Notes under the pieces: model-generated | Told to the model about the DNA's origin: nothing | Databases searched by the model: none | The model's input: the letters and a program-made list of their open reading frames with translations, nothing else | Assembly: GCA_024712425.1 (NCBI GenBank) | Contig: JAKRWE010000001.1 | Coordinates: forward strand, 1-64,000 | Direction of reading: 5' to 3' | DNA: 64,000 nucleotides | DNA from: Chromatiales bacterium | GTDB taxonomy: Bacteria; Pseudomonadota; Gammaproteobacteria; Chromatiales; Chromatiaceae | Program-made: the position numbers and the translations under genes | Part shown: positions 1-64,000 of the stretch, piece after piece | Numbering within the stretch: position 1 is the stretch's first letter | Layout: the number at the start of each line of letters is the position of its first letter

Positions 1-118
1 CGCTCCACGCTTCCTCCCCACGGTCGGTCACCCTTCCGCAGTTGCGCTTCACTTCACTCGCCGTGACCAGCTCGTGGCGGGACTTTCACCCGCAGGGGTG
101 CGCCCATGCTGGGCGCAC
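1..118 (-). mobile_element. 5' end of a probable bacterial group IIC intron (truncated by window edge)
   Basis: Minus strand reads GTGCGCCCAGCATGGGCGCACCCCTGCGGGTGAAAGTCCCGCCACGAGCTGGTCACGGCGAGTGAAGTGAAGCGCAACTGCGGAAGGGTGACCGACC, resembling the 5' end/domain I of group II introns. It begins immediately after a Rho-independent terminator, the typical class C target. Confidence 0.72.
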
Positions 119-122
119 CAAT

Positions 123-150
123 AAAAAAGACCAACCCGCCCGGGTTGGCC
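123..150 (-). terminator. Rho-independent terminator (copy of the ssrA terminator)
   Basis: Minus strand GGCCAACCCGGGCGGGTTGGTCTTTTTT: GC-rich hairpin followed by a T run. Confidence 0.8.
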
Positions 151-168
151 TTGTGGTATTGGTGGTGG
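124..168. repeat. Imperfect direct repeat (distal) of ssrA 3' tail + terminator; candidate att site
   Basis: Aligned by eye with 54097-54141: 41/45 identical. Confidence 0.6.
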
Positions 169-257
169 ACGAGCCCCTGGCCACAAACCGTCGCTTCCGA
201 GAAGGTTTCTGACGCCTAATTGATCGTGATAAGTGCTAGAGAGGCAAGCAGAAAGCT

Positions 258-334
258 GCAAACTTTCATTTTGGCAGTTTGCCCGGAGCTATCATGGCAG
301 CCAACATATTCGATTCCGCCATCCGGAATCGAAT
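258..334. repeat. Two adjacent inverted repeats
   Basis: GCAAACT/AGTTTGC (258-264, 276-282) and ATTCGATTCCG-ccatc-CGGAATCGAAT (308-318, 324-334, perfect 11-bp arms). Confidence 0.7.
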
Positions 335-388
335 CAGATAGAAATGCTTTGGCCTTGCCGGCGTGAATTGGATGATTTGGCTGATTGG

Positions 389-3300
389 TCATCGACGGGG
401 TGGATCAGTTCGTGCTATCTCGCCCCAGCCATGGTCGAACGTGAACGTCCGGGCGTGGCCGACGGGGTTCTGGATTCTGAGCACGCGGGCTTGTGCCGGA
501 TCGGTTGCGCGCTCGACCACGTAAAGCCAGTACGCATCGCCCTTTTCGCGCGCGCAGTCGAACTGCGTGTGTGACAGTCCCACAGGACGATCTTGCAAGG
601 TGCCCGTCATCGACTTCACTTCGACCCATCGAATCTGCCTGCCACTGCTGTCGACCTCGAAGAGGTCAAAACCTGGGTTGCCTTCCGGAGTGCGGCGTAG
701 TCCTGGCTCGAGTCGAATGATCAGGTCGATTGCTCGCTCTTCGATCTGCATCCGTTCCTTCTGTTCGAGGCCATCCGGGTCTGGGCCTTCCTCATCTGGG
801 TGCGTGCCAACGTAGGAGATGAACGGTCGCCCCCCCCGGCGTGGCCGGGTGTCCTCATTCCTTGCCCGCCGCCCTTGCCACTGCCCTTGTCTCCGGAAGT
901 GCCGTAGCCGCCTGAGCCGCCGTGACCACCCCATTGCCTTGGTTTCCGCCGCGCGAAGTCCCAGTACCAGTGCGGCCGTGGCCACCACCCCCTGCGCCCG
1001 TATTCACGCCATCACCACCGTCCGGATCAGGAGTGCCAGGTGGGATGTCCGGCATGTCATCGCCGTACAGATCTTTCGCACCGTCGTACACGTCGCCATC
1101 GGACGGCTCGCCGGTCTCCTGTTCGGACTCTGCCGATGGCTCAGTCTGTGGCGCTGGGCTCGCGCTCAGTCGGGATGTCAGCTCGGCGACGATGGTAGGG
1201 TCTCTTCGTAGCAGATCTAGAATGGCCGGGTCGATGCCTGCCTCCTTGGCAAGCTGATCGATGATCGGTGGTTTGAAGGTGATCTTGGTTTGCAGGAACG
1301 GGTTGGGCTTCCAGCCGAGGGTGTCGAATACGACGAGCCCGGGCGGTACAAGCTCGCCGTCGGTACTCGGCACCCAGGCAACCTGATTGAGCGTCCGGAC
1401 GAAGGCGGCATCGAACCCAGCAGTCTTTGTCTCGTGGAAGTAGCCCCACTTGTAGGAGCAGTAGAAGGCGGCAGTACCGCGCGCCTCCAGATCGGCCAAG
1501 GCTTCCCACAGCACCTTTGCTCGGGCGGCGGCATCCTTGGGTTGTAGTTTTGGCAACAACTCCAGCAGCGCTGTCAGGCCGCGAAGGGTGAAGTCCTCTG
1601 GCGGATTTTCCCAGCTCGCACGTTCAAGTCCCGCTTCTCTGCGAATCTGCGCTTTCTCGGAATGCCCAAGTCGTGAGGGCGCTGCTTCGGGGATAAGGTA
1701 ACGGCTTGCACCACACGACACCAGCAGGTCACGAATCTCTTCACCGCGCAGGCAGTCGTACTCATTGTCGACGATCAAGATGTCGGGCACGCCTGCGAAG
1801 AGCTGCTGTAGGCGGTCGGTGGCGATGTAGGCTTCGCTAGGCTTGGCGACATGAGTTTTGCCGTCGCCGGTGTCGACCACCATCACAAAGGTGGTATCGC
1901 GCAAGGCTGACCGGAGCTTTTCCTTCTGCGCGGTTGAGTCAGTGCTGAAAGCTGCACGGATGCGCTCGATGTCGGCGGCGTAGGTATCGTCGTCCACATC
2001 CAACTCTGGCTGCTGGTACTTCGGTAGCAGGTTCCAGATGACGTCATCCACCGGATCAGGTTCGGTGATGCCCAGCGAAATCAGGAACAGGCGCACCTCG
2101 GGTGTCGCACACACCGCGCGGCGCATCGTCGGAAAACTGGTGGCAATGGCGCTGGGCAAGAAAGCCTTGGCTTTTCCGTTTTCGCGAGCGACGACGTGTG
2201 TTCCGTCATCCAGGCGGATGAGCGGGACAGTATCCAGATGGCGACGCAGCGCCTTCTCCTGGCCGCTCAGGAACTCGTACAGACGTAACACCCACTCGTC
2301 GGATTGCGCCTCAAGGAACGCCTTCGTCAGGTTCGGCACTAGCTTCGTCGGCGTGATCTCGTCGATGTCGAGTTCGCGCATCAGGTATTGGCGAATCTCG
2401 GGTGCTTTGTCCTGGGTGATGTCGCCTGACAACCAAGCGGCGACCTCCGTACCGAACAGCGCCGCAACCTGATCCGGGCTGAACAGTTCGCGCAACTCTT
2501 GCGTTCGCGCTAACTTGGCCTGCTGGGCGGTGACATGCCCTCCGTCGAAGGTTGGTAGCAGCGCCTCGTCCTGAAACGCCTGCCGGACGGCGTCGAACAT
2601 CGGCGCAAACCGCGAGCCCTTTGGGAACTTCTCGCGGTCGAGCGGAAGGCGGCGCAGCGCCGCGAGATCCAGTATTTCGTTGTCCCGCATCCAGCGCATC
2701 GCCTCCACCAACAGGCTGGAGGTTTCCATGACCAGATGCTGGTTCCACGGATCGCCGGGAGGGATGTTGTCGCGGCTGGGCGTGGTGCGGTACGGCCCCT
2801 GCACGAGAAAACCAAGGCGGCTCTCGACTACAGTCGGGAAGAACACCACCAGGGACGACCTGGCCAGCGGCTGCACGGCCCAGCGCCCTGGAATGAGTTT
2901 GTCCGCAACCAGCGAGAAGGCGATCTCAACCCGCCCGACCCTTTTCCCCTCAGCAGAAAACGCATTGCGGCGGAATACCAGCCAGTTCTGGTCGACCTCG
3001 GGTTGCCCACTCTCTTGGCCGATCACCGTGACGCGGTGCACGTTGGGTCCGAGTACTTCGGAGGCGTTTCGTAGGTAGAAACCGGAAGGGCCGCCCTCAA
3101 CGTTCCAGTTGATCTCCTCGATGTGAGGCAGGAACAGCAGCGTGTCCGGCCCCAAGTGACGAAACCCCGCCGTGATGTTCGACGCTGCGCTCGTGTCTTC
3201 CGGTTTCAGGGGAAGGATGATCTGGGTCTCGTCAGCCGCGCGTGCCGAACGCGGCAACCGCTTCGGGAAGACGTAGTTCTCGATAGCAAAGTCCTCGTCG

Positions 3301-3692
3301 CCCGAGTGAATCTCTGGAAGATCGGTAACGGTGTAGACAGACTTGAAGCCGAGGCCGAAGCGCCCGATGGACGACTCGTTCTTGGTGCTCTCGGCGATGT
3401 CGCAGACGCTACGGACGTCGGCCTCGTCGAACGGCTTGCCGAAATGCGAGAGCATCAGGCGGGTCGAGTTCAGGGTGAATGCAACCTTGCGTGATCCGCG
3501 CCACTCGCCACGGCGACCGAGCGCGTCCTCGGCGTTTTGCAGCAGTTCGAAGATGAAGTGCGTGCGGTCGTCGTACAGCCCAGCGGCCAGCTTGCCGGAC
3601 TTCTGAGCCCCCTTGGTGCCGTAGCTTTCCCGGTTCTCCTCGCAAATTGCCTCGTAGTTCGACGCCACGGCCACTCCCTCTTGGTCAGGCAC
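389..3692 (-). CDS. Sacsin/NO VEIN-like GHKL (HSP90-type) ATPase with C-terminal DUF3883 domain; frameshifted in a Gly-rich linker
   Basis: N-terminus NYEAICEENRESYG...FIFELLQNAEDA is typical of the sacsin/NOV ATPase; C-terminal ORF ERMQIEERAIDLIIRLEPG...WVEVKSMTG looks like DUF3883. Split ORFs 855..3692 and 389..988. Confidence 0.72.
830..837. repeat. C8/G8 homopolymer tract at one of the frameshifts
   Basis: Plus-strand CCCCCCCC; reading frame changes here between the Gly-rich linker and the DUF3883 part. Confidence 0.7.
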
Positions 3693-3780
3693 CGATTTGG
3701 ATGCCAGGTTTGCTCAAGTCTGAACATTTGTGGAATAGTATGACAATATGAGGCGGTAAACCAAGCGCAGCGCAGATGAC

Positions 3781-4005
3781 ATGGGAGAGCTGATGAGCGA
3801 CCAGCCGGACGAAATCCTCACCATTGACGAGGTTGCCGCCTACTTGAAGGCAGGCAAGCGAACGGTCTATCGCCTCGCGGCGAGCGGCAAGCTCCCGGCG
3901 TTCAAGCTAGGTGGCACCTGGCGCTTCCGGCGCGGCGACCTGGACAAGTGGATCGCCAGCCGCATCGGCAAGGCGATGGTGGATGACGGCGAGGGGGTGG
4001 AATGA
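3781..4005 (+). CDS. Excisionase-family helix-turn-helix protein
   Basis: ILTIDEVAAYLKAGKRTVYRLAASGKLPAFKLGGTWRFRRGDLDKWI; stop overlaps the next start (ATGA). Confidence 0.85.
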   Translation: MGELMSDQPDEILTIDEVAAYLKAGKRTVYRLAASGKLPAFKLGGTWRFRRGDLDKWIASRIGKAMVDDGEGVE

Positions 4006-6923
4006 CCAGCAGCGCCGCAGCCCTCCAATCAAAGGCCAACTTCCAGCAGCTCGAAGCCATCCTCGCTAACGATGGCCCGGTGCTCATCATCGCGGGCCCC
4101 GGGTCGGGGAAGACCTTCACGCTTGTCGAGCGGATCGTCTACCTGATCACACACAAGGGCGTCGCGCCGGAGTCGCTGTTTGTCGTCACCTTCACCGACA
4201 AGGCCGCGCGTGAGCTGACAACTCGCATCTCCAACCGGCTAAGCGATCTGGGCATCAAGTTCAACCTGCACGAGATGTACTTGGGCACCTTCCACTCCAT
4301 CTGCCTACGGTTGTTGGAGGACTTCCGCGAGTTCACCCGCCTCAAGCGCAACTTTACGCTGTTCGATCAATTCGACCAGCAGTACTTCCTTTACCAGCAC
4401 ATCAAGGACTTCCGTGAACTACCCGATGCTCAGTTTGTCATGGGTGACGGCCGGACGGGCCGTTGGGCGCAGTCGGAGAACCTGCTCAAGTGGGTCAACA
4501 AGGTCAGCGAAGAGGCGCTCGACCCCGCCACGTTGGCAGCAGCCCCAGAGCCGGAAATCCGCGCTCTGGCCGCGTGCTTTGCCAAGTACCAGGAACTGCT
4601 GCACGAGCACAACTCATTGGACTTCTCCGGCATTCAGTACGAAGCTCTGCAACTGCTGGAGAAGCATCCCGAGGTGCTGGCGCAGCTGCGCGACAAGATC
4701 ACCTACTTGATGGTGGACGAGTACCAGGACACCAACACCATCCAAGAGCGCATTCTTCTGCTGCTCGCAGGTGAGCAGCGCAATCTATGTGTAGTTGGTG
4801 ACGACGACCAGGGCTTGTACCGATTTCGCGGCGCCACCATCCGCAACATTCTGGAGTTCCCCGCGCTGTTTCCTGAGGGCCAGTGCAAGCAGGTCAAGCT
4901 GACCGTCAACTACCGATCGCACCCGGATATCATCCGTTTCTACAACGAGTGGATGCACGAACAGAACTGGGATGACGGCACACGCGTCTTCCGGTTTGCC
5001 AAGCAAATTGGCCCGCGCGAGGACGACTTCCCTGATATGCCCACGGCGGTACGGCTGGCAGCCACCGATAACAAGGACGAAACCACCAACTGGCACGCCG
5101 AGGTTCTGGCCTTCCTCAACAGTCTGAAGGCATCCGGTAGGCTAACAGACTGGAATCAGGTTGCATTCTTGTTCCGCTCTGTGAAGAACAAAAAGGTGGT
5201 GGCGCTTGCGCGCTTCCTCGAAGCGCAGGGCGTGCCCGTGTACTCTCCCCGCTCCAACATGTTCTTCGAGCGTGAAGAGATCGGCTTGATGATCGGTGCG
5301 CTGATCTTCCTCTTCCCGCAATTCCCCAAAGTGCGGGCGTGGGCCGAAGGTGTGCATCTGGACATTTGGGACTACTACGACCACCTTTGCTTCAAACCTT
5401 TCACGGACGAGCTGCGCAAGCCAGAAAATAAGCCCCTTCTGGATTGGGCGCGTCCGCTGGCCAAACGCCACGCGATACTCACGCAGAACACCGATTACGC
5501 CTTCTCCGGGTTGTTCTACCAGCTGCTCCAGTTCCCGCTATTCTCGAGCTTCCTCTCGGAGGAGGCGCTGCAGGGCGTCGACAAAGGCCGCGCCGCACGC
5601 AACCTAGCCACCTTCTCCAAGCTGCTTACCAAGTTCGAGTACCTGCACTTTGTCAGCGTGCTAAACCCGGAATTCCTGGAAAAGAATCTCCGCGACCTGT
5701 TCAACCAGTTCCTGCGCTTCCTAAAGGATGGCGGCATTGGTGAGTACGAGGATGAGGCCGAGTACGCGCCCAAGGGCTGTGTCTCGTTCCTCACCATCCA
5801 CCAGTCTAAAGGGTTGGAATTTCCGGTCGTGGTGTGCGGCTCACTAGAGGCTGTACCGCGAAAACAACATACCGCGCTCGACGAGCTGCTGGAGGATGGT
5901 GGTTACCTCTCCAAGCCGCGCTTCGAGCCACTGGAGCACATCAAGCACTTCGATTTCCGGCGGCTGTTCTACACGGCCTTTTCGCGCGCGCAGAACCTGC
6001 TGGTGCTGGCCGCACAGGTGCGCAACGGCCGGGGCTTGGGCAAGTCGCCGTCGAAGTACTTCAAGCGCCTGTTCTACGAGCTCCCCAGCTGGCGTGACAT
6101 CGATCTGTCGGCTCTGACCTTCGAGGCCGTCAAGCAGATCAATCTCAGGCAGGAGTATTCGTTCACCTCGCACATCACGGTGTTCGAAAACTGCGCCGAA
6201 CAGTACCGCTTCTTCAAGGAGCTGGAATTTGTGCCCATCCGCAAGAGCCCGATGCTGTTCGGTACCCTGGTTCACCAGACCATCGAGGACATCCACAAGA
6301 CCGTGCTGCGCGGCGAGGAGCACACCATCACCTTTGACGCCATCAAGGGCTGGTTTTCGGCCAACTACGCCATGCTCTCCAAGAAAGAGCGCGTCTATCT
6401 CGCGCCCTCCTCGCAACAAGCCGCGCTGCTGCACGTGCTGCGCTACTACGAGCGAGAGAACAGCAATTGGGATCGCATCAAAGAAGCCGAGGTCGAGATA
6501 TCGCTAGTCAAGGACCAGTACATCCTCAAGGGCAGCGTTGACCTGATCCGAGGTGAGAGCGACACAGTCGAGATCATCGACTTCAAGTCGGAGAAGAAGC
6601 CTGACATGGAGAAGGACCGGGTGCGGCTGCGCCAGTACCAGCACCAGCTCGAGGTGTACGCCCACCTCGTAGAAGAGCGCACCGGCCAGAAGGTCAGCCG
6701 GATGCATCTCTACTACACCGGTGAAGACGGCGGGAACCCTTATGTTTCGTTCGACAAGGATGACCACGCCATCGGAAAAACCATCGCCCGCTTCGACGAC
6801 ATCGTGGCGCGCATCGAGCGGCAGGACTATCGTATGGCCTCGCGTCCGACCAAGCTGTGCCAGAGCTGCGACATGCGCGCCTACTGCGACAACAAGAATT
6901 GGACGTTCAGGAAAGACGACTAA
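4002..6923 (+). CDS. UvrD/Rep-type SF1 helicase with C-terminal RecB/AddB-like PD-(D/E)XK nuclease and Cys cluster
   Basis: Walker A GPGSGKTFTLVER, MVDEYQDTN, nuclease EIIDFKSEKK, FENCAEQYRF plus CQSCDMRAYC (probable 4Fe-4S). Confidence 0.88.
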   Translation: MTSSAAALQSKANFQQLEAILANDGPVLIIAGPGSGKTFTLVERIVYLITHKGVAPESLFVVTFTDKAARELTTRISNRLSDLGIKFNLHEMYLGTFHSICLRLLEDFREFTRLKRNFTLFDQFDQQYFLYQHIKDFRELPDAQFVMGDGRTGRWAQSENLLKWVNKVSEEALDPATLAAAPEPEIRALAACFAKYQELLHEHNSLDFSGIQYEALQLLEKHPEVLAQLRDKITYLMVDEYQDTNTIQERILLLLAGEQRNLCVVGDDDQGLYRFRGATIRNILEFPALFPEGQCKQVKLTVNYRSHPDIIRFYNEWMHEQNWDDGTRVFRFAKQIGPREDDFPDMPTAVRLAATDNKDETTNWHAEVLAFLNSLKASGRLTDWNQVAFLFRSVKNKKVVALARFLEAQGVPVYSPRSNMFFEREEIGLMIGALIFLFPQFPKVRAWAEGVHLDIWDYYDHLCFKPFTDELRKPENKPLLDWARPLAKRHAILTQNTDYAFSGLFYQLLQFPLFSSFLSEEALQGVDKGRAARNLATFSKLLTKFEYLHFVSVLNPEFLEKNLRDLFNQFLRFLKDGGIGEYEDEAEYAPKGCVSFLTIHQSKGLEFPVVVCGSLEAVPRKQHTALDELLEDGGYLSKPRFEPLEHIKHFDFRRLFYTAFSRAQNLLVLAAQVRNGRGLGKSPSKYFKRLFYELPSWRDIDLSALTFEAVKQINLRQEYSFTSHITVFENCAEQYRFFKELEFVPIRKSPMLFGTLVHQTIEDIHKTVLRGEEHTITFDAIKGWFSANYAMLSKKERVYLAPSSQQAALLHVLRYYERENSNWDRIKEAEVEISLVKDQYILKGSVDLIRGESDTVEIIDFKSEKKPDMEKDRVRLRQYQHQLEVYAHLVEERTGQKVSRMHLYYTGEDGGNPYVSFDKDDHAIGKTIARFDDIVARIERQDYRMASRPTKLCQSCDMRAYCDNKNWTFRKDD

Positions 6924-8916
6924 TGAGCAAGAACACTCCCGCGCAGGAAAGCCTGCAACTGGCCACGCCGGATAGCGGCACCACCCACGTCGAGAAGTAC
7001 GAGTTCGAGCCAATCAAGGGCTACCCGATGCTGAACTGGCGCGGCAAGCGCCCCTTCACCTCGACGCAGTACTACCCGGCGCAGTTGAAGGAGGTTCATG
7101 GCGAAGAGGTGGACGGCTGGCGCAACAGGATTTACTGGGGAGACAACCTGCAGGTGATGAGTTACCTGCTCAAGCAGTTCCGGGGAAAGGTGGATCTCGT
7201 CTATATTGATCCTCCCTTCGACTCTAAAGCCGATTACAAGAAAAAGATTGCGTTGCGAGGCCACAAGGTTATCAACGATGGGACAGCATTCGAGGAAAAA
7301 CAATATGCTGACATATGGTCGAATGACGAATATCTCCAATTCATGTATGAGCGACTGATCCTAATCAGGGAGCTAATGGCTGAATCTGCGAGCATCATTC
7401 TTCATGCCGACTATCACAAAGCACACTTGCTTAGGTGCATCCTTGACGAAGTATTCGGCGCAGATAATTTCAGAAATGAAATAATCATCAAGCGTCCAAT
7501 TACCAAGAACCTTCAAGCGCAATTTAAAACTATCAATGCATTGTCCGCTGGACATGACAACTTGTTTCTTTACAGCAAGTCCAAGTCAACGAGATACAAG
7601 CAGGCCTACGACCCCTACGAATCAGAAAATAGCGATGGCTACTGGCATCGATTTTGGAGCGGCGAAGATCGACCGACGATGAGATATCCGCTTCTTGGTG
7701 TGACCATCGAGCATGGTCAGTGGAAGTGGAGCGAGGAAAGAGCTCTTAGAGCACATGAAAACTATCAAACATTTCTCGCCAAGTTTGCGGAACACCTCAC
7801 GCGTGAAGGGACTGGCTTGCCCTGGTTGATTACTGGAGAGAGACTGGCGAGGAATTAGAGTTTTTGAGGAAATCGTCTACTGGAACAATTGAGAATTGGT
7901 ATCCGCCTGCAACGCAGAAGCTCGCTAACACACTTTGGCTTAACTGCAAAGCATACGAGAACAGAAAGGATTATCCGACCCAAAAGCACGAGGAGCTTTT
8001 AAGGTTGATTATCGATAGGTTTTCCGAACCAGGCTATCTTGTGTTCGACTGCTTCATGGGTTCAGGCACCACTCAGTCAGTCGCTACGAAACTCGGCCGT
8101 CGCTTCATCGGTGCGGACATCAACCTCGGTGCGATCCAGACGACCACCAAGCGGCTGATAAAAGTGGCTGAAGAACTGGGCCAGAAGCCACTTGACCCCG
8201 ACACCAAACACTACGCCGGCTTCGAGGTCTACAACGTCAACCACTACGACATCTTCCGCAATCCGGTGCAGGCCAAGGAGCTGCTGCTGGAGGCGCTGGA
8301 GGTGCAGAAGCTGGAGTTCAGCGCCGTGTTCGATGGCGAGAAGGACGGCCGCATGGTCAAGATCATGCCCGTCAACCGCATCGCCACGCGCGCCGATCTG
8401 AACGAGCTGATCGCGGGATTTGACTACAAGGCCTGGGAGCGCAAGCAGAACGAGAGGCCGAACCGCCCCGTGGAGAAGATCACCCTCATCTGTATGGGGC
8501 ATGAGCCTGACCTGGCCGCGCAGTTGGAGCTTGCCGCCAAACCCTTCAAGATCGACGTGGAGGTGGTGGACATCCTGCGCGACAAGGCCAATCTGGAGTT
8601 CAAGCGCGACTCTGAGGCCAAGGTCGTGGTGAAGAATGGCGAGTTGACCATCGAGCGCTTCTACCCGATGAACCTGTTGCAGAAGCTCTCCTTGCAGAAG
8701 GAGTCGGTCGAAGACTGGAAAGAACTGGTCGAGTCGGTGCTGATCGACTGGAACTACGACGGCGCGGTGCTGCAACCGGCGGTAGTGGACATCCCCGGCA
8801 AGAATGAGATGGTCAAGGGCATTTACAAGGTGCCGGAGGATGCGGGCACCATCCGCGTGAAAATCACCGACCTGCTGTCGGAGTCTTGGGAAGGGAGTGT
8901 GGCCCATGGCGACTAA
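6923..8916 (+). pseudogene. Type III-like DNA methyltransferase (Mod), frameshifted
   Basis: ORFs 6857..7858 and 7864..8916 are in different frames; DLVYIDPPFDS in the first and VFDCFMGSGTTQSVATKLGRRFIGADI in the second. Confidence 0.82.
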
Positions 8917-11589
8917 ACGTGCATCCAAGGCGGTGAGCGCGTCGCTCGACTTTGCCTTCTTTCAATTCCTCTGGCAGTTCTATCAGGCAAACCGGGGCAC
9001 GATCCGAACGCACTACAAGGAGCTGACCCGTAAGTTCCTCGACTTCAACAACCCAGAGAAAACCCCCCCCAAAGCCTTTCTGCGCCAGCCGCAGTACGAG
9101 GCTCTGGAAATCTACGTCTTTCTCAAGGAGTTCCTGGGCAACGCCAAGGTCGAGGAGATATTTCAAGCCTGGTTTGAGAAGAAAGGCCGCTTCGCCGGTC
9201 GCGCAGAAGGTGGCCTGATCGGAAATACCCATCAGGCGGACCTGCTAGACCAGGTCACGCAGGATCAGTACAAGGCTGTGTTTGCGGCGATGCGAAAAAA
9301 TTCGCGTGCCTACCCAAACTACATCTTCGCGCTGACGATGGGAACGGGCAAAACCATCCTCATGGCGACCTGCATCTTCTACGAGTTCCTGCTAGGCAAT
9401 AAATTCGATAAGGATCTCCGCTACTGTCACAACGCGCTGGTGTTCGCACCGGACAAAACGGTGCTGCAGTCGCTGAAGGAAATCGAGTCCTTCGACCTGA
9501 CCCGCGTGGTGCCGCCGGAGTATGTTAACTTCCTGACCACTCACCTGCGCTTCCACTATCTTGAGGATGCAGGCACTTCGCTAGACACGCTGGATGGTTC
9601 GCGTTTCAACGTCATCGTCTCGAACACGCAGAAGATCATCCTCAAGCGAAAACGCAAGGAGAAGACTAGCGTTGATAGGTTGTTCGGTGCTGTCGGTGAC
9701 ACCTTAGAAGTCTCCGGTGTCTATGCCGCCGCCGCCGATCTCTACGACTTCGATCAGCCAGAAAAAGAAGGTGAATTGACCACCAACCAGCGTTTTGAGA
9801 AGTTACGTCGCCTGGAACAGTTGGGCATTTACGTGGACGAGGCGCACCACTCCTTCGGCAAGGCGTTGGCAAAGGACATGGGTGTTGGAGCAAAGATAAC
9901 CGACACCAGTCTGCGCACCACCATCGACATCCTCGCCGCCAGCCTGAACGCGGCCGGCACGCGGGTGGTGGCCTGCTACAACTACACCGGCACGCCCTAT
10001 GTGGGACGCGAGGTGTTGCCCGAGGTGGTCTATGCCTATGGCCTGAAGGAAGCCATCGACAATGGCTTCCTCAAGAAGGTGACCCTGCACGGCTACGCCA
10101 ACACCCGCACAGACGAGTTTGTCGACATCGCCATCGAGACCTTCCTCAAGGAAACGGGTGACTTGTGACCGGAAGGCTGCTTCCCAAGCTGGCCTTCTTC
10201 GCCGCCACCATCGATGAACTGACCGGCGAGTTGAAACCGGCCGTGGAGCGCACGCTGCTCAAACACGGCATCCCCACCTCGCACATCTTGGTCAACGTGG
10301 GGGACCCCAAGCTCACCACCAACGACGACATCCGCGAGTTCAACCGCCTAGACACTGAATCGTCGGAAAACAATTCATCCTGCTGGTCAACAAAGGCCGT
10401 GAAGGCTGGAACTGCCGGTCGCTTTTCGGCGTGGGACTGTTCCGCGAACCCAAGTCCAAGGTCTTCGTGCTGCAGGCCACGATGCGCTGCCTGCGCGCCA
10501 TCGGTCAGGCTCAGCACACTGGGCGTGTCTTCCTCTCGGACGACAACCTGAACACGCTGAACGATGAGCTGCAGCAGAACTTCCGCATCAGCGCCGACGA
10601 GCTGCAGAAAACCGCCAAAGACAAGGAGCGGGTCGAAGTGCGCGTGGTCGAGCCGCCGGTCAAGATCAAGCTGGTGCGTGTGCGCAAGCAGTACCAGATG
10701 CGTGAAAAGCAGGTGGTGACCGGCCAAGCGTTGATGCCCGAACGGGCTGACCCACAGAAGTGGGGGGGAGCTGGTCGAGAAATACCGCCTGATCGAAACC
10801 CAGCAGGACAGCCTGACCGCCGCCGACGCGGCGGGCGCTTCCGGAAGCCGCACCTTTGATCTGACGGCGCGCCGGGAAAAGCAAACGTTCTCACGGCTGT
10901 CATTGGTGGCCGAGGTATCGCGCTACCTCAATCGCAGCCCGCTAGAAATCGAAGATCTGCTCGACGCGACCAAAGAAGGTGCCGACGCACTCGTGGCCAT
11001 GACCAATGAGTTCAACGAGCTGCTTTACGACGAGATTATCCCACGCCTGTTCCGCCAGCTCTACGAACTCGACGAATCGCAGCAGACCGAGGAGCACGAG
11101 GTCGAGTTGATCAAGATACCTCCCAACGGTCACTACGAGGTATCGGCTGCGAAGGACAAGATCGTTCGGATGAACGACCGGCAGATCAAAGACGAAGAGC
11201 GCGCCAAGAGTTTCCACCTCGACACTTATTGCTTCGACTCGGGCTCGGAGAAGTGGTTGTTCTGGGACCTCCTTCGCGAGCGCCGGGTAAAGAAGATCTA
11301 CTTCACCGGGATGCTGACCCACGGCCAGTCTGACTTTTTCATACAGTACATCGACCCAGATTCGCGCACAGTGCGCAGCTACTACCCAGATTTCATCTTT
11401 CAGCGCGAAGAGCCGGATGGCAGCGTGAAATACGTCATCGTCGAGGTGAAGGCTGACAACCAGATTGAAGACGCTGTTGTCCAGGCCAAAAGTGACTTTG
11501 CACAGCAGATCGCCGTGGCCAGTGGAATGGAGTACCGAATTCTCAAGTCGTCGGATGCGGACAAGCGGCATTTCCGGGTGTTGTTGTGA
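8906..11589 (+). pseudogene. Type III-like restriction subunit/DEAD-DEAH helicase (Res), several frameshifts
   Basis: MGTGKTILMA, YVDEAHHSF; later ORFs 10165, 10431 and 10903 continue the protein, ending in YYPDFIFQ...YVIVEVKADN (PD-(D/E)XK-like). Confidence 0.82.
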
Positions 11590-11602
11590 AGTGGGATGTT
11601 AA

Positions 11603-11646
11603 GGAAACCCTGATAAGAGCAATCCTTGGCTTTTGTCAGGGTTTCC
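11603..11646. repeat. Inverted repeat GGAAACCCTGA...TCAGGGTTTCC (terminator or IS end)
   Basis: Perfect 11-bp arms just after the res stop codon. Confidence 0.55.
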
Positions 11647-11669
11647 CCAAGGGTTGAGGATGAGTTAAT

Positions 11670-11830
11670 GCGCAAGAACGGCCAGATGGATTTCACGAAT
11701 GTGGAGCTGACGCTGAAGAAGAGCGGACCCGTCGAGAATGATTTTTGGCACAGTTGGATGAACTCGTCCCATGTGCTGATCTGCTGGCTGTGATTGCCCC
11801 CCTGAATTCAGGCACGGTAAACACAACTGA
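11670..11830 (+). pseudogene. N-terminal remnant of an IS5-family-like transposase
   Basis: Read across frames: ...VELTLKKSGPVENDF(L)AQLDELVPCADLLAVIAP, similar to IS5-group transposase N-termini. Confidence 0.5.
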
Positions 11831-11863
11831 ATAAAAGCTCTTGTCAACATCAGACAGGAGAAG

Positions 11864-12775
11864 CTATGCGTTAAGGACATATAGACTTGCTTCTTCGTAT
11901 CTCCTTTTTGTGAGTCCAGCGAGTTTTCTGCCACCGGCCCACACCCACCGCATAAACTCCCGTGGCACCTGGGCATGCTCCTCCCGGTTCACCTTCCGCC
12001 GTAGAGTAGATCTCTGAAGTGCCCCGGTACCAAGGTTGAAGGTGAACGAAACAAGGGTATCGAACTGCCCATCAGTCAGGGGCACGTTAATCAGCCGCAG
12101 CACGCCCCGCTCGGCCCAGCGCACGTCCCTTTGCAGAAGTACCTCCGCCTCTTGCTCATTGATGCCATCCTCGAACCGTTCCCGCTCCTCCTCCCGCACC
12201 ACATGGCCATAGCCGATGGTCGGGTAGCCAGCCGGGCAGATGTAGATCATGGGACTGAACCCCTCGAACCGCTTGATGAGGTCCAGCCCCTCCTGGGTGA
12301 TGTGGCGCATGTCACTTGCCCGCGCCTTGGCCAAGGCGCGCTGGCCGAACCAGAAGCTCATGACAGCCGCAAACAGGGCCTGGGTCTCCGGGTCCCAGAT
12401 CCGGGGCAAGGCGATGGTGAACGCGAGGCCCTCGTCGGCTATCAGAACATACAGGGCGCTGAGCTTCACGGCCGTGAACAGCAGGAAGAAGGCGTAGGTG
12501 ATCACCGGGCGCACGGAGGCACGCAGGCCGTCCACCCATTTGACGCCCGAAGGCTTGCTGTCGTGACGGTAAAGGGCCTTGCTCTCGGCGATGTCTGCCT
12601 CGACGGCGATCTCCTCCAGACGCTGGGTATGGCCCAGCCGCATCTGCTCCATCTGGCGGTCGAGAATGGCCAGTTCGTGCTTGCGGTCCTGGTGGTCCTG
12701 CCAGAGTCTGAGCAGGTCGGGAAAGGCGCTGGAGATGAACCCCAACAGGCTGCCAAGTAGCGTCAGCATGGTCAC
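11864..12775 (-). CDS. Fused holin-like membrane domain + GH24 (T4-type) phage lysozyme
   Basis: N-terminal 3TM holin-like segment ending FWFGQRALAKARASD, then MRHITQEGLDLIKRFEGFSPMIYICPAGYPTIGYGH. Confidence 0.8.
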   Translation of the reverse strand: MTMLTLLGSLLGFISSAFPDLLRLWQDHQDRKHELAILDRQMEQMRLGHTQRLEEIAVEADIAESKALYRHDSKPSGVKWVDGLRASVRPVITYAFFLLFTAVKLSALYVLIADEGLAFTIALPRIWDPETQALFAAVMSFWFGQRALAKARASDMRHITQEGLDLIKRFEGFSPMIYICPAGYPTIGYGHVVREEERERFEDGINEQEAEVLLQRDVRWAERGVLRLINVPLTDGQFDTLVSFTFNLGTGALQRSTLRRKVNREEHAQVPREFMRWVWAGGRKLAGLTKRRYEEASLYVLNA

Positions 12776-13059
12776 TGTCCTCCAAAGAGCTTGAGTTTCA
12801 CGGCGGCGCCGGCCATCAGCGCAAGGATGAGGCCGGTGGTGGTGATGCGGATCAGGGTCTGCCAGGCGGTGTGCTTGGCGGTGTTGAAGGCCTCGAGCAG
12901 GCCGCGCAGCTCGCGGATGTCGCTGGCGGCGTCCTCACCATCGAGGCCGACGTCGGCCAGGGCCCGCCTGGCGCCGCGCTCGGCGGCCTGCTCGAGCAGC
13001 TTCTCGAATCCCTCGCGCGGCATGACGACCATGCCGTCTCGCATGTTGGGTGGGGTCAT
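12772..13059 (-). CDS. Small phage protein with C-terminal membrane segment (lysis region)
   Basis: MTPPNMRDGMVVMPREGFEKLLEQAAERGARRALADVG...TTTGLILALMAGAAVKLKLFGGQ. Confidence 0.6.
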   Translation of the reverse strand: MTPPNMRDGMVVMPREGFEKLLEQAAERGARRALADVGLDGEDAASDIRELRGLLEAFNTAKHTAWQTLIRITTTGLILALMAGAAVKLKLFGGQ

Positions 13060-13123
13060 TCTTCGGTCCAGATACGACGAACCCGCCTCGAGGGCGGGTC
13101 CGGTGATGCGAATGGGAGACGGG

Positions 13124-13474
13124 TCAGATACTGATGCCCGGGCTCCAGCCTGCAGCCTTGTAGGCCGGGAGCTGGTCCTCGTCCTCGACGTAGCAGAGCC
13201 AGCCGATCCGGGGCGCGTGGAACTCCCACGTCTCGCCGATCCGGACGGCGATCTCGCCGTCACGCCCCGCCCAGGCGCCGGTCGCCCCGGCCGCCACGAT
13301 GTAGCGGTCGCCGTCGGTCGGGGTAGCCGACGGTGTGGTCAGGGACCGGCTCTTGACCGACAGGCCGACCACGGCGCCGAGGCGCTTGAGGTTGGCATCC
13401 ATCGCGGTATTCCAGCCGGACTCGCCGAGCGCCCAGCCGTAGGTGAGCCCGAGATTGGGATCGGTGTTGGCCAT
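13124..13474 (-). CDS. DUF2793-like phage protein
   Basis: MANTDPNLGLTYGWALGESGWNTAMDANLKRLGAVVGLSV... Confidence 0.7.
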   Translation of the reverse strand: MANTDPNLGLTYGWALGESGWNTAMDANLKRLGAVVGLSVKSRSLTTPSATPTDGDRYIVAAGATGAWAGRDGEIAVRIGETWEFHAPRIGWLCYVEDEDQLPAYKAAGWSPGISI

Positions 13475-13815
13475 CAGATGCCTCCGTAGTAGTTGCCGTA
13501 CTGGTAGCCGTAGCCGGCGCGGTCCACCTCGATGCGGTGCCGGTGCAGGCTGTCGAGGGCGCCGCGCTGGGCGTCGATTTCCACCGTGAGGTGGCCATTG
13601 AGCCGTCCGCCGGGCAGTGCGCTGTCGGCCACCTCCTCGGGCCAACCGTCGGTGGTCGCAGCGAGGCCTGTGCGCGTGCGCAGCAAGGTGCCCGTCTCGC
13701 CGTAGTAGTGGACGCGGTAGGTCACGCTTGGCTCGGGGCCGATGTCGCCGTCGGCCTGGGCCACCAGGTAGGCGGTCTGCTGGGTGCGGTCGCGGTGGGA
13801 CCAGGCGAGCGTCAC
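13474..13815 (-). CDS. Phage tail-associated protein
   Basis: 113-aa ORF in tail operon, start/stop abutting neighbours. Confidence 0.55.
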   Translation of the reverse strand: MTLAWSHRDRTQQTAYLVAQADGDIGPEPSVTYRVHYYGETGTLLRTRTGLAATTDGWPEEVADSALPGGRLNGHLTVEIDAQRGALDSLHRHRIEVDRAGYGYQYGNYYGGI

Positions 13816-15731
13816 GGGCCCACGATGGCGGCCGGATACGCCGTGCCGTTGATGCGCACGTTGCCCGGCGGGAACGGCAGGCCCTGCCGGCCCATAAGGT
13901 TGAGGGTCGGCCCGCCGGTCACCGCGACCTTGTTGCCCACGTCCGTCACGGTGTGAGGCTCGAGCCAGACTCCGATGCTGGTCGCCGGGGCGCGAACGGT
14001 GCCGTCATACCCAGGCGAGGGCCCGGCGCCGATCAGCCAGGTGCCGGCCGTATGCGCTACGGGTACGGTATCGAGCACCGCCCGTTGCAAGGTGACGGTG
14101 CCGGCGGTCTCGTCCACCGCGAGCACTCCGACCGCCTCGACGGCTTGGCCTGCGGTGGTGACCAGCCAGGCGTAGTCGCAATCGGCGAACAGGGCGGCGT
14201 CGGTCAGATCGGTGACCGCTACCATGACGTCATCCACGGCTTGGGGCAGATCGGCGCCCAGGCGGGCGGCCGGGCTGTAGCCGGCGGTATTGCGATATTC
14301 GGCCGTGCCCGTGGTGTCGCCTGTGTAGAGCCGCCACTCGCTCTGGGCCTGTCCGTTTCTTACCGCCAGCGCGGCGACGTAGGTATCGGTGTCCTCCACC
14401 ACGCCAAGTTCCGCGCGGCTCAGGGTGTGGGCCAGATCCCAGTATGTGGCCTCGTTCGCCACGCTCATCGCCGGTGCCCGGGCCGAGGTGTCGTCCGGCA
14501 CCCAGTTGGTGTCGTTGTCGCCGATGATGGCGTTCTGCCCCAGTGCGAAGACGTCCTCCACGCAGGTGATCGTCATGCTGTGATCGGTATGATCACCCAG
14601 GTCGATGGCGCCTACCCGCAGCACCATCTCGGCGATGCCCAGTTCCGGCCAGTCGAGTACGATCACGTCCCCCGGCAGGGGCTGACCGGAAGCGGAACTG
14701 TCGCCCCGCGGGTTGATCTTCAGCTTGACCCGGGCCAGTGGTATCGAGAGCGAGCGCAGGTCGCGCAGCGCCACCCTGGCGGCCAGGGCGTCGTCGGTGA
14801 TGCCCGGATAGTCCCGCTTTTCTGCCACCACGCCGCCCTGGGCCTCGATGTTGGCGAGGTTGTGGACGGTGAGCGACTTGGGCTTGCCGGTGTCCCGGTC
14901 GGTGTAGTTGACAGTCAGCTCGTTGACCGTCTCCGCCCAGTCGGGCCGCTCGAAGGATTCCAGTGCGATGATGTTGTGCGGCCCGAAGTGGCGCGCGTTC
15001 CACAGGTCCGGCTCGCGGATCAGGCGCAGGGTGAACCGCCCGCTGGCGTCGATGACCAGCACCCCGCCGATGTGGTCGAGCACCTGCTGCACGAACTGCT
15101 CGATGGGCGACTGGCGGGTCCAGAGCAGGTTCAGCCCGAAGCCCTCGTTGTAAAGCGTCCACGAGGCGGACGAGAAGCTGCCCGTGTCGATCATCGAGGG
15201 CGCATAACCCATTCCCCAGCGGGTGTCGGTCAGGCAGGCGTAGAGGATGGCCGCCGGGTTCATGCCGTTGGCGAGCTGCACCTGGTAGCTGCTGAACGGA
15301 CTGGGCGCGGCCGGATCCCAGCCCGATAGAAACCGCCGTACCCGGGCCGCGATGGGCTTGAGGTAGGGGTTGTTGGCGGCCAGATAGCACTTGCGCAGCA
15401 CCAGCCCCGCCACGCCGCGGAAAGCCGGCACGGTGCCGCCGCCGGCCATGCGGGACTGCAGGTAGTCGTTGGCCGTCTGGGTCGCCTCGCCCAGCAGGAC
15501 GTCGATGGCACCGCTGATCCCGCCCTCGCGCTTCTCGCCGCCGAACAGGTTGGGCCGGTCGACCTGCAAGCGTTTCGGATTGCTGCCCGCCACGCTGCCG
15601 CTCCAGAAGCTGCGCCCCTGCATGCGCAGCTGGGTGATGTCGTCCACCGGACCGTGGCAGAGCACCAGGTGCATGCCCATGTAGTAGCGGTAGCCGACGA
15701 TCTGGCGGCTGCCGCCGCTGCTACCGCCCAT
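13812..15731 (-). CDS. Phage tail tip/host-specificity-type protein
   Basis: 639-aa ORF, GYRYYMGMHLVLCHGPVDDITQLRMQGRSFW, position in tail module. Confidence 0.7.
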   Translation of the reverse strand: MGGSSGGSRQIVGYRYYMGMHLVLCHGPVDDITQLRMQGRSFWSGSVAGSNPKRLQVDRPNLFGGEKREGGISGAIDVLLGEATQTANDYLQSRMAGGGTVPAFRGVAGLVLRKCYLAANNPYLKPIAARVRRFLSGWDPAAPSPFSSYQVQLANGMNPAAILYACLTDTRWGMGYAPSMIDTGSFSSASWTLYNEGFGLNLLWTRQSPIEQFVQQVLDHIGGVLVIDASGRFTLRLIREPDLWNARHFGPHNIIALESFERPDWAETVNELTVNYTDRDTGKPKSLTVHNLANIEAQGGVVAEKRDYPGITDDALAARVALRDLRSLSIPLARVKLKINPRGDSSASGQPLPGDVIVLDWPELGIAEMVLRVGAIDLGDHTDHSMTITCVEDVFALGQNAIIGDNDTNWVPDDTSARAPAMSVANEATYWDLAHTLSRAELGVVEDTDTYVAALAVRNGQAQSEWRLYTGDTTGTAEYRNTAGYSPAARLGADLPQAVDDVMVAVTDLTDAALFADCDYAWLVTTAGQAVEAVGVLAVDETAGTVTLQRAVLDTVPVAHTAGTWLIGAGPSPGYDGTVRAPATSIGVWLEPHTVTDVGNKVAVTGGPTLNLMGRQGLPFPPGNVRINGTAYPAAIVGP

Positions 15732-15921
15732 CGCGCCTCCTGCGGGCCTGCTCCACCGCGCGTGCCGCCATGGCGTCGCGGGTCTCGATCAGGCGGGCGG
15801 CCTCCACGCCTTCTTTCAGGAACCGGTGCCAGTCGATGCCGTGGCGCTTGCACCAGAGCCGCGCGCCGGGGATGCAGAGGCCGGCGAGGCGCACGTCCTC
15901 GATGGTCACGATCAGGCTCAC
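15721..15921 (-). CDS. Small phage tail-region protein
   Basis: 66-aa ORF overlapping neighbours in operon style. Confidence 0.55.
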   Translation of the reverse strand: MSLIVTIEDVRLAGLCIPGARLWCKRHGIDWHRFLKEGVEAARLIETRDAMAARAVEQARRRRDGR

Positions 15922-16151
15922 TTCTTGCCGCCCCCGCCGGAGTAGATGGGCTGTGCCTCGCTGTCGCCGTACCAGACCACGTTGGGCGCCTCGATCAGCA
16001 CCTCACCGAACACTACCGGGATGGGCACGCCTTCCTCGGCCACCGGGGCGCTGAAGTCGCTGGCGGGTTTGGTGTTCTCGACCCGCGGCTTGGGCGTGAG
16101 CGCGATCTGGATCAGCGCCGAGACAACGAACAGGACCAGCTGTACCCACAT
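15918..16151 (-). CDS. Small phage tail protein
   Basis: 77 aa: TKPASDFSAPVAEEGVPIPVVFGEVLIEAPNVVWYGD. Confidence 0.6.
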   Translation of the reverse strand: MWVQLVLFVVSALIQIALTPKPRVENTKPASDFSAPVAEEGVPIPVVFGEVLIEAPNVVWYGDSEAQPIYSGGGGKK

Positions 16152-16161
16152 GCGATCTTCC

Positions 16162-17001
16162 TCAGTAGGCGCTTTCGTTGAATGGATTCTTGCGCGGAAT
16201 CCACGGAAAACCGCCGAAGTTGTCGGCGTTGCTGAAGCGGCTCTGGCAGGTCTGCAGGGTGTGGTCGCGGCCGGCGTAGAGGCTCACCGTCTCACCGACC
16301 TGCAAGGGGGCGGGATAGATCGGCGTGATGCCCGAGCCATAGTAGTCGTTGCCCTCGATCATGTGCCGGGTACCATCGGCGCATTCGAGATACCCGCCCG
16401 TGAAGCGGTCCGGCGGGAAACTCGCCCCCTCGAACCAGACGAAGCGGCCGTCCACCTGCGAGACGGTGAAGGATTCGGCCACTGGCGTTGCCTTGCACTC
16501 GGCGCCATAGAGGACATGGGGACAGCGCCGGGCATAGAGCCGGCGCAAGCCCAATCGCTTGAGGCTGATGCTGGCCGGCTCGCAGCGGATGCGCGCCTCC
16601 CGCTCCTCGAAGATCACCTGCAGCACCCGCCCGGTCCAGACCAGCACCCAGCCCCAGTCGCTGCCGAACCGGCGGTAGATGCTGATCCCCATGGGTTGGG
16701 GCTGCGGCGCGCCGCGGTACTCGCGCACCAGGTCCAGATCCCGTGGACAGCGCAGGTCGATCGAGCGCCGACCGACCTCCGGGCCCAGCCCGAGACTGCC
16801 CCGCGAGATGGCCGCGGGCCGGTAGGTCCGGTCGCCGTTCCAGTCCACGTTGGCCAACACCTCGCGGCTGGCCGAAGTGTAGTACCAGGCGGTGGTGCCC
16901 CGGGTGAAGCGGTAGAGCTCGGTGACGTCGTCGGTGTAGCAGTGGAAGCCGGGACCGGACGGAATCTCGCCGCCCGGCGGCCGGCCGATCAGAATCGGCA
17001 T
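16162..17001 (-). CDS. DUF2163-type phage/GTA tail protein
   Basis: FTRGTTAWYYTSASREV...RRLYARRCPHVLYGAECKA. Confidence 0.7.
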   Translation of the reverse strand: MPILIGRPPGGEIPSGPGFHCYTDDVTELYRFTRGTTAWYYTSASREVLANVDWNGDRTYRPAAISRGSLGLGPEVGRRSIDLRCPRDLDLVREYRGAPQPQPMGISIYRRFGSDWGWVLVWTGRVLQVIFEEREARIRCEPASISLKRLGLRRLYARRCPHVLYGAECKATPVAESFTVSQVDGRFVWFEGASFPPDRFTGGYLECADGTRHMIEGNDYYGSGITPIYPAPLQVGETVSLYAGRDHTLQTCQSRFSNADNFGGFPWIPRKNPFNESAY

Positions 17002-17016
17002 CGTCTGTGGCTCCTG

Positions 17017-18171
17017 TCAGAACGGAATGTCCCCGCCGCCACGCAGGTAGGGATGACAGCACGCCAGGGTCATGAACCGCGCGGCCACCTCCAGCACCTC
17101 ATTGGTGTGCCAGGTGAACTCCACCCGGTCCTGGTCGAGCCGGACAAAGTGCAAAGGCGTGACGGGCGTGCCCACCGGCACGTCCACGGGCAGCGGATCG
17201 GCCAGCAGCAGTCGCGCCTCGGTCTCCGACTCGGCTTCGAGCCGTGAGACGCGCACCGCCACCGGCGGCTGGGCGGTGGGACGGATCAGCAGTCCCAGCC
17301 CGGGTTCTTCCCAGTGCCAGGGCAGCCGGGCGCGGCGCAGCAGCAGATGGTCATCGCCGGCGCTTCCCGCCTGCGTCAACGCAAGGCCCCTGAACTCGTC
17401 GGGTAGCCAGACGGGGTTGAGGCGTCCGGCCAGATACTCGAACAGTCCCAGCAGCCGGTCGGTGGCCGCCTGGCCCGCCGCCAGCCAGCGGCGGCTGAGG
17501 ATGCGGGAGGGCCGATCGTCGACCCGTCGGATCCAGGGCCCGCCAAGCCGGTTGTCGATCCGTTCGATCCGCGCCTGGTACTCGATGGAAGGTTCCGGCT
17601 GCCACTGTTCGGCATCATGGATGACCGGCACGCCCTCGAGGGTCAGGTCCGGGGTGAAAGGCCATTCCCACACCCGCTCGTCGAGCCGGATCTCGACCGG
17701 CTGCGAGGTCACTGCGGCGCAGTGACGCCGGGCGGTCGTAGCGTCCGCGACCGTGCCCCGGACCAGCGGCACGAAGGTCGAACCGGCTTCCACCGGCCGG
17801 GCCAGCGGCAAATTCAGGCTGGCCTGATCCAACGCAGTATCGAAGGCGGTGACGCTCACCTGCTGCACCTCATTGTCCGGTGCCTGAATCAGCGCCGGCC
17901 CCTGGCCCCAGCTGTCCAGCGTCTCGGTCTGGGTGGCACGCATCAGCGGATCGGTCACCGCATCAAGTGGGACGGTCGTGCCGCCTGCGGCCACGTCCGC
18001 CGTCACCCGGCGGGCCACCGGCCAGACCGGAAACAGCGCCTCGCGGCCCTGGTGCCCGGTGAGCCAGGCATCCAGGCCGCTGGCGCCGGCATCCCAGGCC
18101 GTGACGAGCATCTCGAGGGCCCGACGCGGATGGCGGCGCAGGCGGATGCGCGACTCGGTGCCCTCCCCCTC
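17017..18171 (-). pseudogene. C-terminal part of a phage tail protein split by an IS element
   Basis: ORF 17017..18111 stays open to the IS edge; N-terminal part is at 19830..20186. Confidence 0.7.
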
Positions 18172-18242
18172 TGTCAGGATAGTTGTCCATTCTGTTGAAA
18201 GGGACTCTAATTGAGATCCCGAGGGGATGAGAGAGAGGAACC

Positions 18243-18734
18243 ATGGGTTACCCGAAAGAACGTAAAGAGGCGGTTTTGAAGAAGATGCTGCCGCCGAACA
18301 ACAGGCCGATTCCGGTTATTGCCCAGGAAGAAGGCATCAGTGAAGCAACGCTGTATAACTGGCGCAAGGCCGCACGGGCCGAAGGACGGCTGCTGCCCGA
18401 TGGGGACAGCACACCAGTAGGCTGGAGTTCGGCAGACAAGTTTGCTGCTGTACTGGAGACGGCAGCCCTGAACGAACAGGAGCTGGCCGGGTACTGCCGG
18501 GAGCGGGGCCTGTATCCGGCCCAGATTCAGCAGTGGCAGGAGGCCTGTGCCCAGGCCAACGACTGGGACCGAAGCCAGAACAAACGCCTGCAGGAAGCCC
18601 GCAGAAACGATGAGAAACGGATCCGCAAACTGGAGAAGGGACTGCGCCACAAGGAAAAGGCGCTGGCTGAAACGGCGGCCCTGCTGGTGCTGTCAAAAAA
18701 GCTCGAGGCGATCTGGGGGGACGAGGAAAGATGA
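18243..18734 (+). CDS. IS transposase OrfA-like
   Basis: HTH region IAQEEGISEATLYNWRKAARAEG; overlaps orfB start. Confidence 0.8.
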   Translation: MGYPKERKEAVLKKMLPPNNRPIPVIAQEEGISEATLYNWRKAARAEGRLLPDGDSTPVGWSSADKFAAVLETAALNEQELAGYCRERGLYPAQIQQWQEACAQANDWDRSQNKRLQEARRNDEKRIRKLEKGLRHKEKALAETAALLVLSKKLEAIWGDEER

Positions 18735-19806
18735 CCAGTGGCCCGGATCGCAAAGAGATACTCGAACTGGTCGATGAGGCGGAACAGTCCGGTGCACGGC
18801 ACTCACGGATTGCCGAGTTGCCGGGGTTGCATGCCCGCACCTTGCGGCGCTGGCGGGAGGCGGAAGAGGAAGGGCGCGCGGATCGTCGTCCGACAGCAGA
18901 GCGTCCACGTCCGGTGAATGCACTGAGCGAGGAAGAGCGTGAAGCCGTCCTGGAGCTGTGCAATCAGCCTGAATATGCCCATCTGCCGCCCTCCCAGATC
19001 GTCCCCCGGCTGGCGGACGAGGGCATCTACCTGGCCTCGGAGTCGACCTTCTACCGCATCCTCAGAGAGGCAGGCCAAGCCACGCACCGGGGACGCGCCC
19101 AGCCACCTCAAAAGCTGGCGCGCCCCCGGCCCTGCCGGGCCACAGGGCCCAACCAGGTGTGGAGCTGGGACATCACCTACCTGGCGGCGGCCATCCGCGG
19201 CACCTTTTACCGGCTCTACATGGTGGAAGACATCTTCAGCCGGAAGATCGTCGGCTGGGAGATCCATGAACAGGAAAGTGCAGTCCATGCCTCGAGCTTG
19301 ATCAGCAAAGCCTGTCTGCGCGAAGGCATTCAGTCTGGTGATTTGGTCCTGCATGCCGACAATGGGGGCCGATGAAGGGCGCCACCATGTTGGCCACGCT
19401 GCAACGGCTGGGTGTGGTGCCGTCATTCAGCCGGCCATCGGTGAGTGATGACAACCCCTATTCGGAGGCCCTGTTCCGGACGCTGAAGTATGTTCCCAAC
19501 TATCCGGACAAGCCCTTCGAGAGCCTGGAGTCGGCGCGGGAATGGGTGCATGTTTTTGTCGCCTGGTACAACGAGGACCACCGCCACAGCGCTATTGGCT
19601 TCGTCACGCCGGCCCAGCGCCATCGTGGAGAAGATGCGGACATCCTTGTCGCACGCAAGGCGGTTTATGAACAGGCCAAGGCCAGGCACCCGGAGCGTTG
19701 GTCGGGCATGACCCGGGACTGGTCCAGAAAGGAAGTTGTCTGGCTCAATCCTGCGCATGACGACGATGCACACGAGGAACCCGACAATAGAGCAGTAGCT
19801 GCGTGA
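18731..19806 (+). pseudogene. IS transposase OrfB-like (rve/DDE), frameshifted
   Basis: GPNQVWSWDITYLAAAIRGTFYRLYMVEDIFSRKIVGWEIHE...LHADNGG then frame change to MKGATMLATLQRLGVVPSFSRPSVSDDNPYSEALFRTLKY. Confidence 0.8.
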
Positions 19807-19829
19807 AAAAAGTGACAACTATCTTGACA

Positions 19830-20186
19830 AACACCGCCGTCGCGCGAGCGCAGGATCTGGGTCTTCCACTCCCACCGTTCCACCCAAGGCTGTGACCAGT
19901 CGTGCCGGAAGGCGAAGATCCCCCGCGGCGGCGGCTCACGCCAGACCACCTCGATGAGGGTGGCGAGCAGCGCAACGGGTGGATCCGGTCGGGCCGTGCT
20001 CTCCGCCTTGAGGGCATCGACCCGAACCGGCGGATCGGGCCGGACCGCGGGCTCGGCGACCTGCTGGAGCAGATCCGACGGCGGCAGCGGCCGTGCCGCA
20101 GGTTCCAGCAGCGCCTGATCGAGTTCAGATCCGGGTACCCCCTTGCTCGCCGGCTCAATCGCAACCTGATCGACCTGCGCGGCCAT
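19830..20186 (-). pseudogene. N-terminal part of the IS-split phage tail protein
   Basis: MAAQVDQVAIEPASKG...VERWEWKTQILRSRDGG then IS end. Confidence 0.65.
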
Positions 20187-20189
20187 GGC

Positions 20190-21221
20190 TTATCCTTTTT
20201 CGATGCCGAACTCGGCGGCGTTCAGTTCCGCCTCCGTCCAGTCCACGCCCGCGGCGGTCTGCTCGAACACCGTGGTCAGATAAGCGGGATCGGTGGTCAG
20301 CGCCTGTGCCGCGCCGGTAGCCACCGTGGCGCCGGACTGGGTCAGGGCCTTGAGGGTGCCCGCGCCGGCGTCGGTCTTCTTCGCCAGCGCCGTGACCTGT
20401 ACCCCCAGGACCGTGGGCGTGTTCATCGCCGGCAGCGGCTCGAAGGCGTAGCTGTTCCGGTCGCCGGTGTTGGCGGCGGTCACGTAGTCGCTGTGATCGG
20501 GGAGCGGCTCGTCGACCATCTCCCAGTTCTGTCCCGCGCCCGACGGCGTCCACTGGCTGAAGCTGCCGGCACCCATCGGGTGCAAGGCATCGATGCGCAC
20601 GTCGCCCAGGTAGTCGTTGTTGCGGGTGCCCGAGCCGTCGGCCAGATAGAAGTCGTCGAACAGCAGCTCCACCGGGTACGGCTGGTCGGCCCAGCAGACG
20701 CCGCCGGCCACCAGGTTGCCGCCGGTGGGAATGCTCTGGCCACTGATCGTTAGCCAGGTCTGGCTGTTGACCCGCAGTTCCAGCAGCCCGGTGCCGTTGC
20801 CCTCCACCACCTTCAGTTCGAGGCGGTTCCAGGTCTGGGCCGAGATGGCCCGCAGGGACTGGCCCGTCGGAAATCCGCCCTGACCGATGCCCAGCAGCCC
20901 GATGGCGTTGACCGACACCTCATAGCGCTGGTTGCCGGCGGTGCGCACGAACAGCAGCGGAAAGCGGTCCGGCGGCAGCAAATCGAGGCGAAAGGCGCAG
21001 CCGAGGATGACCCGGCTCACGCCGTAGCCGATCTCGCGCACCATGGCCACGCCCTGGGTGTTGGCGGGAAAGCGCAGTGCGGACGAGGCACTCCGGCGTC
21101 CGGGCATCCGCTCGCACTGGGGCGCGTACTGGGCCTTGGCGTAGCCGTAGTTGGGCACGCCGTCGGGCTTGAGGGCCTGTGGATCGAAGTGATCGAAGCC
21201 GTCGACGAACAACAGTGCCAT
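20190..21221 (-). CDS. Phage structural (tail) protein
   Basis: MALLFVDGFDHFDPQALKPDG..., 343 aa between tape measure and tail genes. Confidence 0.6.
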   Translation of the reverse strand: MALLFVDGFDHFDPQALKPDGVPNYGYAKAQYAPQCERMPGRRSASSALRFPANTQGVAMVREIGYGVSRVILGCAFRLDLLPPDRFPLLFVRTAGNQRYEVSVNAIGLLGIGQGGFPTGQSLRAISAQTWNRLELKVVEGNGTGLLELRVNSQTWLTISGQSIPTGGNLVAGGVCWADQPYPVELLFDDFYLADGSGTRNNDYLGDVRIDALHPMGAGSFSQWTPSGAGQNWEMVDEPLPDHSDYVTAANTGDRNSYAFEPLPAMNTPTVLGVQVTALAKKTDAGAGTLKALTQSGATVATGAAQALTTDPAYLTTVFEQTAAGVDWTEAELNAAEFGIEKG

Positions 21222-21222
21222 G

Positions 21223-24200
21223 TCAGCCTCCCAGATATTGCCGGACGGTGGCGGCGTTGCGCCGGATGACATTGGTGATGACCTGTTCGCCCGCGGGCGT
21301 GGCCAGGAAGTCGCCCACCAGGGACTCGTCCACGGCGTTCACCGCCCGGACGTTGACCTGGGGCTTCTCCTGGCGTCCCACGTTGGGCACCAGGCCGCCC
21401 GTGGCGAAGGCAAGACTTGGCCCACGCCAGCGCGGCGCGAAGGTCCCGCCGTTGATCGCGTCCAGAAAGGCTACGCCCACTTTCTTCACCGAGGCGGCAT
21501 TAATTACGTACTCGCCGGCGGAGAGCCGCGCCGGGATGGAGTCCGAGGTGGACGTGCCGGGGCCGGTGACGTAGCCGCCGGTGGCAAAACCCTTGAACAA
21601 GGCGCCGACGAAACCACCAATGCCGCCGCTGATACCGCCGAACAACGACTGGGCCAGTTTCTGCGCGGCGATGCGGTTGATCGAGGCGATGACCGATCGA
21701 GCGAAGTCGCGGGACGCATCCCTGGCGGATTTGGCGCCGGAACCGATTTGCTCAAACATCGTGGCGAAGGCGTCCTGGACCTGGCCTTTGACCCGAACCG
21801 CCACCTCGTCGATCACCAGCCGGGTCCGGGCCAGTTCGTTCTTCCACGCCTGCACCCGGGCGACCGCCTCGGGTCCGATGGCCTGGGCCGCCTGTTCCAT
21901 GAGCGGCAACAGCCTTTCCATCTCGGCGGCGGACTGCCGCTGGAGCGCAACGATTCTCCCCCGCGCCTGCGCCTCGGTGAGCAGCCCCGCCTGCTGCTGG
22001 ATGCGGATCGCCTCCTGGGCGTTGCGCATCCGCTCGGCGGTCAGGCGCCATTTCGACTCCAGGGCGTCGAGGTTGGCTTGTGCTGCCTTGACGTCGATCA
22101 GCCGGTCGATCAACGAGGCGGCGGCCGTGTCGTTCTCCGCCAGCAGCCGGGCGCGCAGATCGCGGTAAGCCCGGGCGATGGCCTCGCGGCGCTGGGCGTC
22201 AGTCCCGGTGCCCGTAATCCGGGCCAGCTCCTCACGGGCCCGGGCCAGCGCGTCCTTCAGTTCCCGCTCGGCGGACGCCGCCTTGTGGGCATTGGCCACT
22301 TCCGCCTCGGCGCGTCGGTTGTTGAGCGCGATCAGGTCGGCCTCGAGCTTCGCGATCTGCCCCTTGGCATCGAGGTGCGCCTTCTCGTCACCGGCTTCTC
22401 TCAGGACGCGACGCTGCGCGGCCAGGGCCTGTTGCTTGCGGGCGATCTCGGCGTCGATCTCCCGCTGCTCGATGGCGGTCTTTTGCGCGTAGTAGTCGCG
22501 GATCGAGATCAGGCGGTCGGCCAGTGCCCGGTCGAGTGCCCTGGATGCCTGCGCCAACCCTTCCTTGAGGATGCGCAGTTCGGCATCGCTTTGCGCCTGG
22601 GCGAGCTTGAGACGGGCGGCGTTGTCCTCGGCCGAGGGAGTACCCTTCGCCTGTGGTCGGGCGAAAAGCCGCTGGCGCTTCTGCTCGCTACGGATACGCG
22701 CGGCGATCGCCTTGGCGGTCTCGCCCACGTAGTCGCGTCCCAACGACTCCTTGACCGCGTCGCCCAGGGCCTGGCCGAAGCCGCGCATCTCGTCGCGGCC
22801 CGCCCGCAGCGCGGCCTTGAGATGGCGCAACGAGAAGTCGCCCTTGAAAGCCGCCGCGATATCCCGGCCCAGGGCGCGGGCCAGTGCGGCGATGTCGGAG
22901 AAGGCTCGCTTGAAGCGGCGCACGAGGAAGGCAGCGGTGATCCCCACCACCTTGCCCACGGCATTGAAGGCCCCGATGATGCCGTTGACGAACGAGCGTA
23001 CCGCGCGACCGATGGCAGCGACGCCGTCGATCACCGTCTCGCGCAGGCCCGTCCAGGTCTCGTCGTTGATGCCCACCAGGGGGATCAAGGCATCGACCAA
23101 GGCCCCGATCTTCTCGGTGACGAGATCCCAGGCGGCCGAGACGATCTGCCCGATGGTGGCGGTCTTGCCGCCGAACGCCACCACCTTGTCCCGCGCCGAG
23201 AAGGCGGCGGTGGCCATCAGTCCCAGGCCGGTGACAATGAGTCCGACAGGTCCGCCGAGCAGCGCAAGCGCGCCGCGCAAGAGCCCGCCCGCGCGGGCCA
23301 GCAAGGTGGTGCCCTGCGCTGCCGCGGTGACGACCCGCCGCGCCTTGATCGCTTCCTGCGCCGCTCGGGCCAAGTCCGCGCGCAAGGCCGTGGTCGCCTT
23401 GCCTTGGGCGGCAGCCTGCGCGAGCGCCGCCCGGGCCGCGCGCAGCCGGGCGGTCGCCTCTGCCTCAATCAGGTGCAGGTTGTTCAGTCGCGCAGCGGCC
23501 TCGGCTCGGGAAGTGGCCACGCTGGCGGCCATAGAGGCCACCATGCGGCCAAGAGCCGCAACCAGCGCGGTGCCGGCCAGCTGGATCAGCAGGTCGATAT
23601 GAGCAGCAAGGAACTGGATCGCCTTGGCCAGGCCGGCCGTGAATCCGCTGCCCGCGTCGCGCTCGCCGAAGGCGCGCAGGAAGGCGTTTCGGAGGCGGGT
23701 GAGCGCCCCGGAGACGGTGTCGGGTAAAGCGGCGTACTCCTGCGCCAGCCGTTCCTTCTGTCCGAGCAGCGCATCGAGCACCACCTCGGCGGTCAGCTTG
23801 CCCTGCTGGGCCAGGGACCGCAGCGCACCCAGAGGCACGCCCAGTCCGTCCGCGATGGCCTGGGCCAGGCGGGGCGTCTGCTCGATGACCGAGTTGAACT
23901 CGCCGCCGCGCAGTTGTCCGGCGGCCAGCGCCTGGCCGAACTGAAGCAGCGCGCTGCGGGCCTCCTCCGCCGAGGCGCCGGACAGCGCCACCGACTGGCT
24001 GATGGCCTCAGTGACCGCCAGGGCATCGCGCTGATCGCGCCCCAGCGCCCGGACCGAGGGCGCAAGCTTCGCGTACAGCGTGACCGTCTCGGAAAGCGGC
24101 GCCCGGTTGCGCTGGGCGATGTCGAACAGCTCGCGGTCGGCCCGATTGAACGCCTCCTGCGAGGTGACCGCCAGCTGCAACCGGGCCTGCAAGCCCTTGT

Positions 24201-24390
24201 ACTGGTCGGCGGCCTCCGCCAGTTCCCGAAGGCCCAGCCCCACGCCGATGGCGCCGCCGATGTTGCGGAGCGTGTCCCCGACGCGCCCGGCCTGGTCGCG
24301 CAGGCGCGTGAGACTCCCCTCGATGGACCGGAAGGCCCGGCGCGTCTCGTCGACGGCGGTGATGAGAATCTGTGCGCGGTTGCGTGCCAT
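21223..24390 (-). CDS. Phage tail tape measure protein
   Basis: 1055 aa, long coiled-coil/hydrophobic composition; LREAADQYKGLQARLQLAVTSQ-like tape measure region. Confidence 0.88.
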   Translation of the reverse strand: MARNRAQILITAVDETRRAFRSIEGSLTRLRDQAGRVGDTLRNIGGAIGVGLGLRELAEAADQYKGLQARLQLAVTSQEAFNRADRELFDIAQRNRAPLSETVTLYAKLAPSVRALGRDQRDALAVTEAISQSVALSGASAEEARSALLQFGQALAAGQLRGGEFNSVIEQTPRLAQAIADGLGVPLGALRSLAQQGKLTAEVVLDALLGQKERLAQEYAALPDTVSGALTRLRNAFLRAFGERDAGSGFTAGLAKAIQFLAAHIDLLIQLAGTALVAALGRMVASMAASVATSRAEAAARLNNLHLIEAEATARLRAARAALAQAAAQGKATTALRADLARAAQEAIKARRVVTAAAQGTTLLARAGGLLRGALALLGGPVGLIVTGLGLMATAAFSARDKVVAFGGKTATIGQIVSAAWDLVTEKIGALVDALIPLVGINDETWTGLRETVIDGVAAIGRAVRSFVNGIIGAFNAVGKVVGITAAFLVRRFKRAFSDIAALARALGRDIAAAFKGDFSLRHLKAALRAGRDEMRGFGQALGDAVKESLGRDYVGETAKAIAARIRSEQKRQRLFARPQAKGTPSAEDNAARLKLAQAQSDAELRILKEGLAQASRALDRALADRLISIRDYYAQKTAIEQREIDAEIARKQQALAAQRRVLREAGDEKAHLDAKGQIAKLEADLIALNNRRAEAEVANAHKAASAERELKDALARAREELARITGTGTDAQRREAIARAYRDLRARLLAENDTAAASLIDRLIDVKAAQANLDALESKWRLTAERMRNAQEAIRIQQQAGLLTEAQARGRIVALQRQSAAEMERLLPLMEQAAQAIGPEAVARVQAWKNELARTRLVIDEVAVRVKGQVQDAFATMFEQIGSGAKSARDASRDFARSVIASINRIAAQKLAQSLFGGISGGIGGFVGALFKGFATGGYVTGPGTSTSDSIPARLSAGEYVINAASVKKVGVAFLDAINGGTFAPRWRGPSLAFATGGLVPNVGRQEKPQVNVRAVNAVDESLVGDFLATPAGEQVITNVIRRNAATVRQYLGG

Positions 24391-24452
24391 GGTGGATTGA
24401 TCAGCGTTGTTTTGCTACACTCTGACCATTCTAGTCAGAATAGAGGTGCGTC

Positions 24453-24704
24453 ATGCGTCATTGGCAAATGCAGGAGGCCAAGGCCAAGCTCTCCGAAGTC
24501 ATCAAGGATGCCGAGCGCGAAGGCCCCCAGGAGATCACGCTGCACGGCAAGCCGGTGGCGGTCGTTTTGTCGCGCGAACACTACGAGCGGCTGACCGGCA
24601 CGGGTGAATCGCTGGTGGCCTTCATGCGTCGTTCCCCTCTCTACGGTGTCGAGGAGGTTAATCTCGAGCGGGACAAAAGCCTCACGCGCGAGGTCGAGCT
24701 TTGA
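24453..24704 (+). CDS. Phd/YefM-family antitoxin
   Basis: MRHWQMQEAKAKLSEVIKDAEREGPQEITLHGKPVAVVLSREHYERL. Confidence 0.9.
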   Translation: MRHWQMQEAKAKLSEVIKDAEREGPQEITLHGKPVAVVLSREHYERLTGTGESLVAFMRRSPLYGVEEVNLERDKSLTREVEL

Positions 24705-25129
24705 GCTACCTGATCGATACCAACGTCCTGTCCGAATTGCGCCGCAAGGAACCGAACCCAGGTGTAGTAGCCTGGTTCGAGGAACGGCCGGCGACCACCC
24801 TGTACGTCAGCGTGCTGACCCTTGGAGAGATCCGGAAAGGCATCGAGGCGCTCGGCAAAAGCAAGCGCAAACTCAAGCTGCTGGACTGGCTCGAAACCGA
24901 GTTGCCGGCATTTTTCGCAGGGAGAATACTGCCCATAGATGAGGAAGTGGCCGATCGCTGGGGTCGGTTGCTCGCTGCCGCGCGGCGCCCCCTGCCGGCC
25001 ATCGACAGCTTACTTGCCGCCACCGCCTTGACACACGGGCTGGCACTGGTCACCCGTAACGTAGATGACTTTCCTCATCCCGATCTTGAGATCATCAACC
25101 CTTGGGAGACTGGATCTCCCTCTGAATAA
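24701..25129 (+). CDS. PIN-domain (VapC/FitB-like) toxin
   Basis: YLIDTNVLSELRRKEPNPGVVAWFE...PAIDSLLAATALTHGLALVTRNVDDF. Confidence 0.9.
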   Translation: MSYLIDTNVLSELRRKEPNPGVVAWFEERPATTLYVSVLTLGEIRKGIEALGKSKRKLKLLDWLETELPAFFAGRILPIDEEVADRWGRLLAAARRPLPAIDSLLAATALTHGLALVTRNVDDFPHPDLEIINPWETGSPSE

Positions 25130-25748
25130 TCCGAGCAAGCCGGGGCAGCTTGCGCCGCACATGAGATTCAAGGTCGAACCGTTTGCGCAGGCGCACCGAG
25201 TCGACCAGCACGGCAACGGGGATCTCCTGCCCGCGACGCAGACGTTTCTGCCCCGAGCGCAGCCGTTCGCCGCGCTTGAAGCGCGCGAGCGCCCGGTCGT
25301 TTTCCCGGATGTTCTCCGCCATCAGAAGGGTCTTGCCGTTTTTCTTGACGAAGAAGGCGTTGCCCGAGCGCATCAGGTTGTCGATCACGCGCCGGAAGGC
25401 CTTGCGGCCGATGCGCTGGTGACGGGGCAACAGCGGGATCAGCATGCGCCCGCCGATGGCGCCGCCTTGCTCGTGGATGCCGAGCCAGGGGATCCGTGAG
25501 CCGACATAGAGCGACGGGAACCGCTCCTTGCGCCGGTTGTAGACCCTGGCCCGCATCGACTTGAGGAACGCCGCCTTGCGCACATTGAAGGCGCGGCGCA
25601 TGTCGCGGCGAACGCTGTCTGCCATCTCCCGGCCCACAGTGCGCATGGCCCGGATGGTCGCCTGGCGCATGGTCTGCTCGGTCTGCGAACGCCAGGCATT
25701 GAAGCGGCGCCGGTCGAGCAGGCCCTCGGCGGTCAGGCTAATCCTCAT
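25095..25748 (-). CDS. Phage minor tail/head-tail protein
   Basis: 217-aa basic ORF in structural operon. Confidence 0.6.
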   Translation of the reverse strand: MRISLTAEGLLDRRRFNAWRSQTEQTMRQATIRAMRTVGREMADSVRRDMRRAFNVRKAAFLKSMRARVYNRRKERFPSLYVGSRIPWLGIHEQGGAIGGRMLIPLLPRHQRIGRKAFRRVIDNLMRSGNAFFVKKNGKTLLMAENIRENDRALARFKRGERLRSGQKRLRRGQEIPVAVLVDSVRLRKRFDLESHVRRKLPRLARIIQREIQSPKG

Positions 25749-25892
25749 GGCGCAGTTCCCGTTGCAGCCGCTCGATGGCGGCCTTGTCGCCCTGGGCGCC
25801 GATGCTGACCACCGTCAGCGTGGCAAGCAGCCGCTCGCGGTCGATCCGGGCCTCGGCCTTAAGAAAGGCGTTCATCTGAGCCAGCGTGTAGT

Positions 25893-26309
25893 TCATGACG
25901 TCGGGGTAGCGGTGGCCGGCGCGGACGAGTCGGTGGATGCACTCGATCCATCCAGCCGTTGGCCGATCTTCTCGGACAGGCGAGTGACGTTGGGTGCCAC
26001 CCGGGCCACGAAAAAATCGGCGTTCACCTCGAAGACCGCGGTGGCCAGTTGCAAGGCGTCGTCCAGGTCCAGGTCGTCCACCCACTCGCGCGGGCGGCGG
26101 CAGGCGAGCACCAGGGCGTCGAGCGGCGCCTCGCCGTGCTCGGCCAGCAGCGCGAGCCAGTCCGGCTCGCCCGCCAGCTGCTCGGCGAAGGGCCGGATGG
26201 CCCGGAGCATGGCCGGGAACTCGCCCACGCGCAGCGGGGTGATCTCGATCCGGCTGCCGGCGATCTCCACCACGACCGGCTCGGGCACGAGGGTATTCAG
26301 ATCATCCAT
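25893..26309 (-). CDS. Phage tail assembly chaperone-like protein
   Basis: MDDLNTLVPEPVVVEIAGSRIEITPLRVGEFPAMLRAI..., between tail tube and tape measure. Confidence 0.6.
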   Translation of the reverse strand: MDDLNTLVPEPVVVEIAGSRIEITPLRVGEFPAMLRAIRPFAEQLAGEPDWLALLAEHGEAPLDALVLACRRPREWVDDLDLDDALQLATAVFEVNADFFVARVAPNVTRLSEKIGQRLDGSSASTDSSAPATATPTS

Positions 26310-26317
26310 CGCTCACC

Positions 26318-27070
26318 TCACAGGAGCACAATGCGGCCGAACTGGCCAAGGTCGCCGGCGGCGGGCTTCAGGGTGTCCGCGAGCACCTGCCCGGACAGCT
26401 CGAACTTGAGCAGCTCGTCGGTGATCACCGAGAGTTCGTTCGCCGGGTTGATGGCGACCCGGTAGAGGTCGATCACCACCTCGCGGTTGCCGTCGGCGGT
26501 GTTGAGCCCTTCGAAGCGTACCCAGCGTTCGGGCAGCGGCTGGGTGAACATGGCGGTGCTCTGAGCGGTGCCGTAGGCGTAATCCACCGTGAAGGGCTCG
26601 GTGTAGGGACCGCCGGTGGTGGCATCGTTGATCACGAGGGAGCCGTGCTTGCTGTTCACCGTGTACTGGGTGGGCGGCAGCGTCTGGGGCGTGGCGGACG
26701 AGTCCCGCACCACCACCGAGGAGGCGTTCTGCTGTGCCAGCAGATAGAGACTGTCCGGGGTGACCGGGTTGGGCAGCGCCTCGCCGGTGACGGTGCCTGC
26801 GGCGACCTGGGTGGTGGTGCCGTAGAGGGCCAGCTCCAGATTGACCGGCACCAGCTCCTCCAGAGTGCAGGAAAACTCCCCCTTCTTGGTCTTGATCAGC
26901 TGCAGGTCGGTGAGCCGCTGGCCGCTGGTGGACTCCTGGTGCTCCAGGGTCTCCACCGACAGCGACACCTTCAGTTCGGGCGCGTTGCCCACGTAGGCGA
27001 GCCCCTGCGGGTTGCCGGCGGCGTCACGGGCGCCGATGTAGACGCGCCCCTGTCCGGAAAAATAGGCCAT
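26318..27070 (-). CDS. Phage tail tube-like protein
   Basis: MAYFSGQGRVYIGARDAAGNPQGLAYVGNAPELKVSLSVETLEHQES. Confidence 0.7.
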   Translation of the reverse strand: MAYFSGQGRVYIGARDAAGNPQGLAYVGNAPELKVSLSVETLEHQESTSGQRLTDLQLIKTKKGEFSCTLEELVPVNLELALYGTTTQVAAGTVTGEALPNPVTPDSLYLLAQQNASSVVVRDSSATPQTLPPTQYTVNSKHGSLVINDATTGGPYTEPFTVDYAYGTAQSTAMFTQPLPERWVRFEGLNTADGNREVVIDLYRVAINPANELSVITDELLKFELSGQVLADTLKPAAGDLGQFGRIVLL

Positions 27071-27072
27071 GG

Positions 27073-27237
27073 TCAGTCTCCTTTACGCGAAGGTTGCTTG
27101 ATGGGCTCGGGGGTTGCCGCCCTGGCGACCTTGAGGTCGATCAGCCACTTGGCCGAGGTCTCGTCGAGGTCGAGGCGCTCCCCGGGTAAATGGCGCTTGC
27201 CGGCATGGGTATGCGGCTTCAACAGTTCGATCTTCAT
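27073..27237 (-). CDS. Small phage protein (absent from the ORF track)
   Basis: MKIELLKPHTHAGKRHLPGERLDLDETSAKWLIDLKVARAATPEPIKQPSRKGD*. Confidence 0.7.
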   Translation of the reverse strand: MKIELLKPHTHAGKRHLPGERLDLDETSAKWLIDLKVARAATPEPIKQPSRKGD

Positions 27238-27243
27238 GGGGTT

Positions 27244-27612
27244 TCATCCTCTCTGGGTGAGGTCATGGGCACGGGTGCGGTAGCGGATCGCGTAGCGGGC
27301 GGGGATGGCAGCCACCTTGCTGTCGGCGTCCTCCACCTCTCATTCGCAGTCGAGCTCGAGTACGGCCAGCGCGAGCCCGTTCAGGCCCGGGTCGTTCATG
27401 AGCGCCGCGTGGGCCGTGACCAGCAGCGCGTCGGCCTCGGTCTCCGGCGCCGCCGGTGGCACCGCGCGGGCCAGCGCCACCACCCGGATCACCAGCTCCC
27501 GCTCGACCCGGTCGTTGGGCCGGTCGACCACCTCGGCGCCCAGGGGCGCGAGACTCGCGGCAATACGGCTCACCGCCGCTTGCAGGATCTGCTTGCGGAT
27601 GGAATTGGGCAT
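27244..27612 (-). pseudogene. Phage tail-terminator-like protein interrupted by in-frame TGA
   Basis: ORF ends ...VLELDCE* at 27340; the same frame continues EVEDADSKVAAIPARYAIRYRTRAHDLTQRG*. Confidence 0.6.
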
Positions 27613-27619
27613 GGCGGGT

Positions 27620-27901
27620 TCAGAGACGGGTCAGCGTGGCCCGGCACTCGGTGCCATCATTGAGGGCGTGGACCTCGCGCACCCGGTAGGTATGGCCGCC
27701 GATCTGCACCGTGTCGCCGGCCGCGAGTGCCGGAAGGCGCGATGCCGGGTAGCGGATGGCGTACTCGGTGGAGAGCGCGAGCCCGTCGAGCACGGGCTCG
27801 TCCGGGGCCCGGAACTCGGCCATGACGGCGGCGCCGCTGACGATCACCTCGGTGAGCAGGCCGGCGGCAGTTGCGGCGTCGTAGAGCTCGGTCACTTCCA
27901 T
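27620..27901 (-). CDS. Phage head-tail joining protein
   Basis: MEVTELYDAATAAGLLTEVIVSGAAVMAEFRAPDE...GDTVQIGGHTYRVREV. Confidence 0.6.
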   Translation of the reverse strand: MEVTELYDAATAAGLLTEVIVSGAAVMAEFRAPDEPVLDGLALSTEYAIRYPASRLPALAAGDTVQIGGHTYRVREVHALNDGTECRATLTRL

Positions 27902-29181
27902 CAGGCAGCGGTCACCTTGACCAATACGCCGGGCCGGTGGCACATGGGCAGCGGATTGCTCTGGGTGTGCAGATCGGTGCCCCGGTCGAACTTGCGCGGC
28001 TCCTGCTTGGCGTACAGCGGCCGGCCGAGGGTGTTGGCAGTCTCGTTGAAGTCTGCCGGCGCGAAATAGGTGGCGAAGGTGTCCACCGTGCCGAGCGGGA
28101 AACAGTGTCCTTCACCCGCGGCGATGAAGCGGCGGGTGTTGCCGTCGGCGTCCACCGCCTGGCCGCGGTATTCCTCGAAGGTGATGCCAGCGAAGGTGAA
28201 GCCCGCGCGCATGTCGGAGCGCAGGGCCGCACCGTCCTGCCAGCGCTCGTAGGCCTTCTCCACCTTGGGGTGCGAGGTGAGCGCGTCGAAGAACTCCTCG
28301 GAGACCAGGCAGTGGATGCCGGTCATGCGCTCGCCCTTGAGGTTGTCCTCCAGGTGGCGCTTGATGTCGAGGCACTTCTTCTTGACGTCGGTGTTGGCGT
28401 TGCCCAGGTTGAAGTTGACCACCTTCGGAGTGATGCCGAACTCCTGGTACAGGTCGTAGAGCGTGGAGCCGTCGGCGTCCAGGATCACGCCCTTGAGCGC
28501 TCCCATGCGCAGATGCTCGAGGGTGATGGCGTGCTTGTTACGCATGGTCTGCAGATGCTCGGCCATCACCTGGGCGATCGTCTGCACCTCGGACTCGGAG
28601 CCGAAGGCGCGTACGCCCTGGACCTCCTCGGGCAATACCACGTCGTCGTGGGGGATGTGCGGGATGGTAAAGGTGCGAAGGGCCCGCTTGCCGCGCTTGC
28701 CCACAGTGCCCGGGGCGCCCACCGGCAGGGTCGGCAGCAGGGTCAGCACGCCGTTCTTCTCCTCCACCGCGATGGAGCGGAAGCGTACCGGCTTCTCGGG
28801 CATCAGGCCCATCTGCTCCAGCCGGCCGTAGTTGTTGGGCAGCAGGTTGATGGCGGCGGCCTTCTCGGCGTTGGTGATCCCGGCGGGCCACACGAGGGCG
28901 TGATCGGCGACGATGGCGTGGCGGGTGAGCAGGATGCCGTCGTCACGATCGCCGGCAGTAGCGTCCACCGGCTCCAGCAGCACGCCGGCGGCGGTCTGGC
29001 TGCCGTCGGTGGCCGCGGGGTCCAGCGCCTTCACCTTGCCGGTGGCAGCAACGATGCCCACCACCGCGCCCAGAGCAAGGTTCTGGCCGGAAGCCACGGT
29101 GACCTGGTCGCGGGAATAGAGATTGGGGGCCTCGTACTTGAGCAGGTCCCCGAGGTTCATGCCTTCGGTGATCACGGGCAT
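27901..29181 (-). CDS. Head decoration protein (gpD-like) fused to major capsid protein E (gpE-like)
   Basis: N-term MPVITEGMNLGDLLKYEAPNLYSRDQVTVASGQNLALGAVVG (gpD-like); from LEQMGLMPEKPVRFRSIAVEEKNGVLTLLPTLPVGAPG...HIPHDDVVLPEEVQGVRAFGSESE (gpE-like). Confidence 0.8.
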   Translation of the reverse strand: MPVITEGMNLGDLLKYEAPNLYSRDQVTVASGQNLALGAVVGIVAATGKVKALDPAATDGSQTAAGVLLEPVDATAGDRDDGILLTRHAIVADHALVWPAGITNAEKAAAINLLPNNYGRLEQMGLMPEKPVRFRSIAVEEKNGVLTLLPTLPVGAPGTVGKRGKRALRTFTIPHIPHDDVVLPEEVQGVRAFGSESEVQTIAQVMAEHLQTMRNKHAITLEHLRMGALKGVILDADGSTLYDLYQEFGITPKVVNFNLGNANTDVKKKCLDIKRHLEDNLKGERMTGIHCLVSEEFFDALTSHPKVEKAYERWQDGAALRSDMRAGFTFAGITFEEYRGQAVDADGNTRRFIAAGEGHCFPLGTVDTFATYFAPADFNETANTLGRPLYAKQEPRKFDRGTDLHTQSNPLPMCHRPGVLVKVTAA

Positions 29182-29182
29182 C

Positions 29183-30376
29183 TCACACCTCCTTGGCCGC
29201 GCGCTGGCGGGCGGCGGCTACGACGGGGTTGTCATCAAGACTTGCGGCAGAATTCCGCCGCTGCGGGTCGATGTGGCTGGCGATCTCGGGCGCCTGGGCG
29301 CGGTATTCGAGCAGGGCCTCGCGTACTGCCTCCTGGGTCATGCCCTGCGCGAGAAAGCCCGCGGTCTTTTCCGGGCAGCCGGCGAGCAGGCAGAGATCGG
29401 CGATGGCCTGGGCCTCATTACGGGCAGCCTCTACCGCCGCGGCGATCTCGGCTGCGGCCAGTTCTTTCGGATCCGCTGCCACAGGGTCGTGAGCAGCGGG
29501 ATCAGGGTCATGGTGCTCCATGGTCGGTGCCTCCTGGGGTTGGGGTAAGGTCGTGTGAATCGGCGTTGAAAGTTCGGTACGCATGGCCGCGATGGCGTCA
29601 CGCAGGGTGCCCACCCGGTCGGCGAGCCCCGCGGCCACCGCGTCGCCGCCGAAGTAGAGCCGCGCCTGGGTATCCCGCACCGCCTCGACGGTGAGCCCCC
29701 GGTGCTGGGCCACCGACTCGGTGAAGATGCCGTAGAGTCGATCCACCTCGGCCTGCAGCGCCGCGCGGGCGCCGTCCGAGAGCGGCGCGTGGGGGCTGAA
29801 GTCATTCTTGTGGCTTCCGGCGTAGACGGCGGTGAAGCGGTAGCCGTCCTGTTCGTCCTTTCGCGACTGGTCGGCGTGCATGGCGATGACGCCGATGGAG
29901 CCGACGCCGCCGGTGGGGGTGACGAACACCTCGTCGCTTGCTGCCGCCAAGGCGTAGGCGGCGGAGAAGGCCTGGTCGTTGGCAACGGCCCAGACGGGCT
30001 TGTCACGCGTGGCGGCGCGGATGCGCTCGGCCAGTTCGAAGACGCCGCCGGCCTCGCCGCCCGGGCTGTCGATGTCCAGCACGATGCCGGCCACCGCCCG
30101 GTCGATCTGAGCCCCGATCTCCTGGTAGCTGGCAAGCCCCGAGGCCGCCTCCAGCCCCAGCGCGCGGCGCACCAGGGTTCCGTGGATCGGGATCACGGCG
30201 ATGTCGCACTGTCGGGAGACGGACGGCACTCGCGGCGCCGGCACGGGCGCGGCGCTCTCGGTTTCCGGCCAGCCGACGCGAGGGCCCAGCACGGCGAGGA
30301 TTGCGTCCAGCTTGGCGCGATGGATCAGCAGCGGCGTGTTGAACAGCCGCGCGGCGATGTGAGGCAACGGGTTCAC
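29183..30376 (-). CDS. S49/ClpP-like phage prohead protease (lambda C type)
   Basis: VLDIDSPGGEAGGVFELAERIRAA...AFSAAYALAAASDEVFVTPTGGVGSIGVI; GTG start. Confidence 0.85.
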   Translation of the reverse strand: MNPLPHIAARLFNTPLLIHRAKLDAILAVLGPRVGWPETESAAPVPAPRVPSVSRQCDIAVIPIHGTLVRRALGLEAASGLASYQEIGAQIDRAVAGIVLDIDSPGGEAGGVFELAERIRAATRDKPVWAVANDQAFSAAYALAAASDEVFVTPTGGVGSIGVIAMHADQSRKDEQDGYRFTAVYAGSHKNDFSPHAPLSDGARAALQAEVDRLYGIFTESVAQHRGLTVEAVRDTQARLYFGGDAVAAGLADRVGTLRDAIAAMRTELSTPIHTTLPQPQEAPTMEHHDPDPAAHDPVAADPKELAAAEIAAAVEAARNEAQAIADLCLLAGCPEKTAGFLAQGMTQEAVREALLEYRAQAPEIASHIDPQRRNSAASLDDNPVVAAARQRAAKEV

Positions 30377-31838
30377 GGGTTGTTGGGTCCTTGCGAGGGA
30401 TTGCGATTGCCGGCGCCCGGCGAATGTCTGGGATCGGAGTCGAACACCAGTCCCAGCTCGTCGGCGCGCTGGTTGTCCGCGGCGATCTCGCGATCCACGT
30501 CCTCGGCGTCGTAGCCGAAGGCGGAAATCGCCTCGGAGCGGCTCATGAGCCCGGCGCGGATGGCGGTGAGCAGCGCCTTGAACTCCTTCTCGGGATCCAC
30601 CCACTGCCAGCCCAGCGGGATCCACTTGCAGTTGAGGTAGTCCCGCCGGCGGCGGGCGAAGTCGGGCAACGGCAGCGCGCCTTCCAGCGCCGCCTGCTCC
30701 ATCCAGGCCCGCCAGACCGGGCGGCAGAACTGGCGCACGATCACGCCGTGCTGGATCGCCTCGCAGCGGCGCCGGAACTCCAGCAGCCCGCGCGGATGCT
30801 GGAGTAGTTCACGCCGGTGAGGTCCCCGGTCAGCTGCTCGTAGGTGACGCCGATGGCGGCGGCCACCGCGCGGAACTGGGTGCGCAGGAACTCCGAGTAG
30901 GAACCGCCCACGTCGGCCGGGTCGGAGAACTTGACGTCCTCGCCGGGCTCCAGAATCTGCAGGGTGCCGGGTTCGAGTCCGGCCAGCGCCACGCCGGAGG
31001 CATCCGCATCAGTTTCGCCCATGAGGTTGTCCTCCGGGCTCTGGCGGGTGATGAAACCGGCGAACATGGCGGCGGTTTTCTTGCGCACCAGTTCGGCGTC
31101 GTCGTACTGGTCGAGCTCGTTGAGCTTGACCAGCGCCCGCGAGAGCCAGGGCTCGCCCCGGATCTGTCCCGGCCGCAGGGGCCGGAACAGATGGATGATC
31201 TCGGTCGCCGGCACCCGCACGGTTTCCATGTCGGCGCTGCCGGCGGGGCTCAACGCGCCGTCCTCCGGGTGGACGCGATAGAGGTGGTAGGCAACGCGCC
31301 GGCCCAGCCGGTCGAACTCGATGCCGGCGCGGATCCGGTTGCCGTTGGGCGCCTCGGTGTTCAGGGTCAACGGCAGATGCTCGGGTTCGAGCAGTTGCAG
31401 CTGGAGCGGCACCGACAGGCCGTCCTCGGGGCGACGGGGGCGCAGCCGCACGAGGGATTCGCCGCCTTCCAGCATGGCCCGGCAGGCGAGCGCCTGCAGG
31501 CCGTAGAAGTCGGTGAGCCCCGCGCTGTCCGCCTCCTCGGTCCAGACCCACCACAACGACTGGATCGCCTTGCGCAGTTCGGCATCCTCGACCAGGCTCT
31601 GCGGCTTGATGCCGGTGCCGACGGCGTTGGCCACGAAGGCCTCGACGGCGGCCGAGGCCCAGGCGTTGCGGCGCACCAGGTCGCGGGACTTGGCGCGCAG
31701 CTCGCTGTTCGTGGCCAACATGGCGGCCACCGCGCCCGGATTGCCGGGCGTCCAGACGACACTGCGTCGCCCGCGGCCCGCCGCCTCGTGCACGGGCGGG
31801 CTCTTGAGCCGGCTGCGGATGCGCTGGAACCAGCCCAT
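30373..31838 (-). pseudogene. Lambda-type phage portal protein, frameshifted near the C-terminus
   Basis: ORF 30741..31838 reads GVNYSSIRAG then shifts; ORF 30373..30744 continues with VRQFCRPVWRAWMEQAALEGALPLPDF. Confidence 0.85.
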
Positions 31839-31839
31839 C

Positions 31840-32046
31840 TCAGAAGCCCTTGTCCGTGGTGACGCGGATCTGGCGCACCGGGGTCCGCCCCTGATCGCGG
31901 GCCAACTGGGCGTCGATCTCGCGCAGCGCCGCGCGCAGCTCCGCCACCGAGCGGTACTCCACCGTCTTGTCGCCGAAGGTCACGCGCCGTTCGCCCCGGG
32001 CCAGGGCGCGTTCCAGGGCCTCGCGATCGGCCTGGGTCCAGCCCAT
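31840..32046 (-). CDS. gpW-like head-tail joining protein
   Basis: MGWTQADREALERALARGERRVTFGDKTVEYRSVAELRAALREID. Confidence 0.75.
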   Translation of the reverse strand: MGWTQADREALERALARGERRVTFGDKTVEYRSVAELRAALREIDAQLARDQGRTPVRQIRVTTDKGF

Positions 32047-32047
32047 C

Positions 32048-32503
32048 TCAGGCGCCTGCCAGCGCGGCCAGTTCCAGCACCAGGTCGGTCTGCACCACGT
32101 CCCCGTTCTGATACAGGGTGCGCACGAAACGTCCCACGGGACGCCCCCGGACATTGAAGCTCGCCATCCCCGCGGTGGAGACGAACCGCGCCTCCATCGC
32201 AAACAGCAGGCCCGGGGCCGGCAGCCACAGGCTGCCGTCGAGAGAGGTCTGGATCTGGAGGGCCTCCTTGGGCGAGGCCACCCCGTTCTTGCGCGCGATG
32301 AGGATCGTGTACGGATGCCCGTCGCCCAGATCGAGCGGCGTGGTGAGCGTCTGCGTGTTGTTGGCCATGCCGCCGACCGGATAGGTCACGGCCTGGCTCG
32401 GCGCGATCCGCAGCCTGCCGTTCGCGTCGCAGGCGAGCGCGCGCCGCTCGTCCGTGCTGGTGTCCGGGTTGTGGTAGATACCTTCGATGACGCTCATGCT
32501 CAA
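32048..32503 (-). CDS. Hypothetical phage protein
   Basis: 151-aa ORF between gpW-like gene and terminase. Confidence 0.55.
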   Translation of the reverse strand: MSMSVIEGIYHNPDTSTDERRALACDANGRLRIAPSQAVTYPVGGMANNTQTLTTPLDLGDGHPYTILIARKNGVASPKEALQIQTSLDGSLWLPAPGLLFAMEARFVSTAGMASFNVRGRPVGRFVRTLYQNGDVVQTDLVLELAALAGA

Positions 32504-34287
32504 CTCATCCAGGAACTCTTGATGACGGTTCGCCCGCGCTGCCGGCGGTTCTTTTTCAATTCAGGATCGGGAGAGGGTTCCGTCGTCAGCTGGCGTTCCA
32601 GCTCCCGCCAGTGGCGCTCCTCGAAACGGTCGAGACCAGCGGCGGAAGCCGCGGCGCGGGCATAGACGTAGCAGTCGAGCGCCTCGTTGCGCTCGCGGAT
32701 CTTCTGCCACTCGCGCACCGGGTAGCCGTTGCGGTTGCGCCGGGTGATCAGCTGCTCGGCGCAGAGCTGCTTGACGAACTCGGCGTCCACCTTGGGCAAA
32801 TGGACGTAGCCCTCGGGATAGCGGATCTCGCCGTCGTCGAGCACCTCCACGCTCTTGCGCAGGTTGTTGTAGAACTCGAGCTTGGCGATACCGCCCGCGA
32901 CCGCGAACACCTTGACGCCCCGGCGCAGCTTACGGCCGCCCAGGGTGACGTCCACCGCCGTCGGGGTGCCGACCAGCGCCGCGCCCCGGGCGCCGCTCTC
33001 GTGGGTCCAGGTCTCGGCGAGCATCTCGGCCAGTCGCTTCCAGACCGCGTCGCGGGCGGTGTCGCCCATGAGCACCCGGTGCTCGACGAGCCACGCCTCC
33101 TTGCCGCGGCCGAAGGCCCAGACCGATGCCTCGATACGGTCCTTCTGCACGTCGGCGCCGCCCACCAGCAGCAGGCCGCCGGCGGGAACGGTACCGATGT
33201 GGTAATCCTCGCGCCGCTCCAGCAGGCGCTCCCAGTCGGGCGCCTCGCCTTCCTCCACCCATACCTCGCCCAGTTCGGTGTTCTTGAACGCCTTGAGCCG
33301 GGTGGCCGAGCCCTGCGCGGCCTCCCAGGCCGCAGCGATGTCGGCCCAGGAGCGCCAGCCCAGGGGACTGTAGAGCGAGGACGGGTGAAAGCCCACGGTC
33401 TTGCCCGCGTTCTCGGGCTTGGTTGCCCGCCACTCGCCGTGCTCGAGCATCCAGGTCTTGTGCGACTCGGCGATGGCCTCCTCGCAGGCCTCGCAGATGT
33501 ATCGGGCCGTCTGCGGCTCGCCCCATTGCCAGCGCAGCTGCTCGAAGCGCAGCCATTGCCTGTGGCCGCAGTGCGGACAGGGCACGAAGTACCGGCGCTG
33601 GTCGGAGGCCTCGAACTCCCGCTCGATGGGGCTCGCCCCCGCCACGGTGGGGGTGGAGGCGATGAAGATCTTGCGCCGGGCGAAGGTGCGCGTGCGCGCC
33701 TCGGCCAGGCGGATGGCGTCGCCTTCGCCCTCGACGTCGGCGGGATAGCCGTCCACCTCGTCGAGAAAGAGGTGGCGCACCGGCATCGAGCGCAGCCCCA
33801 CCGCGCTGTTGGCGCCGGTCATCACCAGCACGCCGCCGCGGAACTCCTTGGCCAGCACCGTGTTGCCGGCATCGCGGGATCGCGACGGGTTGACACGCTC
33901 GGAGAGCGCCGGCGACTCCTCGATCAGCGGATCGATGCGCTGCTTGGAGTTCCGCTTGGCCATCTCCACGGTGGGCGAGACGGCCATCATCGGCCCTGGG
34001 GCCAGATGGATGCAGTAGCCGATCCAGTTGTTGCCGCACTCGGTGCCGCCCACCTGCGCGCCCTTCATGAACACCACCCGCTCGGCAGGCGAGGACGGCG
34101 AGAGGCAGTCCATGATCTCCTTGAGATACGGCGTGCGCCGGGTGGACCAGCGGCCCGGCTCCGAAGCCGACTTGCTGGACAGCATCCGGTAGCGGTCGGC
34201 CCACTCGGAGACGGTGAGCAGCGGGTCGGGCGTCAGTCCTTCGCGCCAGGCGCGTTCGATGGCATCGGCGCCTTCATAGTCGAACAC
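32500..34287 (-). CDS. Phage terminase large subunit, GpA family
   Basis: ERVVFMKGAQVGGTECGNNWIGYCIHLAPGPMMAVSPTVEMAKRNSKQRIDPLI; likely GTG start. Confidence 0.92.
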   Translation of the reverse strand: MFDYEGADAIERAWREGLTPDPLLTVSEWADRYRMLSSKSASEPGRWSTRRTPYLKEIMDCLSPSSPAERVVFMKGAQVGGTECGNNWIGYCIHLAPGPMMAVSPTVEMAKRNSKQRIDPLIEESPALSERVNPSRSRDAGNTVLAKEFRGGVLVMTGANSAVGLRSMPVRHLFLDEVDGYPADVEGEGDAIRLAEARTRTFARRKIFIASTPTVAGASPIEREFEASDQRRYFVPCPHCGHRQWLRFEQLRWQWGEPQTARYICEACEEAIAESHKTWMLEHGEWRATKPENAGKTVGFHPSSLYSPLGWRSWADIAAAWEAAQGSATRLKAFKNTELGEVWVEEGEAPDWERLLERREDYHIGTVPAGGLLLVGGADVQKDRIEASVWAFGRGKEAWLVEHRVLMGDTARDAVWKRLAEMLAETWTHESGARGAALVGTPTAVDVTLGGRKLRRGVKVFAVAGGIAKLEFYNNLRKSVEVLDDGEIRYPEGYVHLPKVDAEFVKQLCAEQLITRRNRNGYPVREWQKIRERNEALDCYVYARAAASAAGLDRFEERHWRELERQLTTEPSPDPELKKNRRQRGRTVIKSSWMS

Positions 34288-34295
34288 GGCGCATG

Positions 34296-34835
34296 TCAGT
34301 CCACCCTGGGGGCGGGATCCCCGAGTTCCTCGAGATGCCGGCACACCTCGCGCTCGAGCATCACGTGCAGGGCATGGGCGTCCACGCCCAGCTCCGCCGC
34401 CATCTGGCTCGAGACCCGGGCGGGCCAGTTGAGCCAGGCGTCGCGTTCGGCCCGCGCCAGCTTGAACACATGGGCGAGCGCCTTCGCCCGATCCACCAGC
34501 TCCCCCTTGAGGCGGGCGAGCCGGACCTTGGCGGTCTGGGCCTTGAGCACCTCGTTGGCGGTTCGCGCCTGCAACAGCGTCGTGCCGCCCGAGGGCAGCG
34601 CCGACTCGCCGGTGGCCTCGCGAACGGCGTTGACGGCATCGACAGGCACCGCCTTCTGTTGGCGTTGCCCGCGCTGCTGGGCGCTATCGGTATTGGCCGC
34701 CCACTCGGCGTCCGCCTTTTGCGGATCGATGGTCCCGTCCGGCTCTGGGGTGATGCGCCCGGTCTTGATCGCCTTGCGCACGGCGGCGTCGGAAACGCCG
34801 CGGTGGCGGGCATAGGCGCGGATCGAGATACCCAT
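34296..34835 (-). CDS. Phage terminase small subunit-like (Nu1 type)
   Basis: MGISIRAYARHRGVSDAAVRKAIKTGRITPEPDGTIDPQKAD. Confidence 0.75.
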   Translation of the reverse strand: MGISIRAYARHRGVSDAAVRKAIKTGRITPEPDGTIDPQKADAEWAANTDSAQQRGQRQQKAVPVDAVNAVREATGESALPSGGTTLLQARTANEVLKAQTAKVRLARLKGELVDRAKALAHVFKLARAERDAWLNWPARVSSQMAAELGVDAHALHVMLEREVCRHLEELGDPAPRVD

Positions 34836-34993
34836 CGTGCATCCTGTTGATCAAGAAGGAAAATTGTTCGGAATAGGACTTGATAAGCGGGCCAAATGAA
34901 GCGTTGATGTTCAGGACGAACGAATGCCGCGGAGCCCATGGATGGGCGGGAGCGGCCATGTCCACACGGTCAAGCACAACGGGAGAGACGGAC

Positions 34994-35173
34994 ATGAACG
35001 CCAACACCACCGAGAAACGCTACGAAATCACCTTCCCCGGTCAGGCGCCCATGCGGCTGGCCAAGGACCAGATCCTCTCGCCGACCCTGCGCCGGGCCAT
35101 CGACAGCATCGAACGGGAGCCGGCCTGTATCGGCGTCACCCTGAAGAACGGTATCCAGATCAACGTCGCATAA
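34994..35173 (+). CDS. Small conserved phage protein
   Basis: MNANTTEKRYEITFPGQAPMRLAKDQILSPTLRRAIDSIEREPACIGVTLKNGIQINVA. Confidence 0.55.
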   Translation: MNANTTEKRYEITFPGQAPMRLAKDQILSPTLRRAIDSIEREPACIGVTLKNGIQINVA

Positions 35174-35186
35174 GGAGGACAGATCG

Positions 35187-35605
35187 ATGAAACTCACTGC
35201 CACCCAGGAACGCATCCTTCACGCCGCCGCCGGACGCCCCAGCGGCGACATCGAGCCGCTGCCGCCAACGTGAATGCCGGCATCCGCCAGCGGGTGATCG
35301 ACGGGCTGCTCAAGCGCGGACTGATCGAATTCAAAGGCGGCTATCACCGCATCAGCGCGGCCGGCTTTGAGGCCATCGGCAAGGCGCCGCGCTCCGGGAG
35401 CTACCGGAGCGGCACCAAGCAGGCGCGGATGATCGAGCTGATGCGCCGGCCCGAGGGCGCCAGCATCGACGAGATCGCCCAGGAGACCGGCTGGATGCCC
35501 CATACGGTGCGCGGCACCATGACCAACGCGCTCAAGAAGCGTCTCGGGATGACCATCGTTTCGCACAAGGACGAAGGCCAGCCGCGTCGTTACCGGATCG
35601 CCTGA
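35187..35605 (+). pseudogene. DUF3489-like protein, frameshifted early
   Basis: MKLTATQERILHAAAGRPSGDIEPLP, then a one-base shift into NAGIRQRVIDGLLKRGLIEFKGGYHRI... Confidence 0.6.
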
Positions 35606-35608
35606 TCC

Positions 35609-36878
35609 TCAAGCCTCAGCGTGCTCGGGCGCCTCAGCGGACGCCCGGGCTTCCTGTTCTTCGTCACCGATCCGTTCGGCGACCACGGCGGAGAAGCGTT
35701 GGCCGCTGCCCTCGAGCAGGGCCTCATTGCCCGTGTACTCCTGCCAGCGCCGCACGATCACGTACCTGGGATCGAGTTCGATGAGGCGGGTGCGACGTCC
35801 CGACTTCTCGCAGGCGATCAGGGTCGAACCCGATGTCGCGCGACTTGGAGGAGTTGCGCACCGCGCGCTCGACCAGCTCCACCGGCTTCATGGTGGGATG
35901 CAGGTCGTTCTTGGCAGGCTTGTTGAAGAACCAGACATCGCCCTGGTCCCGCGCGCCGCACCAGTAGTGGTCGTTGCCCTCCCGCCAGCCGTAGAGGATG
36001 GGCTCGTACTGGCGCTGATAATCGGCCCGCCCCAGAGTGAAGGTGTTCTTGGCCCAGATGATGAAGGTGGACCAGCGCCCGCCGGCGGCGCGAAAGGCCG
36101 CCTGCAAGGTATCCAGTTCCGAGGACGACATGGCGATGTAGACGGCGCCTTTCGTCACCTCGAGCAGATGCTTGCAGGCCATCTGCAGAAAGGCACCGAA
36201 GTCGCTTCCTAAGTTGTCGTTCAGGATCGGCCGGCTCGATCCGCGCAGCTTGTCCTTGGGGCTGTTGGCGTAGTTGACGTTGTACGGCGGATCAGTGAAG
36301 GCCATGTCGGCCAGCTCGTCGCCCAGCAGTGTCCGGTAGTCGGAGGCACGGGTGGCGTCGCCGCACAGGACCTTGTGCTCGCCCAGCAACCACAGATCGC
36401 CGGGACGGGAGGCGACAAGCTCCTCCGGCTCGGGCACCGCGTCGTCGTCGGTGAGGCCGGCGGTGTCCGTCTCGGGGGCGTCGAGCAGTTGTGCCAGTTC
36501 GTCCGGATCGAAGCCGATCACACTGAGATCGAACTCCTCCAGCTGCAGTTCGCCCAGCTCCTGGCGCAGCAGCTCCTCGTTCCAGCCGGCATTCTCGGCC
36601 AGCTTGTTGTCGGCGATGGTCAGCGCCCGGCGCTGCGCGTCGGTCAGATGCGCCAGCCGGATGACCGGCACCTCATCGAGCCCCAGCTCGCGCGCCGCCA
36701 GCAGTCGCCCGTGTCCCGCGAAGAGGGTGCCGTCCGCGTCGACGAGCACCGGGTTCACGAAACCGAATTCGGCGATCGAAGCGGCGATCTGCGCCACCTG
36801 CTCCTCGGAGTGGGTGCGCGCGTTGCGGGCATAGGGCGTCAGCGCCTCGACTGGGAGGCGCTCGATGTTCAGATCCAT
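35609..36878 (-). pseudogene. ParB-like + DNA N6/N4 methyltransferase, C-terminal motif deleted
   Basis: LPVEALTPYARNARTHSEEQV...AFTDPPYNVNY; the expected DPFGGSG segment is missing near 35829. Confidence 0.85.
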
Positions 36879-37188
36879 GGTGATTGCGTGCGAACCTCGG
36901 GTGCGAACCGCGAACCCGGTTTTTCGGGGTGACGCTGGCAAAACGCCGCGCCTCCGCCCTCCGCAGGGCTCAGTGGGCAGGAAGGACCCGCAGAAGGCAC
37001 AACGGTTGGCAGGGGGGGCGGAAATGACGAGGGCCCGGGGAGAACCCCCGAGCCCCGAACGCGCTTTGCTCGCGATGCTAGCGCAATCCTAGCGCAAAAC
37101 CGGCGAAAGTGTTGCAGCCCGAAACGGAGCGGGATTTCGATTTGTTACGCGTGACTTCGCAGCATTTGGGAACACCACGCAACCTCAC

Positions 37189-37533
37189 TCAATTTCCCTG
37201 GTCTTTTTCGTCTGGATCGTCATGCAGCCATGCGGGGATGTCTCGCTGACCATGCAAGACGCGCCAGACGTCGATGTGATCGTCGCGCTCGACGTAGAAA
37301 ACCAGATAGGGAAAACGCTTCACAGGCCAACACCGGATACCGGGTAGCTCGAGCTCCATGGCATAGCGTGGAGATCCACTCGCAGGGTGACGCGCAATAT
37401 GCCGGAATGCCTTTTCGACGGCATCAACGAAGCGCAAGGCGACACTTTCGCCAGCTTCCTGGAGGTAATGTTCGACGCCCTCCAGGATGTCCTGGTCAGC
37501 CCGGCTTCGCCGGACGACGGGTTTGACGCTCAC
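37189..37533 (-). CDS. RelE/ParE-family toxin
   Basis: RSRADQDILEGVEHYLQEAGESVALRFVDAVEKAFRHIARHPASGSPRY. Confidence 0.88.
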   Translation of the reverse strand: MSVKPVVRRSRADQDILEGVEHYLQEAGESVALRFVDAVEKAFRHIARHPASGSPRYAMELELPGIRCWPVKRFPYLVFYVERDDHIDVWRVLHGQRDIPAWLHDDPDEKDQGN

Positions 37534-37769
37534 TTGGCAGCGTGGCGACGGATGTGGTCGCGCAGGCCTTCAAAGTAAGCGGCATCGGCAATTCCACTGG
37601 GAGCGGAAGTCGCCCCGTCGAGCAGCAGGTTGCGTAGCTGGGTCCGCTCCTGATCCTTGCGGATCAGTTCGCGCACATACTCGCTGATGGTGCCATAACC
37701 GCGCTTGGCAACCTGCTCGTCGACGAATGCCTTGAGCCCGTCGGGAAGGGAAATGTTCATCGTACTCAT
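37530..37769 (-). CDS. ParD-family antitoxin
   Basis: MSTMNISLPDGLKAFVDEQVAKRGYGTISEYVRELIRKDQER. Confidence 0.88.
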   Translation of the reverse strand: MSTMNISLPDGLKAFVDEQVAKRGYGTISEYVRELIRKDQERTQLRNLLLDGATSAPSGIADAAYFEGLRDHIRRHAAK

Positions 37770-38179
37770 GCCTCAGATCCTAGACCTTTTGGCAAAAATT
37801 GGCAAGATTGTCGGTTGAGCCGAGCGGCCACGGCTCGCAACGCCCGCTGCCAACGCCGCCAGGCCGTCGTGCGGTCGTAACCGAAGCGGCGGCAGATGTC
37901 GCGCCAGCGCCATCCTTCCGCGCGCATCCAGACCAGATGGCGTTCCTCCTCGCCGAGCCACAACACCCAGCGCATGGTCTCCTCCATGCGGTCGATGGCG
38001 GCCGGGTCCGGCGGAAAGCGGTAGCAGGCATCCTCGCCGGAGAAGGTTTCCCAGGGCTGGCGCAGGATGGCCGGCCAGGTGTTGAAATAGCCCTGCATCC
38101 GGACGGGCGGCAGACGATGGGCCGTCTGCGCCGCTTCGCGGAACCGCTCGGCCACCTGCTCGATAGTCCACTCAGTCAT
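37766..38179 (-). CDS. Phage protein with C-terminal HTH-like segment
   Basis: MTEWTIEQVAERFREAAQTAHRLPPVRMQGYFNTWP...GWRWRDICRRFGYDRTTAWRRWQRAL. Confidence 0.65.
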   Translation of the reverse strand: MTEWTIEQVAERFREAAQTAHRLPPVRMQGYFNTWPAILRQPWETFSGEDACYRFPPDPAAIDRMEETMRWVLWLGEEERHLVWMRAEGWRWRDICRRFGYDRTTAWRRWQRALRAVAARLNRQSCQFLPKGLGSEA

Positions 38180-38381
38180 GGCGCACCTCCCGACGTCCGT
38201 AGAGCCGTTCCCCGATGCGCTGGATGAACTCCCGCTCGATCCAGTCCAGCCGCTCGTCCTCGGGCGAGATCACCAGGATCCCCTGTTCGCGCCAGCCCTC
38301 GCGCTTGATGGCCTCGGGATCGGCACGGTCGGGTTGCAGGCGCCCCAGGGGGCAGCGGTAATGCGGATTGGGTGCGTTCAT
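38172..38381 (-). CDS. Small phage protein
   Basis: MNAPNPHYRCPLGRLQPDRADPEAIKREGWREQGILVISPEDERLDWIEREFI. Confidence 0.55.
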   Translation of the reverse strand: MNAPNPHYRCPLGRLQPDRADPEAIKREGWREQGILVISPEDERLDWIEREFIQRIGERLYGRREVRHD

Positions 38382-38866
38382 CGCGCCACCTCCTGCTGGG
38401 CCATGACCCAGAGCAGCAGCGCGATGGCGTCCGCCTCGTTGTCGTCGGCCGGATGAAAACCCCGGGCCTTCACTGCGGCAATCACGTCCCGCTTGCCCGC
38501 ATTGCCGCGGCCGGTGGCGTGCTTCTTGATCGTGCCTACTGGCACGCCCTGGTACGGAATGCGCTGGTGCTCGCACCAGGCGGTCAGCTGGCCCAGGAAG
38601 CCGCCGTAGGCGTGGGCGGCGTCCACGCCCGCATGGCGGCGCACCTCCTCGAAGTAGATCGCCTCGATCGGGCCGACGGTGGCCTTCAGGTTTTCCAGCC
38701 AGCGCCGGAAGCGGAGGTAACGCATGCCGGCGCCCTCGAAGCGTCCGGGCCGGAAGGACTCGGTGCCGCTGGTGATGCGGCCCTCGGGCGTGCGGACCGC
38801 CCAGCCCGTCCGAGTGCCGAGGTCGAGCGCCAGCAGGCTGCCGTCACCCTTCGAGCCGTCCACAGC
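38378..38866 (-). CDS. RuvC-like Holliday junction resolvase
   Basis: LLALDLGTRTGWAVRTPEG...IEAIYFEEVRRHAGVDAAHAYGGFLGQL; start approximate. Confidence 0.7.
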   Translation of the reverse strand, partial: AVDGSKGDGSLLALDLGTRTGWAVRTPEGRITSGTESFRPGRFEGAGMRYLRFRRWLENLKATVGPIEAIYFEEVRRHAGVDAAHAYGGFLGQLTAWCEHQRIPYQGVPVGTIKKHATGRGNAGKRDVIAAVKARGFHPADDNEADAIALLLWVMAQQEVAR

Positions 38867-38884
38867 GGTGAGCAGACGAGAACC

Positions 38885-38932
38885 CCTCCGACCCGGGGGA
38901 GAGGAACCGGGGTGTTCCTCTCCCCCCGGAGG
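38885..38932. repeat. Imperfect inverted repeat in a noncoding gap
   Basis: CCTCCGacccgGGGGAGAGGAAC...GTTCCTCTCCCCcCGGAGG. Confidence 0.6.
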
Positions 38933-38948
38933 GGGGGAAAGGTGTTCG

Positions 38949-39026
38949 TGCAATCTGGAAAGTTCTCGTAACCATCTGATACGCAAAGTAAATAGTCCAG
39001 ATTGCAGACCCTTTCTGCAATCTGGA
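38949..39026. repeat. Three copies of TGCAATCTGGA (two direct, one inverted), iteron/operator-like
   Basis: 38949-38959 and 39016-39026 direct; 38996-39006 as TCCAGATTGCA. Confidence 0.75.
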
Positions 39027-39073
39027 TTTTTCGATGCCGGAAAACTTCGGCTGCCGGATTGAAGCCATCGGAT

Positions 39074-41220
39074 TCATTGATTGTCCTCCTCGTGATAGAT
39101 CCAGACGGTGGGGTCCTCGACCGGCAGCGCGGCGCCGGTCTGCGGGCACTTGTAGTGGGTGGGCAGGACGGGAAGCGCGGTCGCGATAACCTCGCCGGTA
39201 TCCTCGTCGATGCGTTCCGGACCGGGCACGGTCATGCCCTCGACGCACAGGTAGCCGAAGCGGGTGCGCGCCAGCGGCGGCAGGCCATAGTCCTCGGGAT
39301 TGCGGAAGAACTTGATGTAGCCCTTAGTGGCCAGCACGCTGATGCGGTCATTGATCGTCCGTTGCGCGCCCAGTCCGGCCTTGCCTTCAAAGGCCTCGGC
39401 AAACTGGTTGGCCATGTAAACCCGCCCTTCGGCGGCCTCGTTGAAGATCAGTTCCAGGATGACGTCGCACTTGCGTTTGCGCTCGGCGTCCAGTCGTTCG
39501 CCATACTCCTGCATCACCAGCCGCTCGCTGGCCTGCACCTCGACCCATTCGCCGCCGACCTTGTCCACGTGCATCGACGGCAGGCCCGGACCGTTGCGCA
39601 GCTCGAAGATCAGCTGGTGGGTGGTGCAGCTCTCGTCGGGGCGGAACAACAGCATCCCGGTCGAGTAGTAACCGCGCAGGCTGCCGGCGCCTGCCAGGGC
39701 CTGGAATGGGTCCTCCTCAAACTGGCGCTTGCCGAGCTTGCGGGTGTGGTGCACGAGGATGATGCCGGCGTCCGGGTTGACGGCATCGCGCAGGCGCTCG
39801 ATACGCTGCGACAGGAAAAACAGCATCGCCGCGTTGTCGTTCTCGCCGCCCGCATCGCCCCCGTCGAACAGGTTGCGGATGGGATCGATGGCAATGACGT
39901 CCGCGCCAGTCCCGGGCCAGGCGGCCTCGATGGCCGGGATCACCCGCTGGACGCCCTCGTCGTCGAGCACCATCTTCAGGTGCGGCGTGGCCACGAAGTT
40001 GTCGCGGGCGTGGTTGAGCCGGCTCGCCGGCAACCGGATCGCCTTCACCCGCTCGCGCAGGTAGTGGTACTGGACCTCGGCCTGCAGGTAGAACACCCGC
40101 AGGGGACGCGACGGACGCAGACCCAGGAAGTCGCTGCCCGCAGCCATGTGCGCGAGCCAGGAGAGCAGGAAGTCGCTCTTGCCGACCTTCGGCGCACCGC
40201 CGAATACCAGCAGGCCGCCGGGCGTGAGCACCCTGGGCCCGATCAGGTCCTCGGGCAGTGGCGAGTCGTCGTCGAGCAGCTGGCCGAGCGTGAAGGTAGC
40301 CAATGGCGACGTCGGGGCCTTGATGATCCGCCGCTCGCCCTGGGCGATGAACGCCTTGACGTCGAATCCCTCGGCCACGGCATCGGCCGCATCCCATTTT
40401 TCCGGCTTGTCCGCCGGCGGCACCAGAATGGCCACGGAACGGCTACCGGCCTGCACGCAGGCACGGGCGGCGTTCTCCGCGTAGTCCCAGCCGGGCGGAT
40501 CGCGGTCCGGCCAGATCAGGACGTCCTTGGCCGCGAGCGGCGACCAATCGGTCTTGTCCACCGGGGCCCGTGCACCGTTCATGGCGGTGGCGGCAACGAT
40601 GCCCTCCCGGATGAGGGCGTCGGCCGCCTTCTCGCCCTCGACCAGCACCACCTCGCGCGCCTTGGCCACGGCAGGCAGGTTGTAGAGCGGGCGCGCACGT
40701 CCCAGGGCCGGTACTCCTTACCGGTGGGCGGATCGAAGCGGTAGACGCAGGCGATCAGCTGGCCGCCCGCGTCCCGATAGTCCCACTTGGCGGTCCAGGG
40801 GCCGAGATCGTCCAGATGGGGCTCTGTGCGTTTCCGGTCGGGCTTGCCCCGGGGCTGAGGAGAATGCCCCAGCCAGCGACCGATCTCCTCGGCAAGTTGC
40901 GGGAAATCCCGCTTCGCCGACAGCCCGCGGGCGGCGGCCCACGGGTCGATGGCATCGCCGCCTTCATCGGTGGCGAAGTCCTTCCACAGACCGCGATGCT
41001 CGCCGTCGAGCGTCACCACCAGGCTCTTGCCCGGCGTGCCCTGGACATCGCCAATGAAGAACTGCCGGCCGCGGATCTTCCCTTCCGGGAACAGGTGCTT
41101 CAGTGCCTCCTCCAGCCGGTCCAGCAGCCCGCGCCGCAGGGCCTCCGTGTCCCGTTCAGGGAGGGCGTGTTGGTCCGGCGCGTCGTTGAAATCGAGCCAG
41201 ATGATGTTGTCCGCCATCAT
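39074..41220 (-). pseudogene. Phage primase (toprim) - RepA-like AAA helicase, frameshifted near 40690
   Basis: ORF 40579..41496 (MMADNIIWLDF...KEYRPWDVRAR) continues in another frame in 39074..40669 (VVLVEGEKAADALIREG...LLVFGGAPKVGKSDFLLSWLAHMAAG). Confidence 0.8.
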
Positions 41221-41971
41221 GCCTGCCTCCAGCATCGGTCCTGCCACGCGCAGCCCTTGCATTCGTGGTGCGTCGGCGTGGTGGCGAGGCGCGGCAGAAG
41301 CTCGCCCGCCTCGGTGGCCTGGATGACGCGCACGGCGCGGTCCGACATGCGCTGGGCGAGTCCGCCATCGAACGGCACCCGCTCGAACCAGAGTTCCTGC
41401 GTGTCCTTGTTGATGGCGGTAAGAGCGCGTGGTTTTGCGAGATGCCGGGAACGCTCGCCTCCATGTAGGCCTGGTAGACGGCGATCTGGGCGGCATAGAC
41501 CGGCTTGGCCTGGGCCACGCCGCGCTTGACGGTCTCCCGCCAAGCGCGGGCGTTCATGGTCTTGCATTCCCACAGCGCGGGATACGCGAGGCCCAGCGTC
41601 TCGGGACCGCCGGCCAGGATGCCGTCCACATGGCCCTGGATGCGACCGCCGGCCACCGAGAAGCCGAACTGCCCGCCGTCGGCCTTTTCGGTGTGGAGAA
41701 CGAATCCCGCCAGCCGCAGCCAACGGATCGCCAACGCTTCCAGCGCGTGCCCGACCTCGAAGATCCGCAGCACCCGGCCGGGCAGTTCGCGTCCCGGATC
41801 GACCGGAGCCTGGGCGTACTCGTACTGCAGCGCGCGCTCGCATGCGACGCCGAGGCGTGAACCGCCCAGATAACTGCGCGGCGTCCTGGACGCGTGCTCG
41901 GCGGTCAGCGCTTCGTCGATGACGGCCGTGACCTGCTCAAAGAATTTGGGGCGTGAGTTGTAATCGAGCAT
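41217..41971 (-). pseudogene. PD-(D/E)XK exonuclease-like protein, frameshifted near 41430
   Basis: ORF 41156..41971 (GHVDGILAGG...ALWECKTMN) continues in ORF 41217..41843 (TAINKDTQELWFERVPFDGG...CKGCAWQDRCWRQA). Confidence 0.75.
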
Positions 41972-41982
41972 GGCAACACCCC

Positions 41983-42327
41983 TCAGAACGGCACGTCATC
42001 GGGCGTGAGATCCCGCAGATTGTCGAAGTAGGCGGTGAGCACCACGTCGACCAGTTGCAGGATCTCCTCCCGGCTGTAGTCGGCCAGCGGCCGGTCCATG
42101 CCGATGGATGAGACGTATTCCCCGAGCCGGGGCAGCACAGCCTCCATCGCGGCCTTCTCGTTGTGGGTGGGATCAATCACGACGCCACCTCCGGCCTTCG
42201 CCCTGCGTGCGTAAATGTCCTGGCAGCGCATGGAGCAGAAGCGCTTGAACTGCCGCTTTACTCCGGCTCTGGGCGGCGACACCCAGCAAAAGCCCCGGCC
42301 TTCGCGTCCACATACCGCGCATATCAC
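41983..42327 (-). CDS. Phage protein with N-terminal Cys motif
   Basis: MICAVCGREGRGFCWV...KRFCSMRCQDIY. Confidence 0.6.
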   Translation of the reverse strand: MICAVCGREGRGFCWVSPPRAGVKRQFKRFCSMRCQDIYARRAKAGGGVVIDPTHNEKAAMEAVLPRLGEYVSSIGMDRPLADYSREEILQLVDVVLTAYFDNLRDLTPDDVPF

Positions 42328-42400
42328 GGCGCACCTCCCTGTGCGCCGCCCTTCGGGCAGCCGCTGCGCGGCTGTGCAAATGCTCTGTCCTGATCATTTG

Positions 42401-44069
42401 TCACGCTGCCTCCTTAGCCGCTCCCGGCTTCCTGCCTCCCGCGGCACTAGCACATCCATGTACGTCGTCATCCGCCGCGCCGAACACCCGGGACTGGATG
42501 TCGCGCTTGTTGAACCGGAACGCCAACAGGCAGGAGGCCTGATAGCGGGTCAGGCCGAAGTCCTGGCGGTACTCGGGAGGCAGGTAGCGCAGCTGCTGCT
42601 CGGTGGGCGGCTGGTTGAGCCAGCGGCGGGACTTGGCAGCGGTGTCGTCGGTTTCGTGGGTATTGAGCCAGTCGTCGGCCTGCGCCAGGCAGACGGTGCG
42701 CTCGCCGATGGCAAGCAACCGGGTGGCGAGCCCTTTGCCGCCGCCCACGGCGTGCCAGCGTCCGGACAACCAGAACACGCCGGCTCAGGCGCTGAAGCCG
42801 GTGGCCATCAGTGCCGCGTCGTCCCCGAACAGATCGCACCAGCGGAAGGAGGAACGCTTGAGCAGATCCACCTCGGACATCACGAAGTCGGTCAGTTCCG
42901 CTCTGGATTCCGGCTCCGCGCGTTCCCACGCGTGGCCGCACAGGGGGCATTCCAATGACGCCGCCGGCACCCGAGCGCCGCACTCGGGGCAGTCTTTTTT
43001 CGGTGCTTCGCCTTTGAACATGCGGCCATCCAGGTCGACGTCCTGTTCCAGGGATCCGTGCAGCAGCGTGCTGGTGCCGAAGTCCAGCACGATGCAGTCG
43101 GTCTTGGTGACGCCGGGATGCTCGTTGGGATCGACGGTGCGCAGGCCCCGTCCCACCATCTGGATCAGGGTGGACTTGAAGGAGCTGGGCCGCAGCAATA
43201 CGACACAAGAGGTCGGCGGATGGTCCCAGCCCTCGGTGAGCACAGCGACATTGACCACCACCCGGGCCTCGCCCCGGGCGAAACGATCCAGCGCCGCCTT
43301 GCGCTCGGTCGCGGGCTGGTCGCCATGCACCACGACGGTCGGGACGCCTACGGCATCAAAGGCCTCGGCCACGTTCCGGGCGTGATCGACCGTGGAGCAG
43401 AACACCACCGTCTGGCGGTCGCCGGCCTTCTCCTTCCAGTGACGGATCACGGCCTCGGTGACCGGCGAGCGGTTCATGATGGCGTCCACCTCGGCCATGT
43501 CGAAGTCGTCGGCGGTGCGTTTCACGCGGGACAGCGCGTCCCGGGTCCCCACATCGATGACGAAGGTGCGCGGCGGCACCAGATGCCCGGAGCGGAACAG
43601 CTCGCCCAGGGTGATCTGGTCGGCCACGTTGCTGAACACCGGCCGCAGTCCCTTGCCGTCGCCGCGGCCAGGCGTGGCGGTGACGCCGAACACCCGCGCG
43701 TCGGGATTGCGTTCGCGGACGTGGTCGATGATACGGCGATAGCTGATTGCTGCCGCGTGATGGGCCTCGTCCACCACCAGCAGGTCCAACGTCGGCATCC
43801 GCTTGAGATGGGTTTCCCGGGCCAGCGTCTGAACCATGGCGAAGGTGGCCTGGCCGGCCCAGGACTTCTGCCGGGCGTCGAAGATCGAGGTGGTGATCTT
43901 CGGGTTGATGCGGGAGAACTTGGCGGCGTTCTGGCCGGTCAGCTCGTCGCGATGGGCGAGAATGCAGGCCTTGGCATCGGTATCGCTGATGATGCTGCCG
44001 GCCGCCGCCGAGAGCATGACAGTCTTGCCCGCGCCCGACAAACACCTTCTGTCGGGGTCTCAGGATCAT
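42401..44069 (-). pseudogene. DEAD/DEAH SF2 helicase with N-terminal deletion and in-frame TGA
   Basis: SGAGKTVMLSAAAG, DLLVVDEAHHAAA, QMVGRGLRTVDP; MILRPRQKVFV lies out of frame upstream; TGA at 42785 with same-frame continuation to 42401. Confidence 0.82.
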
Positions 44070-44081
44070 CGCGGGCCCTCC

Positions 44082-44663
44082 TCACTGCGCCCAGCTGGGA
44101 CGGTTGGGCGGCGCGGCCGGCGCGGCCTGCGTCTGCTGCGGCGCGACCGGCGCTGCCGAAGGCTGCCCCATGAGCGCGGCGTAGTCCTTGTGATCAGGCG
44201 TGATCGCCTGCTTGACGACATTCCTGTCTTCGCCGTTCTGGTCCTTCTCCACGTCCACGCGGGCGACGAACTCGATGCCGTCCAGATCCTGGAAGCCCTG
44301 GATCCGGCGCGCCTGCTGCGCGCCGGAAGATTTGTCTCCGGGGTGCACGCCGCGGGCGGAGTTGAGGATGCCCTTGATGAAGGCACGGCCCATGTTGGCC
44401 CACTCCGGTCCCTTGGGGCTGTGCAGCCCGATCAGCGACCACATCTTGCGCCGGGCGTACTTGCCCTCCAGCACCACGAACTCGCAGTTGAGATAAACCG
44501 AGCCCGTGGTCTGGCTCTGGGTGGCGTAGCCGCCGGTCCAGCCCTGGGCGGGGTCGTCGAAGCCGCCCGGGCGGATGGTCATGCGCACCTTGACCAGCGT
44601 GCCCTTGGGGATCAGGTCGAAGCCGGCCTGGTCTTCGGCGTTGTTGAAGTCGAAATAGCTCAT
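44082..44663 (-). CDS. DUF669-like phage recombination/ssDNA-associated protein
   Basis: MSYFDFNNAEDQAGFDLIPKGTLVKVRMTIRPGGFDDPAQGWTGGYATQSQTTGSVYLNCEFVVLEGKYARRK. Confidence 0.7.
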   Translation of the reverse strand: MSYFDFNNAEDQAGFDLIPKGTLVKVRMTIRPGGFDDPAQGWTGGYATQSQTTGSVYLNCEFVVLEGKYARRKMWSLIGLHSPKGPEWANMGRAFIKGILNSARGVHPGDKSSGAQQARRIQGFQDLDGIEFVARVDVEKDQNGEDRNVVKQAITPDHKDYAALMGQPSAAPVAPQQTQAAPAAPPNRPSWAQ

Positions 44664-45526
44664 GGGGTCACCTCTTCATTCGGTTCGGGGTTGGCGGGGC
44701 GGTCGAAGCGCAGGCGCTCGGAGGCGGGCCGCGCGGGGCTGGCGATCTTTTCCATGAGGCGGCCCAGATGCGGCTCCTCGATGAGGTCCAGCCGGCCGGA
44801 GCGGTCCTTGGCGGGATAGCCCCAGGGGTTCAGGGTGTGGCAGACGAAGGCGCGGTACGGCTCACCGTCAGCCTCGCGAATCTCGGCCAGGGTGATGACC
44901 TCGTCCACGATGCCGGGCAGCTCCAGGCCCGTCTTGGAACCCTCGATCTGCAACTGGAAGACGCGGCGATTGAAGTCGTCGAGCTTCTCGTCGAGGATCG
45001 CGACGAACCAGACGTTCTTGCCGCGGGTGTGCTGCAGATGGGTGAGCCAGGCAATCATCTCCTGGCCGAGCAGACCATAGGCGCCACGCATGTCGGGCTT
45101 GCCGGTGCGCTCGGAAACCGCCTGCGGCTGTCCCTTGCGCCACTGCAGGCACAGCCGACCGGCGACGGTGATGGAGTCGACGTACACCGTGTCGTACTTG
45201 TCCATCACCGACGGGTCGCCGTACTTCTCGCAGACGGCGTCGAAGTGCGCCTGGCTGTAGGCCTGATCACTGCGCAGCGCCGGGTCCGGCCCGCCGATAA
45301 ACACGGCCAGGTCCCGGCACTCGGGCCAGGTGCGCGGGCGGATGGCATCGCCCGCCCAGCCCTCGACAGCCAGATCGCCGGCCTCCAGATCGAAGAACAA
45401 CGTGCGCTCGGGATCCAGGGTCCAGAGCTGGGAGGTCTTGCCGATGCCGCTTCGGCCCACCAACACCCCCTTGACGCCTCGCCGTTCGGCGAGGCGTTCA
45501 TCAGCGGAGATGATGGGCAGGCTCAT
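44660..45526 (-). CDS. Phage RecA-like/AAA NTP-binding protein
   Basis: GVLVGRSGIGKTSQLWTLDPERTLFFDLEAGDLAV...KYDTVYVDSITVAGRLCLQW. Confidence 0.82.
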   Translation of the reverse strand: MSLPIISADERLAERRGVKGVLVGRSGIGKTSQLWTLDPERTLFFDLEAGDLAVEGWAGDAIRPRTWPECRDLAVFIGGPDPALRSDQAYSQAHFDAVCEKYGDPSVMDKYDTVYVDSITVAGRLCLQWRKGQPQAVSERTGKPDMRGAYGLLGQEMIAWLTHLQHTRGKNVWFVAILDEKLDDFNRRVFQLQIEGSKTGLELPGIVDEVITLAEIREADGEPYRAFVCHTLNPWGYPAKDRSGRLDLIEEPHLGRLMEKIASPARPASERLRFDRPANPEPNEEVTP

Positions 45527-45801
45527 GACCGGGCCTCCTCGTCGGAGAAGATCTCGTCGAGGCGCTGCGCGCCGAGGCCGCGGCGTTTGCGGGCCATGTC
45601 AACGAGGTCCCGCAACCGGTAGGTGTGCCGATTGATCGGCTGAATACGGTCTTCGAGGTCAACGATCGCCAGCACGATCTGGTCGAGCGTCGCGTCATTG
45701 AGGGAGATTTCCGCGCCATCCACATAGATGGTCTCGGGCAGGTCCTCCAGATAGGGGTTCAGCTTCTGCAGCCGTTCGAGCAAAGTGCGTTTTTTGAACA
45801 T
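45523..45801 (-). CDS. Small phage protein
   Basis: MFKKRTLLERLQKLNPYLEDLPETIYVDGAEISLND. Confidence 0.6.
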   Translation of the reverse strand: MFKKRTLLERLQKLNPYLEDLPETIYVDGAEISLNDATLDQIVLAIVDLEDRIQPINRHTYRLRDLVDMARKRRGLGAQRLDEIFSDEEARS

Positions 45802-45806
45802 GTCAG

Positions 45807-46277
45807 TTACTCCTGCATCAAGGCGAGACGGAACCCGGGTTTTCCGGTCTTGAGGGTGCGGGCGGGCGCGAAGGCCTGCCGGATGGACTCGGGCCAGGCG
45901 TTGAAGCGGCTCTCGGGCACGCGATAGCTGATCTCGACGTACTCGGCGGGGTCGTCGCCGCTGGCCTCGATGCGGCGCACGATCTCGGCGAGCCGCTTCT
46001 GGTCCCAGGAGATCCGCTTGGGCAGGTCCGCGGTGACGCGTACCGGGCCATCGTCGAAATGCACCACGCCGGTGTCCTTGCCGACCGTCAGGCGGGCCGC
46101 CTGCGCCCGGTCGGCGTACTTCAGCTCCAGGGTGCGGTCGATGTGCTCGACAAGCGCGCGGGCCGAGGCCAGCAGGTCGGCGGCATCGTTCTTGATGCGG
46201 AACAGAGTCTCGGCAGGTTGCCTCGCGAGATCGCCGGGAGGCGTGGCCAGCACCTGATCGAGGGTGAAGGCGGTCAT
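45807..46277 (-). CDS. Phage protein
   Basis: MTAFTLDQVLATPPGDLARQPAETLFRIKNDAADLLASARALVEHIDRTLELKY. Confidence 0.6.
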   Translation of the reverse strand: MTAFTLDQVLATPPGDLARQPAETLFRIKNDAADLLASARALVEHIDRTLELKYADRAQAARLTVGKDTGVVHFDDGPVRVTADLPKRISWDQKRLAEIVRRIEASGDDPAEYVEISYRVPESRFNAWPESIRQAFAPARTLKTGKPGFRLALMQE

Positions 46278-46486
46278 GCGGCACCTCCCGCGCTTGCGCG
46301 CTCCGAGGTGCTCTTGCGCAGACAGTCGGCCTCGTAGGACTCGATGTCCTCCACGCGGTAGAGCACGCGCCCGTGCAGTTTGAGGAAGATCGGGCCGATG
46401 CCCTCGCTGCGCCAGCGTTCCAGCGTGGCTTCGCTGACGCCCCAGCGTTCGGCCAGTTGGCGTTGGTTCAGATGTTTCACACTCAC
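46274..46486 (-). CDS. AlpA/MerR-like HTH protein
   Basis: HLNQRQLAERWGVSEATLERWRSEGIGPIFLKLHGRVLYRVEDIESYE. Confidence 0.8.
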   Translation of the reverse strand: MSVKHLNQRQLAERWGVSEATLERWRSEGIGPIFLKLHGRVLYRVEDIESYEADCLRKSTSERASAGGAA

Positions 46487-46651
46487 GATTCGCTCCTTTG
46501 GGTTGTTGCGGAAACGTGAGGTGATTCTGGGAAGGAAGATGTACGGGCGTCGCCGGCCCGGATGTACGGAGAAATGTACGGAGTGCGTGCCGGCGTTGGT
46601 CAGGCAACAAAAAACCGCGCGATGGCGGCTTGGTGGGACGAGGGAGTAGAG

Positions 46652-47653
46652 TCAGGGGGTGTTGAAGCTGTATTTCCCGCGTTCGGGGCTGGCAATGTAG
46701 GTGCGCCACCGCGCGCTGCCAGAGAACAGGCTCTGCATTTTCCTGCTGCGCGAGTGCGCCGAGGGCGGATAAGCCGCGTTCAGGATTTCCGCTGCATCGA
46801 GCATGACTCGATCCTTGAGCCACTGCTCATATATGTAGCGCACGGCTTGAGCCTGGCGCTCACCCCTGATCTGCCACGGCTCAGGGATTCCTCGAATGGT
46901 GAGCGTCTGGGTATGGCTGTCGTAATGGACTGGCGGCGACGGCTCGGTCGTTATGCCCGCAGGTGCGGTAAGGACGCGTTCGAGCATGTGGGTATCGATA
47001 TCCGTCTCCTCGCTGACGGGAATCAGGGCGTCGGGCAGCGAGGCAAGGCGATACGCCCTGGGCGGCGTGACGATCTCAGGGGGCGGATTGCCGCAGGTTA
47101 GAATAAGGCCGTCTTCTGGCAGAGTGCGATCGTTGAAAAAGCGAAGAAGATCGGGCAACCGGCCATCCGTATCACGGGCAAGCCAGATCCCAGTACGCAC
47201 CTGTCCCAGCCGAGCAGGACCGAGATGCCAAAGTGCTCCGTCAAGGTGGGCCGTATCGAGTTGCCGACGATCAGCCTGTGCGATATCCAGCAGGTCGGCG
47301 ATGAGGGTCAGTAAAGGTTGGGGGTTGACGACATAGACGCCCGCTTCTTGTTCAGGGAGCAGGGCATGCCGGAAAGTATCGGGGCAGCGGTAGCCGATGG
47401 TCCCGTCATGGTCATATTCGATTTCGACCGGCACCGGCTCCCGATCGGCATCCACGACATAGAAGCCGGCGTCGCCAACCCGTTCGAGCCACGGTTCGAG
47501 CAGGGGGTTGCGCGGCACCTCACCCCGGAATAGCTCCCAACCCGGGATGCCCTGGAGGCGAACGTTCTCGGCGCCCGCGATGGATTGCTGCGCCCGGTCG
47601 AACAGCGCAAGCAGTTCATGCAGCAGAGGCGTCAGGATGGGGACTCTCGACAC
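46652..47653 (-). CDS. Uncharacterised protein, last gene of the Xre-ImmA/PIN operon
   Basis: Likely GTG start (VSRVPILTPLLHELLALFDRAQQS...), overlapping the upstream gene; no family recognised. Confidence 0.65.
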   Translation of the reverse strand: MSRVPILTPLLHELLALFDRAQQSIAGAENVRLQGIPGWELFRGEVPRNPLLEPWLERVGDAGFYVVDADREPVPVEIEYDHDGTIGYRCPDTFRHALLPEQEAGVYVVNPQPLLTLIADLLDIAQADRRQLDTAHLDGALWHLGPARLGQVRTGIWLARDTDGRLPDLLRFFNDRTLPEDGLILTCGNPPPEIVTPPRAYRLASLPDALIPVSEETDIDTHMLERVLTAPAGITTEPSPPVHYDSHTQTLTIRGIPEPWQIRGERQAQAVRYIYEQWLKDRVMLDAAEILNAAYPPSAHSRSRKMQSLFSGSARWRTYIASPERGKYSFNTP

Positions 47654-48842
47654 TGCCGATCTCCTTGACCAGCCCCCATTTGACCAACAGCCGGTCGCAC
47701 AGGGCCCCATCCTTTTCGCGCTTTGCCTTGATGTTGCACTTGTTCTCGCCACGCAGCACGATGGAGACCGTGCGCGCCCGTCCTCGGCCTTCCTTGCGCA
47801 GGCGCACGGCAATCTTGGCGTAGGTGAGCGGCCTGCGCCGGTAGTCGAAATCCGGTCCGACCAGTGAACGACCGGCAGTAAAGATGTCGTCCGCGTCATT
47901 GGACCACATCTTTACCAGCAGGCTGCGGGTGCCTGCGCTGTAACCCAACTCGGTGACCTTGACCCAGACAACCGGCTCGCTGCTGATATCGAATTCCCGC
48001 GGCTCGGCCAGGCTCTGGTAGTCGTATTGCTTGATGGGCACCTTCTCCCCGGTGATCGGCGACTGCAGCAGGGTGTCCGCGACCAGCTTGGCCAGATCCT
48101 CGCGGCCCTGCTTGCCGCGGGAGAGCACCTCCAGGTTGCCGTTGTCCGGTTCATAGGTCACGAACGAAGACTCCGCACGGACGATCTCCTGCGGTACCAC
48201 GCTGCTGTCCTTGACCCGTTCCACCGATTCGGGTGGGCGGTTGGAGTGGATGCTGATCTGATAGAGCGCGATGTCGTCGCTATCATCGGTATTGGGCCGC
48301 AACCTCCGGAACACCTGCACAGCGATGTCTTTCACATCACAGCCGCGATGCGCGGCCAGCTTGCGATGGAAGTCGGCGACCGCATCGGCGTCTTCCAGCA
48401 CCGTAAGATCCTTGGGCGCGACGAAACCGTCATAGCAGGTCTGGCTCTGATGCAGATAGTCCGCCTGTCGCCAGTCCAGGGCCCGGTGAAACAAATCCGG
48501 TTCGTTGCGGTAGAGCCACAGGCTGCGTTCGTACTGGTTGGCCAGCTTGTCGAAGGCCTCGCGATCCTCGTCATCGAAAATGTCCTCCTGGATGCCATCC
48601 ATCGCATCCTGCCCCGGTGCGTCGCAGAGGAGTACGATTTTCTCCGCCACTTCCTCCATTCGCTGGCGGTCGGGTATCGGCAGGGCATTGAGGGCTTCAG
48701 TCAATTGGGCGCGCTGCTTCCGCTTGCCGTCATCTTCGTCGAGTTCCGGCAAGGCGGTATTGAACTCCTCACGGACGAAGGCCCGAAAGACCTTGGGTGG
48801 GAGGTGGCCGAGCAGTTTGGCGAGATTCTGGGCGTCTTTCAT
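47616..48842 (-). CDS. Uncharacterised 408-aa protein, third gene of the Xre-ImmA/PIN operon
   Basis: MKDAQNLAKLLGHLPPKVFRAFVREEFNTALPELDEDDGKRK...; long conserved-looking ORF, no family recognised. Confidence 0.7.
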   Translation of the reverse strand: MKDAQNLAKLLGHLPPKVFRAFVREEFNTALPELDEDDGKRKQRAQLTEALNALPIPDRQRMEEVAEKIVLLCDAPGQDAMDGIQEDIFDDEDREAFDKLANQYERSLWLYRNEPDLFHRALDWRQADYLHQSQTCYDGFVAPKDLTVLEDADAVADFHRKLAAHRGCDVKDIAVQVFRRLRPNTDDSDDIALYQISIHSNRPPESVERVKDSSVVPQEIVRAESSFVTYEPDNGNLEVLSRGKQGREDLAKLVADTLLQSPITGEKVPIKQYDYQSLAEPREFDISSEPVVWVKVTELGYSAGTRSLLVKMWSNDADDIFTAGRSLVGPDFDYRRRPLTYAKIAVRLRKEGRGRARTVSIVLRGENKCNIKAKREKDGALCDRLLVKWGLVKEIGSVESPHPDASAA

Positions 48843-48881
48843 TCATCTCTCCTTGGACCCGCTTTCAGGGGACGGTAGTAG

Positions 48882-49388
48882 TCAATTGTTTCCTCTCATG
48901 CGTTTGAGCCGCCTGCGGATTTCCGCAGCCGGCAGGTGTGTTCGCGGGTCTTCCAGCATGCCGGCCAGAGCTTCCGCCAGCGTTTCTGTCGGGACGATCC
49001 CCTTGGCCTCGAGCTGATCGATGATCCAGAACACGCCCAGCACTTCGATCGTTTCCTCCTCGGCAGTCTGGCGCATGCGCCTGTCACTGCTCAGTAAGGG
49101 CCATTCGTTGACGACCGATAGCGTGATAGCGAAACAATCGTGCAGCGTCAGCTGCGGGCGTCGTTTCTGGTAGCCAGCAGTCTGTTCCATGCCTTTCGGA
49201 TCCAGGTGCTCGATGCGCAGGCCGAGACGCACGAGGTCTTCCCGGGTCAGGCCATGCAGGTCGAGCAACTCGTCCTCATAGAGGATGTCGGGAACGGCAA
49301 ATTTGCAGGGCAGCTCGAAGATCGCTTCGAGGAGGGACCACTTCGAAAGCTCGATCAGGACAGACGCATCGCTTACCAACACCCGCAC
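48882..49388 (-). CDS. PIN-domain-like protein
   Basis: MRVLVSDASVLIELSKWSLLEAIFELPCKFAVPDILYEDEL...LTLHDCFAITLSVVNEWPLLSSDRRMR. Confidence 0.82.
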   Translation of the reverse strand: MRVLVSDASVLIELSKWSLLEAIFELPCKFAVPDILYEDELLDLHGLTREDLVRLGLRIEHLDPKGMEQTAGYQKRRPQLTLHDCFAITLSVVNEWPLLSSDRRMRQTAEEETIEVLGVFWIIDQLEAKGIVPTETLAEALAGMLEDPRTHLPAAEIRRRLKRMRGNN

Positions 49389-49394
49389 AAACGG

Positions 49395-50462
49395 CTACTC
49401 CCCGGGGCCGTCCATGGCGCGGCTGATCTCAGAGGTGCTCCGCCCCAGCAGCTCGGCAGCTTTGGGTAAGGAGATGATGTCCTCGGCCAGGGCGCGGAAC
49501 ACCAACCGCTCGAAGCGGCGGGGCTGCTCATTGTCGGGCAACTTCATCGGTTCGGACTTGCGCCAGCCGCGACCGATGCCCCGAAAGATTCGGGTGAGGG
49601 TCGCCTCGGTAATGACACCGAGATCCCTGAGCCGCACCATCAGCGCCGCGGCGCTGACGCCGAACATGTGCTTGATTTGGATGATCTCGGCGTATCCGAA
49701 GTTGTGACGCCGCTGACCCACCTCGAAAAGCAGGTCCTCACGGGGCATGAGGAAGGCACTGGCGAAGCGGTGGCAGACCTTTTCCTCATCCAGCTTTTTG
49801 TTCTTTACCTGCACCACCATGTGCCCCAGCTCGTGGGCCAGGGTGAAGCGCTGGCGTTCCACCGATTTGGCGTTTGAGCTGACGATCACCGGCACGTCCT
49901 CGTAACCGGCACGCGCCACCCGGCAGGTCAGACCGTCCACGGCCAATGGAAAGTCCAGCTTGAGGGCCTTGATGCCGCGCTCCTCCAGCAGTTCGGTCAT
50001 GTTGGGGATGGGGTTGCCGCCCAGGTTCCAGTCCTGGCGCAACCGATCAGCGGCTTCCTCGGCATCCTCCAGGCTCTGGATCCGGTAGGGTGCACCCTCG
50101 GGCTGGTCCCACTCGTGGCTTGCCACGCCAAGCAGTTCCTCGATCTGCAGATAGCGGTCCAGATGATCGAGCACCGCGGCCTCCACCCGGGCGCGGTCCT
50201 TGGCGGAGGTCCGGGTGGTCTTGCGGAACTCGAGGCCTTCGAGCCGGATGTCCGAGGGGCTGAACAGATAGCTCAGCGAGACACCGAGCGCGCGGGCCAG
50301 GCGGATGGCGACCTCGGAGCCAGGCAGCATCTCCCCGCGCTCATAGCGGCCGATAGCCTGGGCGGTCACGGCATGGTCGATGGCATCGGCCAGCCCCCGC
50401 AGGGAGAGGCCGGCACGCTTGCGGGCCAGTTTGAGTCGTTCGCCAAACACGGGATTCTCCAT
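49395..50462 (-). CDS. Xre-family HTH + ImmA/IrrE (COG2856) Zn-peptidase
   Basis: FGERLKLARKRAGLSLRGLADAIDHAVTAQAIGRYERGEMLPG; FTLAHELGHMVV. Confidence 0.92.
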   Translation of the reverse strand: MENPVFGERLKLARKRAGLSLRGLADAIDHAVTAQAIGRYERGEMLPGSEVAIRLARALGVSLSYLFSPSDIRLEGLEFRKTTRTSAKDRARVEAAVLDHLDRYLQIEELLGVASHEWDQPEGAPYRIQSLEDAEEAADRLRQDWNLGGNPIPNMTELLEERGIKALKLDFPLAVDGLTCRVARAGYEDVPVIVSSNAKSVERQRFTLAHELGHMVVQVKNKKLDEEKVCHRFASAFLMPREDLLFEVGQRRHNFGYAEIIQIKHMFGVSAAALMVRLRDLGVITEATLTRIFRGIGRGWRKSEPMKLPDNEQPRRFERLVFRALAEDIISLPKAAELLGRSTSEISRAMDGPGE

Positions 50463-50650
50463 AGTGTTTACAGAATAGAAAAGAAATTGTCATATGTAAA
50501 CATGCCTGCAGACCTTTGATTCCGCTACAGCCGATTTTGGCTGGTGTGGGCATGTTTGCTCGTATCCCCCTATGAACCCCCAACGTCTCGCTGGATATAT
50601 CCCGTTTTCAGACAGATACTTACCGTTCCGAGTCAGTTGGATGGACTGGA

Positions 50651-50866
50651 GTGGTACCGATGGACAACAGCATCAAACAAGTCTCCCCGGAGCGGATGAC
50701 CCCGGAGCAGCGCCGGGCCGAGGTCGCGGGGCTGCTGGCGGCCGGGCTGGCCCGGCTGCGGGAGGCCAATGCCCGGACTGGAAAGGGCGAGTTGGGACTT
50801 GGCTTCGAGGCCGATGAGAGCGTTCATGTGACTCCCTCAAATGAACCCGGAGAGGAGTCCGCATGA
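50651..50866 (+). CDS. Small ORF of the recombinase operon
   Basis: 71 aa, overlaps start of the DUF2924 gene. Confidence 0.55.
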   Translation: MVPMDNSIKQVSPERMTPEQRRAEVAGLLAAGLARLREANARTGKGELGLGFEADESVHVTPSNEPGEESA

Positions 50867-51348
50867 GCAAGACCGACAAGATCCCGCCCGCGCCACCTTC
50901 TGTGGTGGCGCAGATTGCCCAGCTCCCCGACCTGCCGATCGACGAGCTCCGTGCAATGTGGCGAAAACTGTTCCACACGGACGCACCGACCCACCATCGG
51001 CGGTTTCTGGAGCGGCGCATTGCCTACAAGCTGCAGGAGATCGCCTTCCGCAAGGAGAACCGGAACCTGCTGCAGAACAACCAGAAGCGCATCCAGACGC
51101 TCATCCGCAATGGCAAGTTGTTCAAGCGCAGCCAGGACTACTGCCCGGCGCCGGGCACGGCGCTGATCCGCGAGTACAAGGGCGTGGAGCATCGGGTCAC
51201 GGTCACCCACGACGGCCAGTTCGAATACCAGGGCTGCGTCTACCGGAGCCTGTCGCGCATCGCCCGGGAGATCACCGGAGCCCAGTGGTCCGGTCCGGTC
51301 TTCTTCGGTCTGCGCAAGCCGGGCAGACGACGTAAGGAAGGGGGGTGA
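50863..51348 (+). CDS. DUF2924-family protein
   Basis: LRAMWRKLFHTDAPTHHRRFLERRIAYKLQEIAF...GTALIREYKGVEHRVTV. Confidence 0.85.
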   Translation: MSKTDKIPPAPPSVVAQIAQLPDLPIDELRAMWRKLFHTDAPTHHRRFLERRIAYKLQEIAFRKENRNLLQNNQKRIQTLIRNGKLFKRSQDYCPAPGTALIREYKGVEHRVTVTHDGQFEYQGCVYRSLSRIAREITGAQWSGPVFFGLRKPGRRRKEGG

Positions 51349-51351
51349 GCG

Positions 51352-52695
51352 ATGAGCGAGGCCATGCCGCGCCGCCAGCGCTGCGCCGTCTATACCCGCG
51401 TCTCCACGGACGAAGGGCTGGACCAGGAATACAACTCCATCGACGCTCAGCGCGATGCCGGTCACGCCTATATCACCAGCCAGCGAGCCGAGGGGTGGAT
51501 CCCGGTGGCCGACGACTACGACGACCCGGCCTACTCCGGCGGCAACATGGGCCGTCCCGCGCTCAAGCGCCTCCTGGCTGACATCGAGGCGGGTCGCATC
51601 GACATCGTGGTGGTCTACAAGATCGACCGCCTCACCCGCTCGCTGACCGACTTCTCGAAGATGATCGAGCTGTTCGAGCGCCATGGGGTGTCGTTCGTCT
51701 CGGTCACCCAGCAGTTCAACACCACCAATTCCATGGGGCGGCTGATGCTGAACATCCTGCTCTCGTTCGCCCAGTTCGAACGGGAGGTGACGGGCGAGCG
51801 GATTCGCGACAAGATCGCCGCCAGCAAGAAGAAGGGGCTGTGGATGGGCGGCATTCCGCCCCTGGGCTACGACGTGAAGGAGCGGCGCCTGGTGGTCAAC
51901 GAAAAAGAGGCCAAGACCATCCGGCACATCTTCCGCCGCTTCGTCCAGCTGGGTTCTGCAACCCTGCTGGTGAAGGAGCTGCGGCTGGATGGTGTCACCT
52001 CCAAATCCTGGGTGACCCAGAGCGGCCGGCTGCGAGAGGGAAAGCCCATCGACAAGAGCCTGATCTACAAGCTGCTCAACAATCGCGTCTACCTGGGCGA
52101 GATCAAGCACAAGGCGCAGTGGTACAAGGGCGAGCATCCGGCCATCATCGACCGGGACCTGTGGGATCAGGCTCACGCGATCCTCGAGACCAACTGGCGC
52201 AAGCGGGCCAACGCCATCCGTGGCAAGGTGCCGTTCCTGCTCAAGGGGCTGGTGTTCGGCAGCGACGGGCGGGCCATGTCTCCCTACCACACCAAGAACC
52301 GCTACGGCTGGCGCTACCGATACTACCAGCCCCAGCGCGACGCCAAGGAGCACGCCGGGGCGTCGGGCCTGCCCCGGCTGCCGGCGGCGGATCTGGAATC
52401 GGCGGTGATGGAACAGATCCGCGCCATTCTGCGGGCTCCGCAGATGGTGGAGGAGGCTGCCAGGCGTGCCGTGCGTCTCGATCCCACGCTAGACGAGGCG
52501 CAGGTCACCGTGGCCATGACCCGGATGGACGAGATCTGGGAACAGCTGTTCCCGGACGAACAGGTGCGGATCGTCAAATTGCTGGTCGAGAAGGTGATCG
52601 TCTCGCCCAACGACATCGAGGTGCGGCTGCGGCCGAACGGGATCGAGCGACTGGCGCTGGAGTTCGGGCAGCCCACCGAGGAGGCGTTGGCATGA
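51352..52695 (+). CDS. Large serine recombinase/integrase
   Basis: RCAVYTRVSTDEGLDQEYNSIDAQRDAG...YKIDRLTRSLTDFSKMIE; recombinase domain follows. Confidence 0.95.
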   Translation: MSEAMPRRQRCAVYTRVSTDEGLDQEYNSIDAQRDAGHAYITSQRAEGWIPVADDYDDPAYSGGNMGRPALKRLLADIEAGRIDIVVVYKIDRLTRSLTDFSKMIELFERHGVSFVSVTQQFNTTNSMGRLMLNILLSFAQFEREVTGERIRDKIAASKKKGLWMGGIPPLGYDVKERRLVVNEKEAKTIRHIFRRFVQLGSATLLVKELRLDGVTSKSWVTQSGRLREGKPIDKSLIYKLLNNRVYLGEIKHKAQWYKGEHPAIIDRDLWDQAHAILETNWRKRANAIRGKVPFLLKGLVFGSDGRAMSPYHTKNRYGWRYRYYQPQRDAKEHAGASGLPRLPAADLESAVMEQIRAILRAPQMVEEAARRAVRLDPTLDEAQVTVAMTRMDEIWEQLFPDEQVRIVKLLVEKVIVSPNDIEVRLRPNGIERLALEFGQPTEEALA

Positions 52696-53174
52696 GCGAC
52701 AAACAGGCGCCTGACAGGGAACGCGCCTCGCCCAGCGCCCCCAGGCGCGTCGAGAAGGCCGGCGAGGCGCAACTGATCGAGGACAGCGCCGGCCGGCTCG
52801 CCATCACCGTTCCGATCCGGATCAAGCAGCGGGGCCGGCGTAAGCTGGTGACACTGCCCAGCGGCGAAACGGTCGCTCCGAAACGTCCCTGGGACGATGC
52901 GCCTACCCCCATGCAGCTTGCATTGGCCCGCGGGCACCGCTGGCTAGCCATGCTGGAATCCGGCGAGGCAGGCTCACTCCGGGAGATCGCTGACAAGGAA
53001 GGCGTCGACAACAGCTACGTGAGCCGTATGATCAACCTGACCTGTCTGGCACCGGATATCGTGGCCGCCATCCTCGACGATACGCTGCCGGATCATGTCA
53101 CCTTGTTCGATCTGGCGGTGGATCCGCCGAGGTTGTGGGAGGAACAGCGGAAAATCCTTCAACCCGGCGACTGA
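52692..53174 (+). CDS. HTH accessory protein downstream of the recombinase
   Basis: MSDKQAPDRERASPSAPRR...REIADKEGVDNSYVSRMINLTCLAPDIVAAILDD; ATG overlaps recombinase stop. Confidence 0.72.
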   Translation: MSDKQAPDRERASPSAPRRVEKAGEAQLIEDSAGRLAITVPIRIKQRGRRKLVTLPSGETVAPKRPWDDAPTPMQLALARGHRWLAMLESGEAGSLREIADKEGVDNSYVSRMINLTCLAPDIVAAILDDTLPDHVTLFDLAVDPPRLWEEQRKILQPGD

Positions 53175-53177
53175 CGT

Positions 53178-53817
53178 TCACTCATCCGGCCCGCGATGGG
53201 CCGTCTCCTCTTCATCCATCCAGTCCTCCTCGACCCAGGTCATGCCCTTGCGACCCGGTACCTTGCGAGGGGCGCCTGCCTTGTAGAAGGTGCAGCTTTT
53301 GGGGCCATAACAGAAGGTCTCGAAACGGTAGCGATAGGAGGGGTTCCAGGGATCGATGAGCAGCTCCACCGGCATTCGGCAGCCCCAGATACAACTGGTG
53401 CATCTGGCCTCATAGGTACGCGGGTCCAGGCGCCGGTGTCGCCGGGCCCGGTAGGTGGGAAGATCCGGTGGCACGCCATGGAAGGGCGGGCCGGGCGGTG
53501 CCTCTGCTGGTGCGTCCTCCAGCACCTTGAGCCCGCTGGTCTTGTAGTAGCCCGCGGTTTCCATCCTGGGATCGGTCACCGGGACCGAGGCGCCGCTGAC
53601 TACCATGCCGGCCTGAAATCGGTGCTTCTCCTGGGCGGCCTTGCCGATGGCGACCAGGAATTTACCGGTCTCGTCGCCTAGGGTTCCCTCGATACGCAGG
53701 ACATACCCCCAGATAGTTGTGCGTGCGCTCATCGAAGGATCGCAGCAGGCGAATGCGGGGCTGGACGCCGAGGAGGCGGCCTTGCCAGGTGAGCTTGGCG
53801 GTCGAGGGTTTCTTCAT
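53178..53817 (-). pseudogene. Cys-containing hypothetical protein with frameshift at a G run
   Basis: MKKPSTAKLTWQGRLLGVQPRIRLLRSFDERTHNYLG, then one extra G in GGGGG, then YVLRIEGTLGDETGKFLVAIGKAAQEKHRF. Confidence 0.55.
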
Positions 53818-54096
53818 ACGGATTCTTCACACTCCGTGCACGATCAGTCCATGACAGTGTACCCGTCGGGTAGCGATTCGTGCTATCTAACTCGCCGTTT
53901 CGTCCGCGCATAACTAGTTGTATTTCAAGGCTGTTCTGTCGCGGACTTCCGGACTTCGACCCATGCTCACCCTCTCAAAAACAGAGAGGAATGGCCAAAT
54001 CAGAGAGAAATCGCGGGCTGGAGAGGTCGGAAGGCCGGCTCTCGGAGTCCGCAGCTTTCCGCAGGAACCCGCGGCAATACAAAGCCTTCCGCTACG

Positions 54097-54123
54097 AAAA
54101 AGGCCAACCCTCCCGGGTTGGCC
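54097..54123 (-). terminator. ssrA Rho-independent terminator
   Basis: Minus strand GGCCAACCCGGGAGGGTTGGCCTTTTT. Confidence 0.88.
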
Positions 54124-54141
54124 TTGTGCTATTGGTGGAGG
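54097..54141. repeat. Proximal copy of the island-flanking repeat
   Basis: 41/45 identical to 124-168; overlaps ssrA 3' end. Confidence 0.6.
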
Positions 54142-54511
54142 CGGCGGGAGTCGAACCCGCGTCCGCGAACCCTCTGCCCTCGGTTCTACATGCTTAGTCT
54201 GCCAATTGTGTTTAACCGTCCTGCCGCCCGACAGACAGGGCATACATTACGGCGATTCCGGTAAGGTTTTAACGAATCCGCCCCGGACAAGCTTCATCGC
54301 GATCTTGTAAGGTATGACGCCTGAGATGGCCCGAAGGCCGCTGGACGCACAAGCACGGCTCCAGTCAGACGGCAATCTACCGGTTATTAAGCGGCGAGTG
54401 CGTAGTTGTCGTCGTTGGCAACTATAGTTGTACAGCTGGATTTACGAGGTATGCTGTTCCTCGGCATGCGCCTCAGGTTTTGCAATCCACGTCGAATGCC
54501 GTGTCGCCCCA
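54133..54511 (-). ncRNA. ssrA: tmRNA (10Sa RNA), tag peptide ANDDNYALAA
   Basis: 3' end GTTCGACTCCCGCCGCCTCCACCA; tag GCC AAC GAC GAC AAC TAC GCA CTC GCC GCT TAA TAA; 5' (U)GGGGCGACACGGCATTCGACGTGG. Confidence 0.95.
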
Positions 54512-54671
54512 AGATCGTCAGTTTTTTCAACTACTGTGTCGGCAACCGTCCCTGGTGCCCCGTCCAGCCCGGCCGTCCCTGGCCGGTCGTTCATCCCTCG
54601 AAAAGCCATGTTAAATGGCTTTTCGCCGCCAAGGCGAGCGGGATTCACCCGTGTCGCCCCCAAAATCGTCT
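54501..54671. repeat. Duplicated ssrA 5' sequence flanking a hairpin-rich segment
   Basis: Minus-strand GACGATCTTGGGGCGACACGG (proximal) and GACGATTTTGGGGGCGACACGG (distal), offset about 150 bp. Confidence 0.7.
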
Positions 54672-54699
54672 TCATAGTATGACACACAGATGGGGACTT

Positions 54700-55182
54700 T
54701 TATCCCCGTTTAAAGAGCCGTTCCTTGTCGCGCTGCCAGTCGCGTTCCTTGAGGTCGGCCCGTTTGTCGTGCAGTTTCTTGCCCTTGCCCAGCCCGATCT
54801 CGAGTTTGGCCCGGCCTTTTTTCCAGTACATGGCCATTGGGACAAGGGTGAATCCCTTGCGTTCCACGAAACCGATCAGTTTGTCCAGTTCGCGGCGGTG
54901 CAGCAGCAGTTTGCGCGCCCGTGTCGGCTCCGGTTTGACATGGGTGGATGCGGTCAGCAGGGGGGTGATATTGGCGCCCACCAGCCAGGCCTCGCCTTTC
55001 TGGATCATCACGTAGGTATCGGTGATGTTGACCCGCTTGTCGCGCAGGCTCTTGACCTCCCAGCCCTGCAGCACCAGGCCGGCCTCGAAGGTCTCGTTGA
55101 TGGCATAGTCGTGGCGTGCCTTCTTGTTCAGGGCAATGGTCGAGCCGCTGTCCTTTTTCTGTTTTTTCGCTTTCTTGGCCAT
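54700..55182 (-). CDS. smpB: SsrA-binding protein SmpB
   Basis: [57 protein letters not shown]. Confidence 0.97.
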
Positions 55183-55307
55183 CGCGCAATTTTATCATGG
55201 GACGGGGCGTCGCCCGTGCCCTTGTTGCCTTGTTCCGGAACAAGGCATGGCCGACAATAGGCGGCAGTCATGGCCGGGGCGCAATCCGCTCCGGCAGGAG
55301 GATCGAA

Positions 55308-56708
55308 GTGAACGGTAACCCGGCAGTCCACAATCAATGGTCCAGCCGCCTGGCCTTCATGCTGGCCGCCATCGGCTCTGCGGTGGGTCTGGGCAATATC
55401 TGGAAGTTTCCCTATATCACTGGAGAATACGGTGGCGGTGCCTTCGTGCTGGTCTACCTGGTGTGTGTCGCCCTGATCGGCATACCGGTGATGATGGCGG
55501 AGATCCTGCTTGGTCGTCGTGGTCGGCGCAGTCCGATCAACACCATGCGTGAGCTGGCGTCTGCCGAGGGGGCCTCGCCATGGTGGGGTGTCGTCGGCTG
55601 GGGCGGGGTGGTCACCGGCTTCCTGATCCTGTCCTTCTACAGTGTGGTGGCGGGCTGGGCGCTGGCCTACGTGGTCGAGGGCGGGTTTGGCGCTTTTCAG
55701 GGGCTGGACGGTGAGCGTGCCGGTGCCCTGTTCGGTGAATTGACCGCTTCGCCGCAACGATTGATCTTCTGGCACAGCGTGTTCATGGCCATGACCATGG
55801 CGGTGGTGGCCAACGGTGTGCGCTCCGGGCTGGAACGGCTGGTCACCTGGTTGATGCCGCTGCTGTTCCTGCTGTTGGCGGTGCTCGTGGGTTACGCGAT
55901 GGCCGCTGGTGATTTCGAGCGTGGCCTGCATTTCCTGTTCGACGTGGATTTTTCCAAGGTGTTCATGAGCTGTGACGAGGCCGGGCTGTGCGAGTTCACG
56001 GCCGAGCCGGTGCTGGTCGCCATGGGGCACGCCTTCTTTACGCTCAGCCTGGGCATGGGGGCGATCATGGTATATGGCTCCTACATGCCGCACGACGCCT
56101 CGATAGCGGGTTCCACGGTCATGATCGCCCTTGCCGACACCCTGGTGGCGTTGATGGCGGGTGTGGCGATCTTTCCACTGGTGTTCGCCAACGGCCTGGA
56201 GCCGGGTGCCGGCCCCGGGCTGGTGTTCGTCAGCCTGCCGATTGCGTTCGGCGCCATGCCGGGTGGGCAGCTGTTCGGCACCCTCTTCTTCGTACTGCTG
56301 GTGTTCGCCGCCTGGTCGTCCTCGATCTCGCTGGTCGAGCCGGCGGTGGCCTGGCTGACCGAAAACGAGCATATGTCGCGGCGCAAGGCGGCACTCCTGA
56401 TCGGGGGCCTGGCCTGGCTGCTGGGCATCGGCTCGGCGCTGTCGTTCAATCTCTGGTCCGGTGACGAGTACAAGGTCTTCGGCAAGACCCTGTTCGACAT
56501 CAAGGACTACCTGACGGCGAATATCATGCTGCCACTGGGTGGCCTGGCGATTGCGCTGTTCACGGGCTGGGCGGTCAGCCGGCGGCTGCCCGAGGGGGAG
56601 CTCGCCATGCGCAGTCCGCTGCTCTTCGGGGCCTGGCATTTTGTGATCCGCTATATCGCACCGGCCGGTATCGTGCTGGTGTTCCTTAACGCGATCGGGG
56701 TGGTGTGA
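55308..56708 (+). CDS. Sodium-dependent (SNF/NSS family) transporter
   Basis: NQWSSRLAFMLAAIGSAVGLGNIWKFPYITGEYGGGAFVLVYL; GTG start after AGGAGG. Confidence 0.93.
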   Translation: MNGNPAVHNQWSSRLAFMLAAIGSAVGLGNIWKFPYITGEYGGGAFVLVYLVCVALIGIPVMMAEILLGRRGRRSPINTMRELASAEGASPWWGVVGWGGVVTGFLILSFYSVVAGWALAYVVEGGFGAFQGLDGERAGALFGELTASPQRLIFWHSVFMAMTMAVVANGVRSGLERLVTWLMPLLFLLLAVLVGYAMAAGDFERGLHFLFDVDFSKVFMSCDEAGLCEFTAEPVLVAMGHAFFTLSLGMGAIMVYGSYMPHDASIAGSTVMIALADTLVALMAGVAIFPLVFANGLEPGAGPGLVFVSLPIAFGAMPGGQLFGTLFFVLLVFAAWSSSISLVEPAVAWLTENEHMSRRKAALLIGGLAWLLGIGSALSFNLWSGDEYKVFGKTLFDIKDYLTANIMLPLGGLAIALFTGWAVSRRLPEGELAMRSPLLFGAWHFVIRYIAPAGIVLVFLNAIGVV

Positions 56709-57142
56709 TGCCGGTTGTCGAAAAGTCTGCGCTGGTGCCTTTTTCAGACAGCCAGATGTTCGAGCTGGTCAAGGATGTGGCCAGCTACAAGGACTTCCTG
56801 CCCTGGTGCAGCGATTCCGAGTTGCTGTCCGATGACGGCGTCACGGTATGCGGGCGTATCGAGGTATCGCGTGTGGGGATCCGCCAGGCCTTTTCCACCT
56901 GCAATCGTTACGATGCGCCGCACCGCATGGAGATCGAGCTGAAAGAGGGGCCGTTCAAGTCGCTGCACGGCTACTGGGAGTTCGTGGCGTTGCGGGAGGA
57001 TGCCTGCAAGGTGCTGCTGCACCTGGAATTCGAGTTTTCGGGGCACCTGATCAATGCGGCCTTTGGCAAGGTGTTCCAGCAGATCGCCAATACCCTGGTC
57101 GATTCTTTCTGTAAACGGGCCAGGGAGGTCTACGGTGAGTGA
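56708..57142 (+). CDS. ratA: RatA/COQ10-like START-domain protein
   Basis: MPVVEKSALVPFSDSQMFELVKDVASYKDFLPWCSDSE; located between smpB and rnfH. Confidence 0.9.
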   Translation: MPVVEKSALVPFSDSQMFELVKDVASYKDFLPWCSDSELLSDDGVTVCGRIEVSRVGIRQAFSTCNRYDAPHRMEIELKEGPFKSLHGYWEFVALREDACKVLLHLEFEFSGHLINAAFGKVFQQIANTLVDSFCKRAREVYGE

Positions 57143-57473
57143 TTTGATTACAGTCGAGGTGGCCTATGCCCGTCCAGATGAGCAGCGCATCATCGAGCTG
57201 CATGTGCCACCGGGGACCACGGCCGGGGAGGCCGTTGAAAGGTCCGGGATCATGGATTATTTTCCTGAAATCGATCTCGCAAAGAACAAGCTGGGCATAT
57301 TCGGCAAGCTGAGCAAGGCCGATGTGCAACTGCAGTCCGGTGACCGGGTAGAGATCTACCGCCAGTTGATCGCCGATCCCAAGGAGGCGCGCAAGAAGCG
57401 TGCGGCGGAGGGCAAGGTCATGAAGAAAGGGGCGCGCGAGGCGAATGCTGGCAGGAAGGCCTCACCGGCCTGA
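57135..57473 (+). CDS. rnfH: RnfH-family protein
   Basis: ITVEVAYARPDEQRIIELHVPPGTTAGEAVERSGI...VEIYRQLIADPKEARKKRA; GTG start. Confidence 0.88.
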   Translation: MSDLITVEVAYARPDEQRIIELHVPPGTTAGEAVERSGIMDYFPEIDLAKNKLGIFGKLSKADVQLQSGDRVEIYRQLIADPKEARKKRAAEGKVMKKGAREANAGRKASPA

Positions 57474-57480
57474 ACCGGGC

Positions 57481-57996
57481 TTACTCGTCGCCCTTTCCCA
57501 GTCCGACCTTGTCCAGCGCCTTGCCGAGCAGGGTCTGCTTCTCCGGTTCCCAGTCCGGCACCTTGACCACGGCGGGCTTGCTCACCGGGGTCTGTTGATC
57601 CGCTGGCTGCGGATGCAGATCGCCGGTAATGCGCACCAGGCGGTCGTCCTCGAAATAGACCGACAGGTACTTGTATTCATCCGGCGTGCTGCCGACCCCT
57701 TTGGTGTAGGGATGGTCCCAGCGGTCGCGGTGGAAGGCGTCCAGCAGGGCGGGGGATCCGAGGATGAAACGTACCTGGCGGCGCGACATGCCCGGCTTGA
57801 GCTGGTTCACCTGCTCCTGCGTGATCACGCTCCCCTGCTGGATGGTGGGGCGGTAGATCAGCGGGGCCTTGTCGAGCGCGCGCGGGATGGCCTCTGTCAC
57901 GCTGCTCAGGGAATGCAGGCTGTCGCCGACGCTGCTGCAGCCGCCAAGGATGGTGGTGCCGGCGAGAAAAGCCATTGGAATGAGAAAGTTACGCAT
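57481..57996 (-). CDS. bamE: Outer membrane assembly lipoprotein BamE
   Basis: Lipobox LGGCSS; IQQGSVITQEQVNQLKPGMSRRQVRFILGSP. Confidence 0.9.
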   Translation of the reverse strand: MRNFLIPMAFLAGTTILGGCSSVGDSLHSLSSVTEAIPRALDKAPLIYRPTIQQGSVITQEQVNQLKPGMSRRQVRFILGSPALLDAFHRDRWDHPYTKGVGSTPDEYKYLSVYFEDDRLVRITGDLHPQPADQQTPVSKPAVVKVPDWEPEKQTLLGKALDKVGLGKGDE

Positions 57997-57999
57997 GCG

Positions 58000-58060
58000 C
58001 TATTGGTTATCATTTAGTGCAATAATAGAATGGTAACGATGATAACGAATACGCGCGCAG
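58000..58060. promoter_or_regulatory. bamE-fur divergent promoter region with Fur-box-like AT-rich sequence
   Basis: GGTTATCATTTAGTGCAATAATAGAATGGTAACGATGATAACGAATACG. Confidence 0.4.
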
Positions 58061-58087
58061 ATTACATGTGCTGAAACGGAGCATGGT

Positions 58088-58513
58088 GTGGAAGATACCG
58101 ATATCAAGAAGGCGGGCCTCAAGGTCACGCTCCCCCGGGTCAAGATCCTGAAGGTGCTGGAGCAGTCCGATCGCCATCATATGACAGCCGAGGATGTGTA
58201 CAAATCGCTGTTGGAACGCGAGGAGGAGATCGGACTGGCGACGGTCTACCGGGTTTTGACCCAGTTCGTGGATGCCGGGCTTGCGGAACGCCATCACTTC
58301 GAGGGTGGGCAGGCCATCTTCGAGCTGAACCGCGGGGCGCATCACGACCACATCGTGTGTCGTCAGTGCGGTAAGGTGGAGGAGTTCATGGACGAGACCA
58401 TCGAGAAGCACCAGCATGCCATCGCGGAAAAACACAGTTTCAGCATCGAGGATCATTCGCTGATCATCTACGGCAACTGCGAAAAGCCGGACTGTCCGAA
58501 CCGGCCCGAGTGA
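58088..58513 (+). CDS. fur: Ferric uptake regulator Fur
   Basis: LKVTLPRVKILKVLEQSDRHHMTAEDVYKSLLEREEEIGLATVYRVLTQFVDAGL...HHDHIVCRQCGKVEEF. Confidence 0.97.
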   Translation: MEDTDIKKAGLKVTLPRVKILKVLEQSDRHHMTAEDVYKSLLEREEEIGLATVYRVLTQFVDAGLAERHHFEGGQAIFELNRGAHHDHIVCRQCGKVEEFMDETIEKHQHAIAEKHSFSIEDHSLIIYGNCEKPDCPNRPE

Positions 58514-58522
58514 GGTGGCGGG

Positions 58523-60190
58523 TCAACCGGCGGGCTGAGACAGCATCTCCTCCGCGTGCGCCCGGGTCTGCGGGGTGATCTCTACGCCGCCCAACATGCG
58601 TGCGAGTTCCTCCACGCGCTGCGCCCGGTCCAGGGGCTGGATGGCGGTCTCGGTGACGTCGTTGCGCGTGTGTTTCTGTACCTGGTAATGCTGATGCGCC
58701 TGCGCTGCGACCTGTGCCAGGTGGGTCACGCACAGGACCTGCCGCTTTTCCCCCAGGCGCTGCAGCAGGCGGCCGACGATCTCGGCGACCGCGCCACCGA
58801 TGCCCACATCCACCTCGTCGAAGATCATGCTCGGGATATCGCTGCAGTCGGCGGTGGCCACCTGGATGGCCAGCGATATGCGTGACAACTCGCCGCCGGA
58901 TGCGGTGTTCGACAGGGCGGCAGGCTGCTGCCCGGGGTTGGCGGCGACCTGGAACTCGATGCGGTCGATGCCATGCGCGGCTGTTTGTGTGGCATCGGAG
59001 CTGCATTCGACCCGGAAGACGCCGCCGCTCATGCCTAACTCCTGCATGCTGGCCGTGACGGTCTTCGAGAGGGCCCCGGCGGCCTTGCGGCGGGACCTGC
59101 TGAGTCGCCCGGCCGATGCGGCGTAGGCCTTCTCGCAGTCCGCAATCCGCTGTTGCAGATTTTCGATATTCTGTTCCACGGCGCTGAGTGTCTGCAGCTC
59201 GTCCTGGAAGCGCTCGAACAGCGCCGGCAGTTCATCGACCTCAATGCGGTGCTTGCGAGCCAGGTCGTGCAGGCGGCCGAGTTCCTCGTCGACCTGTTGC
59301 AGGCGATAGGGGTCGATTTCCAGGCCGTCGCGGTAGCTGCGCAGGGCCTGGCCCGCCTCGTCCAGCTGGATGGCAGCGGAATCGAGCAGTTCGGCGGTCT
59401 CCTGCAGCGAGCTGTCCAGGCCCGCGAGTTCGCCCAGCTGGCGTGCCAGACGGGCCGTGTGGCTGCCGAGGTCGCTTTCCCCTTCCACCAGCTGGGTCAC
59501 GATGTCGCCGATCTCGTTCTGCAGGCGATCGGCGTGGGCCAGCCGGGCGTGCTCGGCCTCGATGGCGTCCAGCTGCTGTGCCGACGCCAGCAGGGGTTCG
59601 ATTTCGGCGATCTGGAAGGCCAGGTAATCGAGTCGGTTGCCGCGGTCCCGGGCCGCTTGCTCCAGTTCGGACAGGGCCTGGCGTGCGTTTTTCAGTGCCT
59701 GGTAGTCGTCGTTGACCTGTGCGGCCAGCCGTTCCAGCCCGCCAAAAGCGTCCAGCAGCTGGCGTTGAGCCATTGGCTTCAGCAGTGACTGGTGTGCATG
59801 CTGGCCGTGGATGTCCAGCAGCAGGGCGCCCAGTTCCCGCAACGCCGACTGCGGGACCGGCGAGCCATTGATGTAGGCGCGTGAGCGACCTTCGCGCACC
59901 AGGACCCGGCGCAGCAGGCACTGGCCCTCGTCGTCCAGATCGTGCGCTTCCAGCCAGGCGGTTGCGCGAGGGCAGTCGGCGAGGTCGAATTCGCTGATCA
60001 CCTCGGCGCGCTCACGACCCTGCCGGATCATACCGGTGGAGGCCTTGTCGCCCAGGGTGAGGCCCAGCCCGTCGATCATGATCGACTTGCCGGCGCCCGT
60101 TTCGCCGGTCAGTGCCGTCATGCCGCGGTGGAAGTCGAGCGCCAGTTCGTGCACGATGACGAGATCGCGGATCGTCAGATGGGTCAGCAT
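58523..60190 (-). CDS. recN: DNA repair protein RecN
   Basis: MLTHLTIRDLVIVHELALDFHRGMTALTGETGAGKSIMIDGL. Confidence 0.97.
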   Translation of the reverse strand: MLTHLTIRDLVIVHELALDFHRGMTALTGETGAGKSIMIDGLGLTLGDKASTGMIRQGRERAEVISEFDLADCPRATAWLEAHDLDDEGQCLLRRVLVREGRSRAYINGSPVPQSALRELGALLLDIHGQHAHQSLLKPMAQRQLLDAFGGLERLAAQVNDDYQALKNARQALSELEQAARDRGNRLDYLAFQIAEIEPLLASAQQLDAIEAEHARLAHADRLQNEIGDIVTQLVEGESDLGSHTARLARQLGELAGLDSSLQETAELLDSAAIQLDEAGQALRSYRDGLEIDPYRLQQVDEELGRLHDLARKHRIEVDELPALFERFQDELQTLSAVEQNIENLQQRIADCEKAYAASAGRLSRSRRKAAGALSKTVTASMQELGMSGGVFRVECSSDATQTAAHGIDRIEFQVAANPGQQPAALSNTASGGELSRISLAIQVATADCSDIPSMIFDEVDVGIGGAVAEIVGRLLQRLGEKRQVLCVTHLAQVAAQAHQHYQVQKHTRNDVTETAIQPLDRAQRVEELARMLGGVEITPQTRAHAEEMLSQPAG

Positions 60191-61065
60191 CAGGAGGGCG
60201 GCTCCCCCCAGCCCAGCTTGGTGCGCAGGAGTTGGAAATGGTCGTGACCGGCCGGGTGCAACAGGTGCAGGGGCTTGTCATGGCGGCGAATTAGGATGTC
60301 GTCGCCATCGGCGATGGTCAGGATGGCCTGGCCGTCGCAGGTCACCCGGACGTGCGCGGGATCGGTCCGGCCGCAGACCCGGATGCGAATCTCGTTCTGG
60401 CTGTGTACCACGATGGGCCGGTTACTCAGGGTGTGCGGGCAGATCGGCACCAGGGCCATCGCCTCCAGACTGGGACTGAGCAGGGGGCCGCCGCCGGACA
60501 GTGCATAGGCCGTGGAGCCGGTGGGCGTCGAGATGATCAGGCCATCGGAACGCTGGGTATCGATGAAACCGTCGTTCACCCAGGTCTCGAACTCGATCAT
60601 GCGCGCGATGTTCCATTTGTGCAGGACCACGTCGTTGAGCGCCAGCTGGGCAGCCTGCTCGCCCACCTGGCAGCGCAGCAGCATGCGCTCCTCCTGTTCG
60701 TAGTCGCCATCGAGGATGGCGCCCAGCATGTCGCACATGTGTTCCGGGGTGATGTCGACCAGAAAGCCCAGGCGGCCGAGGTTGATCCCCAGCAGGGGGA
60801 TCTCCGTGTCGACCAGTTCGCGCGCGCTGTGCAGCAGTGTGCCGTCGCCACCGACCACGATGGCCAGGTCGCAGCGCTGTCCCAGTTCGGTGAGTTCGAG
60901 TGCGCCGGATTTTCCCAGATGCTGTGCCGCCTGGGGCGCGAGACTGACGGACACCCTGCGCTCGCCGAGGAAGCGGAGCGCGCGCTCCAGCGTCTCCCGC
61001 AGGCGTGGCGTGGCGTCCGGCTTGGCAATCAGTGCGACGTGCTTGAAGGGGCTGTGGCTGCTCAC
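60190..61065 (-). CDS. nadK: NAD kinase
   Basis: FKHVALIAKPDATPRLRETLERAL...LAIVVGGDGTLLHSAREL...GINLGRLGFLVDI; GTG start. Confidence 0.95.
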   Translation of the reverse strand: MSSHSPFKHVALIAKPDATPRLRETLERALRFLGERRVSVSLAPQAAQHLGKSGALELTELGQRCDLAIVVGGDGTLLHSARELVDTEIPLLGINLGRLGFLVDITPEHMCDMLGAILDGDYEQEERMLLRCQVGEQAAQLALNDVVLHKWNIARMIEFETWVNDGFIDTQRSDGLIISTPTGSTAYALSGGGPLLSPSLEAMALVPICPHTLSNRPIVVHSQNEIRIRVCGRTDPAHVRVTCDGQAILTIADGDDILIRRHDKPLHLLHPAGHDHFQLLRTKLGWGEPPS

Positions 61066-61194
61066 GATAGGGTCCGTTTTCAGACTGGGAAAGCTAGCAC
61101 GTAGGCCGGAGGGAGGAAAGCGCCTGCAAGGTAATAAGCAGGGCTCCACCCAAGCTGGATGACCTTACCCTGAGGTTATAAAAGGGCTGGCTTC

Positions 61195-61224
61195 TTGACA
61201 CTGCAAAATCCGGCTCCACATAAT
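61195..61224 (+). promoter_or_regulatory. Sigma70-type promoter upstream of hrcA
   Basis: TTGACA - 18 nt - CATAAT. Confidence 0.55.
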
Positions 61225-61301
61225 CGAAAGGCACATCCGCTGTCGCTGTGAAGCAGTCGATATCACGATGGCGGCCATTTTCAGGAGTTTCCAGTTTGTC
61301 C

Positions 61302-62345
61302 ATGCCCAACCCGGACGCGATCAGTGAACGCGCCCAGCACTTTCTGAAGGTGCTGATCGAGCGCTATATCCAGGATGGCCAGCCGGTCGGCTCGCGCACC
61401 CTGGCAAAGGATTCCGGGCTGGATCTCAGTCCGGCGACCATACGCAACGTGATGGCCGACCTGGAGGATCTGGGTCTGGTGGCCTCGCCGCACACCTCGG
61501 CGGGGAGGGTGCCGACCGAGGCGGGTTACCGGGTCTTCGTGGATTCCCTGATCTCGATTCAGCCGCTGAACGAACAGGTCCTGGACCAGTTGCACGAAGA
61601 GTTGCCGGCGGCCCGGCCGGGCGCGCATGTCATGGAATCCGCCTCGCAGCTGCTATCCAGTATGACCCGCCTGGCGGGCGTGGTCATGGTGCCCAAGCGC
61701 AACCAGGAGAAGGTGCGTCAGATCGAGTTCGTGCCGCTCTCGGGCGTGCGCGTGCTGGCGGTGATCGTGACCTCGGCCGGGGAGATATTCAACCGCATCA
61801 TCGAGACCTCGCGCACCTTCGAACGCAGTGAACTGGAGCAGCTCAGCAATTACATTACCGGGCACTATGCGGGGCACGATCTGGAAACGGTGCGACGCGA
61901 GGTCTTCGATGAGATGCAGACCACGCGGGCCCACATGGACAGCCTGATGGCGGAGGCGTTGCAGATGGCGCGTGAGGCCTTCTCCGCCGGCGAGGACGGG
62001 GAGCCGGAGGTCGTGGTGTCGGGACAGACCAACCTGATGGACTTCGACGAACTGGCGCAGATGGACCGTCTGCGCGGCCTGTTCGAGGCCTTTGCCGAGA
62101 AGCAGGAGATCCTGCACCTGCTCGACCGCTGCCTGGGGGCCGATGGCGTGCAGATCTACATCGGCGAGGAATCGGGTTACAGCACCCTGCGTGACTGCAG
62201 CGTGATCACCTCCCCGTACAAGGTGGACGAGGAGGTGGTCGGCGTGCTGGGTGTGATCGGTCCCACGCGCATGCATTACGACCGGGTGATCCCCATCGTC
62301 GATGTGACCGCCCAATTGCTGGGTGCGGCCTTGAAATCCCGTTGA
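61302..62345 (+). CDS. hrcA: Heat-inducible transcription repressor HrcA
   Basis: SERAQHFLKVLIERYIQDGQPVGSRTLAKDSGLDLSPATIRNVMADLEDLGL. Confidence 0.96.
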   Translation: MPNPDAISERAQHFLKVLIERYIQDGQPVGSRTLAKDSGLDLSPATIRNVMADLEDLGLVASPHTSAGRVPTEAGYRVFVDSLISIQPLNEQVLDQLHEELPAARPGAHVMESASQLLSSMTRLAGVVMVPKRNQEKVRQIEFVPLSGVRVLAVIVTSAGEIFNRIIETSRTFERSELEQLSNYITGHYAGHDLETVRREVFDEMQTTRAHMDSLMAEALQMAREAFSAGEDGEPEVVVSGQTNLMDFDELAQMDRLRGLFEAFAEKQEILHLLDRCLGADGVQIYIGEESGYSTLRDCSVITSPYKVDEEVVGVLGVIGPTRMHYDRVIPIVDVTAQLLGAALKSR

Positions 62346-62436
62346 TTGCCCCCACCTTCGTGTTCGATTGCCTGGAATACAGGCATGAATCCAACCAATT
62401 AACCATATTAAAACAAATCCTTACAAGGGTTTATTA

Positions 62437-63036
62437 ATGAATGATGTGAATAACGGGGTGGAGCAGGATCCGCCTGTTTCGGATGAAAAAGACGTGGATA
62501 CCTTCGCCGAAGAGATTGCCGAGGCGGTCGAGGAGAACGTCGAGGCCGAGCATTCCGCCGATGAACTGGCGGCCCTCCTGGAGGCGGCCCGCAGCAAGGC
62601 CGACGAGCACTACGACCAGCTGGTGCGGGCGCATGCGGAGATCGAGAATCTCAAGCGGCGTCATGCGCAGGAGATCGAGAAGGCGCACAAGTTTGCACTG
62701 GACCGGTTCGTGTCCGAACTGCTGGGTGTGCGCGACAGCCTGGAGCTGGGCAATGTCGCGGCCCAGGCCGATGATGCCGATGTCGCCAAGCTGCGCGAGG
62801 GCACGGAGCTGACCCTGAAGATGCTGGGTGATGTGATGGGCAAGTTCGGCGTCGAGCAGATCGACCCGCTGGACCAGCCTTTCGATCCGGAGTTCCACCA
62901 GGCGATGGCCACGGTGCCGCGCGAGGATGTGCCGCCGAATACCGTGGTCGACGTCATTCAGAAGGGCTATCTGCTGAACGGCCGTCTGGTGCGGCCGGCG
63001 CTGGTGGCGGTTGCCCAGGCCCCGTCGGGCGCGTGA
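62437..63036 (+). CDS. grpE: Nucleotide exchange factor GrpE
   Basis: YDQLVRAHAEIENLKRRHAQEIEKAHKFALDRFVSELLGVRDSLE; upstream of dnaK. Confidence 0.96.
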   Translation: MNDVNNGVEQDPPVSDEKDVDTFAEEIAEAVEENVEAEHSADELAALLEAARSKADEHYDQLVRAHAEIENLKRRHAQEIEKAHKFALDRFVSELLGVRDSLELGNVAAQADDADVAKLREGTELTLKMLGDVMGKFGVEQIDPLDQPFDPEFHQAMATVPREDVPPNTVVDVIQKGYLLNGRLVRPALVAVAQAPSGA

Positions 63037-63125
63037 ATACAAAAAACAGGGGTTTGCCCTTGAAAGGCGGGCGCCCAACCCCACTTGGATAACAGTTTCA
63101 ACGAATCAGCAGTTTAATTTCATAA

Positions 63126-64000
<875 letters not shown>

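Follow-up and report, generated by a model that had tools for sequence, protein, structure and literature searches.

In 64,000 nucleotides of Chromatiales bacterium DNA (GCA_024712425.1, JAKRWE010000001.1, positions 1-64,000, forward strand; this whole stretch is the window below), a five-gene cluster sets a NOV-type ATPase opposite an HTH gene, a helicase-nuclease gene (Hel) and the genes Mod and Res. As an earlier note had proposed that the ATPase, HTH and helicase-nuclease may be integral partners of an extended type III-like RM system, we were interested whether they belong together or are only neighbours. The cluster reads as follows:

389-3707, minus strand: NOV, a sacsin/HSP90-type (GHKL) ATPase with C-terminal DUF3883/NOV_C (Pfam SACS, NOV_C); in pieces, ATPase part 855-3707 and NOV_C part 389 to about 860
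3708-3792, no strand: divergent intergenic (promoter) region common to NOV and the HTH operon (sequence comparison)
3793-4005, plus strand: HTH, a 70-aa AlpA/excisionase-type protein, probable regulator (HTH_17, excise)
4002-6923, plus strand: Hel, which joins an SF1 helicase of the UvrD type to a PD-(D/E)XK nuclease (Cas4/AddB-like) bearing a four-cysteine Fe-S motif (Pfam)
6923-8916, plus strand: Mod, a beta-class N6/N4 DNA methyltransferase (N6_N4_Mtase in both fragments)
8906-11589, plus strand: Res, an SF2 ATPase/helicase with a C-terminal TnsA-like PD-(D/E)XK nuclease (ResIII, Tn7_TnsA-like_N)

Pfam matches confirmed the divergent layout, with the NOV-type ATPase on the minus strand and the other four genes on the plus strand, and consecutive overlaps of 4 (HTH/Hel), 1 (Hel/Mod) and 11 bases (Mod/Res) in the sequence bore out the description of the latter as a coupled operon. 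Prophage genes, an endolysin, a recombinase and a repeat of the tmRNA site surround it:

124-168, no strand: probable far attachment site, a direct repeat of 45 bases that matches 54097-54141 at 91% identity
11864-12775, minus strand: endolysin, the final phage gene ahead of the defence cluster (phrog_7, 2.2e-49)
13812-31838, minus strand: prophage structural genes (PHROGs matches)
13812-15731, minus strand: tail protein (PHROGs)
21223-24390, minus strand: tape measure (PHROGs)
26318-27070, minus strand: major tail (PHROGs)
30741-31838, minus strand: portal (PHROGs)
51352-52695, plus strand: serine recombinase of 447 aa, probable prophage integrase (assigned by reading the sequence, not by family search)
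54097-54141, no strand: probable attachment site at the 3' end of the tmRNA gene (direct repeat)
54133-54661, minus strand: tmRNA gene

The cluster is cargo of a prophage that is integrated at the tmRNA gene, placed between its endolysin and its far end.

Hel is intact in the window (973 aa) and matched UvrD-helicase (1.6e-75), PDDEXK_1 (3e-22) and Cas_Cas4 (6e-5) in Pfam, with dN/dS of 0.06-0.08 against close homologues. Its catalytic residues are invariant in nine homologues. As the four putative iron-cluster cysteines (C731, C953, C956 and C962) are invariant there too, its naming as an Fe-S helicase-nuclease is well based by analogy. A search of genome contigs with the helicase profile returned mostly unrelated UvrD proteins and about ten usable loci; the survey of the core covered 35 distinct full-length Hel loci with a Hel profile score over 1,100 bits. 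Mod and then Res lie downstream of Hel in 33 of these 35 (the window and 32 others), a count that overstates independence because plasmids or phages carry many of the loci, with near-duplicates among them (L005/L006, L008/L122, L003/L107/L119/L161). This operon was found in Enterococcus, Bacteroidota and E. coli, with intergenic gaps of -11 to +48 bases (19 loci; overlap is usual) and with one to a few genes interposed in four cases (L015, L111, L113, L121). The two exceptions hold Hel alone (L118) or beside a different methylase and helicase pair (L123). For each of the 14 full-length Res homologues on plasmids, the record also has Hel at the adjacent place, and a complete phage record (NatCom_11578) carries at its genome end a helicase, a small gene, a methyltransferase and a large protein of the size and place of Res. 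Judged from gene order and sequence comparison, Hel is a true, fixed partner of Mod and Res in all lineages examined.

Hel may still be an ancillary repair-type enzyme, because it stands alone in L118, relatives 40-43% identical (L010/L012) adjoin an RNase_T exonuclease with no Mod or Res, and a distant Mod-Res pair (L157) has no Hel. Mod-Res would then be self-sufficient, and Hel a linked repair or recombination nuclease aiding the carrier element by protection or end processing and dispensable for restriction, as its resemblance to PcrA/UvrD, AddA and RecB enzymes could suggest. Within its own subfamily, however, Hel nearly always heads the operon, in many cases overlapping Mod, and we found no close Res homologues without it, which makes such a role unlikely.

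Type III RM is characterized by one-strand adenine methylation, cutting at two inversely oriented unmodified sites and ATP hydrolysis. The type III assignment held for Mod: its motif order (DPPF, variable part, DCFMGSGTT) is that of the type III beta class, in which target recognition is placed between DPPY-type and FxGxG-type motifs, the DPP and GSG-type motifs are invariant among homologues, EcoP15I Mod is the top PDB hit of the family (2.6e-31), and hhalign against a classic Mod gave 99.8%. Its central target-recognition part has a low G+C content and differs from relatives; the C-terminal extension, conserved and about 230 aa long, led to a poor AlphaFold model (pLDDT 58). For Res the assignment failed. 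Intact homologues (868-907 aa) have invariant helicase and nuclease motifs, and the Pfam matches of window Res were ResIII (3e-6) and Tn7_TnsA-like_N (6.4e-10), the type III C-terminal endonuclease PF19778 not being detected and the TnsA-like PF08722 appearing instead. The Res profile had no match in the PDB, whereas a classic Res control found EcoP15I at 7e-286; hhalign aligned one helicase part alone (22% probability), and a fold search from a weak to moderate predicted model (64.5) matched generic SF2 and restriction motors. By these comparisons Res is not an EcoP15I-type Res. The cluster shares with EcoP15I type III RM the Mod-Res gene pair and a beta-class Mod closest in solved structure, and differs in its TnsA-like Res and the added helicase-nuclease gene.

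The intact homologues in L096, L098 and L156 combine NOV and DUF3883 in a single protein (1,114, 1,121 and 1,091 aa), a one-gene nature absent from the earlier note. Window NOV matched SACS (2.6e-14) and NOV_C/DUF3883 (1.6e-9) and has the HSP90-type N-box and G-box plus NOV_C, with ELLQNAEDA and IGRFGxGFKSVY-type motifs conserved. In this it agrees with the NO VEIN/sacsin proteins of the PADLOC TmtA models (3.8e-55 to a TmtA model), from which it differs by divergent coupling to Hel-Mod-Res. HTH scored 9.7e-20 with HTH_17 and 6.6e-18 with excise. The whole NOV/HTH-Hel-Mod-Res arrangement occurs in four loci, broken in the window and intact in L096, L098 and L156, with HTH copies 79-96% identical among the four and a conserved block of 3708-3792 recognisable in the other three. 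Two of the four also carry a HEPN gene after NOV; HEPN remnants were looked for in the window and none were found.

Co-occurrence of the five genes, the test named beforehand, gave a divided answer: Hel, Mod and Res are nearly always together, and all five genes are present in four of the 35 loci. NOV occurs in a fifth locus (L013) and so in five of the ten loci of one clade, with none in the 25 others, one of which has an unrelated NOV-like pair; its confinement to one 10-row clade of 35 has a hypergeometric probability of 8e-4. Because the same divergent arrangement recurs in four loci, with NOV in a fifth, NOV and HTH are not chance neighbours; their restriction to a single clade, of which about half lacks them, gives them the look of an accessory module. 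The claim of integral partnership is supported for Hel and only in part for NOV and HTH. Activity of the five genes only as one obligate system, as first proposed, would agree with the intergenic block shared by the four loci and with purifying selection on NOV (dN/dS about 0.12-0.15), but most Hel-Mod-Res operons, even those of L001, L002 and L104, which are close relatives within this clade, are without NOV and HTH, and we regard such an obligate system as very improbable. The divergent gene NOV lies outside the core.

NOV and HTH might, conversely, be a separate defence unit that shares only the divergent promoter and the mobile neighbourhood with Hel-Mod-Res. In L125 and L132, which lack this Hel, distant NOV homologues (about 33%) indeed adjoin a different helicase-related gene, and the HEPN family is spread over many gene contexts. 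Against this, a NOV query built from intact sequences, without the broken window pieces, placed all homologues over 60% identical that the searched collections contain next to this Hel (it recovered again two IMG/VR relatives; L156 was found with a Res query), and HTH sits between both arms and overlaps Hel. A separate unit is possible though doubtful. That NOV and Hel identities rank alike among loci accompanies these findings, and the comparison as a whole suggests that NOV is an accessory partner of the Hel-Mod-Res core.

All genes of the proposed cluster are present in the window. Frameshifts interrupt NOV (two, at about 0.83 and 0.93 kb), Mod (one, at about 7.8 kb) and Res (three, at about 10.17, 10.37 and 10.77 kb), and therefore only HTH and Hel, two of the five, are intact in the assembly. 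As the source is a 426-contig draft, sequencing errors may have caused the frameshifts, with the locus intact in the living strain; two of the six breaks fall at short C or G runs, and the fragments still appear under purifying selection (dN/dS 0.02-0.17). However, NOV, Mod and Res have all six breaks in about 8 kb, against none in Hel, HTH or some ten genes of the chromosome (54.7-64 kb), which stay open, so that we hold errors to be the lesser chance and read the cluster as a recently broken copy.

A UvrD-Cas4 fusion associated with type III Mod and Res has already been described (Hudaiberdiev et al. 2017, PMC5704561). Hel has the features of that type, namely a UvrD-type helicase, a PF12705 Cas4-like nuclease, a four-cysteine motif (putative Fe-S) and an operon with Mod and Res, and the accessible text of that paper likewise reports the domain fusion, Mod and Res neighbours and occasional HTH/WYL genes. 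The same text holds no quantified gene order, reverse test, NOV or NOV-HEPN module, and calls Res type III without the distinction between TnsA-like and EcoP15I-type found here. AddAB/RecBCD and the bacterial DNA2-like Bad, as far as covered by the accessible text of PMC7430649, also join a helicase motor to an Fe-S PD-(D/E)XK nuclease, whereas Hel is a single polypeptide within an RM operon and of putative function. Hel matched GajB models of Gabija (GajAB; best 2.4e-58) but carries a nuclease domain, and no GajA adjoins it in the window; in the relative L111 an OLD-like TOPRIM ATPase separates Hel from Mod. Gabija membership was rejected, as the Pfam and PADLOC matches listed for the cluster include no OLD-family gene, and so was MADS, since HTH passes the MAD1 model (82.6 bits, 2.6 above the cut-off of 80) with no other Mad protein among the PADLOC and NCBIfam matches listed. 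NCBIfam had no model above cut-off for Hel, Mod or Res, and PADLOC gave no match for two of three intact Res proteins and a weak one for the third. A literature search on TmtA, DUF3883/sacsin defence, MADS and tested Hel-Mod-Res yielded nothing relevant beyond PMC5704561 and PMC3710099. We read the cluster as a variant of a known extended type III-like RM system, decayed in the window.

Taken together, the cluster is probably a recently broken, prophage-carried copy of an extended type III-like RM operon, Hel-Mod-Res, with an optional clade-specific NOV/HTH(/HEPN) module; on sequence evidence we give this reading as a whole a probability of about 0.75. From its methyltransferase family, Mod would mark host DNA, its target-recognition domain fixing the short sequence at which this happens. 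Res, probably with Mod, would sense unmarked incoming DNA, translocate at the expense of ATP and cut via its PD-(D/E)XK domain. Hel, with its RecB/AddAB/Cas4-type architecture, may load on the ends made by Res, unwind 3' to 5' and degrade or nick strands, so that cut phage DNA would be beyond repair. HTH, whose translation is coupled to that of Hel, probably restrains both arms by binding the divergent promoter, and NOV could add protection on failure of the core, as a sensor driven by ATP or as a second effector. Animal sacsin combines a HEPN domain with HSP90-like modules (PMC3710099), and NOV followed by a HEPN gene, as in two loci, resembles a split sacsin. NOV, joined by HEPN in the loci that have it and switched by HTH, might be a second-line guard of Hel-Mod-Res in a two-layer immunity, reacting when restriction fails or DNA ends accumulate and acting via DUF3883 (DNA) or HEPN (RNA), a speculation to which we assign a small chance.

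If the main reading is true, a helicase-nuclease fixed in a restriction operon across phyla would give such systems their own end-destroying machine, with no reliance on RecBCD. The Hel-Mod-Res operon, which plasmids and temperate phages carry about, is largely missed by current annotation of defence genes, and the NOV-HEPN add-on would offer a concrete bacterial setting for studying sacsin-like ATPases.

All five gene products on which the earlier note based its defence cluster are real in the window, as seen from Pfam domains and reading frames. They are listed here together with a recombinase gene:

minus strand: NOV, sacsin/HSP90-type ATPase followed by a DUF3883 (NOV_C) domain
3793-4005, plus strand: HTH, AlpA-type protein of 70 aa
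4002-6923, plus strand: Hel, UvrD helicase of 973 aa with a PD-(D/E)XK nuclease at the C-terminus
plus strand: Mod, beta-class DNA methyltransferase
plus strand: Res, SF2 ATPase with a TnsA-like nuclease
51352-52695: serine recombinase

HTH, Hel, Mod and Res overlap consecutively end to end. Judged by its frames, the window copy is damaged, with two breaks in NOV, one in Mod and three in Res relative to homologues; Hel and HTH are open, as are about ten chromosomal genes at the opposite end of the window. As dN/dS of the broken-gene fragments is still 0.02-0.17, the breaks are either recent or errors of the 426-contig draft. The centre of Mod (7200-8100) has a G+C content of 41-49%, compared with about 57-64% in its surroundings, and aligns poorly to relatives, as expected for an exchanged target-recognition domain.

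Homologues were collected from plasmids, E. coli genomes, viral contigs, genome contigs and genome samples, which led to 35 distinct full-length Hel loci (profile score >1,100 bits) from Pseudomonadota, Bacteroidota, Bacillota and Poribacteria. This Mod and Res followed Hel in unchanged order in 33/35 of them, and in the reverse direction all 14 full-length plasmid matches of Res (14/14) lay in records with Hel adjacent, both counts being inflated by near-duplicate loci. Additional genes are interposed in four loci (L015, L111, L113 and L121); in L111 (8959-18501) an OLD-like ATPase with a TOPRIM domain lies between Hel and Mod, which recalls GajA next to the UvrD-like GajB of Gabija. The two exceptions are L118, with Hel alone, and L123 (8989-18085, a Priestia plasmid), where Hel precedes a different methylase and helicase pair, namely a larger methyltransferase (985 aa) and an SF2 protein (1,069 aa), so that Hel has had at least two different restriction pairs as partners. 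A distant Mod-Res relative, L157, lacks Hel, and distant Hel relatives have other partners: in two Bacillota loci (L010:4588-8829 and L012:8262-12490) an RNase_T exonuclease-domain gene takes the place of Mod-Res, possibly a different two-gene system. The relative L106 (1-2180) lacks Mod, and in it the N-terminal third of Hel is joined to the C-terminal half of Res, a pattern that a deletion would leave. Prevalence is low, with 4/369 genomes of the class and 5/398 of the phylum, the window's own genome counted.

The assignment of Mod/Res to type III restriction-modification held for Mod but not for Res, which by sequence has neither PF19778, the type III C-terminal endonuclease, nor a match to EcoP15I Res; its nuclease is TnsA-like. 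The firmest label that fits is 'extended type III-like'.

Maximum-likelihood trees of Hel were built, and in the one with 35 rows, from which those with an unseen upstream region had been removed, NOV occurs in 5/35 rows, all inside one 10-row clade (hypergeometric, 8e-4), and is absent from half of that clade. The window and three homologous loci (L096, L098, L156) share NOV, HTH and the Hel-Mod-Res core in the same divergent layout with a recognisable intergenic block; L156, located in a single-contig genome and retrieved by a Res query, has all five genes open. A NOV query again retrieved the two viral NOV relatives. No clear HTH accompanies NOV, Hel and Mod in L013 (Nitrosomonas communis). 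Directly after NOV, L096 (1402-2091) and L098 (5635-6324) encode a 229-aa protein with the motif RNQLxHG, whose plasmid relatives are annotated HEPN; such a gene is absent from L156 and was sought but not found in the window. This family also occurs in other plasmid contexts with WYL, RecB-like and dynamin neighbours. In L156 (766-2535) a 589-aa protein, which from ALKELVDNAWDAD, read by eye, looks like another GHKL-type ATPase, is encoded on the same strand 8 bases downstream of Res. L113 also has a NOV-like pair upstream of Hel, but an unrelated one, and in L125, an archaeal plasmid, a NOV homologue lies in a stretch also holding a UvrD-nuclease, a methyltransferase and a helicase gene. In L125 (4867-11351) and L132 (7502-13782, from a different genome of the class to which the window belongs) the distant NOV homologue is paired with a helicase-related protein, and these two partners are homologous to each other; each pair may be a two-gene NOV system. 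We conclude from these distributions that NOV-HTH is probably an accessory module, repeatedly gained or lost, above a chance neighbour and below a core part. Of the three proposed integral partners, the helicase-nuclease was thus borne out, but NOV-HTH only as an accessory.

A 45-base direct repeat (124-168 and 54097-54141, 91% identity) covers the 3' end of the tmRNA gene and delimits a predicted prophage of about 54 kb integrated there, with tail, tape-measure, portal and endolysin genes between the repeats. Repeat, recombinase and phage genes together place the cluster inside the prophage, bounded by the endolysin gene on one side and the prophage's far end on the other. Once weak and fragmentary matches are set aside, about a dozen of the homologous loci are on IMG/VR viral contigs, and in the complete phage record NatCom_11578 the genome end carries helicase and methyltransferase, ordered as in the window, and then a large protein where Res would be expected. 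A segment of ~58 bases (42409-42468) has matches on numerous further contigs of its own genome and in some genomes of the genus, which marks it as an interspersed repeat; it lies within the prophage region.

UvrD-Cas4 fusions with Mod and Res as commonest neighbourhood, and some HTH and WYL genes, were already described by Hudaiberdiev et al. (2017; PMC5704561). As far as could be checked, the new elements are the quantified gene order, the reverse test, the non-canonical Res, a NOV/HTH/HEPN module restricted to one clade, the location in a prophage and the decayed state of the window copy. No experimental test of a Hel-Mod-Res operon was found in the open-access literature, a scope too narrow to prove absence. 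From domain functions and operon coupling, Mod would mark self DNA, Res would cut unmarked DNA and Hel would destroy DNA ends; more tentatively, HTH is a predicted regulator and NOV a predicted sensor or second effector.
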